A DNA stretch of 64,000 nt. It comes from Mesorhizobium japonicum MAFF 303099. GTDB taxonomy: Bacteria; Pseudomonadota; Alphaproteobacteria; Rhizobiales; Rhizobiaceae. Made by a program: the position numbers and the translations under genes. The notes under the pieces are model-generated. The model was given only the letters and a program-made list of their open reading frames with translations, was not told the DNA's origin and ran no database searches. Positions 1 through 64,000 of the stretch are shown in pieces. The first letter of the stretch is position 1, and the number at the start of each line of letters is the position of its first letter. Where the stretch lies: NCBI RefSeq assembly GCF_000009625.1, contig NC_002678.2:5612001-5676000 (forward strand), read 5' to 3'.

Positions 1-911
1 TCAACATCGCCGAACGGCGCCTGCCGCAGGACGGTCGCATGCGCATTGCCGTGCGCGGCCGCGACGTCGACCTGCGCGTCTCGGTCATTCCGTCCATTCA
101 CGGCGAGGCCATCGTGCTGCGCATTCTCGATCGCGCCGGCGTCGAACTGAAGCTGGAGAAGCTTGGCTTCGACGGCGCCGCGCAGGCCAAGATCCGCAAC
201 ATGTCGCAATCGGCCAATGGCATCGTGCTGATCACCGGTCCGACCGGCAGCGGCAAGACGACGACGCTGTACTCGATCCTTGCCGAGCGTTCGCGGCCGG
301 ACGTCAAGATCTTCACCGTCGAGGATCCGGTCGAGTACCGCATGGCCGGCATCACCCAGCTCCAGGTCAATCCTGCGATCGACCTCGACTTCGCCGCCGC
401 CTTGCGCTCGATCCTGCGCCAGGATCCCGACATCATCCTGCTCGGGGAAATCCGCGACCGCGAGACGGCGCAGGTCGCGGTCCAGGCGGCGCTGACCGGC
501 CATCTGGTGTTCTCCACACTGCACACCAACAGCGCCGCCGGCGCGCTGACGCGGCTGCGCGACATGGGCATCGACGGCTATCTGCTCGGCGCGACGATCC
601 GCGGCGTCATCGCGCAGCGGCTGTTGCGCCGTGTCTGCCCGACCTGCCGGGGCGCGGAGCAGACCGGTCCGGCCTGCCGCACCTGCAACGGCTCCGGCTA
701 CAGCGGCCGCACGGTGACCTATGAAATGCTGCAAGTGTCGCCGCGCATCGCCGAACTCATCGACCAGGGCGCCGGCGAAATGGAGATCGGCCGCATTGCC
801 GCCGAGGACGACCTGGTGCCGATGTCGGTCCACGCAACCGCCCTTGCCCGATCGCAGGTCACCACAATGGACGAGGTCCGCCGTGTCATCGATCTGGCGG
901 GAGCTGACTGA
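1..911 (+). CDS. gspE: Type II secretion ATPase GspE, C-terminal part (5' end outside window)
   Basis: Cytoplasmic hexameric ATPase that powers pseudopilus assembly in type II secretion. The frame is open from base 3 (reading NIAERRLPQDG), so the gene begins upstream of the window and ATG 39 is internal. Visible motifs are Walker A GPTGSGKTTTLYSI, an Asp box around VEDPVEYRM, Walker B DIILLGEIRD and a His box STLHTNSAAGAL. A CPTC...CRTC zinc knuckle follows; its Cys pairs are closer together than in many GspE proteins. The stop overlaps the gspF start (TGATG). Assignment to GspE rather than PilB rests on the pseudopilin genes that follow. Confidence 0.93.
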   Translation, partial: NIAERRLPQDGRMRIAVRGRDVDLRVSVIPSIHGEAIVLRILDRAGVELKLEKLGFDGAAQAKIRNMSQSANGIVLITGPTGSGKTTTLYSILAERSRPDVKIFTVEDPVEYRMAGITQLQVNPAIDLDFAAALRSILRQDPDIILLGEIRDRETAQVAVQAALTGHLVFSTLHTNSAAGALTRLRDMGIDGYLLGATIRGVIAQRLLRRVCPTCRGAEQTGPACRTCNGSGYSGRTVTYEMLQVSPRIAELIDQGAGEMEIGRIAAEDDLVPMSVHATALARSQVTTMDEVRRVIDLAGAD

Positions 912-2128
912 TGCCGGCCTTCGCCTATCGCGCCTACCTGGCCGACGGCTCGACGGAGGCCGGCGTTCTCGATGCGTCGACCAAACAGGACGCCGCCCGA
1001 AAACTGGCGCAGCAGGGTCGCCGGTCCTACCATCTTGCACCCGTGAACAGCGAAAGGCCGCAGCTTCGCCTGCCGGGCCGCAGCGCGCTGACGCTGACCC
1101 GCAGGGTCGACCTCAGCCGCTTGTTCTCCGAGCTTTCGGTTCTCCTGAACGCCGGCTTCACGGTCGACCGCGCCCTGGGCGCGGTCATTTCGGGCGAAGC
1201 CAACCGGCAGCGGCGCCAGCAACTGCAATCGGTGCTCGACCTGACGACCGGCGGCCGGCCGATCGCCGAAGCCTTTGCCGCACTGCCGGGCATCACGCCG
1301 GACGTTGCCGCCTTGCTTGCCAGCGGCGAGCGCAGCGGCAAGATGGCCTTTATCTGCCAGCGGCTGGCGGACACGTTCGAGGCGACGGCCAAGCGCCGCG
1401 CCGCGATCATCGAGGCGTTGGCCTATCCGGCCTTCCTGCTCCTGGTCATGAGCGGGGCACTCGTCATTCTGGCGACGGTCCTGGTGCCGGCGCTGGAGCC
1501 GATCTTCGAGGGCTCGTCGGCCCCCAAGCCCTTCACCATGACCATGCTTTCCGCCTTCGGCACGGTGTTCCGCGACTACCCCTTCGTTTTCCCGCTGGCG
1601 GCGGTGCTCGGCCTGCTTTGCTATCTCCTGCTGTCCCGTTCCGCCGGCGCCAGAAGACGGCTTTCGCACTGGCTGCTGCGGATCCCGCTGATCGGCGCGC
1701 TGGTCAGGGACGCGGTGATCGCGCGCTATCTCGAAACGCTTGCGCTGCTGCTCGGCAACGGCGTGGCGATGACCGAGGCGCTTGGCCTTGCCGCCAATGT
1801 TTCCAGGCAGAGTTCGTTGGCGACAAGCTTCGCATCGATCGAAGACAATGTCGCCAATGGCGCCCGCCTGCACGGCGCGATCGTCAAGGCAGGGATTTTC
1901 GACCACGCGACAATGTCGCTGGTCTCCCTTGGCGAAGAGGCCAATGCACTTCCCGTGGTGCTGGATCGCGCCGCTAAAATGCTTCAGCTGACGCTGACGC
2001 GGCGGATCGACACCGTGCTGAAGCTGCTGACGCCAGCGCTGACGATCTCGCTCGGTTTTCTCGTCGGCAGCCTGGTCATTTCGGTTATGACGACGATCCT
2101 CTCCATCAACGATCTGGCGCTGCAATGA
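911..2128 (+). CDS. gspF: Type II secretion inner-membrane platform protein GspF
   Basis: Polytopic inner-membrane protein that couples the GspE ATPase to the pseudopilus. It has 405 residues, the usual family length. An N-terminal AYRAYLADGSTEAGVLDA segment is followed by two repeated T2SSF domains. Hydrophobic segments lie near residues 175-200 (FLLLVMSGALVILATVLV), 218-238 and at the C-terminus (LGFLVGSLVISVMTTIL). The start overlaps the gspE stop by one base and the end overlaps the next pseudopilin gene by ATGA, so the genes are probably translationally coupled. Confidence 0.93.
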   Translation: MPAFAYRAYLADGSTEAGVLDASTKQDAARKLAQQGRRSYHLAPVNSERPQLRLPGRSALTLTRRVDLSRLFSELSVLLNAGFTVDRALGAVISGEANRQRRQQLQSVLDLTTGGRPIAEAFAALPGITPDVAALLASGERSGKMAFICQRLADTFEATAKRRAAIIEALAYPAFLLLVMSGALVILATVLVPALEPIFEGSSAPKPFTMTMLSAFGTVFRDYPFVFPLAAVLGLLCYLLLSRSAGARRRLSHWLLRIPLIGALVRDAVIARYLETLALLLGNGVAMTEALGLAANVSRQSSLATSFASIEDNVANGARLHGAIVKAGIFDHATMSLVSLGEEANALPVVLDRAAKMLQLTLTRRIDTVLKLLTPALTISLGFLVGSLVISVMTTILSINDLALQ

Positions 2129-2598
2129 CCGCCGCTCCCGCAGCCGACACGCAGGCACACGCGACGGCGGGGTTCACCCTGGTCGAGATGCTGGTGGTGC
2201 TGGCGATCATGGCGCTTGTCGCCGCCATCGCTGCACCGGGGCTGGTCAGCCACTATCGCACCAAGAGCCTGGAGACGGTGGCCGGCGAGATCACCATGCG
2301 GTTGCGCCTGTCGCGCACATCGGCCATCGCCACCGCCCGGCCGAAGCAGGTCCTTGTCGACCTGGGTAGCCGTGTTATCCGCTTCGGCGAACGAGACAGC
2401 CTGGCCTTGCCGGACGATGTCAAAATGACCGTCATCACCGGCCAGGAGACCGTCGTCGCCGACCGGCAGACGGTGCTCACCTTCCTTCCCGACGGCCGCG
2501 CTTCCGGCATGGACATGGCGCTGCAGCGGAAAGGACGGACCGCGCGTATCGCGGTCAACTGGCTGACAGGGCTTCCGACATGGCGAACCCTGCCATGA
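2125..2598 (+). CDS. gspH: Type II secretion minor pseudopilin GspH
   Basis: Minor pseudopilin of the T2SS pseudopilus. The type-IV prepilin motif AGFTLVEMLVVLAIMALVAA places the peptidase cleavage after Gly16, with Glu at mature position +5 and a hydrophobic helix behind it. The 157-residue length, the beta-rich C-terminus and its position directly after gspF fit GspH. It starts in an ATGA overlap with gspF. GspG could share the helix, but the clear GspG homologue is at 3690-4160 on the other strand. Confidence 0.82.
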   Translation: MTAAPAADTQAHATAGFTLVEMLVVLAIMALVAAIAAPGLVSHYRTKSLETVAGEITMRLRLSRTSAIATARPKQVLVDLGSRVIRFGERDSLALPDDVKMTVITGQETVVADRQTVLTFLPDGRASGMDMALQRKGRTARIAVNWLTGLPTWRTLP

Positions 2599-2954
2599 CT
2601 GGGCCATTGCCCCAATCCTCATCCGAAGATGGATTCTCGATCCTGGAGATGATCGTCGCCATGACGATCCTGGCGCTCGTGCTGGGCATCGCCAGCCAGT
2701 CGATCGTGCTGGCCAGCCGCAGCATTGCCGCGGCCAAGCGCCAGGTCGAAGCGGCCAGAACGGTTCGCATGATGCTGGCCGACTACGAGGCCCGGGCACA
2801 AACCACGGCACAACCGGGCTGGACCCTGAAGACCCGCACGATAGACGTCGCGAAGGCGAAAGTGACCGCCGTTCTCATCGAGAAGCAGGGCGGCGCGTTT
2901 CCAAGCGGGCCGTTTCTGACCTTTGTGCCGGCGCGAGGCCCGGCTGCGCCATGA
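2580..2954 (+). CDS. gspI: Type II secretion minor pseudopilin GspI
   Basis: Minor pseudopilin forming part of the pseudopilus tip. The prepilin motif DGFSILEMIVAMTILALVLG gives cleavage after Gly18 and Glu at +5. At 124 residues it is the size of GspI. The chosen start has an AGGG eight bases upstream and lies 19 bases inside gspH. An alternative ATG at 2595 would form the ATGA overlap seen at other junctions here but has no visible ribosome-binding site. The end overlaps gspJ by ATGA. Confidence 0.82.
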   Translation: MANPAMTGPLPQSSSEDGFSILEMIVAMTILALVLGIASQSIVLASRSIAAAKRQVEAARTVRMMLADYEARAQTTAQPGWTLKTRTIDVAKAKVTAVLIEKQGGAFPSGPFLTFVPARGPAAP

Positions 2955-3670
2955 GCTGGATGTTCTCCCGCGCTCGGGCGAAGGCCCGCGCCGTTCGCCG
3001 CCATCTTGCAGGTGCTGCTTCATCAAGCGTCAATGCGCATCCGCAATCCTCGGGGCCGGTGGCGGGTTTCGCGCTCATCGATGTGTTGGTGGGGCTGGCG
3101 CTGATCGGCGTCATCACGTCGCTGATGATGGTCTTTCTCGGCCAGGCTCGAACGATGATGCGCATCGAAAAGGCAACCGAGTTCCAGATGGAGGTCGACG
3201 CCGCATCGCGGTTTCTCGAGACGGCGATCAGCCATGCCGAGGCCTTGCCCCTGTCGAAATCGTCGCCGGACCAAGTGCTCTATCTCAGCGGCGATGGTGC
3301 CTGGGTCGAGTTCAATGCCGTTCAGGCGATCGGCTTCAAATCCTCCGCATTGCGCGAAATCACCGTTTCGCTTGCCGACGGGGGCCAGACGGGGGCGGCG
3401 CTGGCCATCGTCCAGAAAACGCGGCGCGGCAGCAAACCTGGTGCAGCGGTGTCGAGCGAACCGGTGCGGCTGATCGGCGGCGTGAGTGCCATGAAATTCG
3501 AATATCTAGACAACGCGCTGGCGCCGCCATCGTGGCTGCCGGGCTGGAATGCGCCGCGGCAACTGCCCGCCGCCGTGCGCTTCACCCTCTCGGTGGTGCG
3601 CGATGGCGCGGCCTATTCGTCGCGCGGGTTTGCCCGCCTCGATCTTGCCGGCACCCCTCGCACGAATTGA
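2951..3670 (+). CDS. gspJ: Type II secretion minor pseudopilin GspJ
   Basis: Larger minor pseudopilin (239 residues), placed by its position after gspI and by its length. A long basic leader precedes the prepilin-like motif VAGFALIDVLVGLALIGVI, giving cleavage after Gly39. Position +5, normally Glu and used for subunit registration and methylation, is Asp44 here. It is the last + strand gene of the cluster. No gspK, L or M follows: the next genes converge from the opposite strand. GspK is an alternative, but those are usually over 300 residues. Confidence 0.75.
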   Translation: MSWMFSRARAKARAVRRHLAGAASSSVNAHPQSSGPVAGFALIDVLVGLALIGVITSLMMVFLGQARTMMRIEKATEFQMEVDAASRFLETAISHAEALPLSKSSPDQVLYLSGDGAWVEFNAVQAIGFKSSALREITVSLADGGQTGAALAIVQKTRRGSKPGAAVSSEPVRLIGGVSAMKFEYLDNALAPPSWLPGWNAPRQLPAAVRFTLSVVRDGAAYSSRGFARLDLAGTPRTN

Positions 3671-3689
3671 GCGCTCTCTCCGGTCGCCG

Positions 3690-4160
3690 TCAGTTGGTGA
3701 CGTCCTGGTCCTCGCCGGTTCCGTCGGGCTTGCCGTCCTTGCCAAGGCTGCGGATGACCACGCCGCTGGCATCGGCCTTCACTTCGTAGGAGTAGGGCCT
3801 GCCCCATGGATCCTTCAGGCCGGTACTTCCCTTGAGATAAGGCCCGTTCCAGCGCGTTTCACCGGCAGGCTGCGCGACCAGGGCGTTGAGGCCCTCTTCG
3901 TTGGTCGGATATTTCGCATTGTCGACATAGTAGAGTTCGAGCGCGCTTTCGATGTTGCGGATCTGCGCCTTGGCCGCATTGGTCCTGGCCGCGCCGAGAT
4001 AGCGCAGCACCTGTGGCGCCGCCAGCGTGGCGATCAGTGCGATGATGGCAAGCACGACCAGAAGCTCGACCAGGGTGAAACCGCCTTCGCGATCGTCGCG
4101 AGCGCGGCCCGTTTTTTCGGAGGATTGAAGTCTTTCGGAGGGTTGAAGAAAGCGCATCAT
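3690..4160 (-). CDS. gspG: Type II secretion major pseudopilin GspG
   Basis: Major subunit of the pseudopilus. The motif EGGFTLVELLVVLAIIALIA puts prepilin cleavage after Gly27 with Glu at +5. The C-terminal domain has the GspG hallmarks YPTNEEGLNALV, WNGPYLKG and DPWGRPYSY. The start at 4160 is chosen because its ATG overlaps the stop of the prepilin peptidase gene (TGATG); a longer frame reaching 4361 only shadows that gene. Mature length is about 129 residues, normal for the family. Confidence 0.92.
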   Translation of the reverse strand: MMRFLQPSERLQSSEKTGRARDDREGGFTLVELLVVLAIIALIATLAAPQVLRYLGAARTNAAKAQIRNIESALELYYVDNAKYPTNEEGLNALVAQPAGETRWNGPYLKGSTGLKDPWGRPYSYEVKADASGVVIRSLGKDGKPDGTGEDQDVTN

Positions 4161-4660
4161 CAGAGCAGTCCCATGTCTAGACCTGCAAATTGCTCCAGCG
4201 CCCAGCTTGCGCCGAGGCCGATGGCGATGAACGGACCGAAGGCGACGCGGGCCCGCGCCGCCGCCGGCCCCGTCGCGACCACCTGGCCGCCGACGAACAG
4301 CAAAGCGCTGGCGCTGGCGATGAACAGCAGCACCGGCAACAGCAGCGGGCTGATCCAGCATGAAGCGGCCGCCAGCATCTTGACGTCGCCGAGGCCGAGG
4401 CCGATGCGTCCGGTCATGAGGAAATGGCCGCGCCTCAGCAGCCAGGCGGCGGCGAAGGTCGCGGCGGCGAAGAGCAGGCGCTGCGGCATTGCGTCGGCGT
4501 CGGCCGCCAGCTGATAGGAAAGGCCGATCCCGGCGAGCGCCAGGTTGAGCCCGTCCGGGATGATCTGCCGGCGGAAATCGGCGATCGAAATGGCGCCAAG
4601 CACAACCGCCAGGGCGATCGTCGCGGCAAGCACGAGAGAGGGGTGCGTCACCATCGTCAA
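4160..4660 (-). CDS. Prepilin peptidase (A24 aspartic protease), single-domain
   Basis: Integral-membrane aspartic protease that cleaves the leader peptides of the pseudopilins in this cluster. The two catalytic Asp motifs are visible: ADFRRQIIPDGLN (Asp28) and GLGLGDVKM (Asp92), within several hydrophobic segments. At 166 residues it lacks the N-terminal N-methyltransferase domain and zinc Cys motif of full-length GspO/PilD, as in compact CpaA/TadV-like forms. It lies between gspD and gspG on the - strand and overlaps both by a few bases. Confidence 0.88.
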   Translation of the reverse strand: MTMVTHPSLVLAATIALAVVLGAISIADFRRQIIPDGLNLALAGIGLSYQLAADADAMPQRLLFAAATFAAAWLLRRGHFLMTGRIGLGLGDVKMLAAASCWISPLLLPVLLFIASASALLFVGGQVVATGPAAARARVAFGPFIAIGLGASWALEQFAGLDMGLL

Positions 4661-6783
4661 TACGCCAGCCTCTTCAAATCCTGCTGCAGCTTGGTGCCGC
4701 CGCGCCGCTTCTGGATCGGCGTCTGCAGGCTGATCTTGCCGCGGAATTCGTCGGTCACCTCGCGGGCTTCGTTGATATCACGCACGACATGTGGCCGGAT
4801 GAAGATAATCAATTCGGTCCGTCTGATCGTGTCGTCCTTTTGCTTGAACGCATTGCCGAGTATAGGGATGTCGCCGAGGATCGGCACCTGGCTGCGGTCG
4901 ACACTGTTGTTCTGCTGGATGAGGCCGCCCAGCGCCAGGCTCTCGCCGTCATTGACCAGCACGCGCGTCTGGACCTTGCGCTGCTGGATGGTTGGCGAGT
5001 CGATATCGGAACTGTCCGTCTTGGTGACGTTGCTGACCTCCTGCTGGATGTCGAGCATGACCCTGCCGGCATTGTTGATGCGCGGCGTCACCGTCAGGAT
5101 GACGCCGGTATCCTTCATCTGGACCGAGTTGATGATCGGCGCGCTGCCGTTGCCGGTGTCCTGCGATTGCTGGGTCAGGATCGGCACCTGGTCGCCGACC
5201 TGCAGGATCGCCTTCTGGTTGTTGAGCGCCATGATGGTGGGCGCCGAAATGACGTTGACGTCGGTGATCTTGGAAAGCGCGTTCAGCGTCACCTGGATGT
5301 TGTCGGTTGCATAGCTCCAGTTGAAGCCGGGCAGGGTGGCCGCCGCGGCGGCCTTGGCCACGTCGGTCACGGAGACCTTGGTACCGCCATTCTCGAAGAA
5401 CCAGCGCAGGCCGTATTTCAAATCGTCGTTGAGCGTGACTTCGGCGATCACCGCTTCCAGCATGACTTGCGTCGGCAGCACGTCGACCTTGGACAGGATC
5501 TGCTCGATGCGCTGGTAGTCGCGCGCCGTGGTCTGGATCAGCAGCGCATTGTTCTCGACATCGGCGACGACAGTGGCATGGGCGGGCGCCTGATTGTCCT
5601 GCTGAGGCAGCGAGGGCGAAGGCCCGGTCAGCGGCGCCGGTGTGACGCCGTCCGACTGCATGGCGATCGGCGTCTGGTCGGGCGCCACGTTCGAGCCGCC
5701 CGATTGGCCTTCGGTCTTCACCGTGGTGCCGAGAACCGAACTCAGCACCGATGCCAGTTCCTTGGCCGGCCGGTTCTGGATCTGGTAGACGAAGAGCTGG
5801 CTTTCATTGGTCTCGGCCAGCCTGTCGAGCTTGTTGATCCAGGTTGCCGCGCGCGCCAGATAGGCCGGGCGCGAGGTGATCACCAGCACCGAATTCAGCC
5901 TGTCGTTGGGGATGAACTGGATGAGCTTGGCGCCTGGCCCTTCCTTGGTGCCGAAGATCGAATCGAGTTCGGCGGCGACCGCTTCCGGCTTGGAGGTCTT
6001 CAAGGGGTGCAGCGCCACCGACATGCCGCGCATCCAGTCGACATCGAACACCGAGACCGCTTCGCGGATGGCATTGAGGTCGCTGTCGCTGCCGGCGACG
6101 GTGATGATGTTGCGGGTGGAATCGACGCGCAGCACCGAGCCCTGGCGGGTGATCGGTTCCAGAATGGTCTTCATCTCGTCGGCGGCGATGAATTGCAGCT
6201 GCAGCACCTGCACCTTGACGCCGGGACCGGACGGTGAGGTCGACGGCACGCTGACCGGCGGAGTGCTGGCCATGATCTCCGACAGCGGCACGATCTGGTA
6301 GGTGCCGGCGCGGCTGGTGATGCCGGCGGCGTTCACCGCCAGCGCCGATTGCAGGATGTCGACCAGCGCGTCCTGCGACACCGGCTGCGAGGTCTGCAGC
6401 GTCACCGTGCCCTGCACGCGCGGGTCGACGATGTAGTTGAGGTGCAGCGCGTCGCCCAGCACCGCCTTGGCCGCGTCGGCGATCGGCGCGTTGACCAGGT
6501 TGAGCTCGAACTTGCCGGAGCCGTCGCTCGTCACCTTGGTGACCGGGGCGCCCGACGAGACGAACTGGCCAGTGCCCTGATATTGCGCGCCGTTGAAGCG
6601 CTGTGCCGCGCTCGACGCCGAAGTGACGGCGGCAGGCCCGCTATAGCCCGCCCGCAGCGGCGAGTTCTTGGCGTGCAGGCTGTCGATGGTCTCGGTGAAG
6701 AAGTCCTTGCCCGGCGCGGAGGTGCAGCCGGCAACAGCCAGCAGCGTGAACAACACGACGCAATGACTCGGCTTGCTCGACAT
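4657..6783 (-). CDS. gspD: Type II secretion outer-membrane secretin GspD
   Basis: Multimeric outer-membrane channel of the T2SS, 708 residues. The N-terminus is a lipoprotein signal with lipobox LLAVAGC (Cys20). An N0 domain follows (FELNLVNAPIADAAKAVLGD), then N1-N3 repeats such as VKVQVLQLQFIAADEMKTIL. The C-terminal secretin domain contains VPILTQQSQDTGNG and ALGGLIQQNNSVDRSQVPILGDIPILG. The own lipid anchor may remove the need for a pilotin; none is seen nearby. It is the first gene of the gspD-peptidase-gspG operon that converges on gspE-J. Confidence 0.93.
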   Translation of the reverse strand: MSSKPSHCVVLFTLLAVAGCTSAPGKDFFTETIDSLHAKNSPLRAGYSGPAAVTSASSAAQRFNGAQYQGTGQFVSSGAPVTKVTSDGSGKFELNLVNAPIADAAKAVLGDALHLNYIVDPRVQGTVTLQTSQPVSQDALVDILQSALAVNAAGITSRAGTYQIVPLSEIMASTPPVSVPSTSPSGPGVKVQVLQLQFIAADEMKTILEPITRQGSVLRVDSTRNIITVAGSDSDLNAIREAVSVFDVDWMRGMSVALHPLKTSKPEAVAAELDSIFGTKEGPGAKLIQFIPNDRLNSVLVITSRPAYLARAATWINKLDRLAETNESQLFVYQIQNRPAKELASVLSSVLGTTVKTEGQSGGSNVAPDQTPIAMQSDGVTPAPLTGPSPSLPQQDNQAPAHATVVADVENNALLIQTTARDYQRIEQILSKVDVLPTQVMLEAVIAEVTLNDDLKYGLRWFFENGGTKVSVTDVAKAAAAATLPGFNWSYATDNIQVTLNALSKITDVNVISAPTIMALNNQKAILQVGDQVPILTQQSQDTGNGSAPIINSVQMKDTGVILTVTPRINNAGRVMLDIQQEVSNVTKTDSSDIDSPTIQQRKVQTRVLVNDGESLALGGLIQQNNSVDRSQVPILGDIPILGNAFKQKDDTIRRTELIIFIRPHVVRDINEAREVTDEFRGKISLQTPIQKRRGGTKLQQDLKRLAY

Positions 6784-7038
6784 CCACCCGATTCCCCAAG
6801 AGCCTCAGTCTAGGGCTTCTTGCAAGCCGATGTCGGGAATGATGGCGGTGTTTGGGGTCTATCCACAGGGTAGGTGGGTTGTGGGCTGCTGGGGTAGGGT
6901 GGGAGCGTCAGCGATCGGGATATCGATTGAGGACGCTTGAATTCCGGCAGAGCAGATTGGTCTCGTCCGGCACTGCTTTGGACTACAGAGGCGGCGTGGC
7001 TTTAGCGGCTCAGGTGGTCGAGACGGTCTGGCAATAAA

Positions 7039-7367
7039 TGCACTGTCACCGTAATTCGCGGTGCACCTTGGCGAGTGCGCGGCGCAGGCCGCCGGGATCG
7101 GCCGGCGTCAGGATCAAATGCACATGGTTCGGCATCAGGCACCATGCCCAGATGCCGACATTGGCGGCACGGCAATGCTCGGCCAGCAGGGTCTTGTAGA
7201 GCGCGTAGTCCTCGGGCGTGAAGAACACCTTGGCCCGCCTGTTGCCGCGTTGCGTCACGTGATGCGGCAGACCGGGAACGACGATGCGGGCAAGGCGAGC
7301 CATGCGGTCGATCTACGCGCGGCGATAGCCAGACGAACAGGGTAAAAAGTGCACTGTCACCGTAATT
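7039..7367 (-). mobile_element. RAYT element copy 1, internally deleted
   Basis: Remnant of the RAYT element found four times between 7039 and 11424. Here two copies of GTGCACTGTCACCGTAATT lie in the same orientation (7039-7056, lacking the first base, and 7349-7367). In the other copies they are inverted. The transposase is cut after residue 82 and runs straight into the terminal repeat, so the distal two thirds of the element has been lost. A degenerate extra repeat lies at 7382-7400. Confidence 0.8.
7046..7303 (-). pseudogene. RAYT (REP-associated Y1/HUH transposase), 5' fragment
   Basis: N-terminal fragment of 85 residues of a REP-associated tyrosine transposase. It keeps HHVTQRGN and the metal-binding HUH motif LMPNHVHLI. 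It ends at AKVHR, just before the position of the catalytic Tyr helix (AYAGIIHARQKK in the other copies), so it cannot be active. It is about 90% identical by eye to the copies at 7880, 9075 and 10700. Confidence 0.85.
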
Positions 7368-7399
7368 TCCGCATTCAAATAGTGCACTCTCGTCGTAAT

Positions 7400-7747
7400 T
7401 TATTCTCCAATTAGCCACCAATGGTAGGTAATTTCTGGGGTGAAGGTAATTAAGGCTTCAGAGACGACGTCATGAATATTAAATACGACACGCAGGCCAC
7501 TTTCCCCGTTCTGACCTTGAGTTATTTCAATGAGATTTACCTTCTCGGATGATATAGTGCCAAATATATTGCCTGCTATGCGAGTGGAAATCTGAAAAGA
7601 TTTTGAAACATCGCTAAAAGAAACCTCCGCTTCCAACGGGCCAGTATTCGATCGAAAAACATATCGCACATATGATGTGCTTGGGTCTTCATCCTCTGGC
7701 TCGAGACCAAATGCAGCTAGAAATTCCAACTTGTCGGGAAATTTCAT
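7400..7747 (-). CDS. Putative orphan immunity protein (115 aa)
   Basis: I do not recognise this family. It is a small acidic, soluble protein without signal peptide or membrane segment, and its base composition is more AT-rich than the surrounding chromosome. Its ATG overlaps by ATGA the stop of an upstream open tail (7744-7861) that looks like the end of a lost toxin, the usual toxin-immunity junction. It is the most distal of four such genes downstream of the Rhs gene. The immunity role is inferred from context only. Confidence 0.6.
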   Translation of the reverse strand: MKFPDKLEFLAAFGLEPEDEDPSTSYVRYVFRSNTGPLEAEVSFSDVSKSFQISTRIAGNIFGTISSEKVNLIEITQGQNGESGLRVVFNIHDVVSEALITFTPEITYHWWLIGE

Positions 7748-7861
7748 TCCGTTGTCCTCTTGCCCATATGGGTAATCATCGTCGAAAACTGTCGAGTCCC
7801 GTCGTCCATGACACGAAATGTTGACTCTGCCTTTGCAGCCTTTCCCGATGGTCCCATAATG
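7744..7861 (-). pseudogene. Residual toxin C-terminal tail, cut by RAYT copy 2
   Basis: Reading - strand from the RAYT terminal repeat, one frame stays open for about 38 codons, includes STFRVMDDGTRQFSTMI and ends in TGA overlapping the ATG of the 115-residue gene as ATGA. No ribosome-binding site or sensible start is seen, so this is read as the 3' end of a toxin whose remainder was replaced by the transposase element. It is too short to name a family. Confidence 0.45.
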
Positions 7862-8604
7862 AATTACGGTGACAGTGCACTAATTTTGCCCCGCCGCCCC
7901 CCGCTTTCCTGGTTTTAAGGCTCTTCCAGTTTGCCCGGCAATCTGACCAAGAAACACCTCGTCGCCCACCGGTCGGCCGATGCTCTCGGCCTGGCGCAGC
8001 GCGTCGAAGGCCGCGACATCCGTCTCGACCAGGTCGAACAGCCCGCTCGATGATGGCAGACGGTCCCGCATTGGCTGCAGATCGGTGACGCCATCGGGCT
8101 CGCCCGTCAGATGCGCCTGGGCGCTTGACCAGGGCCAATCGGTCGCCTGTTTCGCCAGCCCTGCGCGCACCGGATTCAGTCCGACATAGCGCACCGCCGA
8201 CAGGAGGTGGTCCTCGTCCATCGCGACGGCGCCGAAGCGACCTTGCCAGAAATGTCCGGTTTTCTTCTGCCGCGCATGGATGATGCCGGCATAGGCGCGA
8301 TGCAGCTTGGCGAGCGCGCGCCGCAGGCCGTCAAGATCGGCCGGCGTCAGGATCAGGTGCACTTGGTTCGGCATAAGGCACCATGCCCAGATGCCGACAT
8401 TGGCGGCGCGGCAATGCTCGACCAACAGGTTGTTGTAGAGCGCGTAGTCCTCGGGCGTGAAAAACACTTTGGCCCGCCCGTTGCCGCGTTGCGTCACGTG
8501 ATGCGGCAGACCGGGAACGACAATGCGAGCAAGGCGAGCCATGCGGTTAATCTACGCACGGCGACAGCTGAGTGAATAGGTAAAAGTGCACTGTCACCGT
8601 AATT
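7862..8604 (-). mobile_element. RAYT element copy 2 with 19-bp terminal inverted repeats
   Basis: A 743-bp unit bounded by AATTACGGTGACAGTGCAC (7862-7880) and its exact inverse GTGCACTGTCACCGTAATT (8586-8604). It contains one RAYT gene, whose stop codon overlaps the left repeat. The same boundary repeats recur at 9057-9075/9765-9783 and 10682-10700/11409-11424, which defines the element. Confidence 0.85.
7880..8542 (-). CDS. RAYT (Y1/HUH) transposase, HUH motif mutated
   Basis: Single-strand DNA transposase of the RAYT group, 220 residues, full length. Motifs are HHVTQRGN near the N-terminus, a Tyr-containing helix AYAGIIHARQKKTGHFWQGRF, and YVGLNPVRAGL. The metal-binding motif that reads MPNHVHL in sister copies is MPNQVHL here, so the first His of HUH is Gln. 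Loss of this ligand should abolish nicking. The start is the ATG at 8542 (MARLARIVVPGLPHHV). Confidence 0.88.
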   Translation of the reverse strand: MARLARIVVPGLPHHVTQRGNGRAKVFFTPEDYALYNNLLVEHCRAANVGIWAWCLMPNQVHLILTPADLDGLRRALAKLHRAYAGIIHARQKKTGHFWQGRFGAVAMDEDHLLSAVRYVGLNPVRAGLAKQATDWPWSSAQAHLTGEPDGVTDLQPMRDRLPSSSGLFDLVETDVAAFDALRQAESIGRPVGDEVFLGQIAGQTGRALKPGKRGAAGQN

Positions 8605-8616
8605 CCCGCTAAGAGT

Positions 8617-8982
8617 TTAGCTGTCAAAAAGTGAATTTATATCCAATTCCTGGAAAAAACTCCATATGCTTATAATGCTTAATTCCGAATCGTCAGTACT
8701 ATGCATAGTTAGAATGATATTCGTTCCATTTTTCGATTTTAACATGGTGTAGATGAGACGACCTCCGTCTTCTAGCAATGTCATCTTGATAGATTTATTC
8801 AAGCTTTCTCTGGACTGTCGAATCCACTTGGAAGAATATTGAAATTGTTCGAGCATAGACTTTTCATTTGAAAACGGTTCATCTGACAGACGTTTGAAGT
8901 CATCCCAAGATTTTGAAATCGATGCAAGAATTACCTTGTCAATTCTCTTTTTTTCCGTTGAACTGACTTCAAGATTATTCAT
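8617..8982 (-). CDS. Putative orphan immunity protein (121 aa)
   Basis: Unrecognised small soluble protein, strikingly AT-rich against the flanking RAYT copies, suggesting a foreign origin. The sequence is rich in Ser, Lys and Leu with no signal peptide. Its start ATG forms an ATGA overlap with the end of a residual open tail (8979-9056), mirroring the gene at 7400. It sits between RAYT copies 2 and 3. The immunity role is inferred from its position in the Rhs locus and the coupled tail. Confidence 0.6.
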   Translation of the reverse strand: MNNLEVSSTEKKRIDKVILASISKSWDDFKRLSDEPFSNEKSMLEQFQYSSKWIRQSRESLNKSIKMTLLEDGGRLIYTMLKSKNGTNIILTMHSTDDSELSIISIWSFFQELDINSLFDS

Positions 8983-9056
8983 TCATTTTCGCTCCAGCTT
9001 TTTTGCCCTGGTTTTTGGTAGGCCACGCGGACATGCACTGAAGCTTCAATACGACG
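8979..9056 (-). pseudogene. Residual toxin C-terminal tail, cut by RAYT copy 3
   Basis: From the inner edge of the terminal repeat, one frame runs 25 codons (RRIEASVHVRVAYQKPGQKS, then WSENE) to a TGA that overlaps the start of the 121-residue gene as ATGA. The composition looks like real coding sequence, and the arrangement matches the tail at 7744-7861. It is interpreted as what remains of a displaced Rhs toxin domain. Confidence 0.45.
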
Positions 9057-9783
9057 AATTACGGTGACAGTGCACTAATTTTGCCCCGCCGGCCCCGCTT
9101 CCCTGGTTTTTGCGGCTCTTCCGGTTTGCCCGGCAATCCGGCTAAGAAACGCCTCGCCGCCCACCGGTCGGCCGATGCTCTCAGCCTTGCGTAGAGCCTC
9201 GAAGGCCACGGCATCCGTCTCGACCAGATCGAACAGCCCGCTCGATGATGGCAGACGGTCCCTCATTGGCTGCGGATCAGTAACGCCATCGGGCTCACCT
9301 GTCAGATGCGCCCGGCCAATCGGCCGCCTGTTTCACCAGCCCTGCGCGCACCGGATTCAGTCCGACATAGCGCACCGCCGACAGGAGGTGGTCCTCATCC
9401 ATCGCGACGGCGCCGAAGCGGCCTTGCCAGAAATGACCGGTTTTCTTCTGTCGCGCATGGATGATGCCGGCATAGGCGCGGTGCAGCTTGGCGAGCGCGC
9501 GGCGCAGGCCGTCGGGATCGGTCGGCGTCAGGATCAAGTGCACATGGTTCGGCATAAGGCACCAAGCCCAGATGCCGACATTGGCGGCGCGGCAATGCTC
9601 GACCAACAGGTTGTTGTAGAGCGCGTAGTCCTCGGGCGTGAGAAACACCTTGGCCCGCCCGTTGCCGCGTTGCGTCACGTGGTGCGGCAGATCGGGAGCG
9701 ACGATGCGGGAAGGCGAGCCATGCGGTCAATTTACACGCAGAGATAGAGGCGAACAGGGTAAAAGTGTACTGTCACTGTAATT
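9057..9783 (-). mobile_element. RAYT element copy 3, decayed
   Basis: Bounded by AATTACGGTGACAGTGCAC (9057-9075) and a degenerate inverse, GTGTACTGTCACTGTAATT (9765-9783, two mismatches). It contains a broken RAYT gene and is otherwise collinear with copies 2 and 4. Confidence 0.82.
9075..9721 (-). pseudogene. RAYT transposase pseudogene (two frameshifts)
   Basis: Collinear with the intact copies but broken twice. A one-base deletion close to the start separates ATG 9721 from the frame that begins MTQRGNG at 9678. A deletion of about 14 bases near 9310 ends the main frame at DWPGASDR; the rest continues as 9075-9266. The HUH motif (MPNHVHL) and the Tyr helix are still present in the middle piece. 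Confidence 0.85.
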
Positions 9784-9784
9784 A

Positions 9785-10516
9785 CTAAAATCTCCAAGTT
9801 CTTATTTCGTTCAATACCGATCCTGCGACGGATAAATAATTATAAAGGTTGATAAAATTATGTTTTTGCGTGCCGCAATACTCAAAACTACAATCAAAAT
9901 TCAGCTCGACTACTGCATATATAATTTTTCCAAAAATCTCCCAGTCGCTTACGTTACAAAGTAGCATTCCATCCTTTGAGAAAATTCCGATATTAAATCG
10001 CATTCTCCAGTCATATTTATTCCTAATATCGAAAGTCATCCTCATGCTTATTTTGTCGAGGAATTCGCTGCCTCGCCAAGTTAGATATCCGCTCCCCTTC
10101 GTTGGGGATATGTCTTTTAATCCTAATTCTGAAAAGTAACCGTTGACTATATTGTTGATAAACTTGGCGTCGGTGCTATCTGGCGTCTCGCGCTTGGAAG
10201 AATTTGCGTCATGGTGATAGAGATAGCCGGTTCGCTCTTTCCATAGGCCTATGTCTCGAATGACGGCGTTGAGTGAACTTTCCTCAGCGGGGCCTATGCT
10301 GGCGGATAGGGGCATCGCCTGCTGGAGCCGCCGCGCCATGAATGCGGCGATAACCTGAGACTTATCTGAGCTAATTTCCTTCATTGCAGGCTCATGGAAA
10401 ATACCTTGCAAGCCATTGTAGCTAAGCTCAGAAAAGATGCCCTGATGATTGTTGACGGTGCGAAGCAATACCTCCAAGTTCCGTTTAATTAGATTTCCCA
10501 TATTGAAATCTATCAT
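9785..10516 (-). CDS. Putative orphan immunity protein (243 aa)
   Basis: Unrecognised AT-rich gene encoding a soluble protein rich in Asn, Ile and Phe, with no signal peptide. The start at 10516 (MIDFNMGNLIKRN) is preferred because AAGGGT lies six bases upstream; the same frame is open to 10666, but that stretch does not look coding. It lies between RAYT copies 3 and 4. The immunity role is inferred from locus position, and confidence in function is low. Confidence 0.6.
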   Translation of the reverse strand: MIDFNMGNLIKRNLEVLLRTVNNHQGIFSELSYNGLQGIFHEPAMKEISSDKSQVIAAFMARRLQQAMPLSASIGPAEESSLNAVIRDIGLWKERTGYLYHHDANSSKRETPDSTDAKFINNIVNGYFSELGLKDISPTKGSGYLTWRGSEFLDKISMRMTFDIRNKYDWRMRFNIGIFSKDGMLLCNVSDWEIFGKIIYAVVELNFDCSFEYCGTQKHNFINLYNYLSVAGSVLNEIRTWRF

Positions 10517-10574
10517 AGTTTTACCCTTCAAAGCGCTAGTGCTGCTAGTCCAGCCATGGTTGCAAGCGCGCCCA

Positions 10575-10679
10575 TCAATCCAATTGCATTTCGAGTAGAT
10601 TGTCTTGATCAGAAACACTCGGTTTTGTGGAATCATCTGTAACGTGCGCAGAAGACGTAGCCTCATTTGTCCTTTTCGA
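10575..10679 (-). pseudogene. Possible third residual toxin tail
   Basis: Immediately inside RAYT copy 4, one frame runs 34 codons (beginning SKRTNEATSSAHVTDD) to a TGA at 10577-10575. Unlike the other two tails it ends about 60 bases before the immunity-like start at 10516, and its Ser/Thr/Asp-rich composition is less convincing. Confidence 0.25.
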
Positions 10680-10681
10680 CG

Positions 10682-11424
10682 AATTACGGTGACAGTGCAC
10701 TAATTTTGCCCCGCCGGCCCCGCTTCCCTGGATTTTGCGGCTCTTCCGGTTTGCCCGGCAATCCGACTAAGAAACGCCTCGCCGCCCGCCGGTCGGCCAA
10801 TGCTCTCGGCTTTGCGTAGAGCGTCGAAGGCCGCGACATCCGTCTCGATCAGGTCGAACAGCCCGCTCGATGATGGCAGACGGTCCCGCATTGGCTGCGG
10901 ATCGGCAACGCCATCGGGCTCGCCCGTCAGATGCGCCCGAGCGCTTGACCAGGGCCAATCGGCCGCCTGCTTCACCAGCTCTGCACGCACCGGATTCAGT
11001 CCGACATAACGCACCGCCGACAGGAGGTGGTCCTCGTCCATTGCGACGGCGCCGAAGCGGCCTTGCCAGAAATGTCCGGTTTTCTTTTGCCGCGCATGGA
11101 TGATGCCGGCATAGGCGCGGTGCACCTTGGCGAGCGCGCGGCGCAGGCCATCGGCGTCGGCCGGCGTCAAGATCGGGTGCACATGGTTCGGCATAAGGCA
11201 CCACGCCCAGATGCCGACATTGGCAGCGCGGCAATGCTCGACCAGCAGGATCTTGTAGAGCGCGTAGTCCTCGGTCGTGAAAAACACCTTGGCGCGCCCG
11301 TTACCGCGCTGTGTCACGTGGTGAGGCAGACCAGGGACGACGATACGAGCAAGGCCGGGCCATGCGGTCAGTCTACTCGCGGCGATAGCCAAGCAAACAG
11401 GGTAAAAAGTGCACTGTCACCGTA
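10682..11424 (-). mobile_element. RAYT element copy 4
   Basis: Bounded by AATTACGGTGACAGTGCAC (10682-10700) and GTGCACTGTCACCGTA (11409-11424, which lacks the last three bases of the repeat). It lies directly downstream of the cognate immunity gene of the Rhs protein. Confidence 0.85.
10700..11392 (-). CDS. RAYT (Y1/HUH) transposase, damaged start
   Basis: Best preserved RAYT copy. HHVTQRGN, HUH (MPNHVHP), the Tyr helix AYAGIIHARQKK and YVGLNPVRAEL are all intact. However, the ATG used by sister copies (at 11363) is out of frame by one inserted base (GGCCCGGCC against GGCTCGCC), so the open frame must begin at an unsupported TTG at 11392 or internally. It may be a recent pseudogene. Confidence 0.82.
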   Translation of the reverse strand: MAIAASRLTAWPGLARIVVPGLPHHVTQRGNGRAKVFFTTEDYALYKILLVEHCRAANVGIWAWCLMPNHVHPILTPADADGLRRALAKVHRAYAGIIHARQKKTGHFWQGRFGAVAMDEDHLLSAVRYVGLNPVRAELVKQAADWPWSSARAHLTGEPDGVADPQPMRDRLPSSSGLFDLIETDVAAFDALRKAESIGRPAGGEAFLSRIAGQTGRAAKSREAGPAGQN

Positions 11425-11432
11425 GGTCGCTG

Positions 11433-12092
11433 TCAGGGCAATCGACAAATATTTGATCTCAGATACTCTACTTGAGCAGCTAAGAATTCGGGCCAATTTG
11501 TGGAATCTATGGTCCGGACCCACGAACAAGCAGTTTCACGACCATGAACCTGTTCAGCCAAGCAAAAATATGCAGCGTTTCGCCAAGCGCCACAAAGGTC
11601 GCCATTATCCTCCATCGTAGCTAGCGCTGATGACCAGGTGAACCATCTTGCAATCCATTGACCGACTTTCCCATTAAGGTCGGCTAGACATTGTGTGATG
11701 AACATCTCCAGGTCTTCTTCGTTACTTACCAAGAACGCCCCCCGACTTCTGGCAGAAAAATCGCCTTCAATTGCACTGAAAGATGCCCCCAGAAAGATTT
11801 TTAAAGGCTGTGCAGATTCCAAGTAGGCATCATTATACCAAGAGACAAGGCCCTCGTAAAACTTAGAAAATTTCTTCCATTTTATAATGACAATTGCCGA
11901 GCAATCGAAATGTCCATATCGCCGATCAGCATTGATGTCGATGTCAATGGTAAAATCAGTCATATTTTTTTCGCTCGCAACAGTTAATTTATCACGACCT
12001 AAATCGAATAGTCGTAATCCGACCCGATCTCGAATCGCTTTAGCAGCAGTTTTTTTAATGAATTTTGATTCCATTTTATTATATTCGCTCAC
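11433..12092 (-). CDS. Probable cognate immunity protein of the Rhs toxin (219 aa)
   Basis: The GTG start overlaps the Rhs stop (GTGA), so translation is probably coupled to the toxin, as is typical of toxin-immunity pairs. The protein is soluble, has no signal peptide and is more AT-rich than flanking genes. A stretch around residues 145-190 ([16 protein letters not shown]) is Trp-rich. A second start is possible at 12074 (MESKFIKK). I do not recognise the family. The inferred job is to bind and block the nuclease-like domain at the end of the preceding gene. Confidence 0.72.
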
Positions 12093-15000
12093 GGATATGG
12101 CGTAGTGTTTATTTTACCTGACCCCGTATCTACGCTCGTTTTAGTCGTGGTGATACTGTCGGCCTGTTTACCTACAGCGATGCCGGGCTGGAAGCCCGCC
12201 TCTTCAATAGCTTTTTTGCCGAAGGGAATAGCTGTCCCATCTTTTATCGCCGCCATCACCGCTTTCTGCCTGCTATTCAATTCTCCCATATTGGCCTTAG
12301 CTTCGTCGACGCTCAAGACACGATTTTTTGCATCGAATACTACCGCGTCTATCTTCGCCCAGGCCTTGGTTTTGGGGTCGCGGAATGAAACTTGTGTCAC
12401 TGGCGTCTTGCCAGTTCGATCTGCAAGCGCCTGCGACGCTATCTTTTCAGCCCTCCAGGCGTTCACTCGATTTGTCGCTAGGGTCTGCCGCTTCGCAGTA
12501 AGCCTTTGCTGCTCAGCTATATCCCTTGCGATGAATGCACTGCCGATTGCCATCGCTAATGGATTTGGGTTTATCTGGTATACCTGGATATTGCTCCGGT
12601 CTTGGTAGAAATCACCGACGACTCCGAAGTACCCATGGGGCTGGCCAACTTGCAGCTCAACGTGAGTGCCTTCGTCGTCGAGCGGAGGTCCGCCATTGCT
12701 TGGCCACTCGTCGCCATGCCCATTCTGATCACTGTTGTTGACCGGATCGTTCTGCGCATACGCGTACCGGTTGGTCCCAACACCAGGCAGCGTCGGATCC
12801 CAATCGTCCGGCGAAATAAACCGCCCCAACACCGGATCCATGTACCGAGCATTGAGATACAGCAGTCCGGTCTCGGCATCGAAGCGTTCGCCGATGTAGC
12901 CCTTCTGCGTCTGGAAGCCGGTGTTGAGCTGCTCGCCGTAGGTGGCGTAGGTGGTTCCCTCAACCACGGCGCCAGACATGTCGGTGACCAGCCGCACCGA
13001 GGCCAGATGCTCGCGGTGCAGGAAGTATTTGGTCGTGCCGACCACCTTGATGTCGGGATGAGGGTAGCGCGTGTAGATCTCCGCACCCGGCGTCGCCGGA
13101 TTGATCTCGACATCGGCGTCGGGATAGAGCGTCGTGGCGAAGCTTGAGGTCTTCTTCGCGCGTGATCCGTCCGGTCCATAGGCAAGGTTGACGGTGTTGG
13201 AGGCAAGGCTGACCGTCTTCAGCCGGTTGGCCTCGTCCCAGGACAGCGTGCGGCTGCCGTCCGAGGTGAGATTGCCATTGGCATCATAGGCCATCGCATT
13301 GGCGCCGACGCTGATGGGCGCGTGCGGACGAGCTGCGCTCGCCGAGGGATAGACATAGCTGCCGGGGACACGCGTGCGCGAGAGCATGTTGTCGTTGGCG
13401 GCATAGATGAAGCTCTCGCTCAAGCTGGTGTTGCCCAGATTGGTGCTCGAGGTCAGCCGGTCGGCATTGTCATAGACATAGGTCCAGCTGTCGGAGGCGG
13501 TAAGCCCCGTGGTGCCGGTGATGCGGCCAAGATTGTCACGCGCATATTGCTCGTCGAGGAGAACGGTCGCGCCCTTCGAGGTGGTGATGCGCGTCACCCA
13601 GCGGCGGGTCGGCGAATAGGTGAAGGACGTCTTCACCCCATTGGCGTAGGTGATCTCCTTGGTCTGGCCATCGGCCTCGTAAATGGTCGAGGTGATGTAG
13701 CCGGGAGCCGAGTAGAGCTTGTTGCCGGCGGTGTATTGCAAGGGGTTGGTCCAGGTGCCGAACCACAGATCGCCCGGCTGGTAATTCTTCAGGATGGTCT
13801 GGCCGGACCTGTCGTGGATATCGACCGTGGTGTGCGTCAGGCCGGCAATGGTCATGTCATGCCGGCCAAGCTTGCCAAGCCCGTCATAATTGTAGCTGTG
13901 CGTCGCCGTCGCATTGGTCGAGGTGGTGAGCTGGCCGATGTTGTACCAATAGCTTGGAGCCGCCTGGTCATAGGTGTTCTGGGTGAGCACAACCGGGCTG
14001 CCGCCAGGAGCGGTTGCGGTCTTCAGCGTCAGCCGGTCCATCTGGTCGTAGCTGAGATTGGTGACCGTGCCCCTGGCGTCGGTCTGGCTGACCAGCCGGT
14101 TGCCGGCATCGTAGGTGTAGGTCCAGGTGCCGAGATCGGGATCCGACGCCGACAGCCGGTTGCCCACCATGTCGTAGGTGTAGGTCCAGGTCGAGCCGCT
14201 GGTGTCGGTAAGGCCGACCAGCCGGCCCAGCACGTCGAAGGTGCGGGTTTGCGCAAGCTGAAGACCGGCGAAGTCACGAACCACGCCCGCGACATCGCCA
14301 CGCGTCGACCATGCCGTCCGGGTCTGATGGCCGAGCTCGTCGGTCATTGTCGTGCCATGCAGTCGCGGAGTGGTGGTGGGCGCGGTGGCGAGATCGTTGA
14401 GATAGCTGCGTTGGCTGCCATCCGGATTGACGGTCTTGGTCAGCCGGTCGGCCCAGTCGTAGCTGTTGGTGGTCCACTGCGCGGTCTCGCCGACGAAGCG
14501 GGTGAAATCCGTGCGCAAGACATTGCCGCGCGGATCATAGTCGGTGTCGGCAATGCGCCTTGGCCCGGCCGCTGTCTCTCCGGGCGTTTCCACGTGGTAG
14601 ACCCGGCCAAGCCCGTCATACCAAGAGATGGTAAAATCCTCCCCCGCGCCATTGGGGAGCGGCGTGTATCTGATCAGCGCTTGCGCCCCGGGATTGCCCT
14701 CGCTGACAAACTGGTTCCTGACATAGGCGCCGGTGACGCTCTGCGAGGCCTGGTAGAGACGGCAGAACGGATCGTAGGCAAAGGTCTTCACCAGGCCGTT
14801 GATGTCGGTCCTCGTCGCCGGCAGGCCGCAGACTGGATTGTAGGTGGCCGTCGAAACGAAGCGCGTGTCGGCGGTCTGGCCGCCGGTGGCAAAATACTTC
14901 GGCACCCGCTCGGTTACGGGGTAGAGATGATAGGTGGCGTCATAATCCCATTCGGTCCTGTGGCCGAGGCCGTTGATGGCCGAGATCTTGTTGCCGTAGC

Positions 15001-18000
15001 TGTCATAGGTAAAATACTGGCTGATCGTCTTGGTCAGGGCGGGGTCGGTAAAGATCTGCACCCAGGTCAGATTGCCCTTGACCGGCACCCCCCAGACGGC
15101 GGTGCTGCCGTCATAGTAAGTGTATTTGTAGCCGACATAAGGATCCGTGGCAGCGAGACCGGCATGGGTGCGCTCGGCAATCGGGGCCGAGACGATGTAG
15201 GCCGAGGTGTTGGGCGAGAAGAAGCGCTCGGTCCAGGTCTCGTCGCCGCTGGCGTCAGTGCGGCCATAATCCTTGAGGCTGACGACATTGTTGTAGGCAT
15301 CGAAGCCGCGCTCGACCCGGAGCGTGCGCGTGACGTTCTCGGTCAGCGTCGTATCGGTTGCCGTGTTCTGCACCGTGTAAGGCTTGCTCGCCGTGTTGAC
15401 GGCATAGGTCTCGGCGACCTGCTTGTGCACGACACCCGCGCCATCCTTCCACACCGTCAGCGACGGCAGGCCATAGCTGGCCAGATCCTGGCGATAGGTG
15501 GTCGTCACCGTCGAGGGCGCCGTCTCGCCATTGGCCATCGGCCTGGTCTCGACGATCGAGGCAAAACCCAAAAACTTGCGCGCCGCCGGGTCGTATTTGC
15601 CGCCGGCATACTGATAGGTGCTCACCGCCGTCTGGCCACGGCCGTCGCTCACCGACAGCTTCGTCACCGCATGCACCACTTGCGGCAGGTAGTTGTTCGT
15701 CCAGGTCGACGACGGCAAGTACTCCACCGCGACCGTGCCGCCGAGCTCCGTGGTGATCTGCTTCAACAGGTTCGGATTGCCCGTGCCCGCGTTCGAGATA
15801 AGGTTCGGGAAGTCTGGCAGGCCATCGCCATTGAAGTCGCCGATGGTTGTTCCTGAACTTATTGAAGTAGGCAACGTGAACTCTATTGGCGTCATCGTGG
15901 TCGAGGACGGTCGCAGAGAGAATATCTTCACAGGGCCGGATGTCGGCGGCGAACCGATCCCGCCACCGGTGATGGTGACGACGTCGGCCTTGCCATCGTT
16001 GTCGAAGTCTCGAAGGACTCCGGTTGTTCCCGAAAGAGACGACACGGAAAGGCTTTTGAAGCCGATACCGGTCGAGAGCCATACTCCGGCACTGAGATTC
16101 AATCCGTCGTAGCGGACGATATCTGTTGCCCCGTCGCCGTTGACGTCCGCTAGAACGCAAGTCCCAGAGCCCGAATATTGGGTCGAAGGGCATGTGATAG
16201 AAAATGACGCACCGCTACTTTGCCAAACACCACCGGAAAATATTCCTTTCGTTACGGTTCCCCCGCTACCCCGAATGAGAGGCTGCTGTCGGCCGTTGCC
16301 GAGGAAATCTCCGACGCCGATCCCGCTGGCGCCGACCGTATCCACTCCGTCACCATTCGGATCTGCGACAAAAGCCGGGGCTGATGGAGAAGTGCTTAAA
16401 TTGGTACCAGCCGGAAACGCGCTACAGATAGTCTGATAGCTGCTTGGCGGCGTCGATGCACAGCTGGACGCGGTCATGGCCAGCTGTAAATCCGTCACAA
16501 GAATATAGGCTGATGGAGAATACCGTATTATCGGATTACCGTCGCGGGTGGTGCCGATCGATTGCCTGCCGTCACTATAGTATGCAAAATCCATAGTGTT
16601 TTTGTCCGAGATAAAACTCCCGGGGACTGTCAGATAGTAGGGTGGTGTCTCTGGGTTTTGTGCCGCAGAAGTTATCTCGGATTTTGTTCTAATAAATATC
16701 GACTTGGTATCAATCCGTATGCCGTTCAAGTTAAATTTTATAATCTGATTATACGTTCTTGTAGTTGTTGTCGTTTCTCCTTCGCGTCCACCGGACCTCT
16801 GGTCCGTAGCCTCTGAATAGTCGCCAAAAATCTCGTCTCGTCCGTCAAAGTCGAGATCGCCAACCTCTCTCGGTGCTTCAGTTTTTCGCTGGCCCCAAAT
16901 GAGAGGCTGGCCGCCTATATCCGATGCAACCGTCGAATACACCCCATCGGTGTTCTGATAGGTCATCTGACCGAGCACCTTCGATGTCCCGCCGGTGATG
17001 GTGCCGTCGGCGGTGCCGGTGGCGTCGGTACCGTAGCGGGTGACCTGGGTGAGGCGTGAGGCGTTGGAGAACGGCGCCTGGTCGTAGGTGAGCTTGTAGG
17101 CGCTGCGCACTGCGCCATTGACAATGACGCCGATCGTCTTGATGCGCCGGCTGGTCTCGGAGATGTCGCGGCCATTGCCCATCAGGATCATGTCCGGACG
17201 GGTCTCCAGATAGAATTTTACCACCGTGCCGTTATAGCTGACACTGTCAGGGTAGCAGACCGGGCTTGCGGGGCAGGTATAGTTGTAGTTGACCGTGTTG
17301 CCGTTGGTGTCGGTGACGGAGGTGAGCAGCCAGCGGTAGCTGTAGGCCAGATCATAGGCGGGCGTGCCGGCCGCCGGAGTGAGGTTGGCAACGGCCGCCA
17401 CCGAGCGGAAGGTCGACACGGTGCCGTCCCTGTCCGTCACCTTCCATTCATTGGTGGCGCTGTTCAGCGCGATGCGGCGGTAGCTCTCATTCTCCGTCGC
17501 ATACGTGCCGCCGGTCGCGCAGGAGGGCGACGCCATGCCGGCAAACGCAGGCCACCATCGCCTGGCCATCGAGCAGATAGATGTCGTTGGCGTCATAGGC
17601 CGGCATGCCATAGCCCGGTGTTGCCCGTTCGATGACGTCAAAACCATCGAGACCCCAAGCATAGCCCAGCCAGCCCTGATAGAGGCCGCCGAGCTTGGTC
17701 TTGCGCGACGAATTGTAGTTGAGCGCGATCTGCGGCTCGATGCCGTGGAAGGCGGGCACGTCGATGCCGATCGAATAGCCGAGATTGCCATTGCCGGCTG
17801 CCTTGGGCAGGTCCACCTTCGGCGTGCCGATCGCTTCGGGGTCGCCGCTGTCTGTCGTCGCGGCTGCTGCCGCCATTGCCTGCGCCGCCGGCTCCTCGGG
17901 TGCGGCCTCTGCGTCAGTGGTCTTGGCCGCCTTGCCGGCTGCCTTCGTGGTCTTGGTGTCGGCGGCCTTGGTGCCGTCGGTGGTGCTGGTGTCGTCGGCG

Positions 18001-18305
18001 GCCTTGGCGTCGGCCGGGTTGGCGCCGACCTTGGCCGCCGCATCGGGACTGCCGGATGAACCATCTCCGGTTGTCTGTACTGACGATGAACTCGATGGGC
18101 TGCCCGCGGCCTGTCCGCCGGCTCCCAGCGCTGCTCCGCCATTGCCGTAGCCGGCAGCAGAATTTCCGGCGGTCATGGGAGAGCTTTGGCTCTCCTGTGC
18201 AAGTGCTGCCATTCCTGCACTTCGGCTAATATAAGAGACAGCAGAAATATCCGCGCCGACGACACTTGCGGCAAGCACTGCCGCGCCAACAAGCAACCGT
18301 TTCAT
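12089..18305 (-). CDS. Secreted Rhs/SpvB-like polymorphic toxin, one-base frameshift near residue 255
   Basis: About 2,071 residues once one extra base is removed. Order: signal peptide [18 protein letters not shown]; Ala/Thr/Lys-rich linker (40-145); SpvB-like region ([15 protein letters not shown]); FG-GAP/VCBS-type repeats ([27 protein letters not shown]); many YD repeats ([20 protein letters not shown]); Rhs core end [16 protein letters not shown] and NPV-like [12 protein letters not shown], where the usual DPxG is DQNG. The last 204 residues (12092-12703) are a different domain resembling a PD-(D/E)XK nuclease. From 18305 the frame breaks at an AAA run (17543-17545); removing one base restores [20 protein letters not shown]. 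This may be a real mutation or a sequence error. The protein is presumably exported and kills competitors. Confidence 0.88.
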
Positions 18306-18669
18306 GAGACCCCCGAGCCAAGTTGCTTATCGTTACGCACCTTTCATTTGGCCGATACGACACGCCCTAGTCACAAGGCCAATATCCACAGACTTATTTT
18401 CGGAACAGAAAAAAGAACACTGTGCAGACTCAGTGAATGTTCGACGGATCGAGCATCCTTCGAATGATGCGATCCATCGCGCTGCATAGCCGGCATAGAA
18501 AGGCGGCGGAGAATTCATGGTGGCGGGCGCTGCATTTGTCATCCGCCAAGGGTGGGCACGGACAACTCTTCGCCAGCTCTATCGCCTTCGACGGCAATGA
18601 TCCATGCGCGCGCCTGTCGTGCGCTTCGTCGGTTCGTGTAAGCTCCGGCTGGCGATCGAGCCCGGCAGC
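18306..18669. other. Intergenic region upstream of the Rhs gene
   Basis: 364 bases between the Rhs start and the 3' end of the MarR gene. It should hold the Rhs promoter. The stretch 18370-18430 is AT-richer than its surroundings. No clear promoter, operator or terminator could be assigned, and the short frames do not look coding. Confidence 0.4.
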
Positions 18670-19308
18670 CTACACCGGCTCAGCCTCGTCCATCATCTGC
18701 TTCACCGCATCCGCCGACCTGCGCATGCTCGCTTCGTCCGTGGCCCAGCCGGCGAAGCGTTCCAGCAGGCGAGCGAACGTCACCAGCTCCTGCTCGTCCC
18801 ATTGCGCCAGGGACTCGGCGAAAATCCGCCATTTGGTCTGGCGCACCGCCGTCACCAGGCGCTCGCCCCTGGCGGTGAGCCTGAGGCAAATGCGGCGGGC
18901 ATCGAGTTGCGATGCGACGCGCAAGGCGTAGCCGCGCTCGACGATATCGGCCGAGATGCGGCTGGCACGGGACGGGTCGATCCCGAGGCGCTCGGCGATG
19001 TTGCCGACCGTCACCTCGTCCTGCGGCGTGTCGCCGACGGCCGGATTGTGCGCAATGGCGATGATCACATCGAGATGGCTCACTTCCAGCGAAGGGTCGA
19101 TACGGGCCAGGATCAAACGACCGAAGTCCCGTCGCTGGATGGAGCGGCGCACCTTGTTCAACACAGCATCGATGGCGGCGACGGCATCGGCCGCTGCTTC
19201 GGACAGGCCATTGCTGCGCGCCAGATCGGCGAGATCCTGATCGCCATGCGTCTTGGACAGGGGGGAAAATCGGTCGGGCTTGTCCGGCCTGGTATCGTCG
19301 CTGCTCAT
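18670..19308 (-). CDS. MarR-family transcriptional regulator
   Basis: Winged-helix repressor of 212 residues. The core reads VTVGNIAERLGIDPSRASRISADIVERGYALRVASQLDARR (recognition helix and wing, roughly residues 98-140). The N-terminal extension of about 45 residues is longer than in classical MarR. The ATG at 19308 is chosen over the in-frame TTG at 19326, although neither has a strong ribosome-binding site. It is divergent from an efflux pump with inverted repeats between, so it probably represses both itself and the pump. Confidence 0.85.
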   Translation of the reverse strand: MSSDDTRPDKPDRFSPLSKTHGDQDLADLARSNGLSEAAADAVAAIDAVLNKVRRSIQRRDFGRLILARIDPSLEVSHLDVIIAIAHNPAVGDTPQDEVTVGNIAERLGIDPSRASRISADIVERGYALRVASQLDARRICLRLTARGERLVTAVRQTKWRIFAESLAQWDEQELVTFARLLERFAGWATDEASMRRSADAVKQMMDEAEPV

Positions 19309-19328
19309 GTCACAGCGCGCTAGCAAAA

Positions 19329-19383
19329 ATATATGTCGGTGTCAATTGCATGCTGATAGCATATATTTGATATTGACATATAT
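19329..19383. promoter_or_regulatory. Inverted-repeat operator between marR gene and efflux pump
   Basis: ATATATGTC (19329-19337) and its exact inverse GACATATAT (19375-19383) flank an AT-rich core that also contains GCATGCTGATAGCATATAT. The right arm overlaps the pump's -35 element, so binding would block transcription. Confidence 0.6.
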
Positions 19384-19401
19384 CTGCTGCGGGCACATAA
19401 A
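19373..19401 (+). promoter_or_regulatory. Predicted sigma-70 promoter of the efflux pump
   Basis: TTGACA (19373-19378), a 17-base spacer and CATAAA (19396-19401) lie 26 bases before the ATG at 19427. The -35 overlaps an arm of the inverted repeat. Confidence 0.5.
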
Positions 19402-19426
19402 CCGCCCCCGAACGTCGGAGACACCC

Positions 19427-20956
19427 ATGAGCATTGACTCGACCCTCCCGGATGCGCCGCCCGCAGAGTCCGGGGCCAAGCCCGACATCACGACGCTGGT
19501 CGTCTATTCCGGCGCGCTGATCGCCATGTTCATGGCCACCATCGACATGCAGATCGTCGTCACCGCCTTGCCGACCATTGCCGGCGAACTCGGCAATTTG
19601 CATCTGTTCGGCTGGGTCGGCGCCGCCTATCTGCTGTCGACCGCCGCCGTCGCGCCGTTCTACGGCAAACTTGGCGACATGTATGGCCGCAAGAATGTGG
19701 TGCTGACGGCGATCGCCTTGTTCCTGCTGGGCTCGCTGGTCTGCGGCATGGCCTGGTCGATGGAAAGCCTGATCGCGGCGCGTGTCCTGCAAGGCATCGG
19801 CGGCGGCGGCCTGATGGTCTCGGCCTTTGCCATGATCGGCGAACTGTTCGGGCCGCGCGACCGCGCCAAATACCAGGGCTACAGCTCGGCGGTGTTCGCG
19901 CTGTCGTCGGTCCTCGGCCCGTTGGCCGGCGGCTATATCACCAGCCTGTTCGGCTGGCGCTGGGTGTTTTTGGTCAACCTGCCGATTGGCATCGTCGTGC
20001 TGGCGATCCTGGCGTTCGCCATGCGCAGCCGGTTCAACGAGAAGAGGCACAGCATCGACTATCTGGGCGGCTTGCTGCTGGCCATCGGCACCACCGCAAT
20101 CGTCTATTGGGGCTATCATCTGCTCGACCCCGCCGGACCGGACCTGCTCACCTTCGCGCTGCCGGTCGTCGCGCTGGCGGCAATCGCCTCGTTCATCCTG
20201 GTCGAGCGGCGGGCCGAAGAGCCGATCGTGCCCTTGCGGCTGTTCGGCTCCTCGACGGTGCGCATCGTCTCGGGCGTGTCGGTGGTCGCCGGGTCTGTGA
20301 CGCTTGGCATGTTCTTCTATTTCGCGCTCTACATGCAGACGTTGACCGGGCTCAGTCCGGCCGAAGTCGGCTTCCTGTTCCTGCCGGCTTCCTTGACCTC
20401 GATGGTCATCTCGATCGTGGCCGGGCGGGTGATTGCCGCGACCGGCCGCTACAAATGGATGCCGGTGGTGGCGATGGGTATTGGCGGGCTGTTGATGATA
20501 GGTTTTGTCTTCATCAATTCGCACACGCCGATCTGGGTTCTGGCGGTGATGATGGGCCTGTTCGGCATCAGCATGGGCCTGCAGTTCCAGGTGCTGATCG
20601 TGGCGATCCAGGCCGCAGCACCCCTGCAGGACATCGGCGCGGTGACGTCGCTGATCACCCAGGCGCGCACGATCGGCGCATCGCTGGGGCTGGCGCTGAA
20701 CGGCGCGGTGATGACCTGGGCCCTGAACCGGCAGACTTCGGAGCTTCCCGCCGATGCCGCCGCCCTGCTGCCGGATGGCCTGACCGGGCTGAACCCGCAT
20801 CTGGCGTCAAGCCTGCCGGCCGCGATCCGCGACGTGGTGCTCGCCCACTATTCGAGTGGTTTCAACGTGATGTTCATCTGGGTGGCGGCGCTTTACTTCG
20901 TTGCCATGGCGCTGACGCTTCTGCTGGAGGATATCCAGATCCCGAAGCGGGGCTGA
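19427..20956 (+). CDS. MFS multidrug efflux transporter, DHA2 (EmrB/QacA) type
   Basis: Inner-membrane proton-driven exporter of 509 residues with about 14 hydrophobic segments. The signature motifs are present: GKLGDMYGRKNVVL (motif A), ARVLQGIGGGGLMVSAFAMI (motif B) and LGPLAGGYITSLFGWRWVFLVNLPIG (motif C and the DHA2 hallmark). The start at 19427 is supported by GGAG seven bases upstream; upstream in-frame codons fall in the operator. The divergent MarR regulator suggests induction by its substrates, which cannot be told from sequence. Confidence 0.92.
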   Translation: MSIDSTLPDAPPAESGAKPDITTLVVYSGALIAMFMATIDMQIVVTALPTIAGELGNLHLFGWVGAAYLLSTAAVAPFYGKLGDMYGRKNVVLTAIALFLLGSLVCGMAWSMESLIAARVLQGIGGGGLMVSAFAMIGELFGPRDRAKYQGYSSAVFALSSVLGPLAGGYITSLFGWRWVFLVNLPIGIVVLAILAFAMRSRFNEKRHSIDYLGGLLLAIGTTAIVYWGYHLLDPAGPDLLTFALPVVALAAIASFILVERRAEEPIVPLRLFGSSTVRIVSGVSVVAGSVTLGMFFYFALYMQTLTGLSPAEVGFLFLPASLTSMVISIVAGRVIAATGRYKWMPVVAMGIGGLLMIGFVFINSHTPIWVLAVMMGLFGISMGLQFQVLIVAIQAAAPLQDIGAVTSLITQARTIGASLGLALNGAVMTWALNRQTSELPADAAALLPDGLTGLNPHLASSLPAAIRDVVLAHYSSGFNVMFIWVAALYFVAMALTLLLEDIQIPKRG

Positions 20957-21130
20957 GCCGAGCATCCCCGGTGGTGACTTTACCGTCTCCAACCATGCGG
21001 TCGCAGTTGGTGAATCCGACGAAGACCTTTGCATTCAGACGACAGTATAAGGGGTCGACGCCGCACGAGAATCCCGGCCTTTTAGCGCCACCGGTTCTTC
21101 GCGTGGAACGTTGTTCGAAGGGAGCAGCCA

Positions 21131-22150
21131 ATGTCGACTGAGACGAACATTCGCATCGTGCTTGCGGCGCGACCGCAAGGCCGGCCGAAGCCGAGCGATT
21201 TCCGCATCGAGTCCGTTGGGATCGCCGAACCGGGCGAAGGCGAACTGTTGCTGCAGATCCTCTATCTGTCGCTAGACCCCTATATGCGCGGCCGCATGAA
21301 CGCCACCAAATCCTATGCCAAGCCGGTCGAGATCGACGGCGTGATGGAGGGCGGCACCGTTGCGCGCGTCGTCAAATCCCGCCATGCCGGCTTCGCCGAG
21401 GGCGATATCGTGCTGTCGCACTCGGGATGGCAGGGCTTCGCCCTGTCCGACGGTGTCGGGTTGCGCAAGCTCGATCCCGCGGCGGCACCCGTCACCACCG
21501 CACTCGGCGTGCTGGGCATGCCGGGCTTTACCGCCTATGCCGGCCTGCTCACAATCGGGCAGCCAAAGGCCGGCGAGACGGTGGTCGTGGCGGCGGCCAG
21601 CGGGGCGGTCGGCTCGGCTGTCGGCCAGATCGCACGCATCAAGGGCGCGCGCGCCGTTGGCATCGCTGGCGGCGCCGACAAATGCGCCTTCGTGCGGCGG
21701 GAGCTCGGTTTCGATGCGGTCGTCGACCACCGGGCCGACAATTTCGCCGAGCAGTTAAAGGCGGCCTGTCCCGATGGCATCGACGTCTATTTCGAGAATG
21801 TCGGCGGTCCTGTCTGGGATGCGGTGTTTCCGCTGCTCAACGAGTTCGCGCGTGTGCCTGTCTGCGGGCTGATCGCACAATACAACACCGTCGCGGCTTC
21901 CGCCGACGACCGGCTGCCGACGCTGATGCAACAAGTGCTCCACCGCAGCCTGACGATCAGGGGCTTCATCCAGCGCGAATTTGTCGACCAGCGCCCCGCC
22001 TTTTATCGTGACATGGCCGGGTGGATCGCGTCCGGCCAGGTCCGCTACAGGGAAGATATAGTGGATGGTCTGGAGAACGCGCCGCAGGCTTTCATGGGCC
22101 TTCTCGAAGGCAAGAACTTCGGCAAACTCATCGTGCGGGTGGCGCAATAA
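21131..22150 (+). CDS. Zinc-independent NADP-dependent alkenal/enone reductase (CurA/PTGR-like MDR)
   Basis: Cytosolic medium-chain reductase of 339 residues, without the zinc-ligand Cys/His sites of alcohol dehydrogenases. It shows the family N-terminus (SLDPYMRGRMNATKSY), LGMPGFTAYAGLLTIGQPKAGETVVVAAASGAVGSAVGQIARIKGARAVGIAGGADKC for NADP binding, and FENVGGPVWDAVFPLLN. Relatives reduce double bonds of alpha,beta-unsaturated carbonyls such as curcumin or prostaglandins. It probably detoxifies reactive aldehydes or ketones. It is 174 bases from the upstream pump gene, so separate transcription is likely. Confidence 0.88.
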   Translation: MSTETNIRIVLAARPQGRPKPSDFRIESVGIAEPGEGELLLQILYLSLDPYMRGRMNATKSYAKPVEIDGVMEGGTVARVVKSRHAGFAEGDIVLSHSGWQGFALSDGVGLRKLDPAAAPVTTALGVLGMPGFTAYAGLLTIGQPKAGETVVVAAASGAVGSAVGQIARIKGARAVGIAGGADKCAFVRRELGFDAVVDHRADNFAEQLKAACPDGIDVYFENVGGPVWDAVFPLLNEFARVPVCGLIAQYNTVAASADDRLPTLMQQVLHRSLTIRGFIQREFVDQRPAFYRDMAGWIASGQVRYREDIVDGLENAPQAFMGLLEGKNFGKLIVRVAQ

Positions 22151-22189
22151 CTGCGTCTCGCCACCACCCGCAATCGCGAACTGGACGGA

Positions 22190-23512
22190 TCAGTCGGGCT
22201 GACGGTCCGCGGCCGGACGGCGCCCGTCGATCCACAGGGCAAGCAACGTGCAGGCAGCGCCCGACAGCAGATAGGCGCCGGCGGCGATGAGGCCGAAATT
22301 GCCGGCGAGCAGCAGAGCTGCGAGTGGCGCGAAGCCGGCGCCGAACATCCACGCCAGATCCGAGGTGATCGCCGAGCCGGTATAGCGATACTGCCGCGAA
22401 AAGCTCGAGGCGACGACGCCCGACGATTGCCCGAAGCTCAGCCCCAGCAGGATGAAGCCCAGCACCATGAACAGTGCCTCGCCGACGGCGCCGCCATCCA
22501 GAAGCTGCGGGGCGAAGCCGCTGAAGGTCGCGATGGCGATCGCCGAACCGCCGAGCAGCGCGCGGCGTCCGACGCGATCGGCCAGTGGCCCCGATGCGAC
22601 GATGGCCGCAATGCCGAACAACGCGCTCACCGCCTCGATCATCAGGAAGCGTGCCGGCCCTTCATTGGTGAACAGGAACACCCAGGAAAGCGGAAACACC
22701 GTCACCATGTGGAACAGCGCGAAACTCGCCAGCGGCGCGAAAGCGCCGATGACGACGTTGTGGCCCTCGGCCCGGATCGTGTCCCTGATGCGCGTCGGCT
22801 GCAGGTCGCCGCTCTCGTACAATTTCGAGAATTCAGGCGTGACGACAATGCGCAGTCTGGCGAACAGGGCCACGACATTGATGGCGAAGGCAACGAAGAA
22901 GGGATAGCGCCAGCCCCAGGAGAAGAAGTCGTCGGCCGATAGATTGGCGACGAAGAAGGCGAAGAGGGAGCTTGCCACGATGAGGCCGATCGGCGCGCCC
23001 AGCTGCGGGATCATGGCATAGAAGCCGCGCCGGTTCTGCGGCGCATTCAGCGCCAGCAGCGAAGGCAGTCCGTCCCATGTTCCGCCGAGCGCCAGCCCCT
23101 GGCCGATGCGGGCAAGCGCCAAAAGCCAAACCGCGACCGCGCCGATGTCGCCATAGGCCGGCAGAAATGCGATGGCGACGGTCGATGTGCCGAGCAGGAA
23201 CAGCGCGATCGTCAGTTTCGCGCCGCGGCCATAGGCGCGGTCGATCGCCATGAACAGCACGGAGCCGAACGGGCGCGCGACGAAGGCCAGCGCGAAGATG
23301 CAGAAGGAATACAGCGTTCCAACAAGCGGATCGTGCGTCGGAAACACCAGCTTGGGAAACACGATGACGGAGGCGATCGCATAGACGAAGAAGTCGAAGA
23401 ATTCCGACGTCCTGCCCACGATCACGCCGACCGCGATATCGCCCGCGCTGACCTGGCCATGATGCGAGCCGATCAGCTCGCTGTTCGTTTCGGCAGTCGA
23501 AGTCTGAGCCAT
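22190..23512 (-). CDS. MFS transporter of the metabolite:H+ symporter (MHS) family
   Basis: Inner-membrane symporter of 440 residues with 12 hydrophobic segments. Family traits are GRTSEFFDFFVYAIASVIVFPKLVFP at the first helix, FVARPFGSVLFMAIDRAYGRGAKL, and GQGLALGGTWDGLPSLLALNAP. MHS transporters import small acids or osmolytes such as shikimate, citrate, alpha-ketoglutarate or proline betaine; the substrate is not evident. The start at 23512 (MAQTSTAETNSELIG) is preferred; the frame extends to 23692 but without ribosome-binding site or coding character. It is divergent from the cyo operon, with a palindrome between. Confidence 0.85.
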   Translation of the reverse strand: MAQTSTAETNSELIGSHHGQVSAGDIAVGVIVGRTSEFFDFFVYAIASVIVFPKLVFPTHDPLVGTLYSFCIFALAFVARPFGSVLFMAIDRAYGRGAKLTIALFLLGTSTVAIAFLPAYGDIGAVAVWLLALARIGQGLALGGTWDGLPSLLALNAPQNRRGFYAMIPQLGAPIGLIVASSLFAFFVANLSADDFFSWGWRYPFFVAFAINVVALFARLRIVVTPEFSKLYESGDLQPTRIRDTIRAEGHNVVIGAFAPLASFALFHMVTVFPLSWVFLFTNEGPARFLMIEAVSALFGIAAIVASGPLADRVGRRALLGGSAIAIATFSGFAPQLLDGGAVGEALFMVLGFILLGLSFGQSSGVVASSFSRQYRYTGSAITSDLAWMFGAGFAPLAALLLAGNFGLIAAGAYLLSGAACTLLALWIDGRRPAADRQPD

Positions 23513-23619
23513 CTTATCCGTCGCCACCGCGTGGAATGAACTGTCCGGAACCCAACTCTGGGGATTCCCCAAGTGTTCCATTGTGCGGTGCACACTGCGC
23601 CAAAGCCATGCCGACTGGG

Positions 23620-23640
23620 CATTGGACAAATTGTCCAATG
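23620..23640. promoter_or_regulatory. 21-bp perfect palindrome upstream of cyo operon
   Basis: Arms CATTGGACAA and TTGTCCAATG are exact inverses around one central A. It lies 108 bases before the MHS transporter start and 88 before cyoA, in the divergent intergenic region. It is a strong candidate binding site for a homodimeric regulator. The sequence does not match the FNR/FixK box TTGAT-N4-ATCAA. Confidence 0.6.
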
Positions 23641-23727
23641 TTGCCGCAGCGCCGCGAGCAGTAGCCCTTGGATCGATACCGCACTGCAACATGAACAGTT
23701 GCGGCGGTCCTTCGAGGGCAGCGTTTG

Positions 23728-24909
23728 ATGAAACGATTTGGAGCCTTGCTTCTGTTCCCCCTGGCCGGGTTGTTGAGCGGCTGCGATCTGGTCGTGCTCG
23801 CGCCCGCCGGCGATGTCGCGGCCCAGCAGCGCGACCTGCTCGTGGTCTCGACCTTGCTGATGCTGGTCATCATCGTGCCGGTCATGGCGCTGACGGTCTT
23901 CTTCGCTTGGCGCTATCGGCAATCCAACACCGCGGCGACCTATGCGCCGGACTGGGATCATTCGACGAAGCTGGAGCTGGTGATCTGGGCGGCGCCCCTG
24001 CTCATCATCATCTGCCTTGGCGCGCTGACCTGGCTCGGCACGCATTTGCTCGACCCATACCGCCGGATCGACCGCATCGAGCCCGGCCAGCCGGTCACTG
24101 AAGCGCACAAGCCGCTCCGGGTCGAGGTCGTGGCGCTCGACTGGAAATGGCTCTTCATCTATCCCGACTATGGCATCGCCTCCGTCAACGAGCTGGCGGC
24201 GCCGGTCAACCAGCCGATCGACTTCCGCATCACCTCGTCGGCGGTGATGAATTCCTTCTACATTCCAGCCCTGGCCGGGCAGATCTATGCCATGCCGGCG
24301 ATGGAGACCAAGCTGCACGCCGTCATCAACCTGCCGGGCACCTATAGCGGCTTCTCGGCCAATTACAGCGGCGCCGGTTTTTCGGGGATGCGCTTTGCCT
24401 TCCACGGCCTGTCCGACCAGGCTTTCGACCAGTGGGTGGCGCAGGCCAGGACCGCGCCGGGGGCGCTCAGCCGAGAAAACTATCTCGAACTTGAAAAGCC
24501 GAGCGAGAACGAGCCGGTCCGCCACTTCGCCTCCGTCGATCCCGACCTTTTTGGCGCCATCCTCAATCTGTGCGTCGAGCGCGGCAAGATGTGCATGAAC
24601 GAGATGATGTCGATCGACGCCAAGGGCGGCCTCGGTCTTGCGGGTGTGCGCAACACGCTGCCGCTGCAATACGACAAGCTCGCCCGGCGCGGCGCGGTGT
24701 TCGGCAATGATCCGTCCTATGTCGCCAGCATTTGCACGGCGGAGGAAGCGGCTGCCGCAGCGCGCGCGGCCAGCGATGCCACGTCAAAGGATTGGCCGGC
24801 CAGAAATCTTTCCCCGCTGCGCGGGGCGGGGCTGCTGAGGCCCGGGACCGAGAGCCGTCGCGCCGCGGCGGATACGCCGTCGCTCGGCCTGCTGCGGCGC
24901 GAATTGTGA
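23728..24909 (+). CDS. cyoA: Cytochrome bo-type ubiquinol oxidase subunit II
   Basis: Membrane-anchored subunit II of the terminal quinol oxidase, 393 residues. A lipoprotein signal ([16 protein letters not shown], Cys at about 20) and two membrane helices precede a cupredoxin domain. At the usual CuA site the sequence reads [20 protein letters not shown] and [13 protein letters not shown], with no Cys or His ligands, showing a quinol rather than cytochrome c oxidase. The C-terminus is longer than in E. coli CyoA, with a low-complexity tail. The ATG at 23728 has GAGGG upstream; the TTG just before it is less likely. Confidence 0.92.
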
Positions 24910-24919
24910 GAGACAGCCG

Positions 24920-26917
24920 ATGCCCGATACGCTGACCAAATTCATTTTCGGCCGTCTTACCTGGGACTCGCTGCCGCTGCACGAGCCGATCGTGGTGGCA
25001 ACCTTCGTCGCGGTGGCGCTCGGCGGCATCGCGCTTCTCGGCGTCGTCACCTATTTCAAGCTCTGGACCTACCTGTGGCGCGAGTGGTTCACCAGCGTCG
25101 ACCACAAGAAGATCGGCATCATGTACATGGTGCTCGGCCTGGTCATGCTGCTGCGCGGCTTCTCCGATGCCATCATGATGCGCCTGCAGCAGGCCATGGC
25201 GTTCAACGGTTCCGAGGGCTACCTCAATTCGCATCACTACGACCAGATCTTCACCGCGCACGGCGTGATCATGATCTTCTTCGTGGCGATGCCTTTCGTC
25301 ACCGGGCTGATGAATTTCGTCGTGCCGCTGCAGATCGGCGCGCGCGATGTCTCCTTCCCGTTCCTCAACAATTTCAGCTTCTGGATGACGGTCGGCGGCG
25401 CCATCCTGGTCATGGCGTCGCTGTTCGTCGGCGAATTCGCCCGCACCGGCTGGCTCGCCTATCCGCCACTCTCCGGCATCGGCTACAGTCCGGATGTCGG
25501 CGTCGATTATTACATCTGGGCGCTGCAGGTGGCGGGCGTCGGCACCACACTGTCGGGCATCAACCTGATCTGCACGATCATCAAGATGCGCGCGCCCGGC
25601 ATGACCATGATGCGCATGCCTGTCTTCACCTGGACGTCGCTCTGCACCAACGTGCTGATCGTGGCGTCCTTCCCGGTGCTGACGGCGGTGCTCTCGCTCT
25701 TGGCGCTCGACCGCTATGTCGGCACCAATTTCTTCACCAACGACTTCGGCGGCAACCCGATGATGTACGTGAACCTCATCTGGATATGGGGTCACCCGGA
25801 AGTCTACATCCTCATCCTGCCGCTTTTCGGCGTCTTTTCCGAGGTCACTTCCACCTTCTCCGGCAAGCGCCTGTTCGGCTACACCTCGATGGTCTATGCC
25901 ACGGTGGTCATCACCATCCTGTCGTACCTGGTCTGGCTGCACCACTTCTTCACCATGGGCTCCGGCGCCAGCGTCAATTCCTTCTTCGGCATCACCACGA
26001 TGATCATCTCGATCCCGACCGGAGCGAAGATCTTCAACTGGCTGTTCACCATGTATCGCGGCCGCATCCGCTTCGAACTCCCGATGATGTGGACGATGGC
26101 CTTCATGCTCACCTTCGTCGTCGGCGGCATGACCGGCGTGCTGCTCGCCGTGCCGCCGGCGGACTTCGTGCTGCACAACAGCCTGTTCCTGATCGCGCAC
26201 TTCCACAACGTCATCATCGGCGGCGTGCTGTTCGGCCTGTTTGCCGGCATCGCCTACTGGTGGCCCAAGGCCTTCGGCTTCAAGCTCGATCCGTTCTGGG
26301 GCAAGGTGTCGTTCTGGTGCTGGGTGGTCGGCTTCTGGTTCGCCTTCATGCCGCTCTACATACTCGGCCTGATGGGCGTGACGCGCCGCATGCGTGTCTT
26401 CGACGATCCCTCGCTGCAGATATGGTTCGTCATCGCCGCCTTCGGCGCGGTGCTGATCGCCTTCGGCATCGCCGCCTTCCTGATCCAGATCTTCGTCTCC
26501 ATTCGCAAGCGCGAGGCTCTGACCGATCCGACCGGCGATCCTTGGGACGGCCGCACGCTCGAATGGTCGACCTCTTCGCCGCCGCCGGCCTATAATTTCG
26601 CCTTCACGCCGGTCGTACGCGACAACGACGCCTGGTGGGACATGAAGAAGGCCGGCTACACCAGGCCGCTCTCAGGTTTCAAGCCGATCCATATGCCCAG
26701 CAATACCGGCACCGGCGTCATCCTGGCCGCCTTCAGCGTGGCGCTCGGCTTCGGCCTGATCTGGTACATCTGGTGGCTGGCGGCGTTGAGCTTCGTCTGC
26801 CTGATCGCCACCGCGATCGGCCACACTTTCAACTATCACCGCGACTTCCACATTCCGGCTGCCGAGGTCACACAAACGGAGGTGGCGAGGACGACGCTCC
26901 TTGCCGCCCAGGGCTAG
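24920..26917 (+). CDS. cyoB: Cytochrome bo-type ubiquinol oxidase subunit I
   Basis: Catalytic heme-copper subunit, 665 residues, the length expected for CyoB. It has the low-spin heme/helix II His region [17 protein letters not shown], the CuB/Tyr motif [20 protein letters not shown], the HH pair ([10 protein letters not shown]), the K-pathway region and the helix X pair [13 protein letters not shown]. It reduces O2 to water and pumps protons using quinol. It starts 10 bases after cyoA. Confidence 0.96.
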
Positions 26918-26926
26918 GGTTTAAGC

Positions 26927-27553
26927 ATGGATTCGATAGCGACCACGGCCGGCACCGAACCGGTCTTCCACCTGGAAGAAGAGCATGTGCATGCCGAAGG
27001 CAGCAGCACCATGCTCGGCTTCTGGCTCTACCTGATGAGCGACTGCCTGATCTTCGCCATGCTCTTCGCGGCCTATGGCGTGCTTGGCGCCAACTACGCT
27101 GCGGGACCCGCGCCGAAGGACCTGTTCGATCTCGATCTGGTGGCGGTCAACACCACCATGCTGCTCCTCTCCTCGATCACCTATGGCTTTGCCATGCTGA
27201 CCATGGACAAGGGCCGCGTCGCGGCGACGCAAGCCTGGCTTGCCGTGACCGGCTTGTTCGGCCTGGCCTTCCTGTCGATCGAGCTCTACGAATTCGCGCA
27301 CATGATCCACGAAGGCGCGACACCACAGCGCAGCGCCTTCCTGTCGTCCTTCTTCACGCTGGTCGGCACGCACGGCCTGCACGTCACCTTCGGCATCGTC
27401 TGGCTGGTGACGCTGATGACGCAGGTCGCCCGGTTCGGCCTCATCGAGGCCAATCGCCGCCGGGTGATGTGCCTCTCGATGTTCTGGCATTTCCTCGACG
27501 TCGTCTGGATCGGCGTCTTCACCTTCGTCTACCTGATGGGGATGTTGCGATGA
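26927..27553 (+). CDS. cyoC: Cytochrome bo-type ubiquinol oxidase subunit III
   Basis: Membrane subunit III of 208 residues with five hydrophobic segments. Typical CyoC stretches are MLGFWLYLMSDCLIFAMLFAAYGVL at the N-terminus and GTHGLHVTFGIVWLVTLM with FWHFLDVVWIGVFTFVYLMG at the C-terminus. It stabilises subunit I. The stop overlaps the cyoD start by ATGA. Confidence 0.94.
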   Translation: MDSIATTAGTEPVFHLEEEHVHAEGSSTMLGFWLYLMSDCLIFAMLFAAYGVLGANYAAGPAPKDLFDLDLVAVNTTMLLLSSITYGFAMLTMDKGRVAATQAWLAVTGLFGLAFLSIELYEFAHMIHEGATPQRSAFLSSFFTLVGTHGLHVTFGIVWLVTLMTQVARFGLIEANRRRVMCLSMFWHFLDVVWIGVFTFVYLMGMLR

Positions 27554-27927
27554 GCGCTCCTGATCACGCCGAAGGCCATGGCCACGCCCATGGCGGCGCC
27601 GCGCATGGATCGTTCAAGGGCTATCTGATCGGCTTCGTCCTGTCGGTGATCCTGACCGCCATCCCGTTCTGGCTTGTCATGAGCGGTGCCATCGACAACA
27701 AGCAGGCCACGGCCATCGTCATCATGGCCTTCGCGGTGGTGCAGATCGTCGTCCACATGGTCTTCTTCCTGCATATGAAGACCGCCTCGGAAGGCGGATG
27801 GTCGATGCTGGCGCTGATCTTCACGCTGATCCTGGTCGTGATCGTGCTGACTGGCTCGCTCTGGGTGATGTACCACCTCAATGCCAACATGATGCCGGGG
27901 CTTCACGATATGCGCGAGATGCCATGA
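27550..27927 (+). CDS. cyoD: Cytochrome bo-type ubiquinol oxidase subunit IV
   Basis: Small membrane subunit of 125 residues with three hydrophobic segments (YLIGFVLSVILTAIPFWLV, IVIMAFAVVQIVVHMVFFLHM, MLALIFTLILVVIVLTGSLW). A His-rich N-terminus (HAEGHGHAHGGAAHG) may bind metal. The start overlaps cyoC and the stop overlaps the SURF1 gene, both by ATGA. Confidence 0.93.
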   Translation: MSAPDHAEGHGHAHGGAAHGSFKGYLIGFVLSVILTAIPFWLVMSGAIDNKQATAIVIMAFAVVQIVVHMVFFLHMKTASEGGWSMLALIFTLILVVIVLTGSLWVMYHLNANMMPGLHDMREMP

Positions 27928-28739
27928 GCCCGGCGCCGGGCGCGGGGAGAACCACTGCCGAAGCACGGATCGGGCAGGCGGACATCAGCTTGCCCGCCGT
28001 GCCAGGAAAGGGCGCCGGCAGATCGGCCGCGTCTCGGCTTTTTCTCCTGCTGCTCGGGCTTCTCGGCTTGCTGGTGTTTATTGGGCTTGGCGTCTGGCAG
28101 CTGGAAAGGCGGGTCTGGAAGCTCGACCTGATCGCCCGCGTCGACCAGCGCATCCACGCTCCGGTTGCCGATGCGCCTGGCCCGGCGAGCTGGGCCAGCG
28201 TGACCGCGGCCGGCGACGAGTATAGCCATGTGCGATTGGCCGGACGGTTTCTGGACGGCAAGAACACGCTCGTGCAGGCGGTGACGGAGCTTGGCGGCGG
28301 CTATTGGGTGCTGACGCCGATGCGGACCGAGGGTGGCTTCATCGTGCTGGTCAACCGCGGCTTCATCCCCCAGGGGCGCAAGGCCGAGTTCGAACAAGAG
28401 AGCGGCGGCCTTGGTTCGTCGACCGTCATCGGCGGCCTGTTGCGCATGAGCGAGCCGGGCGGCGGCTTCCTGCGCAGCAACGATGCGGCCGGCAATCGCT
28501 GGTATTCGCGCGACGTCGCCGCCATCGCAGCCGCTCGCGGCCTGACGAACGACGTCGCCCCTTATTTCGTCGATGCGGAAGCATCCGGCGGCTGGCCGCG
28601 CGGCGGCCTGACGGTCGTGACTTTCCGCAACAGCCACCTCGTCTATGCTTTGACCTGGTTCACGCTCGCTGCGATGCTCGCTGCGGCCCTGGCCGCGCCG
28701 ATGATCGGCGCCCGCTGGCGGCGAGGACCGGCACGATGA
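27924..28739 (+). CDS. SURF1-family oxidase assembly protein
   Basis: Heme-copper oxidase assembly factor of 271 residues. It has a helix near the N-terminus (LFLLLLGLLGLLVFIGLGVWQLERR), a periplasmic domain with YWVLTPMRTEGGFIVLVNRGFIPQ, and a C-terminal helix after HLVYALTWFTLAAM. The motifs GVWQL and NRGF are family hallmarks. SURF1 helps insert heme into subunit I. Its place directly after cyoD, with overlaps at both ends, points to a dedicated role for this quinol oxidase. A heme O synthase (cyoE) is not in the window. Confidence 0.9.
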   Translation: MSPAPGAGRTTAEARIGQADISLPAVPGKGAGRSAASRLFLLLLGLLGLLVFIGLGVWQLERRVWKLDLIARVDQRIHAPVADAPGPASWASVTAAGDEYSHVRLAGRFLDGKNTLVQAVTELGGGYWVLTPMRTEGGFIVLVNRGFIPQGRKAEFEQESGGLGSSTVIGGLLRMSEPGGGFLRSNDAAGNRWYSRDVAAIAAARGLTNDVAPYFVDAEASGGWPRGGLTVVTFRNSHLVYALTWFTLAAMLAAALAAPMIGARWRRGPAR

Positions 28740-30088
28740 GCGCCCCGACGCAAACGCTTCGCAACGACAAATCATTCGCGGCCGCATCGCTTGCGGGCAA
28801 GAACGGCGCGGCCCCCGATCCCGACGCGGCGAACAGGAAGAACCTGCTCCTGCTTATCCAGCTGCGCTGGCTGGCGGTGGCGGGTCAGGTGCTCACCATC
28901 CTGGTGACGCAATACTGGTTCGACATCCCGCTGCCGCTGGGGGAGATGGCCGGGGTGGTGGTTTTCCTGGTCGGGCTGAACATCTTCAGCCTGCTCGCTT
29001 TGCGCGGCCAGCGGCCGATCAGCAACGCGCAGCTGTTCGTCGCGCTCATCTTCGACATGGCGGCACTGACGACGCAGCTTTACCTCAGCGGCGGTGCCTC
29101 GAACCCGTTCGTGTCGCTTTATCTCTTGCAGATCACCCTTGGCGCCGCGCTTTTGACACCCTGGTCCACCTGGAGCCTGGTGGCCGCCGCTTCCGCGTGC
29201 TTCGTCTTCCTCACCTTCCAGTTCCAGCCGATCGCGATTCCGCATCACGGCGGCAGCGACCTGTTGGCCCTGCATATCAGGGGCATGTTCATCTGCTTCG
29301 TGCTGGCGGCCGGCCTGATCGTCATCTTCATGACGCGCATCAACCGTAATCTTCGTGAGCGCGACGCCTATCTCGCCGATCTGCGCCAGCACTCGGCCGA
29401 GGAGGACCACATCGTGCGCATGGGCTTGCTCGCCTCCGGAGCCGCGCATGAACTGGGCACGCCGCTGTCGACCATCTCCGTCATCCTCTCCGACTGGCGC
29501 CAGATCCGCAGCGTCACCCGCAACCGCGAATTGGCCGGGGACGTCGCCGAAATGCAGGCGCAGATCGAACGCTGCAAAAGCATCGTCTCGGGCATCCTGA
29601 TGTCGTCGGGGCAGGCACGGGGCGAGGGCACGATCCGCACCAGCATCCGCCATTTCCTCGGCGATCTGGTCCAGGAATGGCGGGTCAGCCGCCAGCCGCT
29701 CAATCTGGAGTACAAGAACGATTTCGAACCTGACGAGCAGATCGTCTCCGACACGGCGCTGAAGCAGGTCATCTTCAATGTGTTCGACAATGCTCTGGAG
29801 GCATCGCAGGATTGGGTCGGCGTCGCCGCCGGGCGGCAGGGCGAGAAACTGGTGATTTCGGTGCGTGACCGCGGGCCGGGCTTTGACGAGGGTATTCTGG
29901 CCGCGCTCGGCCAGCCCTATATGTCGAGCAAGGGACGACCCGGCGGCGGCCTTGGCCTTTTCCTCGTCGTCAACGTGGTCCGAAAGCTGGGAGGCGACTT
30001 TTCGGCGCGCAACATGGAGCAGGGGGCCTGTGTTACGCTTTCGCTGCCGCTCGCGGCGCTGACTGATGGAGATGATCATGAGGCCTGA
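28736..30088 (+). CDS. regB: Redox-sensing histidine kinase RegB/PrrB/ActS type
   Basis: Membrane histidine kinase of 450 residues with about six N-terminal hydrophobic segments. The quinone-sensing signature GGASNPF (residues 119-125) lies between helices, and the H-box ASGAAHELGTPLSTIS carries His238. A Cys in QAQIERCKSI (Cys280) matches the position of the redox Cys of Rhodobacter RegB. ATP-binding motifs NALEAS, DRGPGF and GGGLGLFLV follow. In the family, oxidised quinone inhibits the kinase. It overlaps SURF1 (ATGA) and regA, so it is co-transcribed with the quinol oxidase. Confidence 0.9.
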   Translation: MSAPTQTLRNDKSFAAASLAGKNGAAPDPDAANRKNLLLLIQLRWLAVAGQVLTILVTQYWFDIPLPLGEMAGVVVFLVGLNIFSLLALRGQRPISNAQLFVALIFDMAALTTQLYLSGGASNPFVSLYLLQITLGAALLTPWSTWSLVAAASACFVFLTFQFQPIAIPHHGGSDLLALHIRGMFICFVLAAGLIVIFMTRINRNLRERDAYLADLRQHSAEEDHIVRMGLLASGAAHELGTPLSTISVILSDWRQIRSVTRNRELAGDVAEMQAQIERCKSIVSGILMSSGQARGEGTIRTSIRHFLGDLVQEWRVSRQPLNLEYKNDFEPDEQIVSDTALKQVIFNVFDNALEASQDWVGVAAGRQGEKLVISVRDRGPGFDEGILAALGQPYMSSKGRPGGGLGLFLVVNVVRKLGGDFSARNMEQGACVTLSLPLAALTDGDDHEA

Positions 30089-30614
30089 TCGATCCCTGTT
30101 TATCGTCGAGGACGACGCCACTTTCGCGAAGACGCTGAAGCGCTCCTTCGAAAAGCGCGACTACGACGTCGTGGTCTGCCACGGCAGGGAAGATCTGCTC
30201 GGCGCCCTCGAAACGGCGGTTCCGGCCTACGCCGTCGTCGATCTCAAGCTTGGCGCCCGCGGCTCCGGGCTGGAATGCGTCAAGCTGCTCAGCGCCCGCG
30301 ACACGTCGATGAGGATCGTCGTGCTGACCGGCTTTGCCAGCATCGCCACGGCGGTCGAGGCGATCAAGCTTGGCGCATGTCATTACCTGGCCAAGCCCGC
30401 CAACACCGATGACATCGAAGCCGCCTTCGGCCGGGCCGAGGGCGATGTTTCGGTCTCGCTGAGCAGCCGTCCCACCTCGATCAAGAACCTCGAATGGGAG
30501 CGTATCCACGAGACGCTCGTCGAGACCGGCTTCAACATCTCCGAAACGGCGCGCCGGCTCGGCCTGCATCGGCGCACTTTGGCTCGCAAGCTCGAGAAAC
30601 GCGTGGTGAGGTAG
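30078..30614 (+). CDS. regA: Response regulator RegA/PrrA/ActR type
   Basis: Two-domain regulator of 178 residues. The receiver has acidic pocket VEDD, phospho-acceptor Asp55 in VVDLKLG, Thr in VVLTGFASIATAVEAIKLGA and Lys in YLAKPA. The C-terminal Fis-type helix-turn-helix reads NISETARRLGLHRRTLARKLEKR, nearly identical across the RegA family. The ATG at 30078 has GGAG seven bases upstream and lies inside the regB end; an ATG at 30066 is an alternative. Partner of the kinase just upstream. Confidence 0.92.
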   Translation: MRPDRSLFIVEDDATFAKTLKRSFEKRDYDVVVCHGREDLLGALETAVPAYAVVDLKLGARGSGLECVKLLSARDTSMRIVVLTGFASIATAVEAIKLGACHYLAKPANTDDIEAAFGRAEGDVSVSLSSRPTSIKNLEWERIHETLVETGFNISETARRLGLHRRTLARKLEKRVVR

Positions 30615-30886
30615 GCTCAACCGTCGTTCTTCAGTGTCGTGGTGCGGCAGGTCTATTCCGCAGCAAACCCAGATAAGCCGCTGGCTTGATCCATAATTGT
30701 AGTGGGGCTGTAACGAGGCCGGATCGTCGAACGTGCCGACATGCATCGCTACCTTGGTTGGGCGATGCATAGTAGGTCGGGCTGAGCGGCGATCCACAGG
30801 CTGAACGCGTCGACCAATCGCGTTGGTTGCCGCCGGTCCACCAGGAACGAGTCCTGGCTTATGGCGTTCCCGTGTCCTGGGCAGCA

Positions 30887-31540
30887 ATGGGAGAAGTCCA
30901 TGAGAAGACACCACCAGCCGGATATTCTTTGATGTCGGTGCCGGGCTTGGCATATGGGCCGTTGGGTCACGGCTGCATGCATGTCTGCGTGGATATGCAG
31001 CGGCTGTTCGCGGAACCGTCGCCGTGGGCGACGCCCTGGATCACGCGTGTCCTCCCTCAGATTAAGAGGCTCGTTGAAAGACGGGCAGAACAGACGGTCT
31101 TCACGCGCTTCCTTCCCGCGCAGAGGGCGGGGCAGGGTGTCGGGGCATGGAAGCGCTACTATGAGCGCTGGTCTTCGATGGCGATCGACAATATCGGCCC
31201 GGAAATGGTCGAGCTGTTGCCGTCATTGGCTGCTTGCTGTCCGCCGGCGGCGGTCATCGACAAGCATATTTATTCGCCCTGGTTTGAAGGCCGTCTGCGA
31301 GCCTTTCTGATGGAACACGAGATCGATACGCTGGTCATCACCGGCGGTGAAACCGACGTGTGCGTACTGGCCACGGTGCTCGGCGCCATCGATTTCGGCT
31401 ACCGTGTCGTTCTCGTCACGGACGCGCTGTGCAGTTCTTCCGATGCAACGCATGACGCCCTGCTCACTGTCTATCACCAACGTTTCGCGCAGCAGGTCGA
31501 GACGGTCGAGATGGAGACGGTTCTTTCGAACTGGACTTGA
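30887..31540 (+). CDS. Isochorismatase-like cysteine hydrolase
   Basis: Cysteine-hydrolase fold protein of about 217 residues. The catalytic triad is visible as Asp in HVCVDMQRLF, Lys in VIDKHIYSPW and Cys in TGGETDVCVLATVLGAIDFGYRV. Relatives hydrolyse amide or vinyl-ether bonds (nicotinamidase, isochorismatase, N-carbamoyl hydrolases); the substrate cannot be told. The start is uncertain: ATG 30887 is used, with ATG 30932 the alternative, and neither has a strong ribosome-binding site. The stop adjoins the DUF763 gene directly, suggesting an operon. Confidence 0.82.
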   Translation: MGEVHEKTPPAGYSLMSVPGLAYGPLGHGCMHVCVDMQRLFAEPSPWATPWITRVLPQIKRLVERRAEQTVFTRFLPAQRAGQGVGAWKRYYERWSSMAIDNIGPEMVELLPSLAACCPPAAVIDKHIYSPWFEGRLRAFLMEHEIDTLVITGGETDVCVLATVLGAIDFGYRVVLVTDALCSSSDATHDALLTVYHQRFAQQVETVEMETVLSNWT

Positions 31541-32905
31541 ATGTCACCAGGCGTCGAGGAGGCAGAAGCATCAGGTGCTTCTTCGCGCGGGCTGGGATAC
31601 CTATCTGTCGAGATAAGACAGAGATCGGAACAGGCAACGGAATTGGCGCAACGATCGGGCAGTGCTGATCTTCCACTTCACGGCGGACGCGTGCCGAAGT
31701 GGCTCGGCGACCGCATGACGCGCCTTGGCGCCGTGATGTGCGAGGCGATCATCCATCATTATGGTCGCAACGAGCTGCTGCGGCGTCTGGCGCATCCCTT
31801 CTGGTTCCAGTCTTTCGGTGCCGTTATGGGCATGGACTGGCACTCGTCCGGCATCACGACCAGCGTCGTCGGCGCCTTGAAACGCGGTCTGACGCCGCTG
31901 TCGGGCGAACTCGGCATTCATGTCTGCGGGGGCCGTGGCGCCCACTCGCGCAAAACCCCGCATGAGTTGGCCGCCATCGGCGAGCGCATCGGCTTCGACG
32001 GAACCCGCCTGGCAAGCGTCAGCCGGCTTGTCGCCAAGGTGGACAGTGCCGCCGTCCAGGATGGGTTCGACCTCTATCTGCACGGCTTCATCGTCACCGA
32101 TGACGGCGACTGGGTGGTGGTGCAGCAAGGCATGAATGGCGACAGCAAGGTGGCGCGTCGCTACCATTGGCTGTCCGAAGGTTTGAAGAGTTTCGTCGAT
32201 CAGCCGCACGCCGCCATCGAGGGCGCCAACCAGGGCGAGATCGTCAACCTGACCGACCATCGTGCCGAGGCCTCGCGCCAGGGACAGCTGGACCTGCTCC
32301 AGGATCTCGGCCCGGACCGCATCCTGCGCGAATTCGCTGCCCTGGATGCCGGCACAGCGGCGGCTCCCGAACAGCCGATGCTGCCGCATCTGATCATGCC
32401 GGCTCACCATGATGTGCGCGAAAGCGATATCGTCATGCGCCGCCTGCATGGAAACATGGCCGCCGCCGCCGAACGCGGCCCGGCGGATTTCTCTGAACTT
32501 CTTCTGGTTCCTGGCGTGGGCGCGCGCACGGTGCGCGCGCTGGCGCTGGTCGCCGAAGTGGTGCATGGCGCGCCGTGCCGGTTTTCGGATCCGGGCCGGT
32601 TTTCAATCGCCCATGGCGGCAAGGACAGGCACCCGTTCCCCGTTCCGCTCAAGGTCTATGATGAGACGATCGGCGTGCTGAAGTCGGCTGTGCAGAAAGC
32701 CAGGCTTGGCCGCGAGGAGGAAATCGGCGCGTTGAAGCGGCTCGACGATCAGTCGCGGCAGGTCGAACGATATGTCACCGGCCCCAGCCTGAAGGAAATC
32801 GTTGCCGGCGAATTCGACCAGTCGCACCTGCTTGGCGGCCGCAGTGTCTTTGGCTGGGAGCCGCCGCCGGACAAGGCACCGACGAAGTTGGACAAGAAGG
32901 CATGA
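31541..32905 (+). CDS. DUF763-family protein
   Basis: 454-residue soluble protein matching DUF763 as I know it: LPLHGGRVPKWLGDRMTRLGAVM near the start, then FGAVMGMDWHSSGITTSVVGALKRG, GGRGAHSRKTPHEL and LLLVPGVGARTVRALALVAEVVHG. The last resembles a helix-hairpin-helix DNA-binding motif. The basic function of the family is unknown; a nucleic-acid role is a guess from that motif. The ATG immediately follows the stop of the cysteine hydrolase. The first 40 residues before LPLHGG look non-conserved, so a later start near 31650 is possible. Confidence 0.82.
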   Translation: MSPGVEEAEASGASSRGLGYLSVEIRQRSEQATELAQRSGSADLPLHGGRVPKWLGDRMTRLGAVMCEAIIHHYGRNELLRRLAHPFWFQSFGAVMGMDWHSSGITTSVVGALKRGLTPLSGELGIHVCGGRGAHSRKTPHELAAIGERIGFDGTRLASVSRLVAKVDSAAVQDGFDLYLHGFIVTDDGDWVVVQQGMNGDSKVARRYHWLSEGLKSFVDQPHAAIEGANQGEIVNLTDHRAEASRQGQLDLLQDLGPDRILREFAALDAGTAAAPEQPMLPHLIMPAHHDVRESDIVMRRLHGNMAAAAERGPADFSELLLVPGVGARTVRALALVAEVVHGAPCRFSDPGRFSIAHGGKDRHPFPVPLKVYDETIGVLKSAVQKARLGREEEIGALKRLDDQSRQVERYVTGPSLKEIVAGEFDQSHLLGGRSVFGWEPPPDKAPTKLDKKA

Positions 32906-32940
32906 CAGGGGCAGGCTGAACTCCGCAGTCGGGCTCGAAA

Positions 32941-33245
32941 TCAACCGTCCAGATCGATCAACGCAACGCCCAATTCCGGACGCCTGGTACGGCGCAGATG
33001 GCCGGGCGCCTCCACCAGAGTCACTTCCAGCGTCGGTCGCACCATGGCCTGAAGCAGGTGTCCACCCCGGGTCGTGCCGTCGCTCAATCCCAACACCGTA
33101 TGAACGTGGAGGCTGGGCTTGCCGTCATCGCCCAGCGCCACATCGCCGATGGCGCTCAGAACTTCGCATTGTTCGTCGATCGGGATTTTGCGGTAGGTCT
33201 TCGCATTGGGGTCGAACCAGCCCACGATCGCTCTTTCAAAGGCGC
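32941..33245 (-). pseudogene. PPC/DUF296 domain protein, 3' fragment
   Basis: C-terminal two thirds of a PPC (DUF296) domain: GAFERAIVGWFDPNAKTYRKIP, EVLSAIGDVALGDDGKPSLHVHTVLG, GGHLLQAMVRPTLEVTLVE. PPC proteins are about 140 residues, so roughly the first 45 are missing. Upstream the frame meets an unrelated HAD fragment, so a deletion has fused the two. Translation might restart at GTG 33225. Confidence 0.75.
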
Positions 33246-33335
33246 CCGCTCCAGCGCGGCAAGAGTCTTCTTCGAGACGATCCCGTCATGCGCAAGCGTG
33301 CCGTCGTAGTCCGTCGCCAATGCGATGAAATACAT
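33246..33335 (-). pseudogene. HAD-family hydrolase, 5' fragment
   Basis: The first 30 codons of a Cof-type HAD phosphatase: MYFIALATDYDGTLAHDGIV carries the nucleophile motif DYDGT, followed by SKKTLAALER. The sequence then changes into PPC-domain coding sequence in another frame. No other HAD motif is present. Confidence 0.72.
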
Positions 33336-33345
33336 TGCACGGACC

Positions 33346-34311
33346 TCAGTAGCCGCCGACCACGGGCAATATCTCGCCGGTGATGTAGCTCGAGCAATGC
33401 GGCGAGGCGAGAAACACATAGGCCGGTGCGAGTTCTTCCGGCTGCGCCGGCCGCTTCATCGGTGTATCCGCGCCGAACTTCGAAACGTCACCGGCTTCCT
33501 TGTCCGAAGGGTTGAGCGGGGTCCATACCGGACCCGGTGCAACCGCGTTCACCCGGATGCCCTTGCCGAGAAGATTGCCGGAGAGGGCGCGGGTGAAGGC
33601 ATGGATGCCTCCCTTGGTCATGGAGTAGTCGACCAGCGCCTTCGACCCGTCTATGCCGGTGACCGAACCTGTGTTGATGATGGCCGAGCCCGGCTTCATA
33701 TGCGGCACGGCTTCCTGTGCCATATGGAAATAGCCGTAGAGGTTGGTCTTCAGCGTCGTGTCGAAATGCTCTTCGGTCAGTTCGGCGAACTCGCTTGAAT
33801 GAATCTGGAATGCCGCATTGTTGACCAGCACGTCGATGCGGCCGAATGCCTTGACCGTTTGCGCCACCGCGTTGCGGCATTGGTCGCGTTCGCTGACGTC
33901 TGCCTTCACCAGGATACAGCGCCGTCCTTCCGCTTCGACGGCGGATTTTGTCGCCTTGGCATCCCTGTCCTCGGCCAGATAGACAATCGCAATGTCAGCT
34001 CCCTCGCGGGCGAACAGAACCGCCACCGAACGGCCGATGCCGGAATCGCCGCCGGTGATGAGAGCGACTTTGTCTTCGAGTTTTTTCGATCCGAGATAGA
34101 AGGGCGCATCGTAGAGCGGCGCCGGGTCGATCGCCCATTCATCCCCCGGCTTGGGATGATGTTGCTCGGGAAAGGGTGGCTCCGGATATTTTCGGGCGCC
34201 GGCCTGCATGGCGTGCTGGCCCTTGCCGTTGCCTTTCGATTTGTCCCTGGCATCGATGCCACGCTGGATGCGACGGTGCTTGGCGGCTTCGCTGGTTGTC
34301 TTGCTCTGCAT
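33346..34311 (-). CDS. SDR oxidoreductase, YghA/general-stress type
   Basis: Cytosolic NAD(P)-dependent dehydrogenase of 321 residues. The N-terminal extension (PEPPFPEQHHPKPGDEWAIDP) is characteristic of the YghA/YdaD group, which is often stress-linked. SDR motifs are ALITGGDSGIGRSVAVLFAREGAD (cofactor), NNAAFQ, and YSMTKGG with the catalytic Tyr and Lys. The start at 34311 is fixed by CCGAGGAGACAGCC directly upstream; the frame continues to 34599 without coding character. It ends 11 bases from the HAD fragment start. Confidence 0.9.
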   Translation of the reverse strand: MQSKTTSEAAKHRRIQRGIDARDKSKGNGKGQHAMQAGARKYPEPPFPEQHHPKPGDEWAIDPAPLYDAPFYLGSKKLEDKVALITGGDSGIGRSVAVLFAREGADIAIVYLAEDRDAKATKSAVEAEGRRCILVKADVSERDQCRNAVAQTVKAFGRIDVLVNNAAFQIHSSEFAELTEEHFDTTLKTNLYGYFHMAQEAVPHMKPGSAIINTGSVTGIDGSKALVDYSMTKGGIHAFTRALSGNLLGKGIRVNAVAPGPVWTPLNPSDKEAGDVSKFGADTPMKRPAQPEELAPAYVFLASPHCSSYITGEILPVVGGY

Positions 34312-34390
34312 GGCTGTCTCCTCGGCTTCGAGGAAGAACAACGCGCGTCGGACGAAAAGGTTTGCGCAAAAGACGATCTTGCCGCCAGCG

Positions 34391-34591
34391 TCATGCCACG
34401 CGACGGTAGCTGTAGTGATCCCTGATGAATTCATTGAAGAAGCGGCCTTTCGAGGCAGCCTTTCTGAAAGCGGCATAGGTTGCCGGGGCAACGTCCGCAT
34501 AGTCGTAGCGATGGCCGCTCGGCACGAACCAGACGGAGAGGATTCTGGTCGCGGGATCGTATTGTGTGCTCCGGATCGCGGTCGACGGCAT
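34391..34591 (-). CDS. KTSC-domain protein (66 aa)
   Basis: Small protein consisting only of a KTSC domain: MPSTAIRSTQYDPATRILSV, then HRYDYADVAPATYAAFRKAA and SKGRFFNEFIRDHY. In other proteins this domain is found joined to nucleases or tRNA synthetase-like regions and is thought to bind nucleic acid; the function of the free form is unknown. The start is placed at ATG 34591, where homology begins, with AGG about 10 bases upstream. An upstream in-frame extension to 34720 looks non-coding. Confidence 0.75.
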   Translation of the reverse strand: MPSTAIRSTQYDPATRILSVWFVPSGHRYDYADVAPATYAAFRKAASKGRFFNEFIRDHYSYRRVA

Positions 34592-34729
34592 GTTGGCAAC
34601 CTGACTGCTCAGCCAGATAAATCCGCCAGAAATGGTCCGGTTCCCTGCCTTTTGCCACAGCACTATCTGTCGCGCACGCAAGAGCGACCCGATATTGCTC
34701 TGCGGCTCGGCCCTCACCATCTAGGCGGG

Positions 34730-35345
34730 ATGTCGTCACTCAAATCGAAAGCCACCGGCCGCACTCCGGCATTCCAGCATGATCTCTTTGGTACCGCGCA
34801 GGATCTGCCCGAAGGTTTTGCCTACCAGCCGGGATTGATCACGCCGCAGGAAGAGACAGAGCTTGCCCGGCATCTCGAGGGACTGCCGTTCCAGGCGTTC
34901 GATTTCCATGGCCATCTGGCAAACCGGCGTGTCGTCGGGTTTGGCCTGCGCTACGATTATGACCGGCGCGAAGTCGTCGAGGCGCTGCCGATCCCCGACT
35001 TCCTGCTGCCTGTGCGCGAGAGGGGTCGCGGCCCTTGCGCGCCGGCCCGTCGAGGCTTTCGCGCAGGTGCTGATCAATGAATACCGGCCTGGCGCCGGTA
35101 TCGGCTGGCATCGCGACAAGCCGCATTTCGAGGATGTCGCCGGCATCTCGCTGCTGGCGCCCTGCAGCTTCCGGCTTCGGCGAAAGAGCGGTGACCGGTG
35201 GGAGCGCCGGACCATCGTCGTCGAGCCAAGATCGGCCTATCTCATGACGGGACCTTCGCGCACGGAGTGGGAGCACAGCATCCCGCCGCTTGCCGAGCAT
35301 CGCTACTCGATCACCTTGCGGACATTGCGCTCCCAAAACCCCTGA
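34730..35345 (+). CDS. AlkB-like 2-oxoglutarate/Fe(II) dioxygenase, single-base frameshift
   Basis: AlkB-family demethylase of about 204 residues in two frames. The first part runs MSSLKSKATGRTPAFQHDLF to LLPVRER; the rest resumes VAALARRPVEAFAQVLINEY and GIGWHRDKPHFE (iron ligands His and Asp), then EWEHSIPP (distal His) and RYSITLRTLR (2-oxoglutarate-binding Arg). The total of 616 bases is one more than a multiple of three, and the break falls in GGGG at 35022-35025. Dropping one G restores a continuous protein. This is either a recent pseudogene or a homopolymer sequencing error. Confidence 0.82.
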
Positions 35346-35368
35346 GGGTCAAGCCGATCGCCGCGGCT

Positions 35369-36154
35369 CTACCTCACGCCGATGCCGGCGGTCAGGCCGC
35401 CGTCGATCTTGTAGTCGGCGCCGGTGCAGAAGCTGGCTTTTGACGAGCACAGGAAAGCGATGAACTCAGCCACTTCCTCCGGCTCGCCGATGCGGCCAAG
35501 CGGATGGGCCGCGCCGAAGCGCTTGTAAGCTTCCTCGACATCGGCGTCGCTGCCGTGGTCGCCGCGCGCGGCCTTCTCGAGGATCGGCGTGCGGATCGAG
35601 CCCGGGCTCACCGAATTCACCCTTATGCCTGCTGCCGCGTAGTCGAGCGCCAGCGAGCGTGTCAGCGTATGGATGGCGCCCTTGGTCGTGGCATAGGCGG
35701 CGACGTTCTGCTGGCAGGCGAAGCCTTGTACCGAGGCGACGTTGACGATGGCGCCGCCGCCGCGCTTGATCATTTCCGGAATGCCGAAGTGGGCGGTCAG
35801 GTAGATCGATCCGACATTGACCGACATCGCCCGGTTCCAGGTTTCCCAATCGGTCGTCGTCGCGGTTCCGTAGGGATGGACCGCGGCGGAATTGACGATG
35901 ACGTCGATGCCGCCGAATTTCGCGACGCCGGCCACGACCGCGTCGCGCACCTGATCGGAAATCGACACGTCGACTGTTTGCACCAGCGCATCCGCTCCGG
36001 CCTTGGCGAGGCTCTCCTGCATGGCGGCATTGGCTGCCCGGTCGATGCCGCAGGCGATGATCGCGGCACCTCCTTGCGCCAGCCGTCTTGCGGTGGCGAG
36101 CGCGATGCCGGTCGTGCCTGTGATCAACGCGACCTTATTTTCAAAGTCAGACAT
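35369..36154 (-). CDS. SDR oxidoreductase, possible fructuronate/mannonate reductase
   Basis: Short-chain dehydrogenase of 261 residues with cofactor motif ALITGTTGIALATARRLAQGGA (the usual third Gly of TGxxxGIG is Ala), NSAAVHP, and catalytic Ser (VASVQGF) and YATTKGA. It overlaps the end of the GntR gene by eight bases and sits beside divergent uxuA. D-glucuronate catabolism needs a mannonate oxidoreductase to make the UxuA substrate, and SDR enzymes fill that step in some bacteria. The specific substrate is inferred from context only. Confidence 0.78.
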   Translation of the reverse strand: MSDFENKVALITGTTGIALATARRLAQGGAAIIACGIDRAANAAMQESLAKAGADALVQTVDVSISDQVRDAVVAGVAKFGGIDVIVNSAAVHPYGTATTTDWETWNRAMSVNVGSIYLTAHFGIPEMIKRGGGAIVNVASVQGFACQQNVAAYATTKGAIHTLTRSLALDYAAAGIRVNSVSPGSIRTPILEKAARGDHGSDADVEEAYKRFGAAHPLGRIGEPEEVAEFIAFLCSSKASFCTGADYKIDGGLTAGIGVR

Positions 36155-36911
36155 TGTGCAAATCCTTGGAAGAAGTCGGGCCCGGCACTGCCGGCAAGGT
36201 CCGTGCGTTTTCGAGGTCGTCGGGAAGGAAGCGCAGCCCGAAATCGAGATGCCGGCTCATCAAATAGCTGTAGGCAATGCGGTCGCGCGCGCGAAGCGCG
36301 GCGATGATCTCGCCATGGGCGTGGCGTGTTTCGCTCAACACCGGCCGAATCGATTTGCCGACTGTCATGATGTGCAGGATGACCGGCGACAGGAACTGGT
36401 AGGTCTGCACCAGCATGCGGTTGTCGGCGAGCTTCATCAGCGCCATGTGGAAATCGAAATCGCGCTGTGCGGCTTCCTGGACATCCTTGCTGGTCTCGAT
36501 CAGTCCGTTGACCTCGTCCAGGGCGTCGAGTTCGGCGGCGCTGGCATTGAGAATGATGTGGTCGCCGACGCTCACTTCAATGATGCGGCGAAACCCCTGT
36601 ATGTCGTGAAAGGAGGTTCTCGAAATATCCATCTGGGCGGCGAAGAAGTTCTGGATCGCGATATCATGGCGATCGGCCAGCACCGCGCCGACGCGCGGCT
36701 TGGGGTCGATCAGACCATAGGTGCGAATGGTGCGCAGCGCTTCGCGTATCGTGTTGCGGCTGGCGCCGAACAGTTCGCCAAGCTCGCGTTCGGTGGGCAG
36801 GACGTCGCCGAGGGACATGGCGCGATTTCGAATGAGGTCGAGGATTTGCCGCACGGTCTGGTCGACGGCTGAACTGCTGACTCCCGCATCTTCCGCCACG
36901 TCTTGCTCCAA
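36147..36911 (-). CDS. GntR-family (FadR/FCD) regulator of hexuronate genes
   Basis: Repressor of 254 residues: N-terminal winged helix (GDVLPTERELGELFGASRNTIREALRTI) and a C-terminal FCD ligand domain with metal-binding residues (DFDFHMALMKLADN, ETRHAHGEIIAAL). A frame open to 36941 would begin inside the operator. The TTG at 36911 is chosen instead because GAAAGGAGACAGCCC precedes it with ideal spacing. It is divergent from uxuA and probably represses both units until a hexuronate intermediate binds. Confidence 0.85.
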   Translation of the reverse strand: MEQDVAEDAGVSSSAVDQTVRQILDLIRNRAMSLGDVLPTERELGELFGASRNTIREALRTIRTYGLIDPKPRVGAVLADRHDIAIQNFFAAQMDISRTSFHDIQGFRRIIEVSVGDHIILNASAAELDALDEVNGLIETSKDVQEAAQRDFDFHMALMKLADNRMLVQTYQFLSPVILHIMTVGKSIRPVLSETRHAHGEIIAALRARDRIAYSYLMSRHLDFGLRFLPDDLENARTLPAVPGPTSSKDLHNV

Positions 36912-36929
36912 GGGCTGTCTCCTTTCTAT

Positions 36930-36942
36930 TTGTTGGACCAAG
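36930..36942. promoter_or_regulatory. GntR operator, proximal box
   Basis: TTGTTGGACCAAG is an exact inverse of the box at 37023-37035 and contains the palindromic core TTGG-N-CCAA. It lies 18 bases upstream of the regulator's TTG start, so binding should block its own expression. Confidence 0.65.
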
Positions 36943-37012
36943 GATAGTGTCGATCGAATAGGAAATCAATTGGTGGGTCGTAAAAGGCCAGAATGCAGCC
37001 GATCTTAGCTTA

Positions 37013-37041
37013 TTGACAGGCTCTTGGTCCAACAATATGGT
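37013..37041 (+). promoter_or_regulatory. Predicted uxuA promoter
   Basis: TTGACA (37013-37018), 17-base spacer and TATGGT (37036-37041), 26 bases before the uxuA start. The second GntR box fills the spacer. Confidence 0.6.
37023..37035. promoter_or_regulatory. GntR operator, uxuA box
   Basis: CTTGGTCCAACAA is the exact inverse of the box at 36930-36942, centred 93 bases away. It lies entirely between the -35 and -10 elements of the uxuA promoter, an arrangement expected to exclude RNA polymerase. Confidence 0.68.
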
Positions 37042-37066
37042 CGCCGCCTAACATTGAGGAGGCTTC

Positions 37067-38251
37067 ATGGAACAGTGCTGGCGCTGGTATGGTCCGGATG
37101 ATCCGGTGACACTCGATCATGTCAGGCAGGCCGGCGCCACCGGCGTTGTTTCGGCGCTTCACCACATCTATGATGGCAGGGCCTGGCCTGAGGCCGATGT
37201 GCTCGAGCGCAAACGGATCATCGAGGCCGCCGGCCTGACATGGTCGGTAGTCGAGAGCATCCCGGTCCACAATTCCTTCAAGATCGGCGCGCCGGAACGC
37301 GAGCGCTACGCCGGCTACTATCGCGACAGCATCCGCACGCTTGCCACGGCCGGCATCAAAACAATCTGCTACAATTTCATGCCGGTGGTGGACTGGACGC
37401 GCACCGACCTCATGTATCGCCTGCCGACGACCGGCTATGCCTTGCGTTTCGACGCCGTCGATTTTGCCGCCTATGATCTTTTCGTGCTGCAGCGCAAGGA
37501 TGGCGCGGCCAGCTATACGCCGGCGCGGATCGCCGAAGCCGAGAAGCGGCTGAAGGCGTTGACGTCGGAGCAGGTCGATCAGATCGAGCGCAACCTCATC
37601 GCCGGCCTGCCGGCAACCGAGCGCAAATATGACCGCGACAGTTTCCGCGAGGCGTTGGCGGAGTATGACGGAATCGGGCCGAAGGAGCTGCGCGACAACC
37701 TCGCCTGGTTCCTGCGCGAGATCATTCCGGTCGCAGAAGAGGAGGGGGTGCGCATGTGCATCCATCCCGACGATCCGCCCTTTTCGCTCTATGGCCTGCC
37801 CCGCGTCGTTTCGACCGCGCAGGATGCGCGCTTCATCCTCAACGCCGTCGACAGCCCGGCCAATGGGCTGACCTTCTGCACCGGCTCCTACGGCACGCGC
37901 GCCGACAACGACATCGTCGCCATGGTCAAGGAATTCGCCGACCGCATCCATTTCGTCCACCTGCGCAACATCACCATCGAGGAGGACGGCTCGTTCTATG
38001 AAGCCGAGCATCTCGAGGGCGGCACCGACATGGCGCATGTCATCCTGGCTCTGATGCAGGAGGAGGCACGCCGCCGCAAGGAGGGCCGCGCCGACTGGCG
38101 CATTCCGATGCGGCCGGACCATGGCCATCTGCTCGCCGATGACATCGGCAAGAAGAAGATCAATCCCGGCTACTCGTTGATCGGCCGGCTGAAAGGCCTC
38201 GCCGAACTGCGTGGCATCATGCGCGCCGTGGAGAAGTTCGGGCTGGCCTGA
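37067..38251 (+). CDS. uxuA: Mannonate dehydratase
   Basis: Converts D-mannonate to 2-keto-3-deoxygluconate in glucuronate degradation. It has 394 residues, the normal UxuA length. Recognisable segments are [95 protein letters not shown] and MRPDHGHLL, including the His and Cys residues that bind the metal. A strong AGGAGG lies seven bases before the ATG. Regulated by the divergent GntR. Confidence 0.96.
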
Positions 38252-38409
38252 TTAAATCTGTTGCCCAAGGTGTGTTGAGATTCAGGTCAGGCCGAGCCGA
38301 AAATGGTTGCTTTCGAGAACCGGAGCGGAGCGGACATTCGGGTCCGTGAGCACCGGAAGCGCAGAAAGCCGCCGTTTGCAGGCCGGCATCACCTGAATAT
38401 CAACATACC

Positions 38410-39270
38410 TCAATGCAGGTGCCTGAGCTTGTCGGGGTTTCGCACGACATAGATCGCCGCGATCTTCCCATCCTCGATGTCGAGTGCGGTGGTCTGGAAC
38501 TCGCCATCGGCTTCCAGGGAGACGAAACCCGGCAATCCGTTGATGAAACCGATGCGGACCAGCTTCGAGCCATGCGTGCGCAGCCAGGCCGCGACCTGTT
38601 CATACTGTCTCATCACGGCATCGAAGCCCAGGGCCGGCAGCGTGGCCGCCGGACGCTTGCCGCCACCGTCGGCATGCGCGATGACATCGGTCGCCAGCAT
38701 GGCGCCTAGCGCCTTCATGTCGCCGCTGCGCGAGGCCGTGAAGAAAGCCTCGGCAAGCGCCAGGCCGCGTTGCCTTTCCACCGTGAAGCGGGGCCGCGCC
38801 TCGCGGACATGGCCGCGTGCCCGGGCCGCGAGCTGGCGGCAGGCCGCCGGGTCGCGCTCGATGGCGGCCGCGACCTCGTCGAACCCGAGCCCGAACACGT
38901 CGTGCAGCATGAAGGCCGCCCGCTCGAGCGGAGACAGGCGCTCGAGCACCAGCATCAGCGGCAAGGTCACATCCTCCACCTCGTCCTCTTCCACAACGGG
39001 ATCGGGAAGCCAGGGGCCGACATAGGTCTCGCGTTTGTGCCGCGCGGATTTGAGCTGGTCGAGACACAGCCGTGTCACCGTGCGGCGCAGGAACGCCTCG
39101 GGCTCGCGAACAGCACTGCGGTCGGCCTTCATCCAGCGGATGAAGGCCTCCTGCACGGCATCCTCGGCGTCCGCCACCGAACCCAGCATGCGGTAGGCGA
39201 CGCGCATGAGCTTCGGCCGCAGCGGGGCGAAGCCCGCTGCGGCATCGTCCGGCGCTGAGCTTGTCAACAT
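38410..39270 (-). CDS. ECF sigma factor with SnoaL-like C-terminal domain (ECF41/SigJ-like)
   Basis: 286-residue extracytoplasmic-function sigma factor. Region 2 reads RVAYRMLGSVADAEDAVQEAFIRWM and region 4 LSPLERAAFMLHDVFGLGFDEVAAAIERDPAACRQLAARARGHV. A SnoaL/NTF2-like domain of about 95 residues follows (LALAEAFFTASRSGDMKALGAMLATDVIAHADGGG). In this group the C-terminal domain controls activity, and no separate anti-sigma factor is used. Such genes often lie beside carboxymuconolactone decarboxylase-like proteins; one is found at 44397, about 5 kb away, across an apparent insertion. Confidence 0.9.
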   Translation of the reverse strand: MLTSSAPDDAAAGFAPLRPKLMRVAYRMLGSVADAEDAVQEAFIRWMKADRSAVREPEAFLRRTVTRLCLDQLKSARHKRETYVGPWLPDPVVEEDEVEDVTLPLMLVLERLSPLERAAFMLHDVFGLGFDEVAAAIERDPAACRQLAARARGHVREARPRFTVERQRGLALAEAFFTASRSGDMKALGAMLATDVIAHADGGGKRPAATLPALGFDAVMRQYEQVAAWLRTHGSKLVRIGFINGLPGFVSLEADGEFQTTALDIEDGKIAAIYVVRNPDKLRHLH

Positions 39271-39435
39271 GGCTGACCCGCCGGATTTCGGATCGAGCCG
39301 CTACAGCCCCGGAACTCGGTCAAGACCGCCGTCCGACCGAGGTGAAGCCAGAGGGACACAGTCCACTTCACAGTCTGGACGCTGCCGGTTCAGCGCCAGT
39401 CCTGTTCTTTTGGCGATAACATCGGCGCAGCCTCA

Positions 39436-40026
39436 TCAACTGTTAGGTCGTACCCTGGCCGCCGATTTGTCGGCAAAGGCCGCAAGACGGGCGCGGGCGT
39501 CAGGCTGGGTGTTCACCACGCCCGCCACCACCGCCTCGGCATAGGCTGCATCCAGCGCCGACATGTTCTGCATATGGCTGACGGCTGAGCAGATGGCAAA
39601 GTTCGAAAGGGGCAAGTTCTGAGCCGCCTTGCGAGCCAGTTCCATCGCCCTTTCAAGGCTGGAGCTTTCGGTGATGTATTGCGCAAGTCCCAGATTGACT
39701 GCCTCCTGCCCCTGATAGACACGGCCTGTCAGCATCATGTCGATCACGCGCGACTTGCCGACGAGGTCGGCGACGCGGATCGTCGCACCGCCGCCCGTGA
39801 ATAGTCCGCGTTGACCCTCGGGCAGCGCAAAATACGTCGTCTGGTCCATCACCCGGATATGGGCAGCACTTGCAAGCTCCAGACCGCCGCCGACGACGGC
39901 GCCCTTCAGTGCGGCGATGACGGGGACGCCGCCGTACTCCATCTTGTTGAATGCCTCATGCCAACGCATGCAAAGATGCATGAACTCGGCCGGGCTGCGG
40001 TCAGCCTGATGATGCTCGACCATTGG
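39436..40026 (-). pseudogene. Enoyl-CoA hydratase/isomerase, 5'-truncated
   Basis: The crotonase fold is recognisable from [20 protein letters not shown] onward, with [24 protein letters not shown] (oxyanion-hole loop), [20 protein letters not shown] and [20 protein letters not shown]. The N-terminal 55-60 residues, including the first oxyanion-hole strand, are missing; the frame runs on to 40176 with unrelated codons. Without that strand the enzyme is not expected to work. Confidence 0.75.
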
Positions 40027-40492
40027 AAGTTGCCTACGCCACAGACTATGGGAGATAGTGACTTGGCGCGATCTGAATCCCATGGCTTTCATGCGCGTCT
40101 CAATTGCCTCCGCAGCCTTCTGGCGGGGGAGGATGAGCCAGGTGTTCAAGAGCCGACTTCTTGCTTCCGGCCTCAATCAAGCTGACAGTTGGGCGCACCG
40201 GGAACGACGGCTTCGGAAAGCCCTCCCTCACTTCGGAACAACAGAGAGAGGTCGTACGTGAACGGCAGCTTACCTCAAATCCTGAGCTGACGGTCCGGTA
40301 ACGGCCCTTAATGGCCCTTCCGCGCCTCGATTATCGCTCGCCTTTTAATTAGCCACAATGTTAGCACGGCTGATCCGCCGGGCTGCTGATTACGAGGTCA
40401 GTTTCGGTACTGCTAGGGTCGGATTCGCCCTTAGGGACATGCGGCGTCCAGGGTGATGACGGACGCCGCAATTCTCCCTCGCAGCGCGGATG
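40027..40492. other. Non-coding stretch with one repeat copy
   Basis: Degenerate sequence upstream of the truncated crotonase, then a region with no convincing gene. The only feature noticed is the direct repeat at 40344-40357, whose partner is at 44380-44393. Confidence 0.45.
40344..40357. repeat. Direct repeat, left copy, flanking the 40.3-44.4 kb islet
   Basis: TTTAATTAGCCACA, identical to 44380-44393. Similarity extends weakly on both sides: TGGCCCTTCCG...TCGATTATCG before it and AGCACG after it correspond to TGGCCTTACCG...TCGATAGGCG and AGCACG at the right copy. Confidence 0.5.
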
Positions 40493-41314
40493 CTAGCTCC
40501 GGAAAAAGGCCAGCAGATCGGCGTTGATAGTGTCCGCATGCGTCGTCGGCATTCCGTGCGGAAGGCCGGGATAGGATTTCAACGAGCCATGTTTGAGGAG
40601 CTTCCAGGACACCGCACCGGTCGTCGGGAACGGGCAAATCTGATCGTCTTCGCCATGCATGACCAGGACGGGGCATTCAATGACGGCAAGATCATCGTAG
40701 AACTCTGTCTCGGATAGCACACGAACGCACTCCCAATGGGCAATGGCGGCGCCCATCATACCTTGCCGCCACCAGTTCTGGCGGATGCCTTCAGAGACCA
40801 CCGCCCCAGGGCGGTTGAAGCCGTAAAAAGGAATGGTGATATCCTGGTAAAACTGCGAGCGGTGATAGGCGGTGCCATCACGAATGCTGTCGACTACCGC
40901 CTTTGGCACGCCGTTGGGGTTGCGATCCGACTGCATGAAAGTGGGTGGAATGGCGCTGATCAAGACCGCTTTGGAGACCTTGCCCTTGCCGTATCTTGCG
41001 ACATAGCGTGCCACCTCACCGCCACCGGTGGAGTGACCGATATGGATAGCGTCCTTCAGGCCGAGCGCCTGCACGACCGCTTCGGCATCCGCAGCATAGG
41101 TATCCATGTCGTGACCGTCCGCCGTCTGTGTTGAGCGGCCATGGCCACGGCGATCATGGGCAATTACCCGGAAGCCCTGAGCCAGGAAGAACATCATCTG
41201 CGAGTCCCAGTCGTCCGCCGACAGAGGCCAGCCATGGTGGAAGAACAGGGCTTGGCCTTTGCCCCAGTCCTTGTAAAAGATTTCGGTTCCGTCCTTGGTG
41301 GTAACGAAAGACAT
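40493..41314 (-). CDS. Alpha/beta hydrolase, non-heme haloperoxidase/esterase type
   Basis: 273-residue hydrolase close to cofactor-free chloroperoxidases and aryl esterases. Nucleophile elbow IGHSTGGGE (Ser95), acid MHGEDDQICP (Asp223 or 224) and His253 in GLPHGMPTTHADTINADLL form the triad. The oxyanion segment HHGWPLSADDW is typical. It is probably cytosolic, with no signal peptide. Peroxidase activity in this family is usually secondary to ester hydrolysis. It is divergent from an HTH-ATPase regulator, with a palindrome in the shared intergenic region. Confidence 0.88.
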   Translation of the reverse strand: MSFVTTKDGTEIFYKDWGKGQALFFHHGWPLSADDWDSQMMFFLAQGFRVIAHDRRGHGRSTQTADGHDMDTYAADAEAVVQALGLKDAIHIGHSTGGGEVARYVARYGKGKVSKAVLISAIPPTFMQSDRNPNGVPKAVVDSIRDGTAYHRSQFYQDITIPFYGFNRPGAVVSEGIRQNWWRQGMMGAAIAHWECVRVLSETEFYDDLAVIECPVLVMHGEDDQICPFPTTGAVSWKLLKHGSLKSYPGLPHGMPTTHADTINADLLAFFRS

Positions 41315-41406
41315 GATGATCTCCTTTGGGTTCGATCTGGTTGGGCAATCATCTGCCCGGGATGACGCTAGGCGGTTCCCAGTTCCGGCGACACTTAAAC
41401 GCCGCT

Positions 41407-41428
41407 AAAGCGCGCTAAATCGCGCTTT
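41407..41428. promoter_or_regulatory. Inverted repeat in divergent intergenic region
   Basis: AAAGCGCG (41407-41414), spacer CTAAAT and CGCGCTTT (41421-41428) are perfect 8-bp arms, with two CGCTAAA direct repeats overlapping. It lies 93 bases upstream of the hydrolase start and 63 upstream of the regulator start: a candidate operator for the HTH-ATPase. Confidence 0.45.
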
Positions 41429-41490
41429 GCCACGGGTTGGGCCGCAATCCGTGCTAAACCCTGGGAGTGTTGAAGGGAGCGCAGGCTGAA

Positions 41491-44202
41491 ATGGACGGCC
41501 AGATATTTCGCTTCGGCCCTTTTGAGATGCACCGCGAGCAGCGCCGCCTCTATCGGGACGGCAAGCTGTTGCAGTTGGGTAGCCGCGCCTTTGACATTCT
41601 CCAAATCCTGGTCATGAGAGCTGGCGAGGTTGTCAGACACGAAGAGTTGATCGCGATGGTATGGCCCGACACCTTCGTCGCCGAGAATAATCTGCGCGTG
41701 AATATGACGGCCTTGCGAAGGGCGCTTGGGCCCGAGGGCTCGCTAACCAATGGCCTGATCGCCAACGTGCCAGGTCGCGGCTACAGCTTCACAGCTCCAG
41801 TAGCGCATCAGACGGTTGAACATGCGCCAGACCGCCACGACAACAGCGAGGGATTGCGGACCCTGCCAAGGCCACTAGGCGCAGTATTCGGGCGCGACAC
41901 TGCGCTGGCCACGCTTGCCGGACAGGTGCCCAGCAGGCGGCTCGTTACGATAACTGGAGCCGGTGGCATAGGTAAGACCACATTGGTCTTGGCCGCTTCT
42001 CATCATCTGAGGAACGCATACCCAGACGGCGTCATTTTGGTCGATCTAGCCCCGATCAGTGATCCACAGTTGGTGGCGAGCGCAGTTGCGACCGCCCTTG
42101 GTCAGGCATTCCGCAACGAGAGCGTGGTATCCGAGCTCACCGCCGTTATTGCTGACCGCCGTATTCTGATAATTCTGGATAGCTGTGAGCACGTTGTCGA
42201 TCCTGCGGCACTTCTGTCCGAGCAACTCCTACAATCAACTTCGCGGCTGGGAATCATAGCCACGAGCCGGGAAGCGTTGCGCGCAGAGGGCGAGTGGGTC
42301 TTGCCGCTCTCACCGCTTGAACTCCCGGAAGACGACGCCAATGTTTCTGCTAAGTCGGCTCTTTCGTTCTCCGCAATCCAACTCTTTGTGAACCGGGCCT
42401 CAGCTGTCGGCGGCAGCTTCGTTTTTGACGATGCGAACGCGCCCTACATCGCCAACATATGCCGGCAGCTCGATGGCATCCCTCTAGCGCTCGAACTGGC
42501 GGCGAGCCGTGTTCAAACCCTTGGACCGAAAGTACTGGCCGCCTCACTCAACGACCGCTTTCACGTTCTGACCCGAGGCCGGCGCACCGCAGTGCCGCGT
42601 CATCAAACGCTGCGTGCCACGCTCGACTGGAGCTATCGGCTTTTAACCGCGTCGGAGCAGCATGTGCTATGCCGCCTCTCAACGCTGGTTGGCCGTTTCA
42701 CTTCGAAGGCTGCGACGACGGTTGCAGCCGATAGTGCCATTTCTGATTTTGAAATCGAAGAGGCCTTGGCTAATTTGGTTGCCAAGTCCTTGATTTCAGT
42801 CGACGCCAGCTATGATCACACGATCTTCCGGCTCGCAGATACAACGCGGGCCTACGCCGTTGAAAAGCTGGCGGAATCTGGAGAGCTTCGAAGGGTACAA
42901 AGAGCGCATGCGCGCTTCTTCCTGGAAGCTTTCGGAGAGGCTGAAGGGGACTTTGAGAACCTTCCTGCCATCGATTGGCTAAGGCTCTATGGTTGGCAGA
43001 TTGACGATTTGCGGGCGGCTCTTGATTGGGCGTTCGCACCCGGTGGAGACGATGCGTTGGGCGTCGAGCTTACCGCCATCGCAATCCCGCTCTGGCACCA
43101 ATTGTCCTTGCTGGACGAATGCCTCGGTCGCGTCGCGCAGGCGTTGAGCGCTCACTCGAAGGAAAGTCGTGACAAGCGTCGTATGCAGTTGCAAGCGGCA
43201 CTGGGCTGGCCGCAGATGGTTGCTGTTTCAGATTTCCCGAGCGGCGCGGACGCTTGGAAGGAGACGCTAGCGTTGGCGGAAACCCTCGGGGACATTGACT
43301 ATCAGCTTCGATCGCTTTGGGCACTTTGGGTCGATCGCACCAATAGCGCACAGCCCCGTGAAGCGATGGTCTTTGCTGACCGGTTCCGGAAACTTACCGA
43401 ATCTTCAAGAGGACGGAGTGACGACGCGGTCGCCGACCGCATGCAGGGCGCTACCTTTCACCTCTTGGGCCAGCAACCTCAGGCGCAGGCGTTGCTGGAG
43501 AAAATGCTGGCCAGTTATGACGAGCAATCGCACAGAAGGCACATCATTCGCTTCCAGTATGATCAGCGACTTTTGGCCGAGCTCGCTCTGTCCCGTGTCC
43601 TCTGGCTACGGGGGGAATCGGAAGAATCTCTTTTCCTTGTCGAGAAACTCATAGACCGAGCCAAGGTACTCAATCACGGCCCGACCTATGCGAATATTCT
43701 GGCCGAGGCAGCTTGCCCGATAGCCCTCATGGCAAACGATTTTTCGCTAGCTCAGAGGTTCATAGCATTGTTGCGTACCGAAACCCGGGCACGGTCAATG
43801 GATGTTTGGCGGACCTATGCCGACGCTTTCGAAGGCGAATTGCTCATCCGGCGCGGTGAGCCAAAGCTCGGCCTCGCCATGATGTATCCAGCATTGACCA
43901 AGCTCCGCGCCACAGGCTTTGTCCTTTACGATATGGCGTTCCGGGGGGTCGTCGCGGCCGGGCTAATGGCCGTTGGCGACAACGTCGAGGCCGCTACAGA
44001 GCTAGATCTAGCCGTGGCCCAGTGCGCCAAAACTGGCGAAGCATGGTGTTTGCCGGAACTCCAACGTATTCGGGCGGAGCTCCACGCTGCTGTCAAGGAA
44101 CAGCAGGCTGCAAAGAACCTTCTTCGGTCGGCCTCGGCATTGGCCTCTGCGCAAGGATCCGAGTTTTGGCTGGCTAGGATTGAAGCATCGCCAGCGTGGT
44201 AA
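41491..44202 (+). CDS. Winged-helix (OmpR-type) transcriptional regulator with STAND-like ATPase domain
   Basis: 903-residue regulator. An OmpR-type winged helix opens it (FRFGPFEMHREQRRLYRDGK, LGSRAFDILQILVMRAGEVV, LRVNMTALRRALG, NVPGRGYSFTAPV). An AAA/NB-ARC-like ATPase follows, with Walker A TITGAGGIGKTTLVLAA near residues 153-164, RRILIILDSCEHV (Walker B) and IATSREALRAEGEW. The rest is helical and TPR-like, probably a sensor. The ATG at 41491 has AGG six bases upstream; a GTG at 41467 is possible. GC content is lower than in flanking genes. It probably controls the divergent hydrolase. Confidence 0.88.
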   Translation: MDGQIFRFGPFEMHREQRRLYRDGKLLQLGSRAFDILQILVMRAGEVVRHEELIAMVWPDTFVAENNLRVNMTALRRALGPEGSLTNGLIANVPGRGYSFTAPVAHQTVEHAPDRHDNSEGLRTLPRPLGAVFGRDTALATLAGQVPSRRLVTITGAGGIGKTTLVLAASHHLRNAYPDGVILVDLAPISDPQLVASAVATALGQAFRNESVVSELTAVIADRRILIILDSCEHVVDPAALLSEQLLQSTSRLGIIATSREALRAEGEWVLPLSPLELPEDDANVSAKSALSFSAIQLFVNRASAVGGSFVFDDANAPYIANICRQLDGIPLALELAASRVQTLGPKVLAASLNDRFHVLTRGRRTAVPRHQTLRATLDWSYRLLTASEQHVLCRLSTLVGRFTSKAATTVAADSAISDFEIEEALANLVAKSLISVDASYDHTIFRLADTTRAYAVEKLAESGELRRVQRAHARFFLEAFGEAEGDFENLPAIDWLRLYGWQIDDLRAALDWAFAPGGDDALGVELTAIAIPLWHQLSLLDECLGRVAQALSAHSKESRDKRRMQLQAALGWPQMVAVSDFPSGADAWKETLALAETLGDIDYQLRSLWALWVDRTNSAQPREAMVFADRFRKLTESSRGRSDDAVADRMQGATFHLLGQQPQAQALLEKMLASYDEQSHRRHIIRFQYDQRLLAELALSRVLWLRGESEESLFLVEKLIDRAKVLNHGPTYANILAEAACPIALMANDFSLAQRFIALLRTETRARSMDVWRTYADAFEGELLIRRGEPKLGLAMMYPALTKLRATGFVLYDMAFRGVVAAGLMAVGDNVEAATELDLAVAQCAKTGEAWCLPELQRIRAELHAAVKEQQAAKNLLRSASALASAQGSEFWLARIEASPAW

Positions 44203-44379
44203 TTCCCGACAATTCAATCAATCACGGGCGCGAAGGGAAGCGTATACCGCTGATCGCCAGCGCAAACCACGCGCGTACCTAGGACGATCGTCGTCCGTCG
44301 AAAGCGACAGCACTGGGCAAACGATGAACAGCGGCAAGTGGCCTTACCGTACGCTTCGATAGGCGATCATGGCGCGCCG

Positions 44380-44393
44380 TTTAATTAGCCACA
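44380..44393. repeat. Direct repeat, right copy
   Basis: TTTAATTAGCCACA, identical to 40344-40357. Together the two copies bracket the hydrolase and HTH-ATPase pair. Confidence 0.5.
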
Positions 44394-44396
44394 CCA

Positions 44397-44876
44397 TCAG
44401 CACGTTGTGGCCACCCGGGCGGCCTTCACGGCAGCCGGATCGGCATAGAGGCCAAAACCGACGGCGATACGGTTCCAGGCGTTGATGATGTTGATCGTCA
44501 AGGTGAGCTTGATCTGCTCCTCCTCGGTGAAATGCGCCTTCAACTCTTCATAGGCGCCTGCGCGGCCGGTGTCTTCCGAAAGTCGGGTCAGCGCCTCGGT
44601 CCAGCCGAGTGCGGCGCGTTCGCGGTCGCTGTAGCAGGGCGCCTCGCGCCAGGCCGGCAAAAGGTAGATGCGCTGCTCGGTTTCCCCGTTCTCGCGCGCC
44701 TCGCTGGCGTGAAGATTGATGCAGTTGGCGCAGCCATTGATCTGCGAGCCACGCAGCTTCACCAGTTCGGTGAGGCTGTGCTCGAGGCTGGCGGCGGCGG
44801 AGAGCTCGATCGAGGAACGCTGCCATTTCTTCATCAGCGAAGGGGCGGCGGCGAAGAGGTCGATTTTTGCAGTCAT
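44397..44876 (-). CDS. Carboxymuconolactone decarboxylase/AhpD-like protein
   Basis: AhpD-like all-helical protein of 159 residues. The redox motif is GCANCINLHASEAR, with Cys49, Cys52 and His56 in the CxxC-xxxH pattern of alkylhydroperoxidase D. The C-terminal helix reads LTINIINAWNRIAVGFG. It probably takes part in peroxide or thiol redox reactions; the physiological partner is unknown. The start at 44876 (MTAKIDLFAAAPSLM) fits the family; the frame continues to 44963 but without support. Partners of this type commonly neighbour ECF41 sigma factors such as that at 38410. Confidence 0.88.
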   Translation of the reverse strand: MTAKIDLFAAAPSLMKKWQRSSIELSAAASLEHSLTELVKLRGSQINGCANCINLHASEARENGETEQRIYLLPAWREAPCYSDRERAALGWTEALTRLSEDTGRAGAYEELKAHFTEEEQIKLTLTINIINAWNRIAVGFGLYADPAAVKAARVATTC

Positions 44877-45150
44877 GGTGGGCTTGCTTCTGTTGGTGCC
44901 GACCACATGACGAGGCAGCATCTGCCAGTGTGACATGCCCGCCAGGACTTTTTTGTCCGCCATGCATCGTTCCCGTCAGTTGCTCCGGAATGCTTCGTGG
45001 CGTCGGCCAAGCCAGCTTCGACTGGTCACCGCCGTTGATGCGCACCAAGCGGCGGCCCACCGTCAGGCGTAACTTGCGCGGTGTCTAATATAAGAGCAGA
45101 ATTGAAGGCGTTTGAAGGAGATCGGCTCATAAGCAAATCGGGAGGAAACC

Positions 45151-46590
45151 ATGAAAAGCATGAGCCTCACCACGCTTGATCGCGGCAAGACGACGGTCGA
45201 CGCCGCAACCATCGAAACGCTTTCGGCACAATTGCGCGGCACACTGCTTCAGCAGGGAGATGCTGCCTACAACGAAGCCCGCACCGTGTGGAATGCCACG
45301 GTCGACCGGCGGCCCGGGCTGATCGTGTGTTGCGTCGGCGCCTCCGACGTCATTCGTGCCGTGAATTTCGCCAGGGAAAACAGGCTTCTCGTCTCCGTGC
45401 GCGGCGGCGGCCATAACATTGCCGGCAGCGCCGTCTGCGATGGCGGTCTGATGATCGATCTGTCGCCGATGAAGTCGGTGCGGGTCGATCCCGTCGCACG
45501 GCGGGCATGGGTTGGACCCGGCGCAACGCTCGCCGATGTCGACCGCGAAACGCAGGCCTTCGGGCTGGCGGTGCCGACCGGCATCAATTCGACCACCGGC
45601 ATATCAGGGCTGACCCTGGGCGGTGGCTTTGGCTGGATCACCCGCAAATTCGGCCTGACCATCGACAATCTTGTCTCCGCCGATGTGGTCACCGCCGACG
45701 GCAAGTTGCTGCGCGCCAGCCAGACGGAAAATCCGGACCTGTTCTGGGCACTGCGTGGCGGCGGCGGCAATTTCGGCATTGTCACGGCATTCGAGTTTCA
45801 GCTCCACCAGATGGGTCCGCAGGTTCTGTCGGGGCTTGTCGTCCATCCCTTCGCCGATGCCGAGAAGGTGCTGGAGGAGTATCGCAACGCGCTCGAAACA
45901 GCGCCCGACGAGCTGACCTGCTGGGTGGTCATGCGGCAAGCGCCGCCACTGCCCTTCCTGCCGGCCGAGTGGCATGGCAAGGATGTTCTGGTGCTGGCCA
46001 TGTGCTATTGCGGCGATCTCCAGGCAGGTGAAAAGGCGACGAAGAAGCTTCGCGCCATCGGCTCGCCAATTGCCGATGTCGTCGGCCCCAACCCGTTCAC
46101 CGGCTGGCAGCAGGCATTCGACCCATTGCTCGCACCCGGCGCCCGCAACTACTGGAAGAGCCATGACTTCACCGAGCTTTCCGACAGGGCAGCCGAGATC
46201 GTCACCGAAGCGATACGTGAGCTTCCTGGCCCGGAATGCGAGATATTCATCGGCCATGTTGGCGGTGCGGCGGGCCGTGTGGCACAGAACGCGACGGCGT
46301 TTCCGCAACGCAGCTCGCACTTCGTCATGAATGTCCATGCCCGCTGGCGCGATCCGGCAATGGACAGGGCCTGCATCGGTTGGGCGCGCGGCCTCTATGA
46401 GGCGGCCAAGCCCTATGCCGCCGGCACAGCCTATGTGAACTTCATGCCTGAGGACGAGGTCGACCGGGTGGAAGCGGCCTATGGCGGCAATTACCAGAGG
46501 CTTCTGGAAATCAAGCAGCGCTATGACCCGCTGAACCTGTTCCGCATGAACCAGAATTTGCGGCCGAAACAAAGCCAGCGGGCCGCCTGA
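45151..46590 (+). CDS. FAD-linked oxidase of the berberine-bridge type
   Basis: 479-residue flavoprotein oxidase. The PCMH-type FAD-binding domain has RGGGHNIAGSAVCDGGLMIDL, in which His88 is the expected covalent FAD attachment site, and GLTLGGGFGWITRKFGLTIDN. The Cys that makes a second bond in bicovalent members is absent (TGINSTTGISG). The C-terminus has the BBE motif AYVNFMPEDE...YGGNYQRLLEIKQRYDPLNLFRMNQN. No signal peptide. GGAGG precedes the ATG. Relatives oxidise sugars or alkaloid-like alcohols; the substrate is unknown. Followed by a strong terminator. Confidence 0.9.
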   Translation: MKSMSLTTLDRGKTTVDAATIETLSAQLRGTLLQQGDAAYNEARTVWNATVDRRPGLIVCCVGASDVIRAVNFARENRLLVSVRGGGHNIAGSAVCDGGLMIDLSPMKSVRVDPVARRAWVGPGATLADVDRETQAFGLAVPTGINSTTGISGLTLGGGFGWITRKFGLTIDNLVSADVVTADGKLLRASQTENPDLFWALRGGGGNFGIVTAFEFQLHQMGPQVLSGLVVHPFADAEKVLEEYRNALETAPDELTCWVVMRQAPPLPFLPAEWHGKDVLVLAMCYCGDLQAGEKATKKLRAIGSPIADVVGPNPFTGWQQAFDPLLAPGARNYWKSHDFTELSDRAAEIVTEAIRELPGPECEIFIGHVGGAAGRVAQNATAFPQRSSHFVMNVHARWRDPAMDRACIGWARGLYEAAKPYAAGTAYVNFMPEDEVDRVEAAYGGNYQRLLEIKQRYDPLNLFRMNQNLRPKQSQRAA

Positions 46591-46610
46591 GCCGCCCGCG
46601 TGACAGTAAC

Positions 46611-46646
46611 GAAAGCCCGCGCCTCCCACCACAGGCGCGGGCTTTC
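46611..46646 (+). terminator. Hairpin terminator after the FAD oxidase gene
   Basis: GAAAGCCCGCGCC (46611-46623) pairs perfectly with GGCGCGGGCTTTC (46634-46646) around a 10-base loop, 20 bases after the stop. There is no long T-tract beyond TTTC, so its efficiency as an intrinsic terminator is uncertain. Confidence 0.65.
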
Positions 46647-46716
46647 GCTTGGCCATGGGGCATGGCTGTTCCGTGGCTCAGTTCACATGGGCCGCCAGCG
46701 CGTCAGGCGCTGGTCC

Positions 46717-46870
46717 TCACGAAACCGTCTCCGTCTCATGCGCGGGCAGCGCCGCCGCCAGCCGGTTCGCCCACTCCTCGGTGCCGGACCGGTTCGCCAG
46801 CAAATCCTGCCGGATCTCGACGAGAACGGCGGGGATCCCTCGAAAAAGTCTCTCGACCGACCTATCGCGC
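46717..46870 (-). pseudogene. N-formylglutamate amidohydrolase, 3' remnant
   Basis: About 50 codons reading RLFRGIPAVLVEIRQDLLAN and GTEEWANRLAAALPA. This matches the C-terminal end of N-formylglutamate amidohydrolase/deformylase (HutG-like), which typically has IEIRQDL...WA.RLA. The catalytic N-terminal part is absent; upstream on this strand is a LuxR gene in another frame. Confidence 0.55.
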
Positions 46871-47350
46871 CTCTTGGCGAAAGTCCGCCCGCCCCGCGAG
46901 CACACAGGATGCAATCGCCGAGCGGCGACCGATATTCAGCTTCGCGAAAATCCGCCTGATATGCTCGCGTACGGTGTAGCCGCTGATGCCGAGCTGCCTT
47001 GCGATCTCCTTGTCGACTTTTCCGTCACTGATCAACAGGGCTATCTGCAGCTCACGCCGGGTCAATATCTCGGCGACCGAGAGTGGAAGATCGGCGGTGG
47101 TGCCCGGCATGTAGACGGCATCATAGATCAGGTATTGCGTGCCGGCGCAGACGATGCGTCCTACTGGCCGGCGCTGATCTGCATGACTATTTGGATCACC
47201 GTGATCGTCCGCGTAACGGATGGCGACCAGCGAATGGCCATTCACGACAAAGCTCGAAGTATCCGTTTCCGGGTCGCACTTCTTTCGTGACGCAGAAATC
47301 TCATCAGCGAAGTCGGAAAGTCTCTGCAAGTTCTCGGCACGTGCAACCAT
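46862..47350 (-). CDS. LuxR-type transcriptional regulator (162 aa)
   Basis: Short regulator with a C-terminal LuxR helix-turn-helix: LTRRELQIALLISDGKVDKEIARQLGISGYTVREHIRRIFAKLNIGRRS (about residues 95-145). The N-terminal 90 residues (SSFVVNGHSLVAIRYAD, VGRIVCAGTQYLIYD) resemble a small sensor region but match no domain I can name. It lacks a receiver domain and a full autoinducer domain. The ATG is at 47350. It lies next to the 3' end of the uncharacterised - strand operon, separated by 184 bases, and could regulate it or be independent. Confidence 0.85.
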   Translation of the reverse strand: MVARAENLQRLSDFADEISASRKKCDPETDTSSFVVNGHSLVAIRYADDHGDPNSHADQRRPVGRIVCAGTQYLIYDAVYMPGTTADLPLSVAEILTRRELQIALLISDGKVDKEIARQLGISGYTVREHIRRIFAKLNIGRRSAIASCVLAGRADFRQEAR

Positions 47351-47534
47351 GGCCGAACGCCCCAGTTGGCAGGAAACTCAGTACAATCACAAGCCCCTGG
47401 CGTCCCAACAAAACTGCCACGCCGCCGAACCCCGGGGTGGCCAGTATGAATGCTGCATAGATAGCTTCGACTATAGCACTTTTCGAAATATTAGCATTGC
47501 AAAAATCATCGTTGGGTCGTCAATTTTTCACCGT

Positions 47535-48350
47535 TCAGCGCCTGAATCCGGCGCGAATCGAACGCAAGAGATCGGGGGTCAGCCTGACGCCTCGGTTGAA
47601 CAGGCCCGCTGGGGCCAGCGGCACGCCGGGCCGGCATCCCCAGGCCCCACCCGAATGTGGACGTGGACCGGCGGTGTGAACCGCGATCACCACGGGTGGG
47701 CCAGCCTGTTGGCGATGGATCCAGACTGGAGCGCCGCTGTGTCCCGGACAGGTATCGACGCTATAGAAAAGCTGCCGTTCGGTGATCCGGTCCAGGCGCT
47801 CGGAATGCTCCCATTGCGTCCCGTCCGGCTTGTCGGCCGGATAACCCGAAATGTGCAGCAGACGCGTGTTGCGAAGCCGCTCGAGGTCCTGACGGTTCGG
47901 CGACCAGAGCTGGAAGTGCCCGGGCGATGGCGAAAACGGCCGCTCGAGCTCGATCAACCCGACATCGTGCAGGCCTGACGGACGGCGGCGGTAAGGCGGG
48001 TTGACGTGCCATTGCTTGGCCCACTGCCAGCCAAAGGGCCGCGCGTCACGCGAGGCCCGACCCGGCGTGACACGAATGCGCACGGCGAGATTGGGCAGGC
48101 CAAGCCGCTGCCGGATCGGGCTGGTGATGCAGTGCGCCGCGGTCAACAGTCGCGTCGGCGAAATCAGGAAGGCGGTACAGCCGGTCATCCTGCCGTCGCC
48201 GAAATCGCGCTCGATGTGGCAGACCGCACTGTGCGGAAAGCGGTTGGTGTGGGTGACCCTGGCGCGCCCGTCCGTCGGCCCAACCACCGCATAGTCGGCT
48301 TCGTCCGCCAGCCGGTCGAGTTCGAAGGGCGCGGGCGAGAACAGCATCAT
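47535..48350 (-). CDS. Trypsin/V8-like serine protease (cluster gene 10)
   Basis: 271-residue chymotrypsin-fold protease with the full catalytic triad: TAAHC (His73), LHDVGLIEL (Asp129) and DTCPGHSGAPVW (Ser205). The form GHSGAPV and the general layout resemble V8/glutamyl endopeptidases. No signal peptide or membrane segment is seen, so it acts in the cytoplasm or leaves by another route. It is the last gene of a ten-gene - strand cluster, starting in an ATGA overlap with the gene before it. Its substrates are unknown; other products of the cluster are the obvious suspects. Confidence 0.88.
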   Translation of the reverse strand: MMLFSPAPFELDRLADEADYAVVGPTDGRARVTHTNRFPHSAVCHIERDFGDGRMTGCTAFLISPTRLLTAAHCITSPIRQRLGLPNLAVRIRVTPGRASRDARPFGWQWAKQWHVNPPYRRRPSGLHDVGLIELERPFSPSPGHFQLWSPNRQDLERLRNTRLLHISGYPADKPDGTQWEHSERLDRITERQLFYSVDTCPGHSGAPVWIHRQQAGPPVVIAVHTAGPRPHSGGAWGCRPGVPLAPAGLFNRGVRLTPDLLRSIRAGFRR

Positions 48351-48703
48351 GTCTCTTGCTCGTGTTCGGCCCCCGGTGAGGCGGCATCCGCGGGCATGAC
48401 ACCCTGTTGCGGTACATCATCGATCCCACCTTCATGCGCGGGCTCTTGCAACGCCTCGGCCTGATCCGTGGCAGCACTTGCAGTGAGGCCAAGCAGGCTT
48501 CGCAGGCGCTCCATCAGAATATGAGCCTCGTCGCCGCGGCCTTCGAGATAGGCCGCCGCGCGATCCATGAATTCCTCGTCGGAGCCGAAGGGTATTTCAG
48601 CTGGGCGCGGCGATGCGGCGCGCAGCGCTTTGACCTCCTGAAGAACGATGGCGTCGAGGTCGGCCCATACCGACCTTGCATGAGTTGCGGCTTGCCCGTG
48701 CAT
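48347..48703 (-). CDS. Small acidic protein of unknown function (cluster gene 9)
   Basis: 118 residues, helical and Ala/Glu-rich (WADLDAIVLQEVKALRAASP, AAAYLEGRGDEAHILMERLRSLLG), with an acidic, disordered C-terminus. No family recognised. AGGGAG lies seven bases upstream of the ATG. The stop overlaps the serine protease start. The size and charge would suit a chaperone, inhibitor or adaptor of that protease, but this is only a guess. Confidence 0.72.
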   Translation of the reverse strand: MHGQAATHARSVWADLDAIVLQEVKALRAASPRPAEIPFGSDEEFMDRAAAYLEGRGDEAHILMERLRSLLGLTASAATDQAEALQEPAHEGGIDDVPQQGVMPADAASPGAEHEQET

Positions 48704-48719
48704 GGGAATCTCCCTTGGT

Positions 48720-49421
48720 TCAATTGTTGCGCATCAGCGGCATTTCATCGAATGTGGTGCTGTTGGGGTCGTACAGCAGCGGGCGCTCCCGGTCCTGCAG
48801 CCAGCCTTCGTAGTTCCTGGCCCGCCTTGGATGCATCGCCTGGCGGGTGAGCCGGGCTGCCTGGACCAGGATCTGGCCCGGCTGCAGATTGCGGATTGCG
48901 GTGTTTACCCTGGGGTCGGCCCGGCTCGGTTGCCGGTAGTGTTCGATAATTCTCTGGGCGATCGAATTGTTGCCTTTGGTCATGCCGATGCTGAGCGGCC
49001 GGTCGCGGTCGATGCCGGCGCGGGTGATGCGATAGACCTGCGGTCCCGGCGCCAGGAACGGCCGCAGCAAAGCGTCGACGTGTCCGCCGCGGCTCGCGGC
49101 AGTGCGTGCCGCGTCGATTGCCGCCAGCGAGACCGGCGGCGTCCAGCCGCGCCAGCCCGGCAGTTGTGACCCGCGCGCCCGCACCGAGGTCTGGCCACGC
49201 GCCGGCCTTGGGGTACGCCCGCGCCGTATGGCCGTCTCATCGAAGGAAGCGAGGTCTCCGCAACTGCCGCAGCCGCAACTCGGAAAATGCCGGCGCCTGA
49301 CCTCGACGGCGCGAAAGCCTTGCTGCCGGCGACAGCGCGCGCAGCCGCATGGCGGACGGTGAGCGACTGTTTGCGCGGCCGCGTTGACCAGCGCGTCGAG
49401 TTGTTCGTCGAGATATGACAT
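48720..49421 (-). CDS. Cys-rich protein with GIY-YIG-like domain (cluster gene 8)
   Basis: 233 residues. The N-terminus carries two Cys clusters, CGCARC (25-30) and CGCGSC (49-54), likely metal sites. Residues 129-220 resemble a GIY-YIG nuclease: PQVYRITRAG, PLSIGMTKGNNSIAQRIIEHY with Arg157 and His161, ARNYEGWLQD with Glu205, and a final PLLYDPN. The YIG element is degenerate (SIG). If correct, it would be a DNA-cleaving or DNA-binding component; the match is by eye and could be fortuitous. AAGGGAT precedes the start. Confidence 0.7.
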   Translation of the reverse strand: MSYLDEQLDALVNAAAQTVAHRPPCGCARCRRQQGFRAVEVRRRHFPSCGCGSCGDLASFDETAIRRGRTPRPARGQTSVRARGSQLPGWRGWTPPVSLAAIDAARTAASRGGHVDALLRPFLAPGPQVYRITRAGIDRDRPLSIGMTKGNNSIAQRIIEHYRQPSRADPRVNTAIRNLQPGQILVQAARLTRQAMHPRRARNYEGWLQDRERPLLYDPNSTTFDEMPLMRNN

Positions 49422-49465
49422 GCCGATCCCTTTCTCGTAACTCGTTTCTCCGCTCGGGCTCGGAT

Positions 49466-50500
49466 CTAGCCGGGTCCGGCCACCATGCTTGCGTCCGATG
49501 CCGTCGCCCGCCGGCGCAGCCTTGCCACGGTTCGTTCCCTTTGCTCGACGGTCGGCAAGGGAAAGGACGGCCGTGCCGGTCGGGGTGGGCGAATGTCCAG
49601 GTAGCGCGCGATGTTGGCGTCCGGGCTGAGCTCCAGCTGGAGAATGGAGGCCGGCGCTGAAAGCAGCGAGACAACGCCCGGGCCGTGACCCGCGACAGTG
49701 GAGTCGCTGTGCACGATGACGCCAACCGACACATGTCCTCCCAACCGCGACCGGCCATAACGGTTGTCGGCATCCATGATGCCGACAATGTCGCCGAAGC
49801 GCAGCGATCCAAGCTTGTAGCGCCGCACCATGCCAGGATCGGACATCTGGATGTCGTAGTCGCCGCGCAGCACATTATTGCGGCCGAGACCCGAGCCCAT
49901 GACGCGGGCAGGGATGCGGTGCGTCACCTTGACGTGGATCCTGCCGTTGCGCTCGACCGGGCGCCAGCGCGCCAGCAGCCTTGGCGAACAGTTCCAGATC
50001 GCGACGTCAGGATAGTCGGTCAGGCGCAGGCCAAGCCCGTAGGCCCAGACCTGGATGCGGTCGCCGATCGCCATCTGCCGCATCGCCGGCAGCGGAAAGT
50101 CGATCAGCACGGTGTCGACGCCGCCATGCTTGCCGGTCACCACGCCGCGTGCGCCGGCCGCGCGTCCTGACGTGACGATGGCGTGGTTGCCGACGCAGGA
50201 ATAGCTCTGCAGCGCCTGGTTGGCGGCGTCGGGGTTGCCGCCGGCGGCGCGCGCTTCATTGCGGATCGACACCGCCGGTTCGACATGGTCCCCGGCCAGC
50301 CCGACACAGGGGTCGCCGACGCGGTGGTTGAGCACGATGCCGCCGGTGCCTGGCAGAGAGCGCGGCCTGCCATCGTAACCGATGCGCCATGGAGTGCCCC
50401 TCTCCGTCGGCGATGCCACTTGTCCTGCGACGCTGATCATCACCAGGTCGCGCGCATTCGTCCGCAGCCCGTGCACCGGGTGAATGCGGGGCGGTTTCAT
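49466..50500 (-). CDS. DUF4438-like protein (cluster gene 7)
   Basis: 344-residue beta-rich soluble protein. It resembles DUF4438 family members: GTPWRIGYDGRPRSLPGTGGI, NHRVGDPCVGLAGDHVEPAVS, ALQSYSCVGNHAIVTSGRAA, GARGVVTGKHGGVDTVLIDFP, MAIGDRIQVWAYGLGL, HSDSTVAGHGPGV. The biochemical function of the family is unknown. The C-terminal 60 residues are proline/arginine-rich and look like an added tail. The start overlaps the end of the preceding gene by ATGA. Confidence 0.75.
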   Translation of the reverse strand: MKPPRIHPVHGLRTNARDLVMISVAGQVASPTERGTPWRIGYDGRPRSLPGTGGIVLNHRVGDPCVGLAGDHVEPAVSIRNEARAAGGNPDAANQALQSYSCVGNHAIVTSGRAAGARGVVTGKHGGVDTVLIDFPLPAMRQMAIGDRIQVWAYGLGLRLTDYPDVAIWNCSPRLLARWRPVERNGRIHVKVTHRIPARVMGSGLGRNNVLRGDYDIQMSDPGMVRRYKLGSLRFGDIVGIMDADNRYGRSRLGGHVSVGVIVHSDSTVAGHGPGVVSLLSAPASILQLELSPDANIARYLDIRPPRPARPSFPLPTVEQRERTVARLRRRATASDASMVAGPG

Positions 50501-51333
50501 GCCGCGGCCTCCGCCGGGACCACATCGTACCAGAGCGCGCAGGCATTGCGCCAGGGATCGTCCGGCGTCCCGTCATCGTGGTCGGCCGGATCTTCCAGCG
50601 CCCAGTCGGTCTCGCTCCATCCGTCGGGCAGCGCCAGGATGACCGGGGCGACAACCTGGACGATCGCGGCATTTCGGCCGCTCGCGGCGATTGGAGCCGC
50701 AGCGGGCCACAGCGCCGGGCCGGACCATCCGGGGATTGCTCCAGGATGGCGTTTGGTGGGAAATGCCAGCCGCTCGAGATAGTCGCACAATGGCGGCCTG
50801 GCGCCGTCATTGCCGGCGATGGTGAGAATATAGGTGCTGTCGGGCTGAAGCGCGGCGGAAAGCGCGATCACGTCGCGCGCGCATTCGTCGAGTGGAGCGG
50901 CGGTGCCTGCCACATCGCCAAGACGTGTTTCAAGCGCGGCGCAGCAGCCTTCGAAGCGCGGCAACAGGGCTGTTTCCTCACGCTCGGGCAGCGCGCTTTC
51001 ATACTGGGCGTCGCCGATCCAGTGCACCCGGGATGACAGGCGGCCATTCTGCCACGCCCGGCGCCATGGTTCGAGCTCCAGAGTCAGTTCCTTGAGGATG
51101 GCATCGCGCGTGCCGGGGGCGAGCCAACCGCCTCCCATCTGATCGGGCCGGCGCCGATAGTATTCGTCATTGTCGAGCAAGGTGTAGAAGCCGCGCGGCA
51201 GCCACACCCGCGCTGATAGCGAAAGCGTTACCGTCACCAGCAGCCCCATCGGCGACAGTGCCAGCGGGGCGTCGATGACGATGTTCGGCGGCTTGGCCGC
51301 GAAACGCCCCGCAAGAGCAAGTTGGTGGTCCAT
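50497..51333 (-). CDS. Hypothetical protein (cluster gene 6)
   Basis: 278 residues, no family recognised. Pro/Trp-rich and probably soluble, with a beta-rich N-terminal half (LSPMGLLVTVTLSLSARVWL) and an acidic Trp-containing C-terminus (PDGWSETDWALEDPADHDDG). The ATG at 51333 is used because GAAGG lies nine bases upstream; a GTG at 51342 would leave no spacer. It overlaps the DUF4438 gene by four bases, indicating linked production. Confidence 0.75.
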   Translation of the reverse strand: MDHQLALAGRFAAKPPNIVIDAPLALSPMGLLVTVTLSLSARVWLPRGFYTLLDNDEYYRRRPDQMGGGWLAPGTRDAILKELTLELEPWRRAWQNGRLSSRVHWIGDAQYESALPEREETALLPRFEGCCAALETRLGDVAGTAAPLDECARDVIALSAALQPDSTYILTIAGNDGARPPLCDYLERLAFPTKRHPGAIPGWSGPALWPAAAPIAASGRNAAIVQVVAPVILALPDGWSETDWALEDPADHDDGTPDDPWRNACALWYDVVPAEAAA

Positions 51334-51363
51334 CGCAGACACCCTTCAGTCCCGGCGAACGGT

Positions 51364-52467
51364 TCAGGCGGCTATTCGCGACGCGGTGTTGCGGTTCAGC
51401 CCATATGACCAGTGCACACGATCGCCATCGAGGCCGGGGAAGCGCCGCCCTTCGCGTGTCAGCCGGTAGGCCGCCAGCCATGCGTCGGCCTGCGCGCCCA
51501 TCTTCTTGGCGTCCGCGTCGAACTCCGCCGGCGTGATCGTCGTGCGGAAATCGTTTTCGGCGATGTATTGCAGGATTCTGCGCCCCGCATCGGCCATCTT
51601 GGCCCGTTCCGACATCTCGGTAGCGCCGCCCAGATGACGGTTGGCGACGGCTTCGATAACGTCCCATTTGGTGTTGGCGTCGAAGGATTTCTTGATGTCC
51701 GGCGCGTCGAACAGCTCGAAGATCTGCTGTACGTACTGTCCGGTTTCACGGGTCAGGGCCAGGATGTTGCCATAGCTCGAACGGTCGAGGTGATAGCGCA
51801 GGTCGGTGCCGACGCGCTGCACCGTGGCCAGCGCCGCGAAAGGCCGGTCGTTGATGGTGGAGCTGCCGCGAATAACCTGACCGATGGTCAGATCCTGGAA
51901 ATATTGCGACATCGCATTCATGAAGGCGACCAGCTGGAAGTGGAAGCTGCGGTTGACGATGGCTCCGGCGGGCACCGGAGCGCGACCGTAGTTGAAGACG
52001 CGTCGATAGGCGATCAGCCGGTCACGGCGCTTGTAGCGGATTGGGCGCCATTTCTCGAGTATGTAGAGCCCGCGCGCGCCGGGGCCGCGCTGGATGCGGA
52101 TCTGGCCGTTCTGGAACAGCCGGCGCAGCACATCGACCACCTGGAACAGCTTCATGCGGTCCATTTGGTAGATGTAGTAAAGCTCGGCCGACGCCTGCAG
52201 CTGCGGTGGTATGATCGATTCGTCGAAATCGTTGCGCAGCAGCGGCATCTGCAGCGAATCGAACGGCTTGATCGGTCCGTCGCCAAAGCCGACCAGATCG
52301 GCGAAACTGGTGGTCGTGGCACTGGACGAGCGATCAAGCAATTCCCCGTAACGACCCTCGAATTCGCTCTCGAAAGCGGCGCGGTCGGCCGGCGACAAAC
52401 CCGCCAGCTCGTCCCTGAAGAAGCGCTGGAACAGCCGTTGGATGACCTGGTTGGATTCACTAGCCAT
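51364..52467 (-). CDS. Hypothetical protein (cluster gene 5)
   Basis: 367 residues, no family recognised; largely helical, with no signal peptide. Features include FQRFFRDELAGLSPADRAAFESEFEGRYGELLD at the N-terminus, a basic RRLFQNGQIRIQRGPGARGLYILEKWRPIRYKRRDRL and many aromatic residues, suggesting a structural or binding protein rather than an enzyme with recognisable active site. GAGG lies upstream of the ATG. The four 16-bp tandem repeats sit between it and the preceding gene. Confidence 0.75.
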   Translation of the reverse strand: MASESNQVIQRLFQRFFRDELAGLSPADRAAFESEFEGRYGELLDRSSSATTTSFADLVGFGDGPIKPFDSLQMPLLRNDFDESIIPPQLQASAELYYIYQMDRMKLFQVVDVLRRLFQNGQIRIQRGPGARGLYILEKWRPIRYKRRDRLIAYRRVFNYGRAPVPAGAIVNRSFHFQLVAFMNAMSQYFQDLTIGQVIRGSSTINDRPFAALATVQRVGTDLRYHLDRSSYGNILALTRETGQYVQQIFELFDAPDIKKSFDANTKWDVIEAVANRHLGGATEMSERAKMADAGRRILQYIAENDFRTTITPAEFDADAKKMGAQADAWLAAYRLTREGRRFPGLDGDRVHWSYGLNRNTASRIAA

Positions 52468-52505
52468 AATCAGACCTCATCTTGCTCGAATTGGCTGCTC
52501 GTAGT

Positions 52506-52569
52506 TCTCAGGCACTTGGTTTCTCAAGCACTTGGGATCTCAGGCACTTGGGATCTCAGGCACTTGGCG
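52506..52569. repeat. Four tandem 16-bp repeats within the cluster
   Basis: Units at 52506, 52522, 52538 and 52554 read TCTCAGGCACTTGGxx, with one substitution in the second unit (AAGCAC). The block covers the last codons of cluster gene 4 and the gap to gene 5. It could be a slippage-prone spacer or a protein or RNA binding array. Confidence 0.7.
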
Positions 52570-53230
52570 GCTGTTGGCCGCCGGACACTGCGTCCTGGCT
52601 GGCGGCAATCGCGTTCATCACGGCTGGCGCGAGGTCGAAGAAGCGCACCAGTTCGCTATCGGTGACGACCGACGGCAGGCCGCCGCTGAACGTGTTGGCA
52701 TCGCGCAGGCGCTTCACGAACTCGTTGCGGCGATTTTCCTGCGGCTTGCCCTTCTGGAACGCCACGATGTCCTGCAACGACGCGAATTTCGCCTGGTTGA
52801 ACCAGCGCCCGGCGATTGTCCGGCCGACAATGTCGCCCGACGTGTCGACAGCGGCGGCATAGAGCGCCGTGACATTGTCCTTGTCGCGCAGACCAAGCGA
52901 CTGCACCGTTTCATCCAGCCTGTTGATCGCCGTGGTGATCTCGCCGAGCTTCTTGTCGATGGCGTCGCCATCGGGCAGTCCAGTCGCGATGGTTTCGATC
53001 GCGGCTATCAGCCGGTCGAAAATCTGCTTCGACCGTTTTCCATCGGGGAACTCCCTGATTGCGCTGGCAACGTCGCCGATGGCGGTCTTGGTCCTGTCGC
53101 CGCTGGTGACGACCTTGTCGGTCAGACGATCGATCGATTGCGGTGTCTCGGCCTCGACCTCGAAGCGGGCCTTGACCCCGGCGTGGAACTTGTTGGCCGG
53201 GTGGTAGGGAAACGGAATCTTCGCAGCCAT
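52556..53230 (-). CDS. Hypothetical protein (cluster gene 4)
   Basis: 224 residues, no family recognised. The N-terminus reads MAAKIPFPYHPANKFHAGVK; the middle is helical with heptad-like spacing (ETPQSIDRLTDKVVTSGDRT, TTAINRLDETVQSLG), possibly a coiled coil. The C-terminal part resembles SLQDIVAFQKGKPQENRRNEF. No signal peptide. GGAGAGGAG lies upstream of ATG 53230; the frame is open to 53437 but without coding signs. The 3' end runs into the 16-bp tandem repeats. Confidence 0.75.
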   Translation of the reverse strand: MAAKIPFPYHPANKFHAGVKARFEVEAETPQSIDRLTDKVVTSGDRTKTAIGDVASAIREFPDGKRSKQIFDRLIAAIETIATGLPDGDAIDKKLGEITTAINRLDETVQSLGLRDKDNVTALYAAAVDTSGDIVGRTIAGRWFNQAKFASLQDIVAFQKGKPQENRRNEFVKRLRDANTFSGGLPSVVTDSELVRFFDLAPAVMNAIAASQDAVSGGQQPPSA

Positions 53231-53253
53231 TGTCGTGCTCCTCTCCTGCCAGC

Positions 53254-55014
53254 TCAGGCTGACCAGTAGTCGGGACGGTTCTGACCCATGCTCGCCATGG
53301 AACTGGCGATCGGCGACGGCATCTGGACCGGGCTCGGCAGATTGGTGCCAAGGCCGAACATATCCTGGAGGATCGCACTTATCATCCAGCGGATCAGCGA
53401 CTGATTGTTGGGGAAATTGAAGACGTTGAAGTCGCATTGCGGCGTCAGCGAACGCACCAGGCGTTCCGTCTGGTCCTCAGCCTGGTAGGCGATACGCAGC
53501 TCACGCACCATCAGCGACTTCAGGCCCGGGTCCCAGGCCGCAGGAGCGCCGAATGGGTCGAGCAACTCATCACGGATGACACTGAGCTTGTTTTTCAGCT
53601 TGTCGCTGAATTCACACAGAAGCACGCCCGGATTCTTCAACTGGTCGGTCAGGTCCAGCGCCGCGCCGATGGCGAGGCCAACGGCGGTAGCCCGCCTTTC
53701 CTGTTCGCCGAGGCCGTCCGGATCCGTGCCGACCGCATAGAGGTCGATCGCCCTGTCGAGCAGGAACAGCAGGTAATCGAGCAGCACCTGGCAGGAGATA
53801 TCGTCGTCATCGCAGCCGCAGCCGGCGAAGCAGTCGACCTGCTCGAGCAGGAAACCGCGCGCGATGGTCAGGTTCATCAGCCGGATGGCGCCCTGGTCCG
53901 GTCCGCCGGCGCCGTAAAGGCCATAGACGATGATCGGCGGGCGCGCGACGTAGAGCAGCCGCGAGCTGCCTTTCGAGACGAAGGCGTCGACGAACAGCTG
54001 CAGGCTGGAGACGAATGCCACCAGCGGCGGCGATTCCGGCGGGCCCGAAGTGATCGGCACATCGATCGGAACCGGGATGCTCTGGCCGAACTGGATCAGG
54101 CGCTGGAAGCGGTGAACCAGCATTGCCGACGCGGTCGACAGCTCGCGCAAGCCTTCGACGCTTGCCCCGGTCGAGAGGTCGACAAGGTCGTCCATCGCTT
54201 GCGACAGTGCGTTCTCTTCCAGCAGCGCGCGCAGATCCGCCTGGCCGCCGGCCTCCAGCTGCTGCACCAGATTTCGGTAGGCCTCGATGCCGCGCGGCCA
54301 GTCCTCCTGGCCAAGCGTGCTTTCAACCGAACCGGTCAGGCTGCGCAGCGCCATGATGACGGCGTTGCGGCGTGCCTGCAGTTCTCCGGCCGCCGAACGC
54401 ACGATCGAGGTGCTGCGGGTGATGCCGTTGGACGCCAGCCCCTCGCCGATGGCGACAAGAATGAGCCCGGCCAGCACATCGCAGCTCTGGGCAAACCGCC
54501 TGAACAGGATGGCGCTGCCGTCGGTGAGCGTGCCGACATAGCGCGCCAGGCGCGAATACTCGCCGAGCTGGCGGCGCGCCGACATCGCACGGTCGTGATT
54601 GACCGAATCGAGAGCGAGCCTGGCGGCAGCCAGTCCATCATTGGCGAGCTGCCGGATCGAGCGGCCCCAGCCGATCATCTCGATGCGGATGTCCTTCAGC
54701 GGCGAGGAGGTCGAAAGCGTCTGCAGGTCGCGCTCGAGATCGTCCTGCGCCTGTGCCATCTCGACGGAGGAGGGGCCCGTGTTGCGGGCTTGCGGCACAT
54801 AGTCGGGCACGCTCGAATAAGGCAGGCCGGCTTGTTCGCGTCGATCCCTGTCTGCCTCCTCCGGATAGAAGTTCAAGAGAGCGTTGGCGATCTGGTCGGG
54901 ATCGCGCGGGTCACTCACGCGCAGCGTCTTGCGCAGCAGATTGTCCACGGCAACCGTGGCAGGAGACCGAAATTTCGAGACCGGGCTGGCGGCGGCTGTA
55001 AATACGTCGACCAT
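53254..55014 (-). CDS. Large hypothetical protein (cluster gene 3)
   Basis: 586 residues, the largest product of the cluster, no family recognised. Mostly alpha-helical with no signal peptide. A Cys/Asp cluster (VDCFAGCGCDDDDISC, about residues 395-410) could bind metal and recalls the Cys clusters of gene 8. Moderately hydrophobic stretches (LLDYLLFLLDRAIDLY, VLAGLILVAIGEGLA) occur, but no clear membrane helix. GAGGTGAG precedes the ATG. It could be a scaffold or shell component; this is not supported beyond size and position. Confidence 0.78.
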   Translation of the reverse strand: MVDVFTAAASPVSKFRSPATVAVDNLLRKTLRVSDPRDPDQIANALLNFYPEEADRDRREQAGLPYSSVPDYVPQARNTGPSSVEMAQAQDDLERDLQTLSTSSPLKDIRIEMIGWGRSIRQLANDGLAAARLALDSVNHDRAMSARRQLGEYSRLARYVGTLTDGSAILFRRFAQSCDVLAGLILVAIGEGLASNGITRSTSIVRSAAGELQARRNAVIMALRSLTGSVESTLGQEDWPRGIEAYRNLVQQLEAGGQADLRALLEENALSQAMDDLVDLSTGASVEGLRELSTASAMLVHRFQRLIQFGQSIPVPIDVPITSGPPESPPLVAFVSSLQLFVDAFVSKGSSRLLYVARPPIIVYGLYGAGGPDQGAIRLMNLTIARGFLLEQVDCFAGCGCDDDDISCQVLLDYLLFLLDRAIDLYAVGTDPDGLGEQERRATAVGLAIGAALDLTDQLKNPGVLLCEFSDKLKNKLSVIRDELLDPFGAPAAWDPGLKSLMVRELRIAYQAEDQTERLVRSLTPQCDFNVFNFPNNQSLIRWMISAILQDMFGLGTNLPSPVQMPSPIASSMASMGQNRPDYWSA

Positions 55015-55025
55015 GACATCTCACC

Positions 55026-56318
55026 TCATGCAACGAGTGCGGCTGGGGACGGTTGCGCAGTAGGCCGTCGGTTTGCCTGACGCTGGGCCAGGTTTCTGAT
55101 GACAAGCTTTGCAATGGCGTCCGGTTCGGCGCCGGCTTCCAGCGCGAACCGGCTGGCCGACACAAGAAAACGTGGCGGCAGGTCGGGTACTTGCCCCGCC
55201 GCGATCTGGATTCCGCCACGACGGATGCGGGCTTCGTCGGCGCGCGTGAAAGGGATGGCGTCGGCCAGCGCGTGCTGCCCAAGACCCCGGCGCGGCTGAT
55301 AGGCGATCTCATCGACCACCGCCGGAATGACGCGAGGAGCCGAAGCAAGCAGGACCGGCGGCAGCCTGTGGCCGCGCGCCGGATTGTAAAGGCCACGCCA
55401 GACGCGTTCGGCGCGCGCCGCCTCGGCGGCAAAGCCCATGCGACGCAGCATTTCGGTCAAGATCAGAACCCGGATCCAGCCGGTTGGATGCGCCCCCCCG
55501 GGGCGATAGGTGAGGGCACGCGCGCCTGGATGGGCGAGGAATTCCATCATGCCCCAGACCGACGCGGTGCCGCCGAGCAGCAGTGCGGCGAGGTCGGCGA
55601 AGATTTCCTTGTGCCAGCGGCGCAGGATCGTCACCACCAACGGGTCGAAACGCATCGAGGCCAGGCGGTTGGCGACCGCTTGCGCGTTCTCCTGCCACAG
55701 GCCCATGTCGGCCTGCAAATTGTGGGCGACTTCGTGCAGGAACACGGACTGCCAGGGATTGTCGCGATCCCAGGGAATGCGGATCACCGGGAACGGATTG
55801 CTGTCGCCGAGCAAGCGGGCGAGGGCTACGCCTCGGCGCTGCGTGGCCGGCGAATAGCCGTGTTCCATGTAGGTCAGCGGCTTGAGCAGCGGGCCACCAA
55901 AGACGCCCGGCAAGGCCGCGCGGACGACCGTGTAGCAGTCGAGCGCGATCGCGTCATGGGCGGCGAGCGCCGGCGCGAAGCCTGAGCCGCGCTGCGACAT
56001 CACCTCGAAGAACATGCCGAAGGTCCGGCGCAGCCGATCGATCCTGCGGTCGAGCATCGCCATCTGGGTGAGCGCGGCCTGGGCCGTCGCGGGCGGCCAG
56101 GCGCGTTCGATCTCGGCGATATGCCGGTTGATGGCATTGCCGATGGTCGCCAGCCGCTTGTTGGCGGCATGGAAGTGAGCCCGCGACGGCGCATAGGGCA
56201 GGTCTTCGGGACGAAGTCCGATGCGCCTCGGTGTCAGGCGGTTGAGGCGTTGTGCGCGAGCTTTCAAAGCCCGCAGCTTGGTGTCCAGGAACCGCCTGGT
56301 CGAAGAACCCGTGCGCAT
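55026..56318 (-). CDS. HExxH zinc metalloprotease (cluster gene 2)
   Basis: 430 residues. The zinc motif FLHEVAHNLQ (His195, Glu196, His199) is followed about 40 residues later by HKEIFADLAALLLGG, whose Glu238 is the likely third ligand, a gluzincin-like spacing. The N-terminal 110 residues are basic and helical; no signal peptide. No named peptidase family could be assigned. ATG 56318 is chosen (MRTGSSTRRF) with AAGGA upstream; the frame remains open to 56450. It lies between the acidic-repeat protein and the 586-residue protein. Confidence 0.8.
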   Translation of the reverse strand: MRTGSSTRRFLDTKLRALKARAQRLNRLTPRRIGLRPEDLPYAPSRAHFHAANKRLATIGNAINRHIAEIERAWPPATAQAALTQMAMLDRRIDRLRRTFGMFFEVMSQRGSGFAPALAAHDAIALDCYTVVRAALPGVFGGPLLKPLTYMEHGYSPATQRRGVALARLLGDSNPFPVIRIPWDRDNPWQSVFLHEVAHNLQADMGLWQENAQAVANRLASMRFDPLVVTILRRWHKEIFADLAALLLGGTASVWGMMEFLAHPGARALTYRPGGAHPTGWIRVLILTEMLRRMGFAAEAARAERVWRGLYNPARGHRLPPVLLASAPRVIPAVVDEIAYQPRRGLGQHALADAIPFTRADEARIRRGGIQIAAGQVPDLPPRFLVSASRFALEAGAEPDAIAKLVIRNLAQRQANRRPTAQPSPAALVA

Positions 56319-56350
56319 CGCCACGATCCTTCTTGTTGCACCGACTGGGT

Positions 56351-57400
56351 TTAATTGGGCCGGATGGTGATGCTGACCGGACCGCGGATCACGATACGCC
56401 GCCGGCGCCCTTGATTTGGGCCATATCCGCCAGTCCAACCGCCTGGCCAACCGCCGGCAGCCCGCCCCAAGGCCCGTCCGGCGATACGCGCCAGGTTGCG
56501 TCCTGGGGCCATGCCGGCGCGAACCGCCGCCGCGGTGCGGCGCACGATCTGGCGCCCTCTCTGCAGGGGTCGCGTCAACTGCCGGCGCAGACCCTGCCCG
56601 CGTGCCGCGACGCGACGCGCGGTTCGTGCCAGAACCAGTGGCCGGACCGATGCCGGGGTGCGGCGCGTGACGGCGGTGCGGCGGACGCTGTTGGCGATGC
56701 GCGGCAGAGCGCGGATCGCGGTCGGACCGCCACGGTTGACGAGCTGGGTGGCGGCACGGCGCACGGTGCGAACCGCCTGGGTGCGTGCGGCCGCGGGCAT
56801 GCGCACCGCCACCGGGCCAAGCACTCGCCTCGTCGCAAGCGCGGCCACAACGGGAATGGCGGCACGATTGCGCACCGCGAGCTCGGCGAAGGCGTCAAGC
56901 GCCTCGTCCTCGGAGGCTTCGTCCGCCATCAACTGGCCGACGACATTGGCGATGCCACCAATCGCGGTGCCGTAGCCGGGAATAAGGCTGGCGACCGGCG
57001 CAACGGCGCGAGCGATGCGGCCGATTGTGGGAGCGGCACGTCGGACCGTGCGCACGACGCCGCGCACGCCGCGGGCGATGCGGCGGAAGAACTCGTCGCT
57101 GTCTTCAGCCGCAAGCGCGTAGCTCATGGCCTGATCCCAGGCATCGTCGTCGGACTCATCGCCTTCATCGAAACCGTCGCCTTCGTCGAACTCGTCACCG
57201 GCATCGAATTCGTCGCCAGCGTCCATCTCGTCGAAGCCCGAGGCCTCGAATTCGTCGCCTTCGTCGAACTCGTCGCCTTCGTCGGCCTCATCGAAGCCGT
57301 CGCCCTCGTCCATTTCGTCGAATTCGTCGTAGCTGTCGGCGGGGCCTTCCGCTTCATCAAAGGCAAGGTCGTCGAACATCGATTCGTCATACCCGTCCAT
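56351..57400 (-). CDS. Acidic-repeat/glycine-zipper/basic-tail protein (cluster gene 1)
   Basis: 349 residues in three distinct parts. Residues 1-95 are almost only Asp, Glu, Gly and Phe in repeats such as DEGDEFDEGDEF. Residues 100-155 form amphipathic and Gly-rich helices (RRIARGVRGVVRTVRR, LIPGYGTAIGGIANVVGQLM). The remainder is strongly basic, with many RR pairs (RTARRVAARGQGLRRQL). No signal peptide. The extreme charge separation suggests self-assembly, membrane insertion or nucleic-acid binding with an acidic prodomain. First gene of the cluster, with GAGGAG upstream of its ATG. Confidence 0.82.
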   Translation of the reverse strand: MDGYDESMFDDLAFDEAEGPADSYDEFDEMDEGDGFDEADEGDEFDEGDEFEASGFDEMDAGDEFDAGDEFDEGDGFDEGDESDDDAWDQAMSYALAAEDSDEFFRRIARGVRGVVRTVRRAAPTIGRIARAVAPVASLIPGYGTAIGGIANVVGQLMADEASEDEALDAFAELAVRNRAAIPVVAALATRRVLGPVAVRMPAAARTQAVRTVRRAATQLVNRGGPTAIRALPRIANSVRRTAVTRRTPASVRPLVLARTARRVAARGQGLRRQLTRPLQRGRQIVRRTAAAVRAGMAPGRNLARIAGRALGRAAGGWPGGWTGGYGPNQGRRRRIVIRGPVSITIRPN

Positions 57401-57991
57401 CTCGAGATCTCCTCTTGAGCGATCGGCCCCTCAGGGGAGCGGGACCAAAGCGATTAACGCCGGTCTGGATAGTCGCGCTCGAGACAATAGCTCTCAAGTC
57501 GACAGGAACGGGTAGTTGAAAGGTGGTCGCCAATATCAGCGACTGTTCAGTCGAGTGGTTTTGTGCGTAATCATAATTACAATGTAGATATTATTTTATC
57601 TTTATTTTCATAGAGGTTGATGAGAGGACGGATTGACGTGACTCAATCAAATCGCGGGCGACCAGCAAGATTTCGCCCTTCGGCCTTGTACTTGCGGGCT
57701 GAACGGACGGTGCTATCGAAGCGGCCGCTGGCGAGGCAGAGCGGCCTTCGCTCCGCCTGAATTCCCTTGGATCGTGATCATCATCCACTTGCCCCCTGTG
57801 AATGGAAAAATTGTTCGTCAAGGCCACCCCGAAGGGCCGATCGTTCCTTTCCCGGCCATCCGAAGTCGATAAGACTAGCGCGCATTGATCGCGGCTATGG
57901 TCGCTCAAAAGTGCCTGCATGTTCAATCGGCTGGGTTTTTCGGACGGAAATTTCAAGCAACATCCGGAAAGCACTGGGAAAGGAGCTTGAT
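57401..57991. other. Divergent intergenic region upstream of the cluster
   Basis: 591 bases that must hold the promoter of the ten-gene - strand cluster and probably that of the oxygenase gene. The segment around 57560-57615 is very AT-rich. Frames through it do not look coding, and I could not place a promoter or operator with confidence. Confidence 0.45.
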
Positions 57992-59011
57992 ATGCCCAGA
58001 ATAGTGCCTGTGCTCGATCTGAGCCGTCTTGAACAGGGCGCGTCGGAACGCCGGACATTTCTAGCGGATCTTCGTTCCGCCTCGCGCGACATCGGCTTTT
58101 TCTATCTTGCCGGACATGGCATCTCCTGGGCGGAGATCAGCGAGGTGCTCACCGCATCGCGCCAGTTCTTTGCCTTGCCGGAGGCCGACAAGCTGGCGAT
58201 CGAGATGGTCAAGTCCTCGCAGTTTCGCGGCTATACGCGCGCCGGCGGCGAACTGACTAAGGGCAGAGAGGACTGGCGCGAACAGCTTGACATCGGCGTC
58301 GAGCGCCAGGCAATCGCGCAAGGGCCGGGAACTCCCGCCTGGACCCGGCTGCAAGGACCGAACCAGTGGCCCGCGGCGCTGCCGGATCTCAAACCCGCGC
58401 TGCTTGCCTGGCAGAGCAAGGTGACAGCCGTGGCGATCCGGCTGCTGAAGGCCTTCGCGCAATCGCTCGATCAGCCCGAGGATGCGTTCGATCCGATCTA
58501 CAGCAGCGAGCCCAACCATCGCATGAAGATCGTGCGCTACCCCGGCCGTGACACAACCGGCGGCGACCAGGGTGTCGGCGCGCACAAGGATGGTGGTTTC
58601 CTCACCCTGCTGCTTCAGGATGACAATAAGGGGCTGCAGGTCGACTATGACGGCAGCTGGGTGGATGTGGACCCCATTCCCGGCACGCTCGTCGTCAACA
58701 TCGGCGAATTGCTCGAACTGGCCTCCAACGGCTACTTGCGCGCGACCGTGCATCGTGTCGTGACGCCGCCCGCCGGCGTCGAGCGCATTTCGGTGCCGTT
58801 CTTCTTCAGCGCCAGGCTCGATGCGACGATACCGCTGCTTGGGCTTTCCGAGGAACTGGCGGCGCAGGCGCGCGGGCCGGCAAGCGATCCGGACAATCCG
58901 CTGTTTCGCGATGTCGGAACCAATGTGCTCAAAAGCCGCCTGCGCTCGCATCCCGACGTCGCGCGGCGCCATTACGCGGATCTGCTCAAAGGGGAAAGCC
59001 GGGTCGGTTGA
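57992..59011 (+). CDS. 2-oxoglutarate/Fe(II) oxygenase, isopenicillin-N-synthase-like
   Basis: Cytosolic non-heme iron oxygenase of 339 residues. The N-terminal DIOX domain reads IVPVLDLSRLEQG and SRDIGFFYLAGHGI. The catalytic core has GAHKDGGFLTLLLQDDNKGLQV (His-x-Asp), LVVNIGELLELASNGYLRATVHRVV (second His) and RISVPFFFSA (Arg-x-Ser for 2-oxoglutarate). Relatives act on amino-acid derivatives, gibberellins or xenobiotics; the substrate is unknown. AAAGGAG lies eight bases before ATG 57992; the longer frame is not supported. Confidence 0.9.
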   Translation: MPRIVPVLDLSRLEQGASERRTFLADLRSASRDIGFFYLAGHGISWAEISEVLTASRQFFALPEADKLAIEMVKSSQFRGYTRAGGELTKGREDWREQLDIGVERQAIAQGPGTPAWTRLQGPNQWPAALPDLKPALLAWQSKVTAVAIRLLKAFAQSLDQPEDAFDPIYSSEPNHRMKIVRYPGRDTTGGDQGVGAHKDGGFLTLLLQDDNKGLQVDYDGSWVDVDPIPGTLVVNIGELLELASNGYLRATVHRVVTPPAGVERISVPFFFSARLDATIPLLGLSEELAAQARGPASDPDNPLFRDVGTNVLKSRLRSHPDVARRHYADLLKGESRVG

Positions 59012-59177
59012 GCTTTCCTGGCGAACAAAGGACAGGATTTTCGCCAGTCTGGCCGATTTTTAGAAAACAGTTCGTCGTATCCGGTCGCGAATCGGTTCAA
59101 AAGAGAAAAATCCGTTTGGTGTTTTCCTCCCATTTCGCCGAGCGGTGTTCCCCTCTGAAGGTTATGACCTTCTTTTT

Positions 59178-59207
59178 GGCCGGGCCGGTTTCGCGCCCGG
59201 CCTTTTT
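59178..59207 (+). terminator. Intrinsic terminator downstream of the oxygenase
   Basis: GGCCGGGC (59178-59185) pairs with GCCCGGCC (59195-59202) around a nine-base loop and is followed by TTTTT. Confidence 0.8.
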
Positions 59208-59310
59208 CTAGCCGCCGTGCGCATTGCCGTCGCCGCGCTGATCCGGCAAGTTTCAACACAGCTCATTCGCCAGCCATCGACCGCAGTCCCCTGGAAAGAA
59301 GGAGAGGTTC

Positions 59311-60000
59311 ATGACATCCAATGTCGCAATTATCGCCGGTGCGGGTTCCGGCTTGAGCGCCTCGCTGGCGCGCCTGCTCGCGAAGGAAGGGTTCAGCGTC
59401 GTTCTGGCCGCCCGCAACATTGAGAAGCTCGGTGCCTTGCAGGCTGAGACCGGCGCGCAGGCCGTGGCAACGGATGTTTCCGATGCCGCGTCTGTGGAGC
59501 ATCTGTTCGATATCGCCGACAAGGCCGGTCCGCTCTCGCTGGTGATTTTCAACGCCAGCGGACGCGCCCGCGGTCCGATAGCGGAGCTCGATCCCGAAGC
59601 GGTCCGGCAGGCTTTGCTGGTTGGCGCCTATGGCGGGTTCCTGGTCGGCCAGCAGGCCGCTCGCCGGCTGGTGGCTCTAGGTTCGGGTTCGATCCTCTTC
59701 ACCGGCGCCACGGCCAGCGTGAAAGGGTTCGCCGGCTCCGCCGGCTTTGCGATGCCAAAATTCGGCTTGCGCGGCCTGGCGCAGTCCATGGCTCGTGAAC
59801 TGGCGCCGAAGAACATCCACGTCGCGCATTTCATCATCGATGGCGCCATTGCCTCGGCCGCGTCCGGACAGGAGGCCGGGCAGCAGGATCGCCGGCTGTC
59901 CCCGGACGCCATCGCCGAGGCTTATCTCTCCATCCATCGCCAGCACCGCAGCGCCTGGACCTGGGAAATGGAACTCAGGCCCTGGGTTGAAACCTTCTGA
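59311..60000 (+). CDS. SDR-family protein with Phe in place of catalytic Tyr
   Basis: 229-residue SDR-fold protein. The cofactor region reads VAIIAGAGSGLSASLARLLAKEG and VVLAARNIEKL. At the active site the expected YxxxK is FAMPK (GSAGFAMPKFGLRGLAQSMA), and the preceding Ser loop is FTGATASVKGF. The Lys is kept but the general acid Tyr is lost, so conventional carbonyl reduction is doubtful. Related SDR proteins I know of share this FAMPKF pattern, so it looks like a conserved subgroup rather than a recent mutation. GAAGGAGAGG lies upstream of the start. Confidence 0.88.
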   Translation: MTSNVAIIAGAGSGLSASLARLLAKEGFSVVLAARNIEKLGALQAETGAQAVATDVSDAASVEHLFDIADKAGPLSLVIFNASGRARGPIAELDPEAVRQALLVGAYGGFLVGQQAARRLVALGSGSILFTGATASVKGFAGSAGFAMPKFGLRGLAQSMARELAPKNIHVAHFIIDGAIASAASGQEAGQQDRRLSPDAIAEAYLSIHRQHRSAWTWEMELRPWVETF

Positions 60001-60390
60001 TGGAGCTGGCGAGGTGCGACGTTCCGGGAGTCGACATTGCATGGGGATATCACTATATAGCGGCGGCTTCGACCGGCGCGCCTAGCGCAGCCCTCCGGAG
60101 CGGCTGTAAAAATATGTTACGCATTGCGCCATCATTTGTGACGAAAAATCGGCTGGAAAACCGGAAAAGCAAATAGAAACAGTGGCGCGAAGCTGGATTG
60201 ATCCAGCTCACGGAAGCAACCCTCCAGAATCAGAAATGTGCTTGAACCCTCGATTTCCTTCGGCTCTGTGGACCCAGGACGGCATTGACTTGCCGGCTGG
60301 CCGCGACTCGGCTGGAATGGGAGGATGCATCCTTAGCGGGATGCCGACGTTTATGATTACCAACCGGCTTTGCCGCCAGGGAACAGCAGT
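60001..60390. other. Intergenic region between SDR and DUF768 genes
   Basis: 390 bases with no convincing gene, hairpin or operator seen. The stretch around 60100-60180 is AT-richer and may contain the promoter of the following gene. Confidence 0.4.
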
Positions 60391-60642
60391 ATGAGTGAAC
60401 ACGCGATCGAGTTCTTGCGGGGATGGATCGGCGAAAAGGTCCATTGCCAGTCCCAGGCCAGGATCGACAAGCAGGCCGAGACCTTGGCCAGGGAATGCGC
60501 CGCCAAGGCCGCCGAGGTCGGCATCCCGCTGGAGGATATCCAGGAAGAAGTCGGCGACATCCAAGAACTCATCGCGTCCCGGCTCGAGGAAGCGGCCGAG
60601 GCCGACGAGCACCAGCATGCGGCCAGCAAGGCCGCGGAATAG
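60391..60642 (+). CDS. DUF768-type small protein
   Basis: 83-residue acidic helical protein: MSEHAIEFLRGWIGEKVHCQ, DKQAETLARECAAKAAEVGI, EEVGDIQELIASRLEEA. The start and the EFLRGWI segment match DUF768, a family concentrated in Mesorhizobium and relatives and of unknown function. AGGGA lies about eight bases upstream of ATG 60391. Followed by a strong terminator, so it is its own transcription unit. Confidence 0.82.
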   Translation: MSEHAIEFLRGWIGEKVHCQSQARIDKQAETLARECAAKAAEVGIPLEDIQEEVGDIQELIASRLEEAAEADEHQHAASKAAE

Positions 60643-60674
60643 ATCTTACCGGGAACTCTCTGTTTGTCTGAATG

Positions 60675-60698
60675 CGCGGGCCCTTTGGCCCGCGTTTT
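60675..60698 (+). terminator. Intrinsic terminator after the DUF768 gene
   Basis: CGCGGGCC (60675-60682) and GGCCCGCG (60687-60694) form a perfect 8-bp stem with CTTT loop, followed by TTTT. It may also serve the converging P1 peptidase gene. Confidence 0.85.
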
Positions 60699-60702
60699 CG
60701 TC

Positions 60703-61839
60703 TCAGCCCAATTTCTCTTTCAGCCCAAACTTTTCTTTCAGCCAAGCCTTCGGCAGCGCCGGCACGAAATTGCCGTTGCGACCGGTCATGTCGTCATTGG
60801 CGGCCAGGGCGTTGAGGATCGATTCCTCCACCGTCTGGATCACGGCATCGAAAAACGGATCGATGTCTGTATCGGGAATAAAATCGGCCTTGGCGATACG
60901 GCCCGACGGCGCAAGTGCGGCGGCAGGATTGGCTGTCGAGAAGGCGAGAAAGATGTCACCTGAGCTGTGATAGCCGAAGCCGCCGGTCATCGCGACGCCC
61001 AGCGGCACCCGGCGTGCCAGCCGCTTCATCTGGTGCGGCAGGAACGGCGCATCGGTGGCGACAACGGCGATGATCGAACCCTTTTCGGCGCGTGGCGTGC
61101 CTTCGCGGATCGCGGGCTCCGTGAGTTCGGATCCGGCGCGCAGGCCACGAAGGGTAAAATTGCGCCGTTTGCCGAAATTCGACTGCACGAAGGCCCCGAC
61201 CGTGTAGGAATTTCCCTGCCACCCAACGATGCGCGACGCCGTGCCCGAGCCGGCCTTGAAGCCGAAAGTGATCATGCCGGTGCCGCCGCCGACGCTGCCT
61301 TCCTCGATCGGGCCGCCGGTTGCGTCATCGAGTGCCTGGGCAACGTGATCGAAGGTTAAATGGTGGCCATTGATGTCGTTGAGAAACCCGTCATAGGTCT
61401 CCGCCGCCACCGGCAGGCCCCAGGCGCTGTCGACCGCGGTGGGCAGTACGCGTTGCATCCATCGCAGCGTGCCGTCACGCGAAACACCGCAGGAGTGCGT
61501 ATTGGTGATGGTGATCGGGAAGTTGAAAGCGCCGGTTTCCTCGATGATGTGCGAGCCGGTCAGCTCGCCATTGCCGTTCTGGCTGAAAATACCGGCGAAG
61601 ACCGGTATGGCCAAGTCGGCGAGCGGTCTTGGCAGGATCGCCGTGACGCCGGTGCGTACCGGCCCCTTGCCGACGATGAGCGGCCCGTCGCCTGAAATCA
61701 GCGTCGCATAGCCGACCGCGACGCCGGGTAGGTCGGTGATTGCGTTGAACGGCCCGGGCGTTCCGTCGAAGCCGATGCCGAAGCTTCGCGCGCGCGGTTT
61801 GCCGCTGGGCGTCGCCAGATGGTGCGGATTGTCGGTCAT
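60703..61839 (-). CDS. P1-family (S58) aminopeptidase, DmpA/BapA-like
   Basis: N-terminal-nucleophile hydrolase of 378 residues. Family motifs are FNAITDLPGVAVGYATL at the N-terminus, SHIIEETGAFNFPITITNTHS, GSVGGGTGMITFGFKAGSGTASRIV, NSYTVGAFVQSNFG and KGSIIAVVATDAPFLPHQMKRLARR. Autocleavage is expected between Gly254 and Ser255, making Ser255 the nucleophile. DmpA cleaves D- or L-amino-acid amides and BapA beta-peptides. No signal peptide is evident, so it is probably cytoplasmic. Starts three bases after the xseA stop, so they are likely co-transcribed. Confidence 0.92.
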   Translation of the reverse strand: MTDNPHHLATPSGKPRARSFGIGFDGTPGPFNAITDLPGVAVGYATLISGDGPLIVGKGPVRTGVTAILPRPLADLAIPVFAGIFSQNGNGELTGSHIIEETGAFNFPITITNTHSCGVSRDGTLRWMQRVLPTAVDSAWGLPVAAETYDGFLNDINGHHLTFDHVAQALDDATGGPIEEGSVGGGTGMITFGFKAGSGTASRIVGWQGNSYTVGAFVQSNFGKRRNFTLRGLRAGSELTEPAIREGTPRAEKGSIIAVVATDAPFLPHQMKRLARRVPLGVAMTGGFGYHSSGDIFLAFSTANPAAALAPSGRIAKADFIPDTDIDPFFDAVIQTVEESILNALAANDDMTGRNGNFVPALPKAWLKEKFGLKEKLG

Positions 61840-61841
61840 GG

Positions 61842-63407
61842 TCAGAACAGCGATCCCTGATTGCCGGGTTCTTTGGCCTTTGTTGATGGCTTGGCTGCCG
61901 GCTTTGGCCGCGCCGCACCGCTGGTCGCCACCGCATCCGCCGTGCCGTCGGCGAACTCCAGCGTAAGCGCCATCCCCGATACCACGTCGGCCGCCTGCTT
62001 GATGACGGCGCCGTCGGCATTCTTCACCAGCGCGAAGCCGCGCGCGAGCACGGCCTTGTGCGACAGCGTGGTCAGCAGGCGCTCGGCCTGGCTCAACTGG
62101 CCGCGCAGGCGTTCGAGCCGCAGCGAGATGACCCGATCTTGCCGCCTGGCGAGCGCCGCCAGCGTGTCGGCCTGCAGTTTCTGCCGGCGTGCGATCGGCG
62201 CCGGCGACAGCCGCGTCGCGGTACGCGCGAAGCGTGCGCGCCGTTCGCGCACAATGGCAAAGAACGCCGCCTGCGCGCGGGCGAGGTCACGCCCGGTCAG
62301 CGTGCGCGCCTCGTTGATGCGTCGCGACAGCGTAGCCGGCGTCAGCCTCTGGCCCTGGAGACGCGCCCGCTTGCGATCGACGCTGACGGACAGGCCACGA
62401 CCGAGCCTGGATGTCGCCTCGTCGAGGCGTCGGCGCGGCAGCGCCAGCAATTGATCGGGTGAGGGCAGGGCGCGCGCCGCCGCGCGGGCGGCCTGCCGCT
62501 TGCGTTCGAAATTGCGCAACACCGCCGCCTTGAGCCGCGCGCCAAGGCTGGCCAGCGTCGCTTCGAGGTCAGCCTTCACCGGCACCGCGATTTCGGCGGC
62601 GCCCGTCGGGGTCGGCGCCCGCACATCCGCGACGAGGTCGATCAGCGTCCAGTCGGTCTCGTGGCCGACAGCGGAAATCACCGGAATGCCGGAGGCCGCA
62701 ACGGCGCGGGCCAGCGCCTCGTCGTTGAAGCCCCACAGATCCTCCAGGCTGCCGCCGCCGCGCGCCACGATCAGGAGATCGGGGCGCTGGATGGAGCCAT
62801 CCCAGGCCAGCGCGTTGAAGCCGGTGACGGCATTGGTCACTTCCGCACTCGCAGTATCGCCCTGCACGCGCACCGGCCAGACCAGCACATGCAGCGGAAA
62901 GCGGTCCTTGATGCGGTGGATGATGTCGCGGATGACCGACCCGGTCGGCGAGGTGACGACGCCGATTGTGCGCGGCATGAACGGCAACCGGCGTTTGCGG
63001 CCGGCATCGAAAAGCCCCTCCGCCTGCAGCCGGCGCTTGCGCTCTTCCAGCAGCGCCATCAGCGCGCCTGCGCCGGCAGGCTCCAGATTGTCGATGACGA
63101 TCTGGTAGTTGGACTTGCCGGGGTAGGTGGTGAGCTTGCCGGTGGCGATCACCTCCATCCCTTCCTCGGGGCGGAATTTCAGCCGGCTCATCGTGCCCTT
63201 CCACACCACGGCATCGAGCCGTGCGCGGTCGTCCTTCAGTGCGAAATAGGCATGGCCGGAGGAATGCGGGCCGCGATAGCCCGAGATTTCGCCGCGCACC
63301 CGCACATTGCCGAAGACGTCCTCGACCGTGCGCTTCAGCGCGCCGGAAATCTCGCTCACCGTGTATTCGGTGGCGTTGGTGCGTGATTCGGATGCTGCTT
63401 CGCTCAT
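61842..63407 (-). CDS. xseA: Exodeoxyribonuclease VII large subunit
   Basis: 521-residue large subunit of the single-strand exonuclease. Order: N-terminal OB fold ([32 protein letters not shown]), catalytic core with [56 protein letters not shown] and [26 protein letters not shown], then a long coiled coil. An Ala/Lys-rich tail ([16 protein letters not shown]) ends the protein. It degrades single-stranded DNA together with XseB, whose gene is not in the window. Confidence 0.97.
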
Positions 63408-63458
63408 CGGCCGATTGGGGGCTGGTTGGCGCCCCGCGTCAAGGCGCCACGATCCTTC

Positions 63459-64000
63459 CTACCAGCCCGGCAGGATCTGGTTCGCCTTGGTCCGCCTGAT
63501 CTTGGCGTAGGCAAGTGCCGCGAAATCGAACGTCCCGGCCTCTTCGACGAGCGGCACCGAGATGTTGTCCAGGCTCTCCGAGATGTGGCGGGCGAGCGCA
63601 TCGACGATCTCCGGCCGCGAGGTCTGGCCGCGCATGATGCCGATGCGGCAGTCGGGCAGGGCGCCGAAGCCGTCGGCTTCGCCCAGCACCCGCATGCCGG
63701 GCCTGAGCGCGCATTCCGGCAGCACCGAGATCGCCAGGCCTGACAGAACCGCGGCGGTGATGACGGTCGCCGAGAAGCTGGTGAACAGGATGCGATAGTC
63801 GCGGTTCTGCTGGTCCAGCACATCGACCGCGGCGCGCCGCCAGATGCAGTTCGGCCGGCCAAAGGCCATCGGCAGCGTCTCCTCTTCATGCGTCGCATGA
63901 TTGGCCGAGGTGACCCACAGCAGCGGCTCGCGCCGCACCACTTCCGACTGGCCGCGCACATCATTGTGCGTCACCAGCGCCAGGTCGAGATTGCCGCGCT
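63459..64000 (-). CDS. LysR-family transcriptional regulator, 3' part (5' end outside window)
   Basis: Effector-binding half of a LysR regulator. The frame is open to the window end and continues upstream (reading RGNLDLALVTHND before the internal GTG at 63974). Typical features are PLLWVTSANHATH, RILFTSFSATVITAAVLSGLAISVLPECALRPGMRVL and a C-terminal FDFAALAYAKIRRTKAN. The helix-turn-helix lies outside the window. Transcribed toward xseA, with 51 bases between. Confidence 0.88.
   Translation of the reverse strand, partial: RGNLDLALVTHNDVRGQSEVVRREPLLWVTSANHATHEEETLPMAFGRPNCIWRRAAVDVLDQQNRDYRILFTSFSATVITAAVLSGLAISVLPECALRPGMRVLGEADGFGALPDCRIGIMRGQTSRPEIVDALARHISESLDNISVPLVEEAGTFDFAALAYAKIRRTKANQILPGW

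Follow-up and report, generated by a model that had tools for sequence, protein, structure and literature searches.

Variable cargo genes with a shared N-terminal tag in a conserved bacterial operon: evidence for a possible undescribed type of polymorphic-toxin system

A block of ten genes on the minus strand (47535-57400) of the window, by which we mean the whole stretch of 64,000 nucleotides from Mesorhizobium japonicum MAFF 303099 that was analysed here, probably belongs to a polymorphic-toxin system of a type not yet described, which combines a fixed chassis with variable cargo proteins, many of which have a tag in common. An earlier note on this DNA had described ten genes in one direction with ATGA-type overlaps, and all ten open reading frames (g1 to g10) were found where that note had placed them, with 4-base overlaps at 48347-48350 and 50497-50500. 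They are not chance reading frames, since all ten are present in the same order across seven Mesorhizobium loci (L002-L008).

The same operon is present in scattered bacteria from at least three phyla. A search with g5 identified 62 loci in the Proteobacteria, Cyanobacteria and Myxococcota, and when the gene order was compared across genera, as had been suggested, the genes g1-g2-g3-g5-g7 were collinear in all 42 loci with enough flanking sequence. This outcome runs counter to homologues that occur only singly and in unrelated contexts, which the earlier note had named as one of two refuting findings. The distribution is patchy, with g5 found in 3 of the 398 genomes of a phylum sample (the window's own genome included) and in 6 of the 386 genomes of a cyanobacterial sample. 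A phage or plasmid origin of the operon was rejected: no g5 relative was confirmed in IMG/VR and none was found in phage records, the plasmids contained no g3 relative, and the g5 relatives present in five plasmid records were distant (26-33%). Outside annotated records, genes were called heuristically, and reconstructed homologues with in-frame stops (two each for g2 and g3 and one each for g1, g4, g6 and g7) were counted for presence but excluded from alignments and from motif counts. The alignments used 53 of 60 (A1), 44 of 55 (A2), 43 of 53 (A3) and 27 of 56 rows (A5), the omitted rows being mostly near-identical; alignment A4 has 43 rows, a number of g6-like sequences having been added manually. 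Searches of the open-access PMC literature with a few terms revealed no account of this operon.

The product of g1 (56351-57400, minus strand; 349 aa, family A8) is strictly charge-split by residue count, as the earlier note had claimed, with an acidic N-terminal third (48 D/E and no K/R in residues 1-100), a central stretch and an Arg-rich C-terminal half (3 D/E and 39 K/R in residues 166-349). At its N-terminus, the tag reads MDGYDESMFDDLAF in the window, and the conserved C-terminal tail of g1, IVIRGPVSITIRPN (56354-56395, minus strand), has the consensus GPVxIxI; the pattern GP[VAT]x[IVL]x[IVL] was observed within the last 25 aa in 41 of the 47 g1 homologues without in-frame stops. There are at least 398 homologues of g1, and the 120 listed have no functional name, save for one labelled as a kinase in its source. 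The predicted zinc peptidase g2 (55026-56318, minus strand; 430 aa from the first ATG, the list of reading frames preferring an earlier TTG) was found in 42 of the 42 full loci. It contains an HEVAH zinc-binding motif (55722-55736, minus strand), the longer motif HExxHN...WHKExxxDL is present in 46 of 53 homologues, and the H, E and H together with the distal E and D are invariant in alignment A3, in agreement with the metalloprotease suggested previously. Because g2 is a core gene with a conserved HExxH and distal E, a role in processing is possible. The N-terminal part of g2 scored below both cut-offs for WXG100 proteins of Type VII secretion (14.6 bits versus 44.85, and 13.1 versus 27.3).

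The 586 aa core protein encoded by g3 (53254-55014, minus strand) was found in 42 of the 42 full loci and had no relatives in PDB or Pfam. The fast-evolving g4 (52556-53230, minus strand; 224 aa, coiled-coil-like by eye) was recovered by tblastn from 8 of the 62 loci, and according to the gene maps its slot often holds an open reading frame without detected similarity. The most conserved chassis protein is g5 (51364-52467, minus strand; 367 aa), with a mean column identity of 74% in the alignment and at least 847 family members in the protein collection, where 8000 candidates were scored; no Pfam domain was found for the family, nor any functional name among the 120 members listed. Its AF2 model is all-helical (mean pLDDT 76, pTM 0.67) and gave no clear fold match, which bears on the ordinary housekeeping folds that had been named as a sign against a common assembly, a check that was run for g5. 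The likewise fast-evolving g6 (50497-51342, minus strand; 281 aa from a GTG start, 278 from ATG) was found in 43 of the 62 loci by tblastn, and its conserved acidic positions in alignment A4 (D24, D57, D111, E115 and D157) recall a PIN-type nuclease. One stretch each in g3 and g6 has a mean hydropathy of 1.74, and contact with a membrane is therefore possible for both. Finally, g7 (49466-50500, minus strand; 344 aa) was found in 41 of the 42 full loci and contains both DUF4438 domains of the TM1086 family (Pfam 177 and 152 bits, E 1.6e-52 and 1.3e-44), as recognised earlier, and the match to PDB entries 3n99 and 3dcl covers nearly the whole profile. By sequence comparison, it is the sole chassis protein that convincingly matches a known family. 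We also observed that g2, g5 and g7 are conserved to the same degree as enzymes.

Between and behind the chassis genes are variable genes for Ntox5, Ntox16, peptidoglycan hydrolases, trypsins, and nuclease-like and peptidase-like proteins. Scores above the Pfam cut-off were obtained for Ntox5 in L031 (65.8 bits, in a gene between g6 and g7), for Ntox16 (50.1 bits) and DUF2272 (128.4 bits) behind the regulator in L061, for Peptidase_M15_3 (71.2 bits) in a protein of the type II locus L079 that also has a peptidoglycan-binding domain, and for the trypsins of L029 and L040. Six of the 23 cargo-like proteins scanned passed a domain cut-off, and 13 had no recognisable domain. In five Methylococcaceae loci, in which g5 is 91-97% identical, only one pair among the seven cargo proteins is related along the body. 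No cargo gene was present between g5 and g7 in L025, L059 and the Corallococcus loci.

Many otherwise unrelated cargo proteins have in common with g1 a tag that is short, acidic and amphipathic. In the Methylococcaceae, tags of 20-31 residues that resemble the g1 N-terminus are present on several cargo proteins, and BLASTP aligned cargo N-termini with 55% over 31 aa (E 3e-6) and 60% over 20 aa (E 1e-3). With a profile trained on g1 only, 67 cargo-slot genes scored above 166 control genes, at a p-value of 1e-7 that is optimistic because many of the genes are orthologues of one another. In composition-preserving shuffles, p<0.05 was obtained for 9 of 20 families, which were hand-picked, some for eye-catching N-termini, and include a second g1-like protein, versus 1 of 44 control genes. 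Individually, 11 of the 20 families were non-significant; the summed tag score was reached by none of 2000 shuffles. In the window itself, the cargo candidates show a weak tag (shuffle p 0.24 for g8, 0.14 for g9 and 0.08 for g10), and the combination of variable toxin domains with a common N-terminal part, seen in several related loci, is weak in g8-g10.

A second subtype, here called type II, has a protein of 411-652 aa between g2 and g5 that is unrelated to g3; a relationship of g3 to this middle protein (A6) was rejected (0.5% probability). In the type II locus L081, the motif LFE[AT]P was found in 5 of 19 genes, namely two g1 paralogues and three dissimilar cargo proteins. It was absent from all 998 genes in the 62 type I loci and from all 71 genes in four other type II loci, and the LFEAP tag was seen in one type II locus only.

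In the window, the cargo candidates are located at the end of the block. The Cys-rich g8 (48720-49421, minus strand; 233 aa) probably encodes a GIY-YIG-type nuclease at its C-terminus. The earlier proposal of such a domain is supported only indirectly, through the protein in the same slot in L015 (L015:13090-13722), to which g8 is 27% identical over 156 aa and whose own scores against GIY-YIG models lie below the cut-off; none of ten proteins (g8 and nine homologues) matched the GIY-YIG Pfam models. The acidic protein g9 (48347-48703, minus strand; 118 aa) directly precedes g10 with an ATGA overlap, and g9-like proteins, judged by eye (DLDALVLAEIESL), precede g10 in L013, L014, L015 and L053. 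A role for g9 in immunity to g8 was set aside because these g9-like genes accompany g10 in L013, L014 and L053, where g8 is absent. The trypsin-like protease g10 (47535-48350, minus strand; 271 aa) was correctly identified before (Pfam E 6.1e-11), and His and Ser motifs are present in 16 of the 19 homologues tested. However, a g10-type trypsin was found in only 19 of the 62 loci (from 20 matches, of which one, within g2 of L035, was false), it is located among or behind variable genes in L029, L040 and L060, and a g1-like tag is seen on the trypsin of L040 and less clearly on that of L029. The trypsin is therefore better read as cargo than as a maturation protease, and of the two maturation proteases envisaged earlier, only g2 is retained as a possible one.

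An eleventh gene, P0001 (46862-47350, minus strand; 162 aa), follows 184 bases after g10 and encodes a LuxR/GerE-type regulator (Pfam GerE 52.8 bits, cut-off 23.5, E 3e-14) with a C-terminal helix-turn-helix, so that the statement that no regulator is included was wrong. A regulator of this LuxR-type family is located near the operon in 54 of the 62 loci. The earlier note foresaw neither the regulator nor the swappable toxin cargo and the shared N-terminal tags. Its suggestion of a multiprotein assembly is plausible, and the two-protease maturation that it proposed is half supported.

We hypothesize that a fixed collinear set of g1, g2, g3, g5 and g7, often with g6 and an open reading frame in the g4 slot, would be built into a complex in the cytoplasm under LuxR control. 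The tag may act as a docking signal that one of the chassis proteins recognises, the first candidate being g5 because it is the most conserved. The g1 protein could serve as an inner scaffold or co-cargo, with its oppositely charged parts and its GPVxIxI tail holding the assembly together, and g2 may process or gate it. In the window, the cargo would consist of g8, a probable nuclease, and the pair of acidic protein and trypsin encoded by g9 and g10. Release by lysis or another route, to the harm of competing bacteria, is a conjecture, since secretion components could not be recognised; none of the ten window proteins scored above cut-off for such a component or for a leader domain in Pfam and NCBIfam. 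More tentatively, g1, g2, g3, g5 and g7 might form an undescribed delivery machine, unrelated in sequence to the recognised secretion and contractile systems, that takes any cargo with an acidic tag to other cells, the EFE/LFEAP subtype having the same g1-g2-g5 core but a different tag and middle protein.

We also considered that the operon could be an accessory system that prepares toxins for the tube of an unlinked eCIS encoded elsewhere, which we regard as unlikely. The eCIS marker Pvc16_N scored above the cut-off in 31 of the 62 cluster genomes (11 of 21 plus 20 of 41) versus 14 of the remaining 298 genomes in the phylum sample (Fisher p 1.4e-16, the window's own genome left out), a comparison in which relatedness and genome size are uncontrolled, the 62 genomes include non-Pseudomonadota and the background does not, and the background contains at least one operon genome (G460). 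Matches to the sheath family PF04984 occurred in 15 of the 21 cluster genomes scanned, above the cut-off in 11, yet Pvc16_N was not above the cut-off in the other 31 of the 62 genomes, and five of these, among the 21 scanned for the sheath, also had no sheath match. No link between the operon and an eCIS was found in 30 genomes examined: g5 and Pvc16_N were on different contigs in 28 of these and more than 500 kb apart in the other two, although most are drafts, so that the two may still lie close together in some. In the window's own genome, an eCIS-like locus lies about 300 kb from the operon, but this has no gene in common with the cluster. N-terminal signals are also used by eCIS payloads, as stated in excerpts of PMC11495950, and Ntox5 is tabulated with the PVC (eCIS) export pathway in the portion consulted of PMC3482391. 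According to excerpts of another paper (PMC11297309), however, 88% of the eCIS toxins in its set are encoded no more than ten genes from the eCIS, a search for a conserved signal sequence gave none, and the only signal treated in detail is positively charged at its N-terminus, unlike the acidic and conserved tag seen here. Against PHROGs, the ten window proteins gave only a weak match of g1 to a tail tape-measure family (E 0.0064).

An intracellular defence, anti-phage or by abortive infection, in which nucleases, proteases and the possible PIN-type g6 kill the infected cell while restrained by the chassis, would fit the nuclease-like and peptidase cargo and the patchy distribution of g5, but is improbable to us. 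Peptidoglycan hydrolases (DUF2272/CHAP, and M15 with a PG-binding domain) make little sense in the cytoplasm unless for lysis, PADLOC at E 0.1 gave no match for g1-g7 and only weak matches for g10 and helix-turn-helix matches for the regulator (in a scan without g9), and five of the seven Mesorhizobium loci have flanking genes in common, so that in this genus the operon does not look like an obvious insertion into a defence island. The operon might instead encode a metabolic or storage complex near which unrelated toxin genes simply accumulate, which would agree with the enzyme-like conservation of g2, g5 and g7 and with the existence of DUF4438 in Thermotoga as TM1086. We consider this improbable too, since the tags common to g1 and otherwise unrelated cargo, and the presence of cargo genes within the operon itself, between g5 and g7, point to more than a mere neighbourhood. 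We favor the hypothesis of a polymorphic-toxin system with a fixed chassis and tagged cargo. If so, antibacterial proteins may be handled or delivered by the operon in a manner not described before, by an apparatus hidden as "hypothetical proteins" in sequenced genomes, probably including that of a model rhizobium, and the tag would provide a means of recognising new toxins.

The operon resembles the polymorphic toxin systems of Zhang et al. (2012; PMC3482391, in excerpt), who also name Ntox5 and Ntox16, in that toxin, nuclease and peptidase domains of various kinds follow a common N-terminal part and in its wide and patchy spread. It differs in that the shared part is a tag of about 10-30 residues rather than a trafficking domain, that its chassis corresponds to no delivery route described in the consulted portion of that paper, and that no immunity genes were picked out by eye in the operon loci. 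With eCIS and the Photorhabdus virulence cassette it would have in common the N-terminal loading signals on payloads (excerpts of PMC11297309 and PMC11495950), and with eCIS it also has in common the listing of Ntox5 (PMC3482391, likewise in excerpt) and the co-occurrence of the marker in half of the genomes. Unlike eCIS, its tag is acidic and conserved, it is unlinked, and no sheath, tube, baseplate or AAA+ ATPase was recognised among the ten window proteins with Pfam, NCBIfam and PHROGs.

No convincing match to an HK97-type shell protein was found in Pfam or PHROG among the ten window proteins. The loading signal of encapsulin cargo is a short peptide, usually at the C-terminus, whereas the tag of the operon cargo is N-terminal. 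The cargo of encapsulins is brought to a protein assembly by a dedicated loading mechanism (excerpt of PMC8346489), as we propose for the operon. No paper in the open-access PMC literature contained "DUF4438" and none contained both "TM1086" and "Thermotoga maritima". To our knowledge, the DUF4438 family has no known function, and the proposed system would, if confirmed, represent the first context for DUF4438/TM1086. The g7 protein closely resembles TM1086 of Thermotoga maritima (PDB 3n99 and 3dcl, E ~1e-89) and here belongs to an operon.

All ten genes of the operon, here g1 to g10, run on the minus strand with close spacing, from g1 (57400) to g10 (47535), and two ATGA overlaps occur between them, as the earlier note had described. 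The same note counted no regulator in the cluster; this has to be revised, since an eleventh gene in the same direction, encoding a LuxR/GerE-type regulator, lies behind g10 at 46862-47350. The genome that holds the window comprises 7,596,297 bases in three contigs, including a chromosome of 7,036,071 bases, and the nearest relatives of g5 in a genome contig search (96-100% identical) are all from Mesorhizobium.

Searching genome contigs with g5 recovered 62 loci (type I), in Mesorhizobium, Sphingomonas, Thiocapsa, Aromatoleum, Methylococcaceae, Burkholderia, Roseateles, Pseudomonas, Nitrosomonas, cyanobacteria, Corallococcus and others. A tblastn search detected g2, g3 and g7 in 57 of these loci each, g1 in 48 and g6 in 43, and the remaining genes in 8 (g4), 11 (g8), 9 (g9) and 20 (g10, one of the 20 being false). 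Contig ends cut many loci; among the 42 in which g5 is preceded by 6 kb or more and followed by 4.5 kb or more of sequence, g2 and g3 were found in all, g1 and g7 in 41 and g6 in 30, and the order g1-g2-g3-g5-g7 was kept by the members present in 42 of 42. The regulator family occurs near the operon in 54 of the 62 loci, downstream on the same strand in 34, upstream and divergent in 13, and downstream on the opposite strand in seven, of which six belong to Corallococcus and one to a Myxococcaceae MAG. The sequence stops at most 0.7 kb downstream in four of the eight regulator-negative loci (L012, L029, L041, L048) and at most 0.7 kb upstream in three (L033, L040, L046). Few genomes have the operon: g3 was found in one of 297 family-sample genomes, the window's own, and g5 in 3 of 398 phylum-sample genomes (own counted, one being of a second subtype, type II) and in 6 of 386 cyanobacterial-sample genomes (starting genome counted). 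Because of the collinearity in the 42 loci and these low counts, the operon is a rare, patchily distributed unit and not, as the earlier note had allowed, a set of genes with homologues found singly in unrelated contexts.

The genes g1, g2, g3, g5, g7 and often g6 form a fixed set, referred to here as the chassis. Its most conserved protein is g5 (mean column identity 74%), predicted to be all-helical, with no clear match in a fold search of the model; no known family was found for g3, g4 and g6. The HExxH motif of g2 is invariant among its homologues, as are a distal E and D. The first third of g1 is acidic and its second half basic, a C-terminal GPVxIxI tail is conserved in 41 of 47 homologues, and its sole library match is a weak one to a PHROG tape-measure family (E 0.0064). 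The g7 protein is a DUF4438 protein related to PDB entries 3n99 and 3dcl (E about 1e-89). Chain counts of 30 and 5 in these TM1086 entries are a possible sign of a pentameric ring, and g7 could contribute one to the assembly. Hydropathy revealed no secreted-like start among the window proteins except a hydrophobic stretch in g6 (residues 21-39, mean 1.74), and no secretion component was recognised among them. Since this stretch and another in g3 (residues 180-198, mean 1.74) exceed the usual membrane-span threshold of about 1.6, membrane contact of both proteins is conceivable; the maximum for the remaining proteins is at or below 1.52. In relatives of g6 (50497-51342), conserved acidic residues and the sequence CVLDPxLAL at the start are reminiscent of PIN-type nucleases.

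Many loci contain extra genes, here called cargo, either in the interval from g5 to g7 or beyond g7. When 23 cargo-like proteins were compared with Pfam at curated cut-offs (batches of 10, 6 and 7), six exceeded a cut-off, and toxin domains are thus present in related loci: Ntox5 (L031), Ntox16 and DUF2272 (both in L061, behind the regulator), trypsin (L029 and L040) and Peptidase_M15_3 with PG_binding_1 (L079, type II). Suggestive matches below cut-off were obtained for four, namely Aspzincin_M35 with an HExxH motif (L024), GIY-YIG (L015 and L081) and OmpA (L042), and the other 13 gave no match or weak, uninformative ones. The GIY-YIG likeness proposed for g8 is supported indirectly: g8 aligns with the GIY-YIG-like protein of L015 (27% over 156 aa, E 2e-5), but no GIY-YIG model matched g8 or nine of its homologues. 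We regard the trypsin-like g10 as probable cargo, because its counterparts stand among or behind the variable genes in L029, L040 and L060. In the Chromatiales loci L013, L014, L015 and L053, a methyltransferase-like gene (by eye) lies between the trypsin gene and the regulator.

Part of the cargo shares a short N-terminal tag with g1, seen by eye as a recurring F-x-x-D-V-M-D-D-L-like pattern. A profile built from g1 N-termini alone gave a median score of -3.3 for 67 cargo-slot genes versus -7.9 for 166 control genes (p 1e-7, which is optimistic, as the slot genes include many orthologues), and scores of at least 4 in 10 of 67 versus 2 of 166. When the first 50 residues were shuffled in 20 hand-picked families, which included g8, g9, g10 and a second g1-like protein (L053), nine families reached p<0.05 versus one of 44 control genes, and none of 2000 shuffles attained the summed score of 168.8 (shuffle mean 92.0, sd 9.4). 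The window's own cargo candidates were not individually significant (g8 0.24, g9 0.14, g10 0.08), nor were the L042, L036, L029 trypsin and L061 DUF2272 proteins (p 0.39-0.62). Profile-free BLASTP of seven cargo proteins from five Methylococcaceae loci, whose g5 proteins are 91-97% identical, found one pair related along their bodies (36% over 218 aa), while all other matches were confined to the N-termini. Within one locus, a trypsin matched a 155-aa protein with 55% identity over 31 aa (E 3e-6); a match between two loci had 60% identity over 20 aa (E 1e-3), and the rest were weaker (E 0.02-0.04). Judged from these alignments, the pattern in Methylococcaceae is that of a fixed machine with swapped, tag-bearing cargo.

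Remoter g5 relatives (about 220-245 bits) led to six type II loci (L065, L078-L081, L083) that contain g1-like proteins, g2, g5 and a middle protein. The g1-like proteins are homologous to g1 (98.8% probability, E 8e-17); the middle protein was considered as a relative of g3, and comparison shows the two to be unrelated. Both subtypes thus share a core of g1, g2 and g5, probably with a LuxR-type regulator, as a protein that looks by eye to be of this type lies near four of the six loci (L078, L080, L081, L083). A tag common to g1 and cargo recurs with a different sequence in L081, where the products of five of 19 genes start with LFEAP/LFETP; two of the five are g1 paralogues and the other three are dissimilar cargo proteins. 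This tag was absent from all 998 genes of the 62 type I loci and from the 71 genes of four further type II loci. Still remoter g5 relatives in L064 and L066 adjoin S8 peptidases, together with an alpha/beta hydrolase and a peptidoglycan-binding protein in L064 and an N-acetylmuramoyl-L-alanine amidase in L066. On the latter, a Burkholderia pyrrocinia plasmid, four proteins that appear mutually similar by eye (7551-8636, 14190-15563, 15567-16868 and 18002-19456), with a motif like FPxFVxxLIxGVF, adjoin the distant g5 relatives, the S8 peptidase and the 1254-aa amidase protein. This set may represent a third, more distantly related form of the system.

We also considered a link to extracellular contractile injection systems (eCIS), an export route with which Ntox5 is listed (PMC3482391). 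The eCIS marker Pvc16_N exceeded its cut-off in 31 of 62 cluster genomes (11 of 21 and 20 of 41) versus 14 of 298 other phylum-sample genomes, a strong co-occurrence (Fisher p 1.4e-16, window's genome left out) that is uncorrected for relatedness and genome size and has a background of Pseudomonadota only. Half of the cluster genomes have no Pvc16_N above cut-off, and in the 30 genomes with both g5 and the marker these lie on different contigs (28) or more than 500 kb apart (two). We take the co-occurrence as a possible sign of shared ecology or of an indirect partnership. The window's genome has an eCIS-like locus at C1:5355592-5380000 (L070/L071), about 300 kb from the operon, with Pvc16_N, a sheath gene and genes that, as judged by eye, resemble those for tube, PAAR and baseplate proteins; the two have no genes in common. 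The type VI marker PF05591 occurs in 12 of 21 cluster genomes and the sheath family in 15 (11 over cut-off), figures for cluster genomes only from which we conclude nothing.

The evidence best supports a so far undescribed system that resembles polymorphic toxin systems, with a new chassis and with cargo recruited by its tag. We infer that the tag would act as a docking signal for cargo, that one of the chassis components would read it, and that the system would assemble, be released and act on a target. Bacteria are the likely targets, to judge from the peptidoglycan hydrolases and the Ntox domains. Since the trafficking features tested for are absent, we do not assign the operon to any of the known classes of delivery system; in the way it would work, an operon of the window's type is like a polymorphic toxin system.
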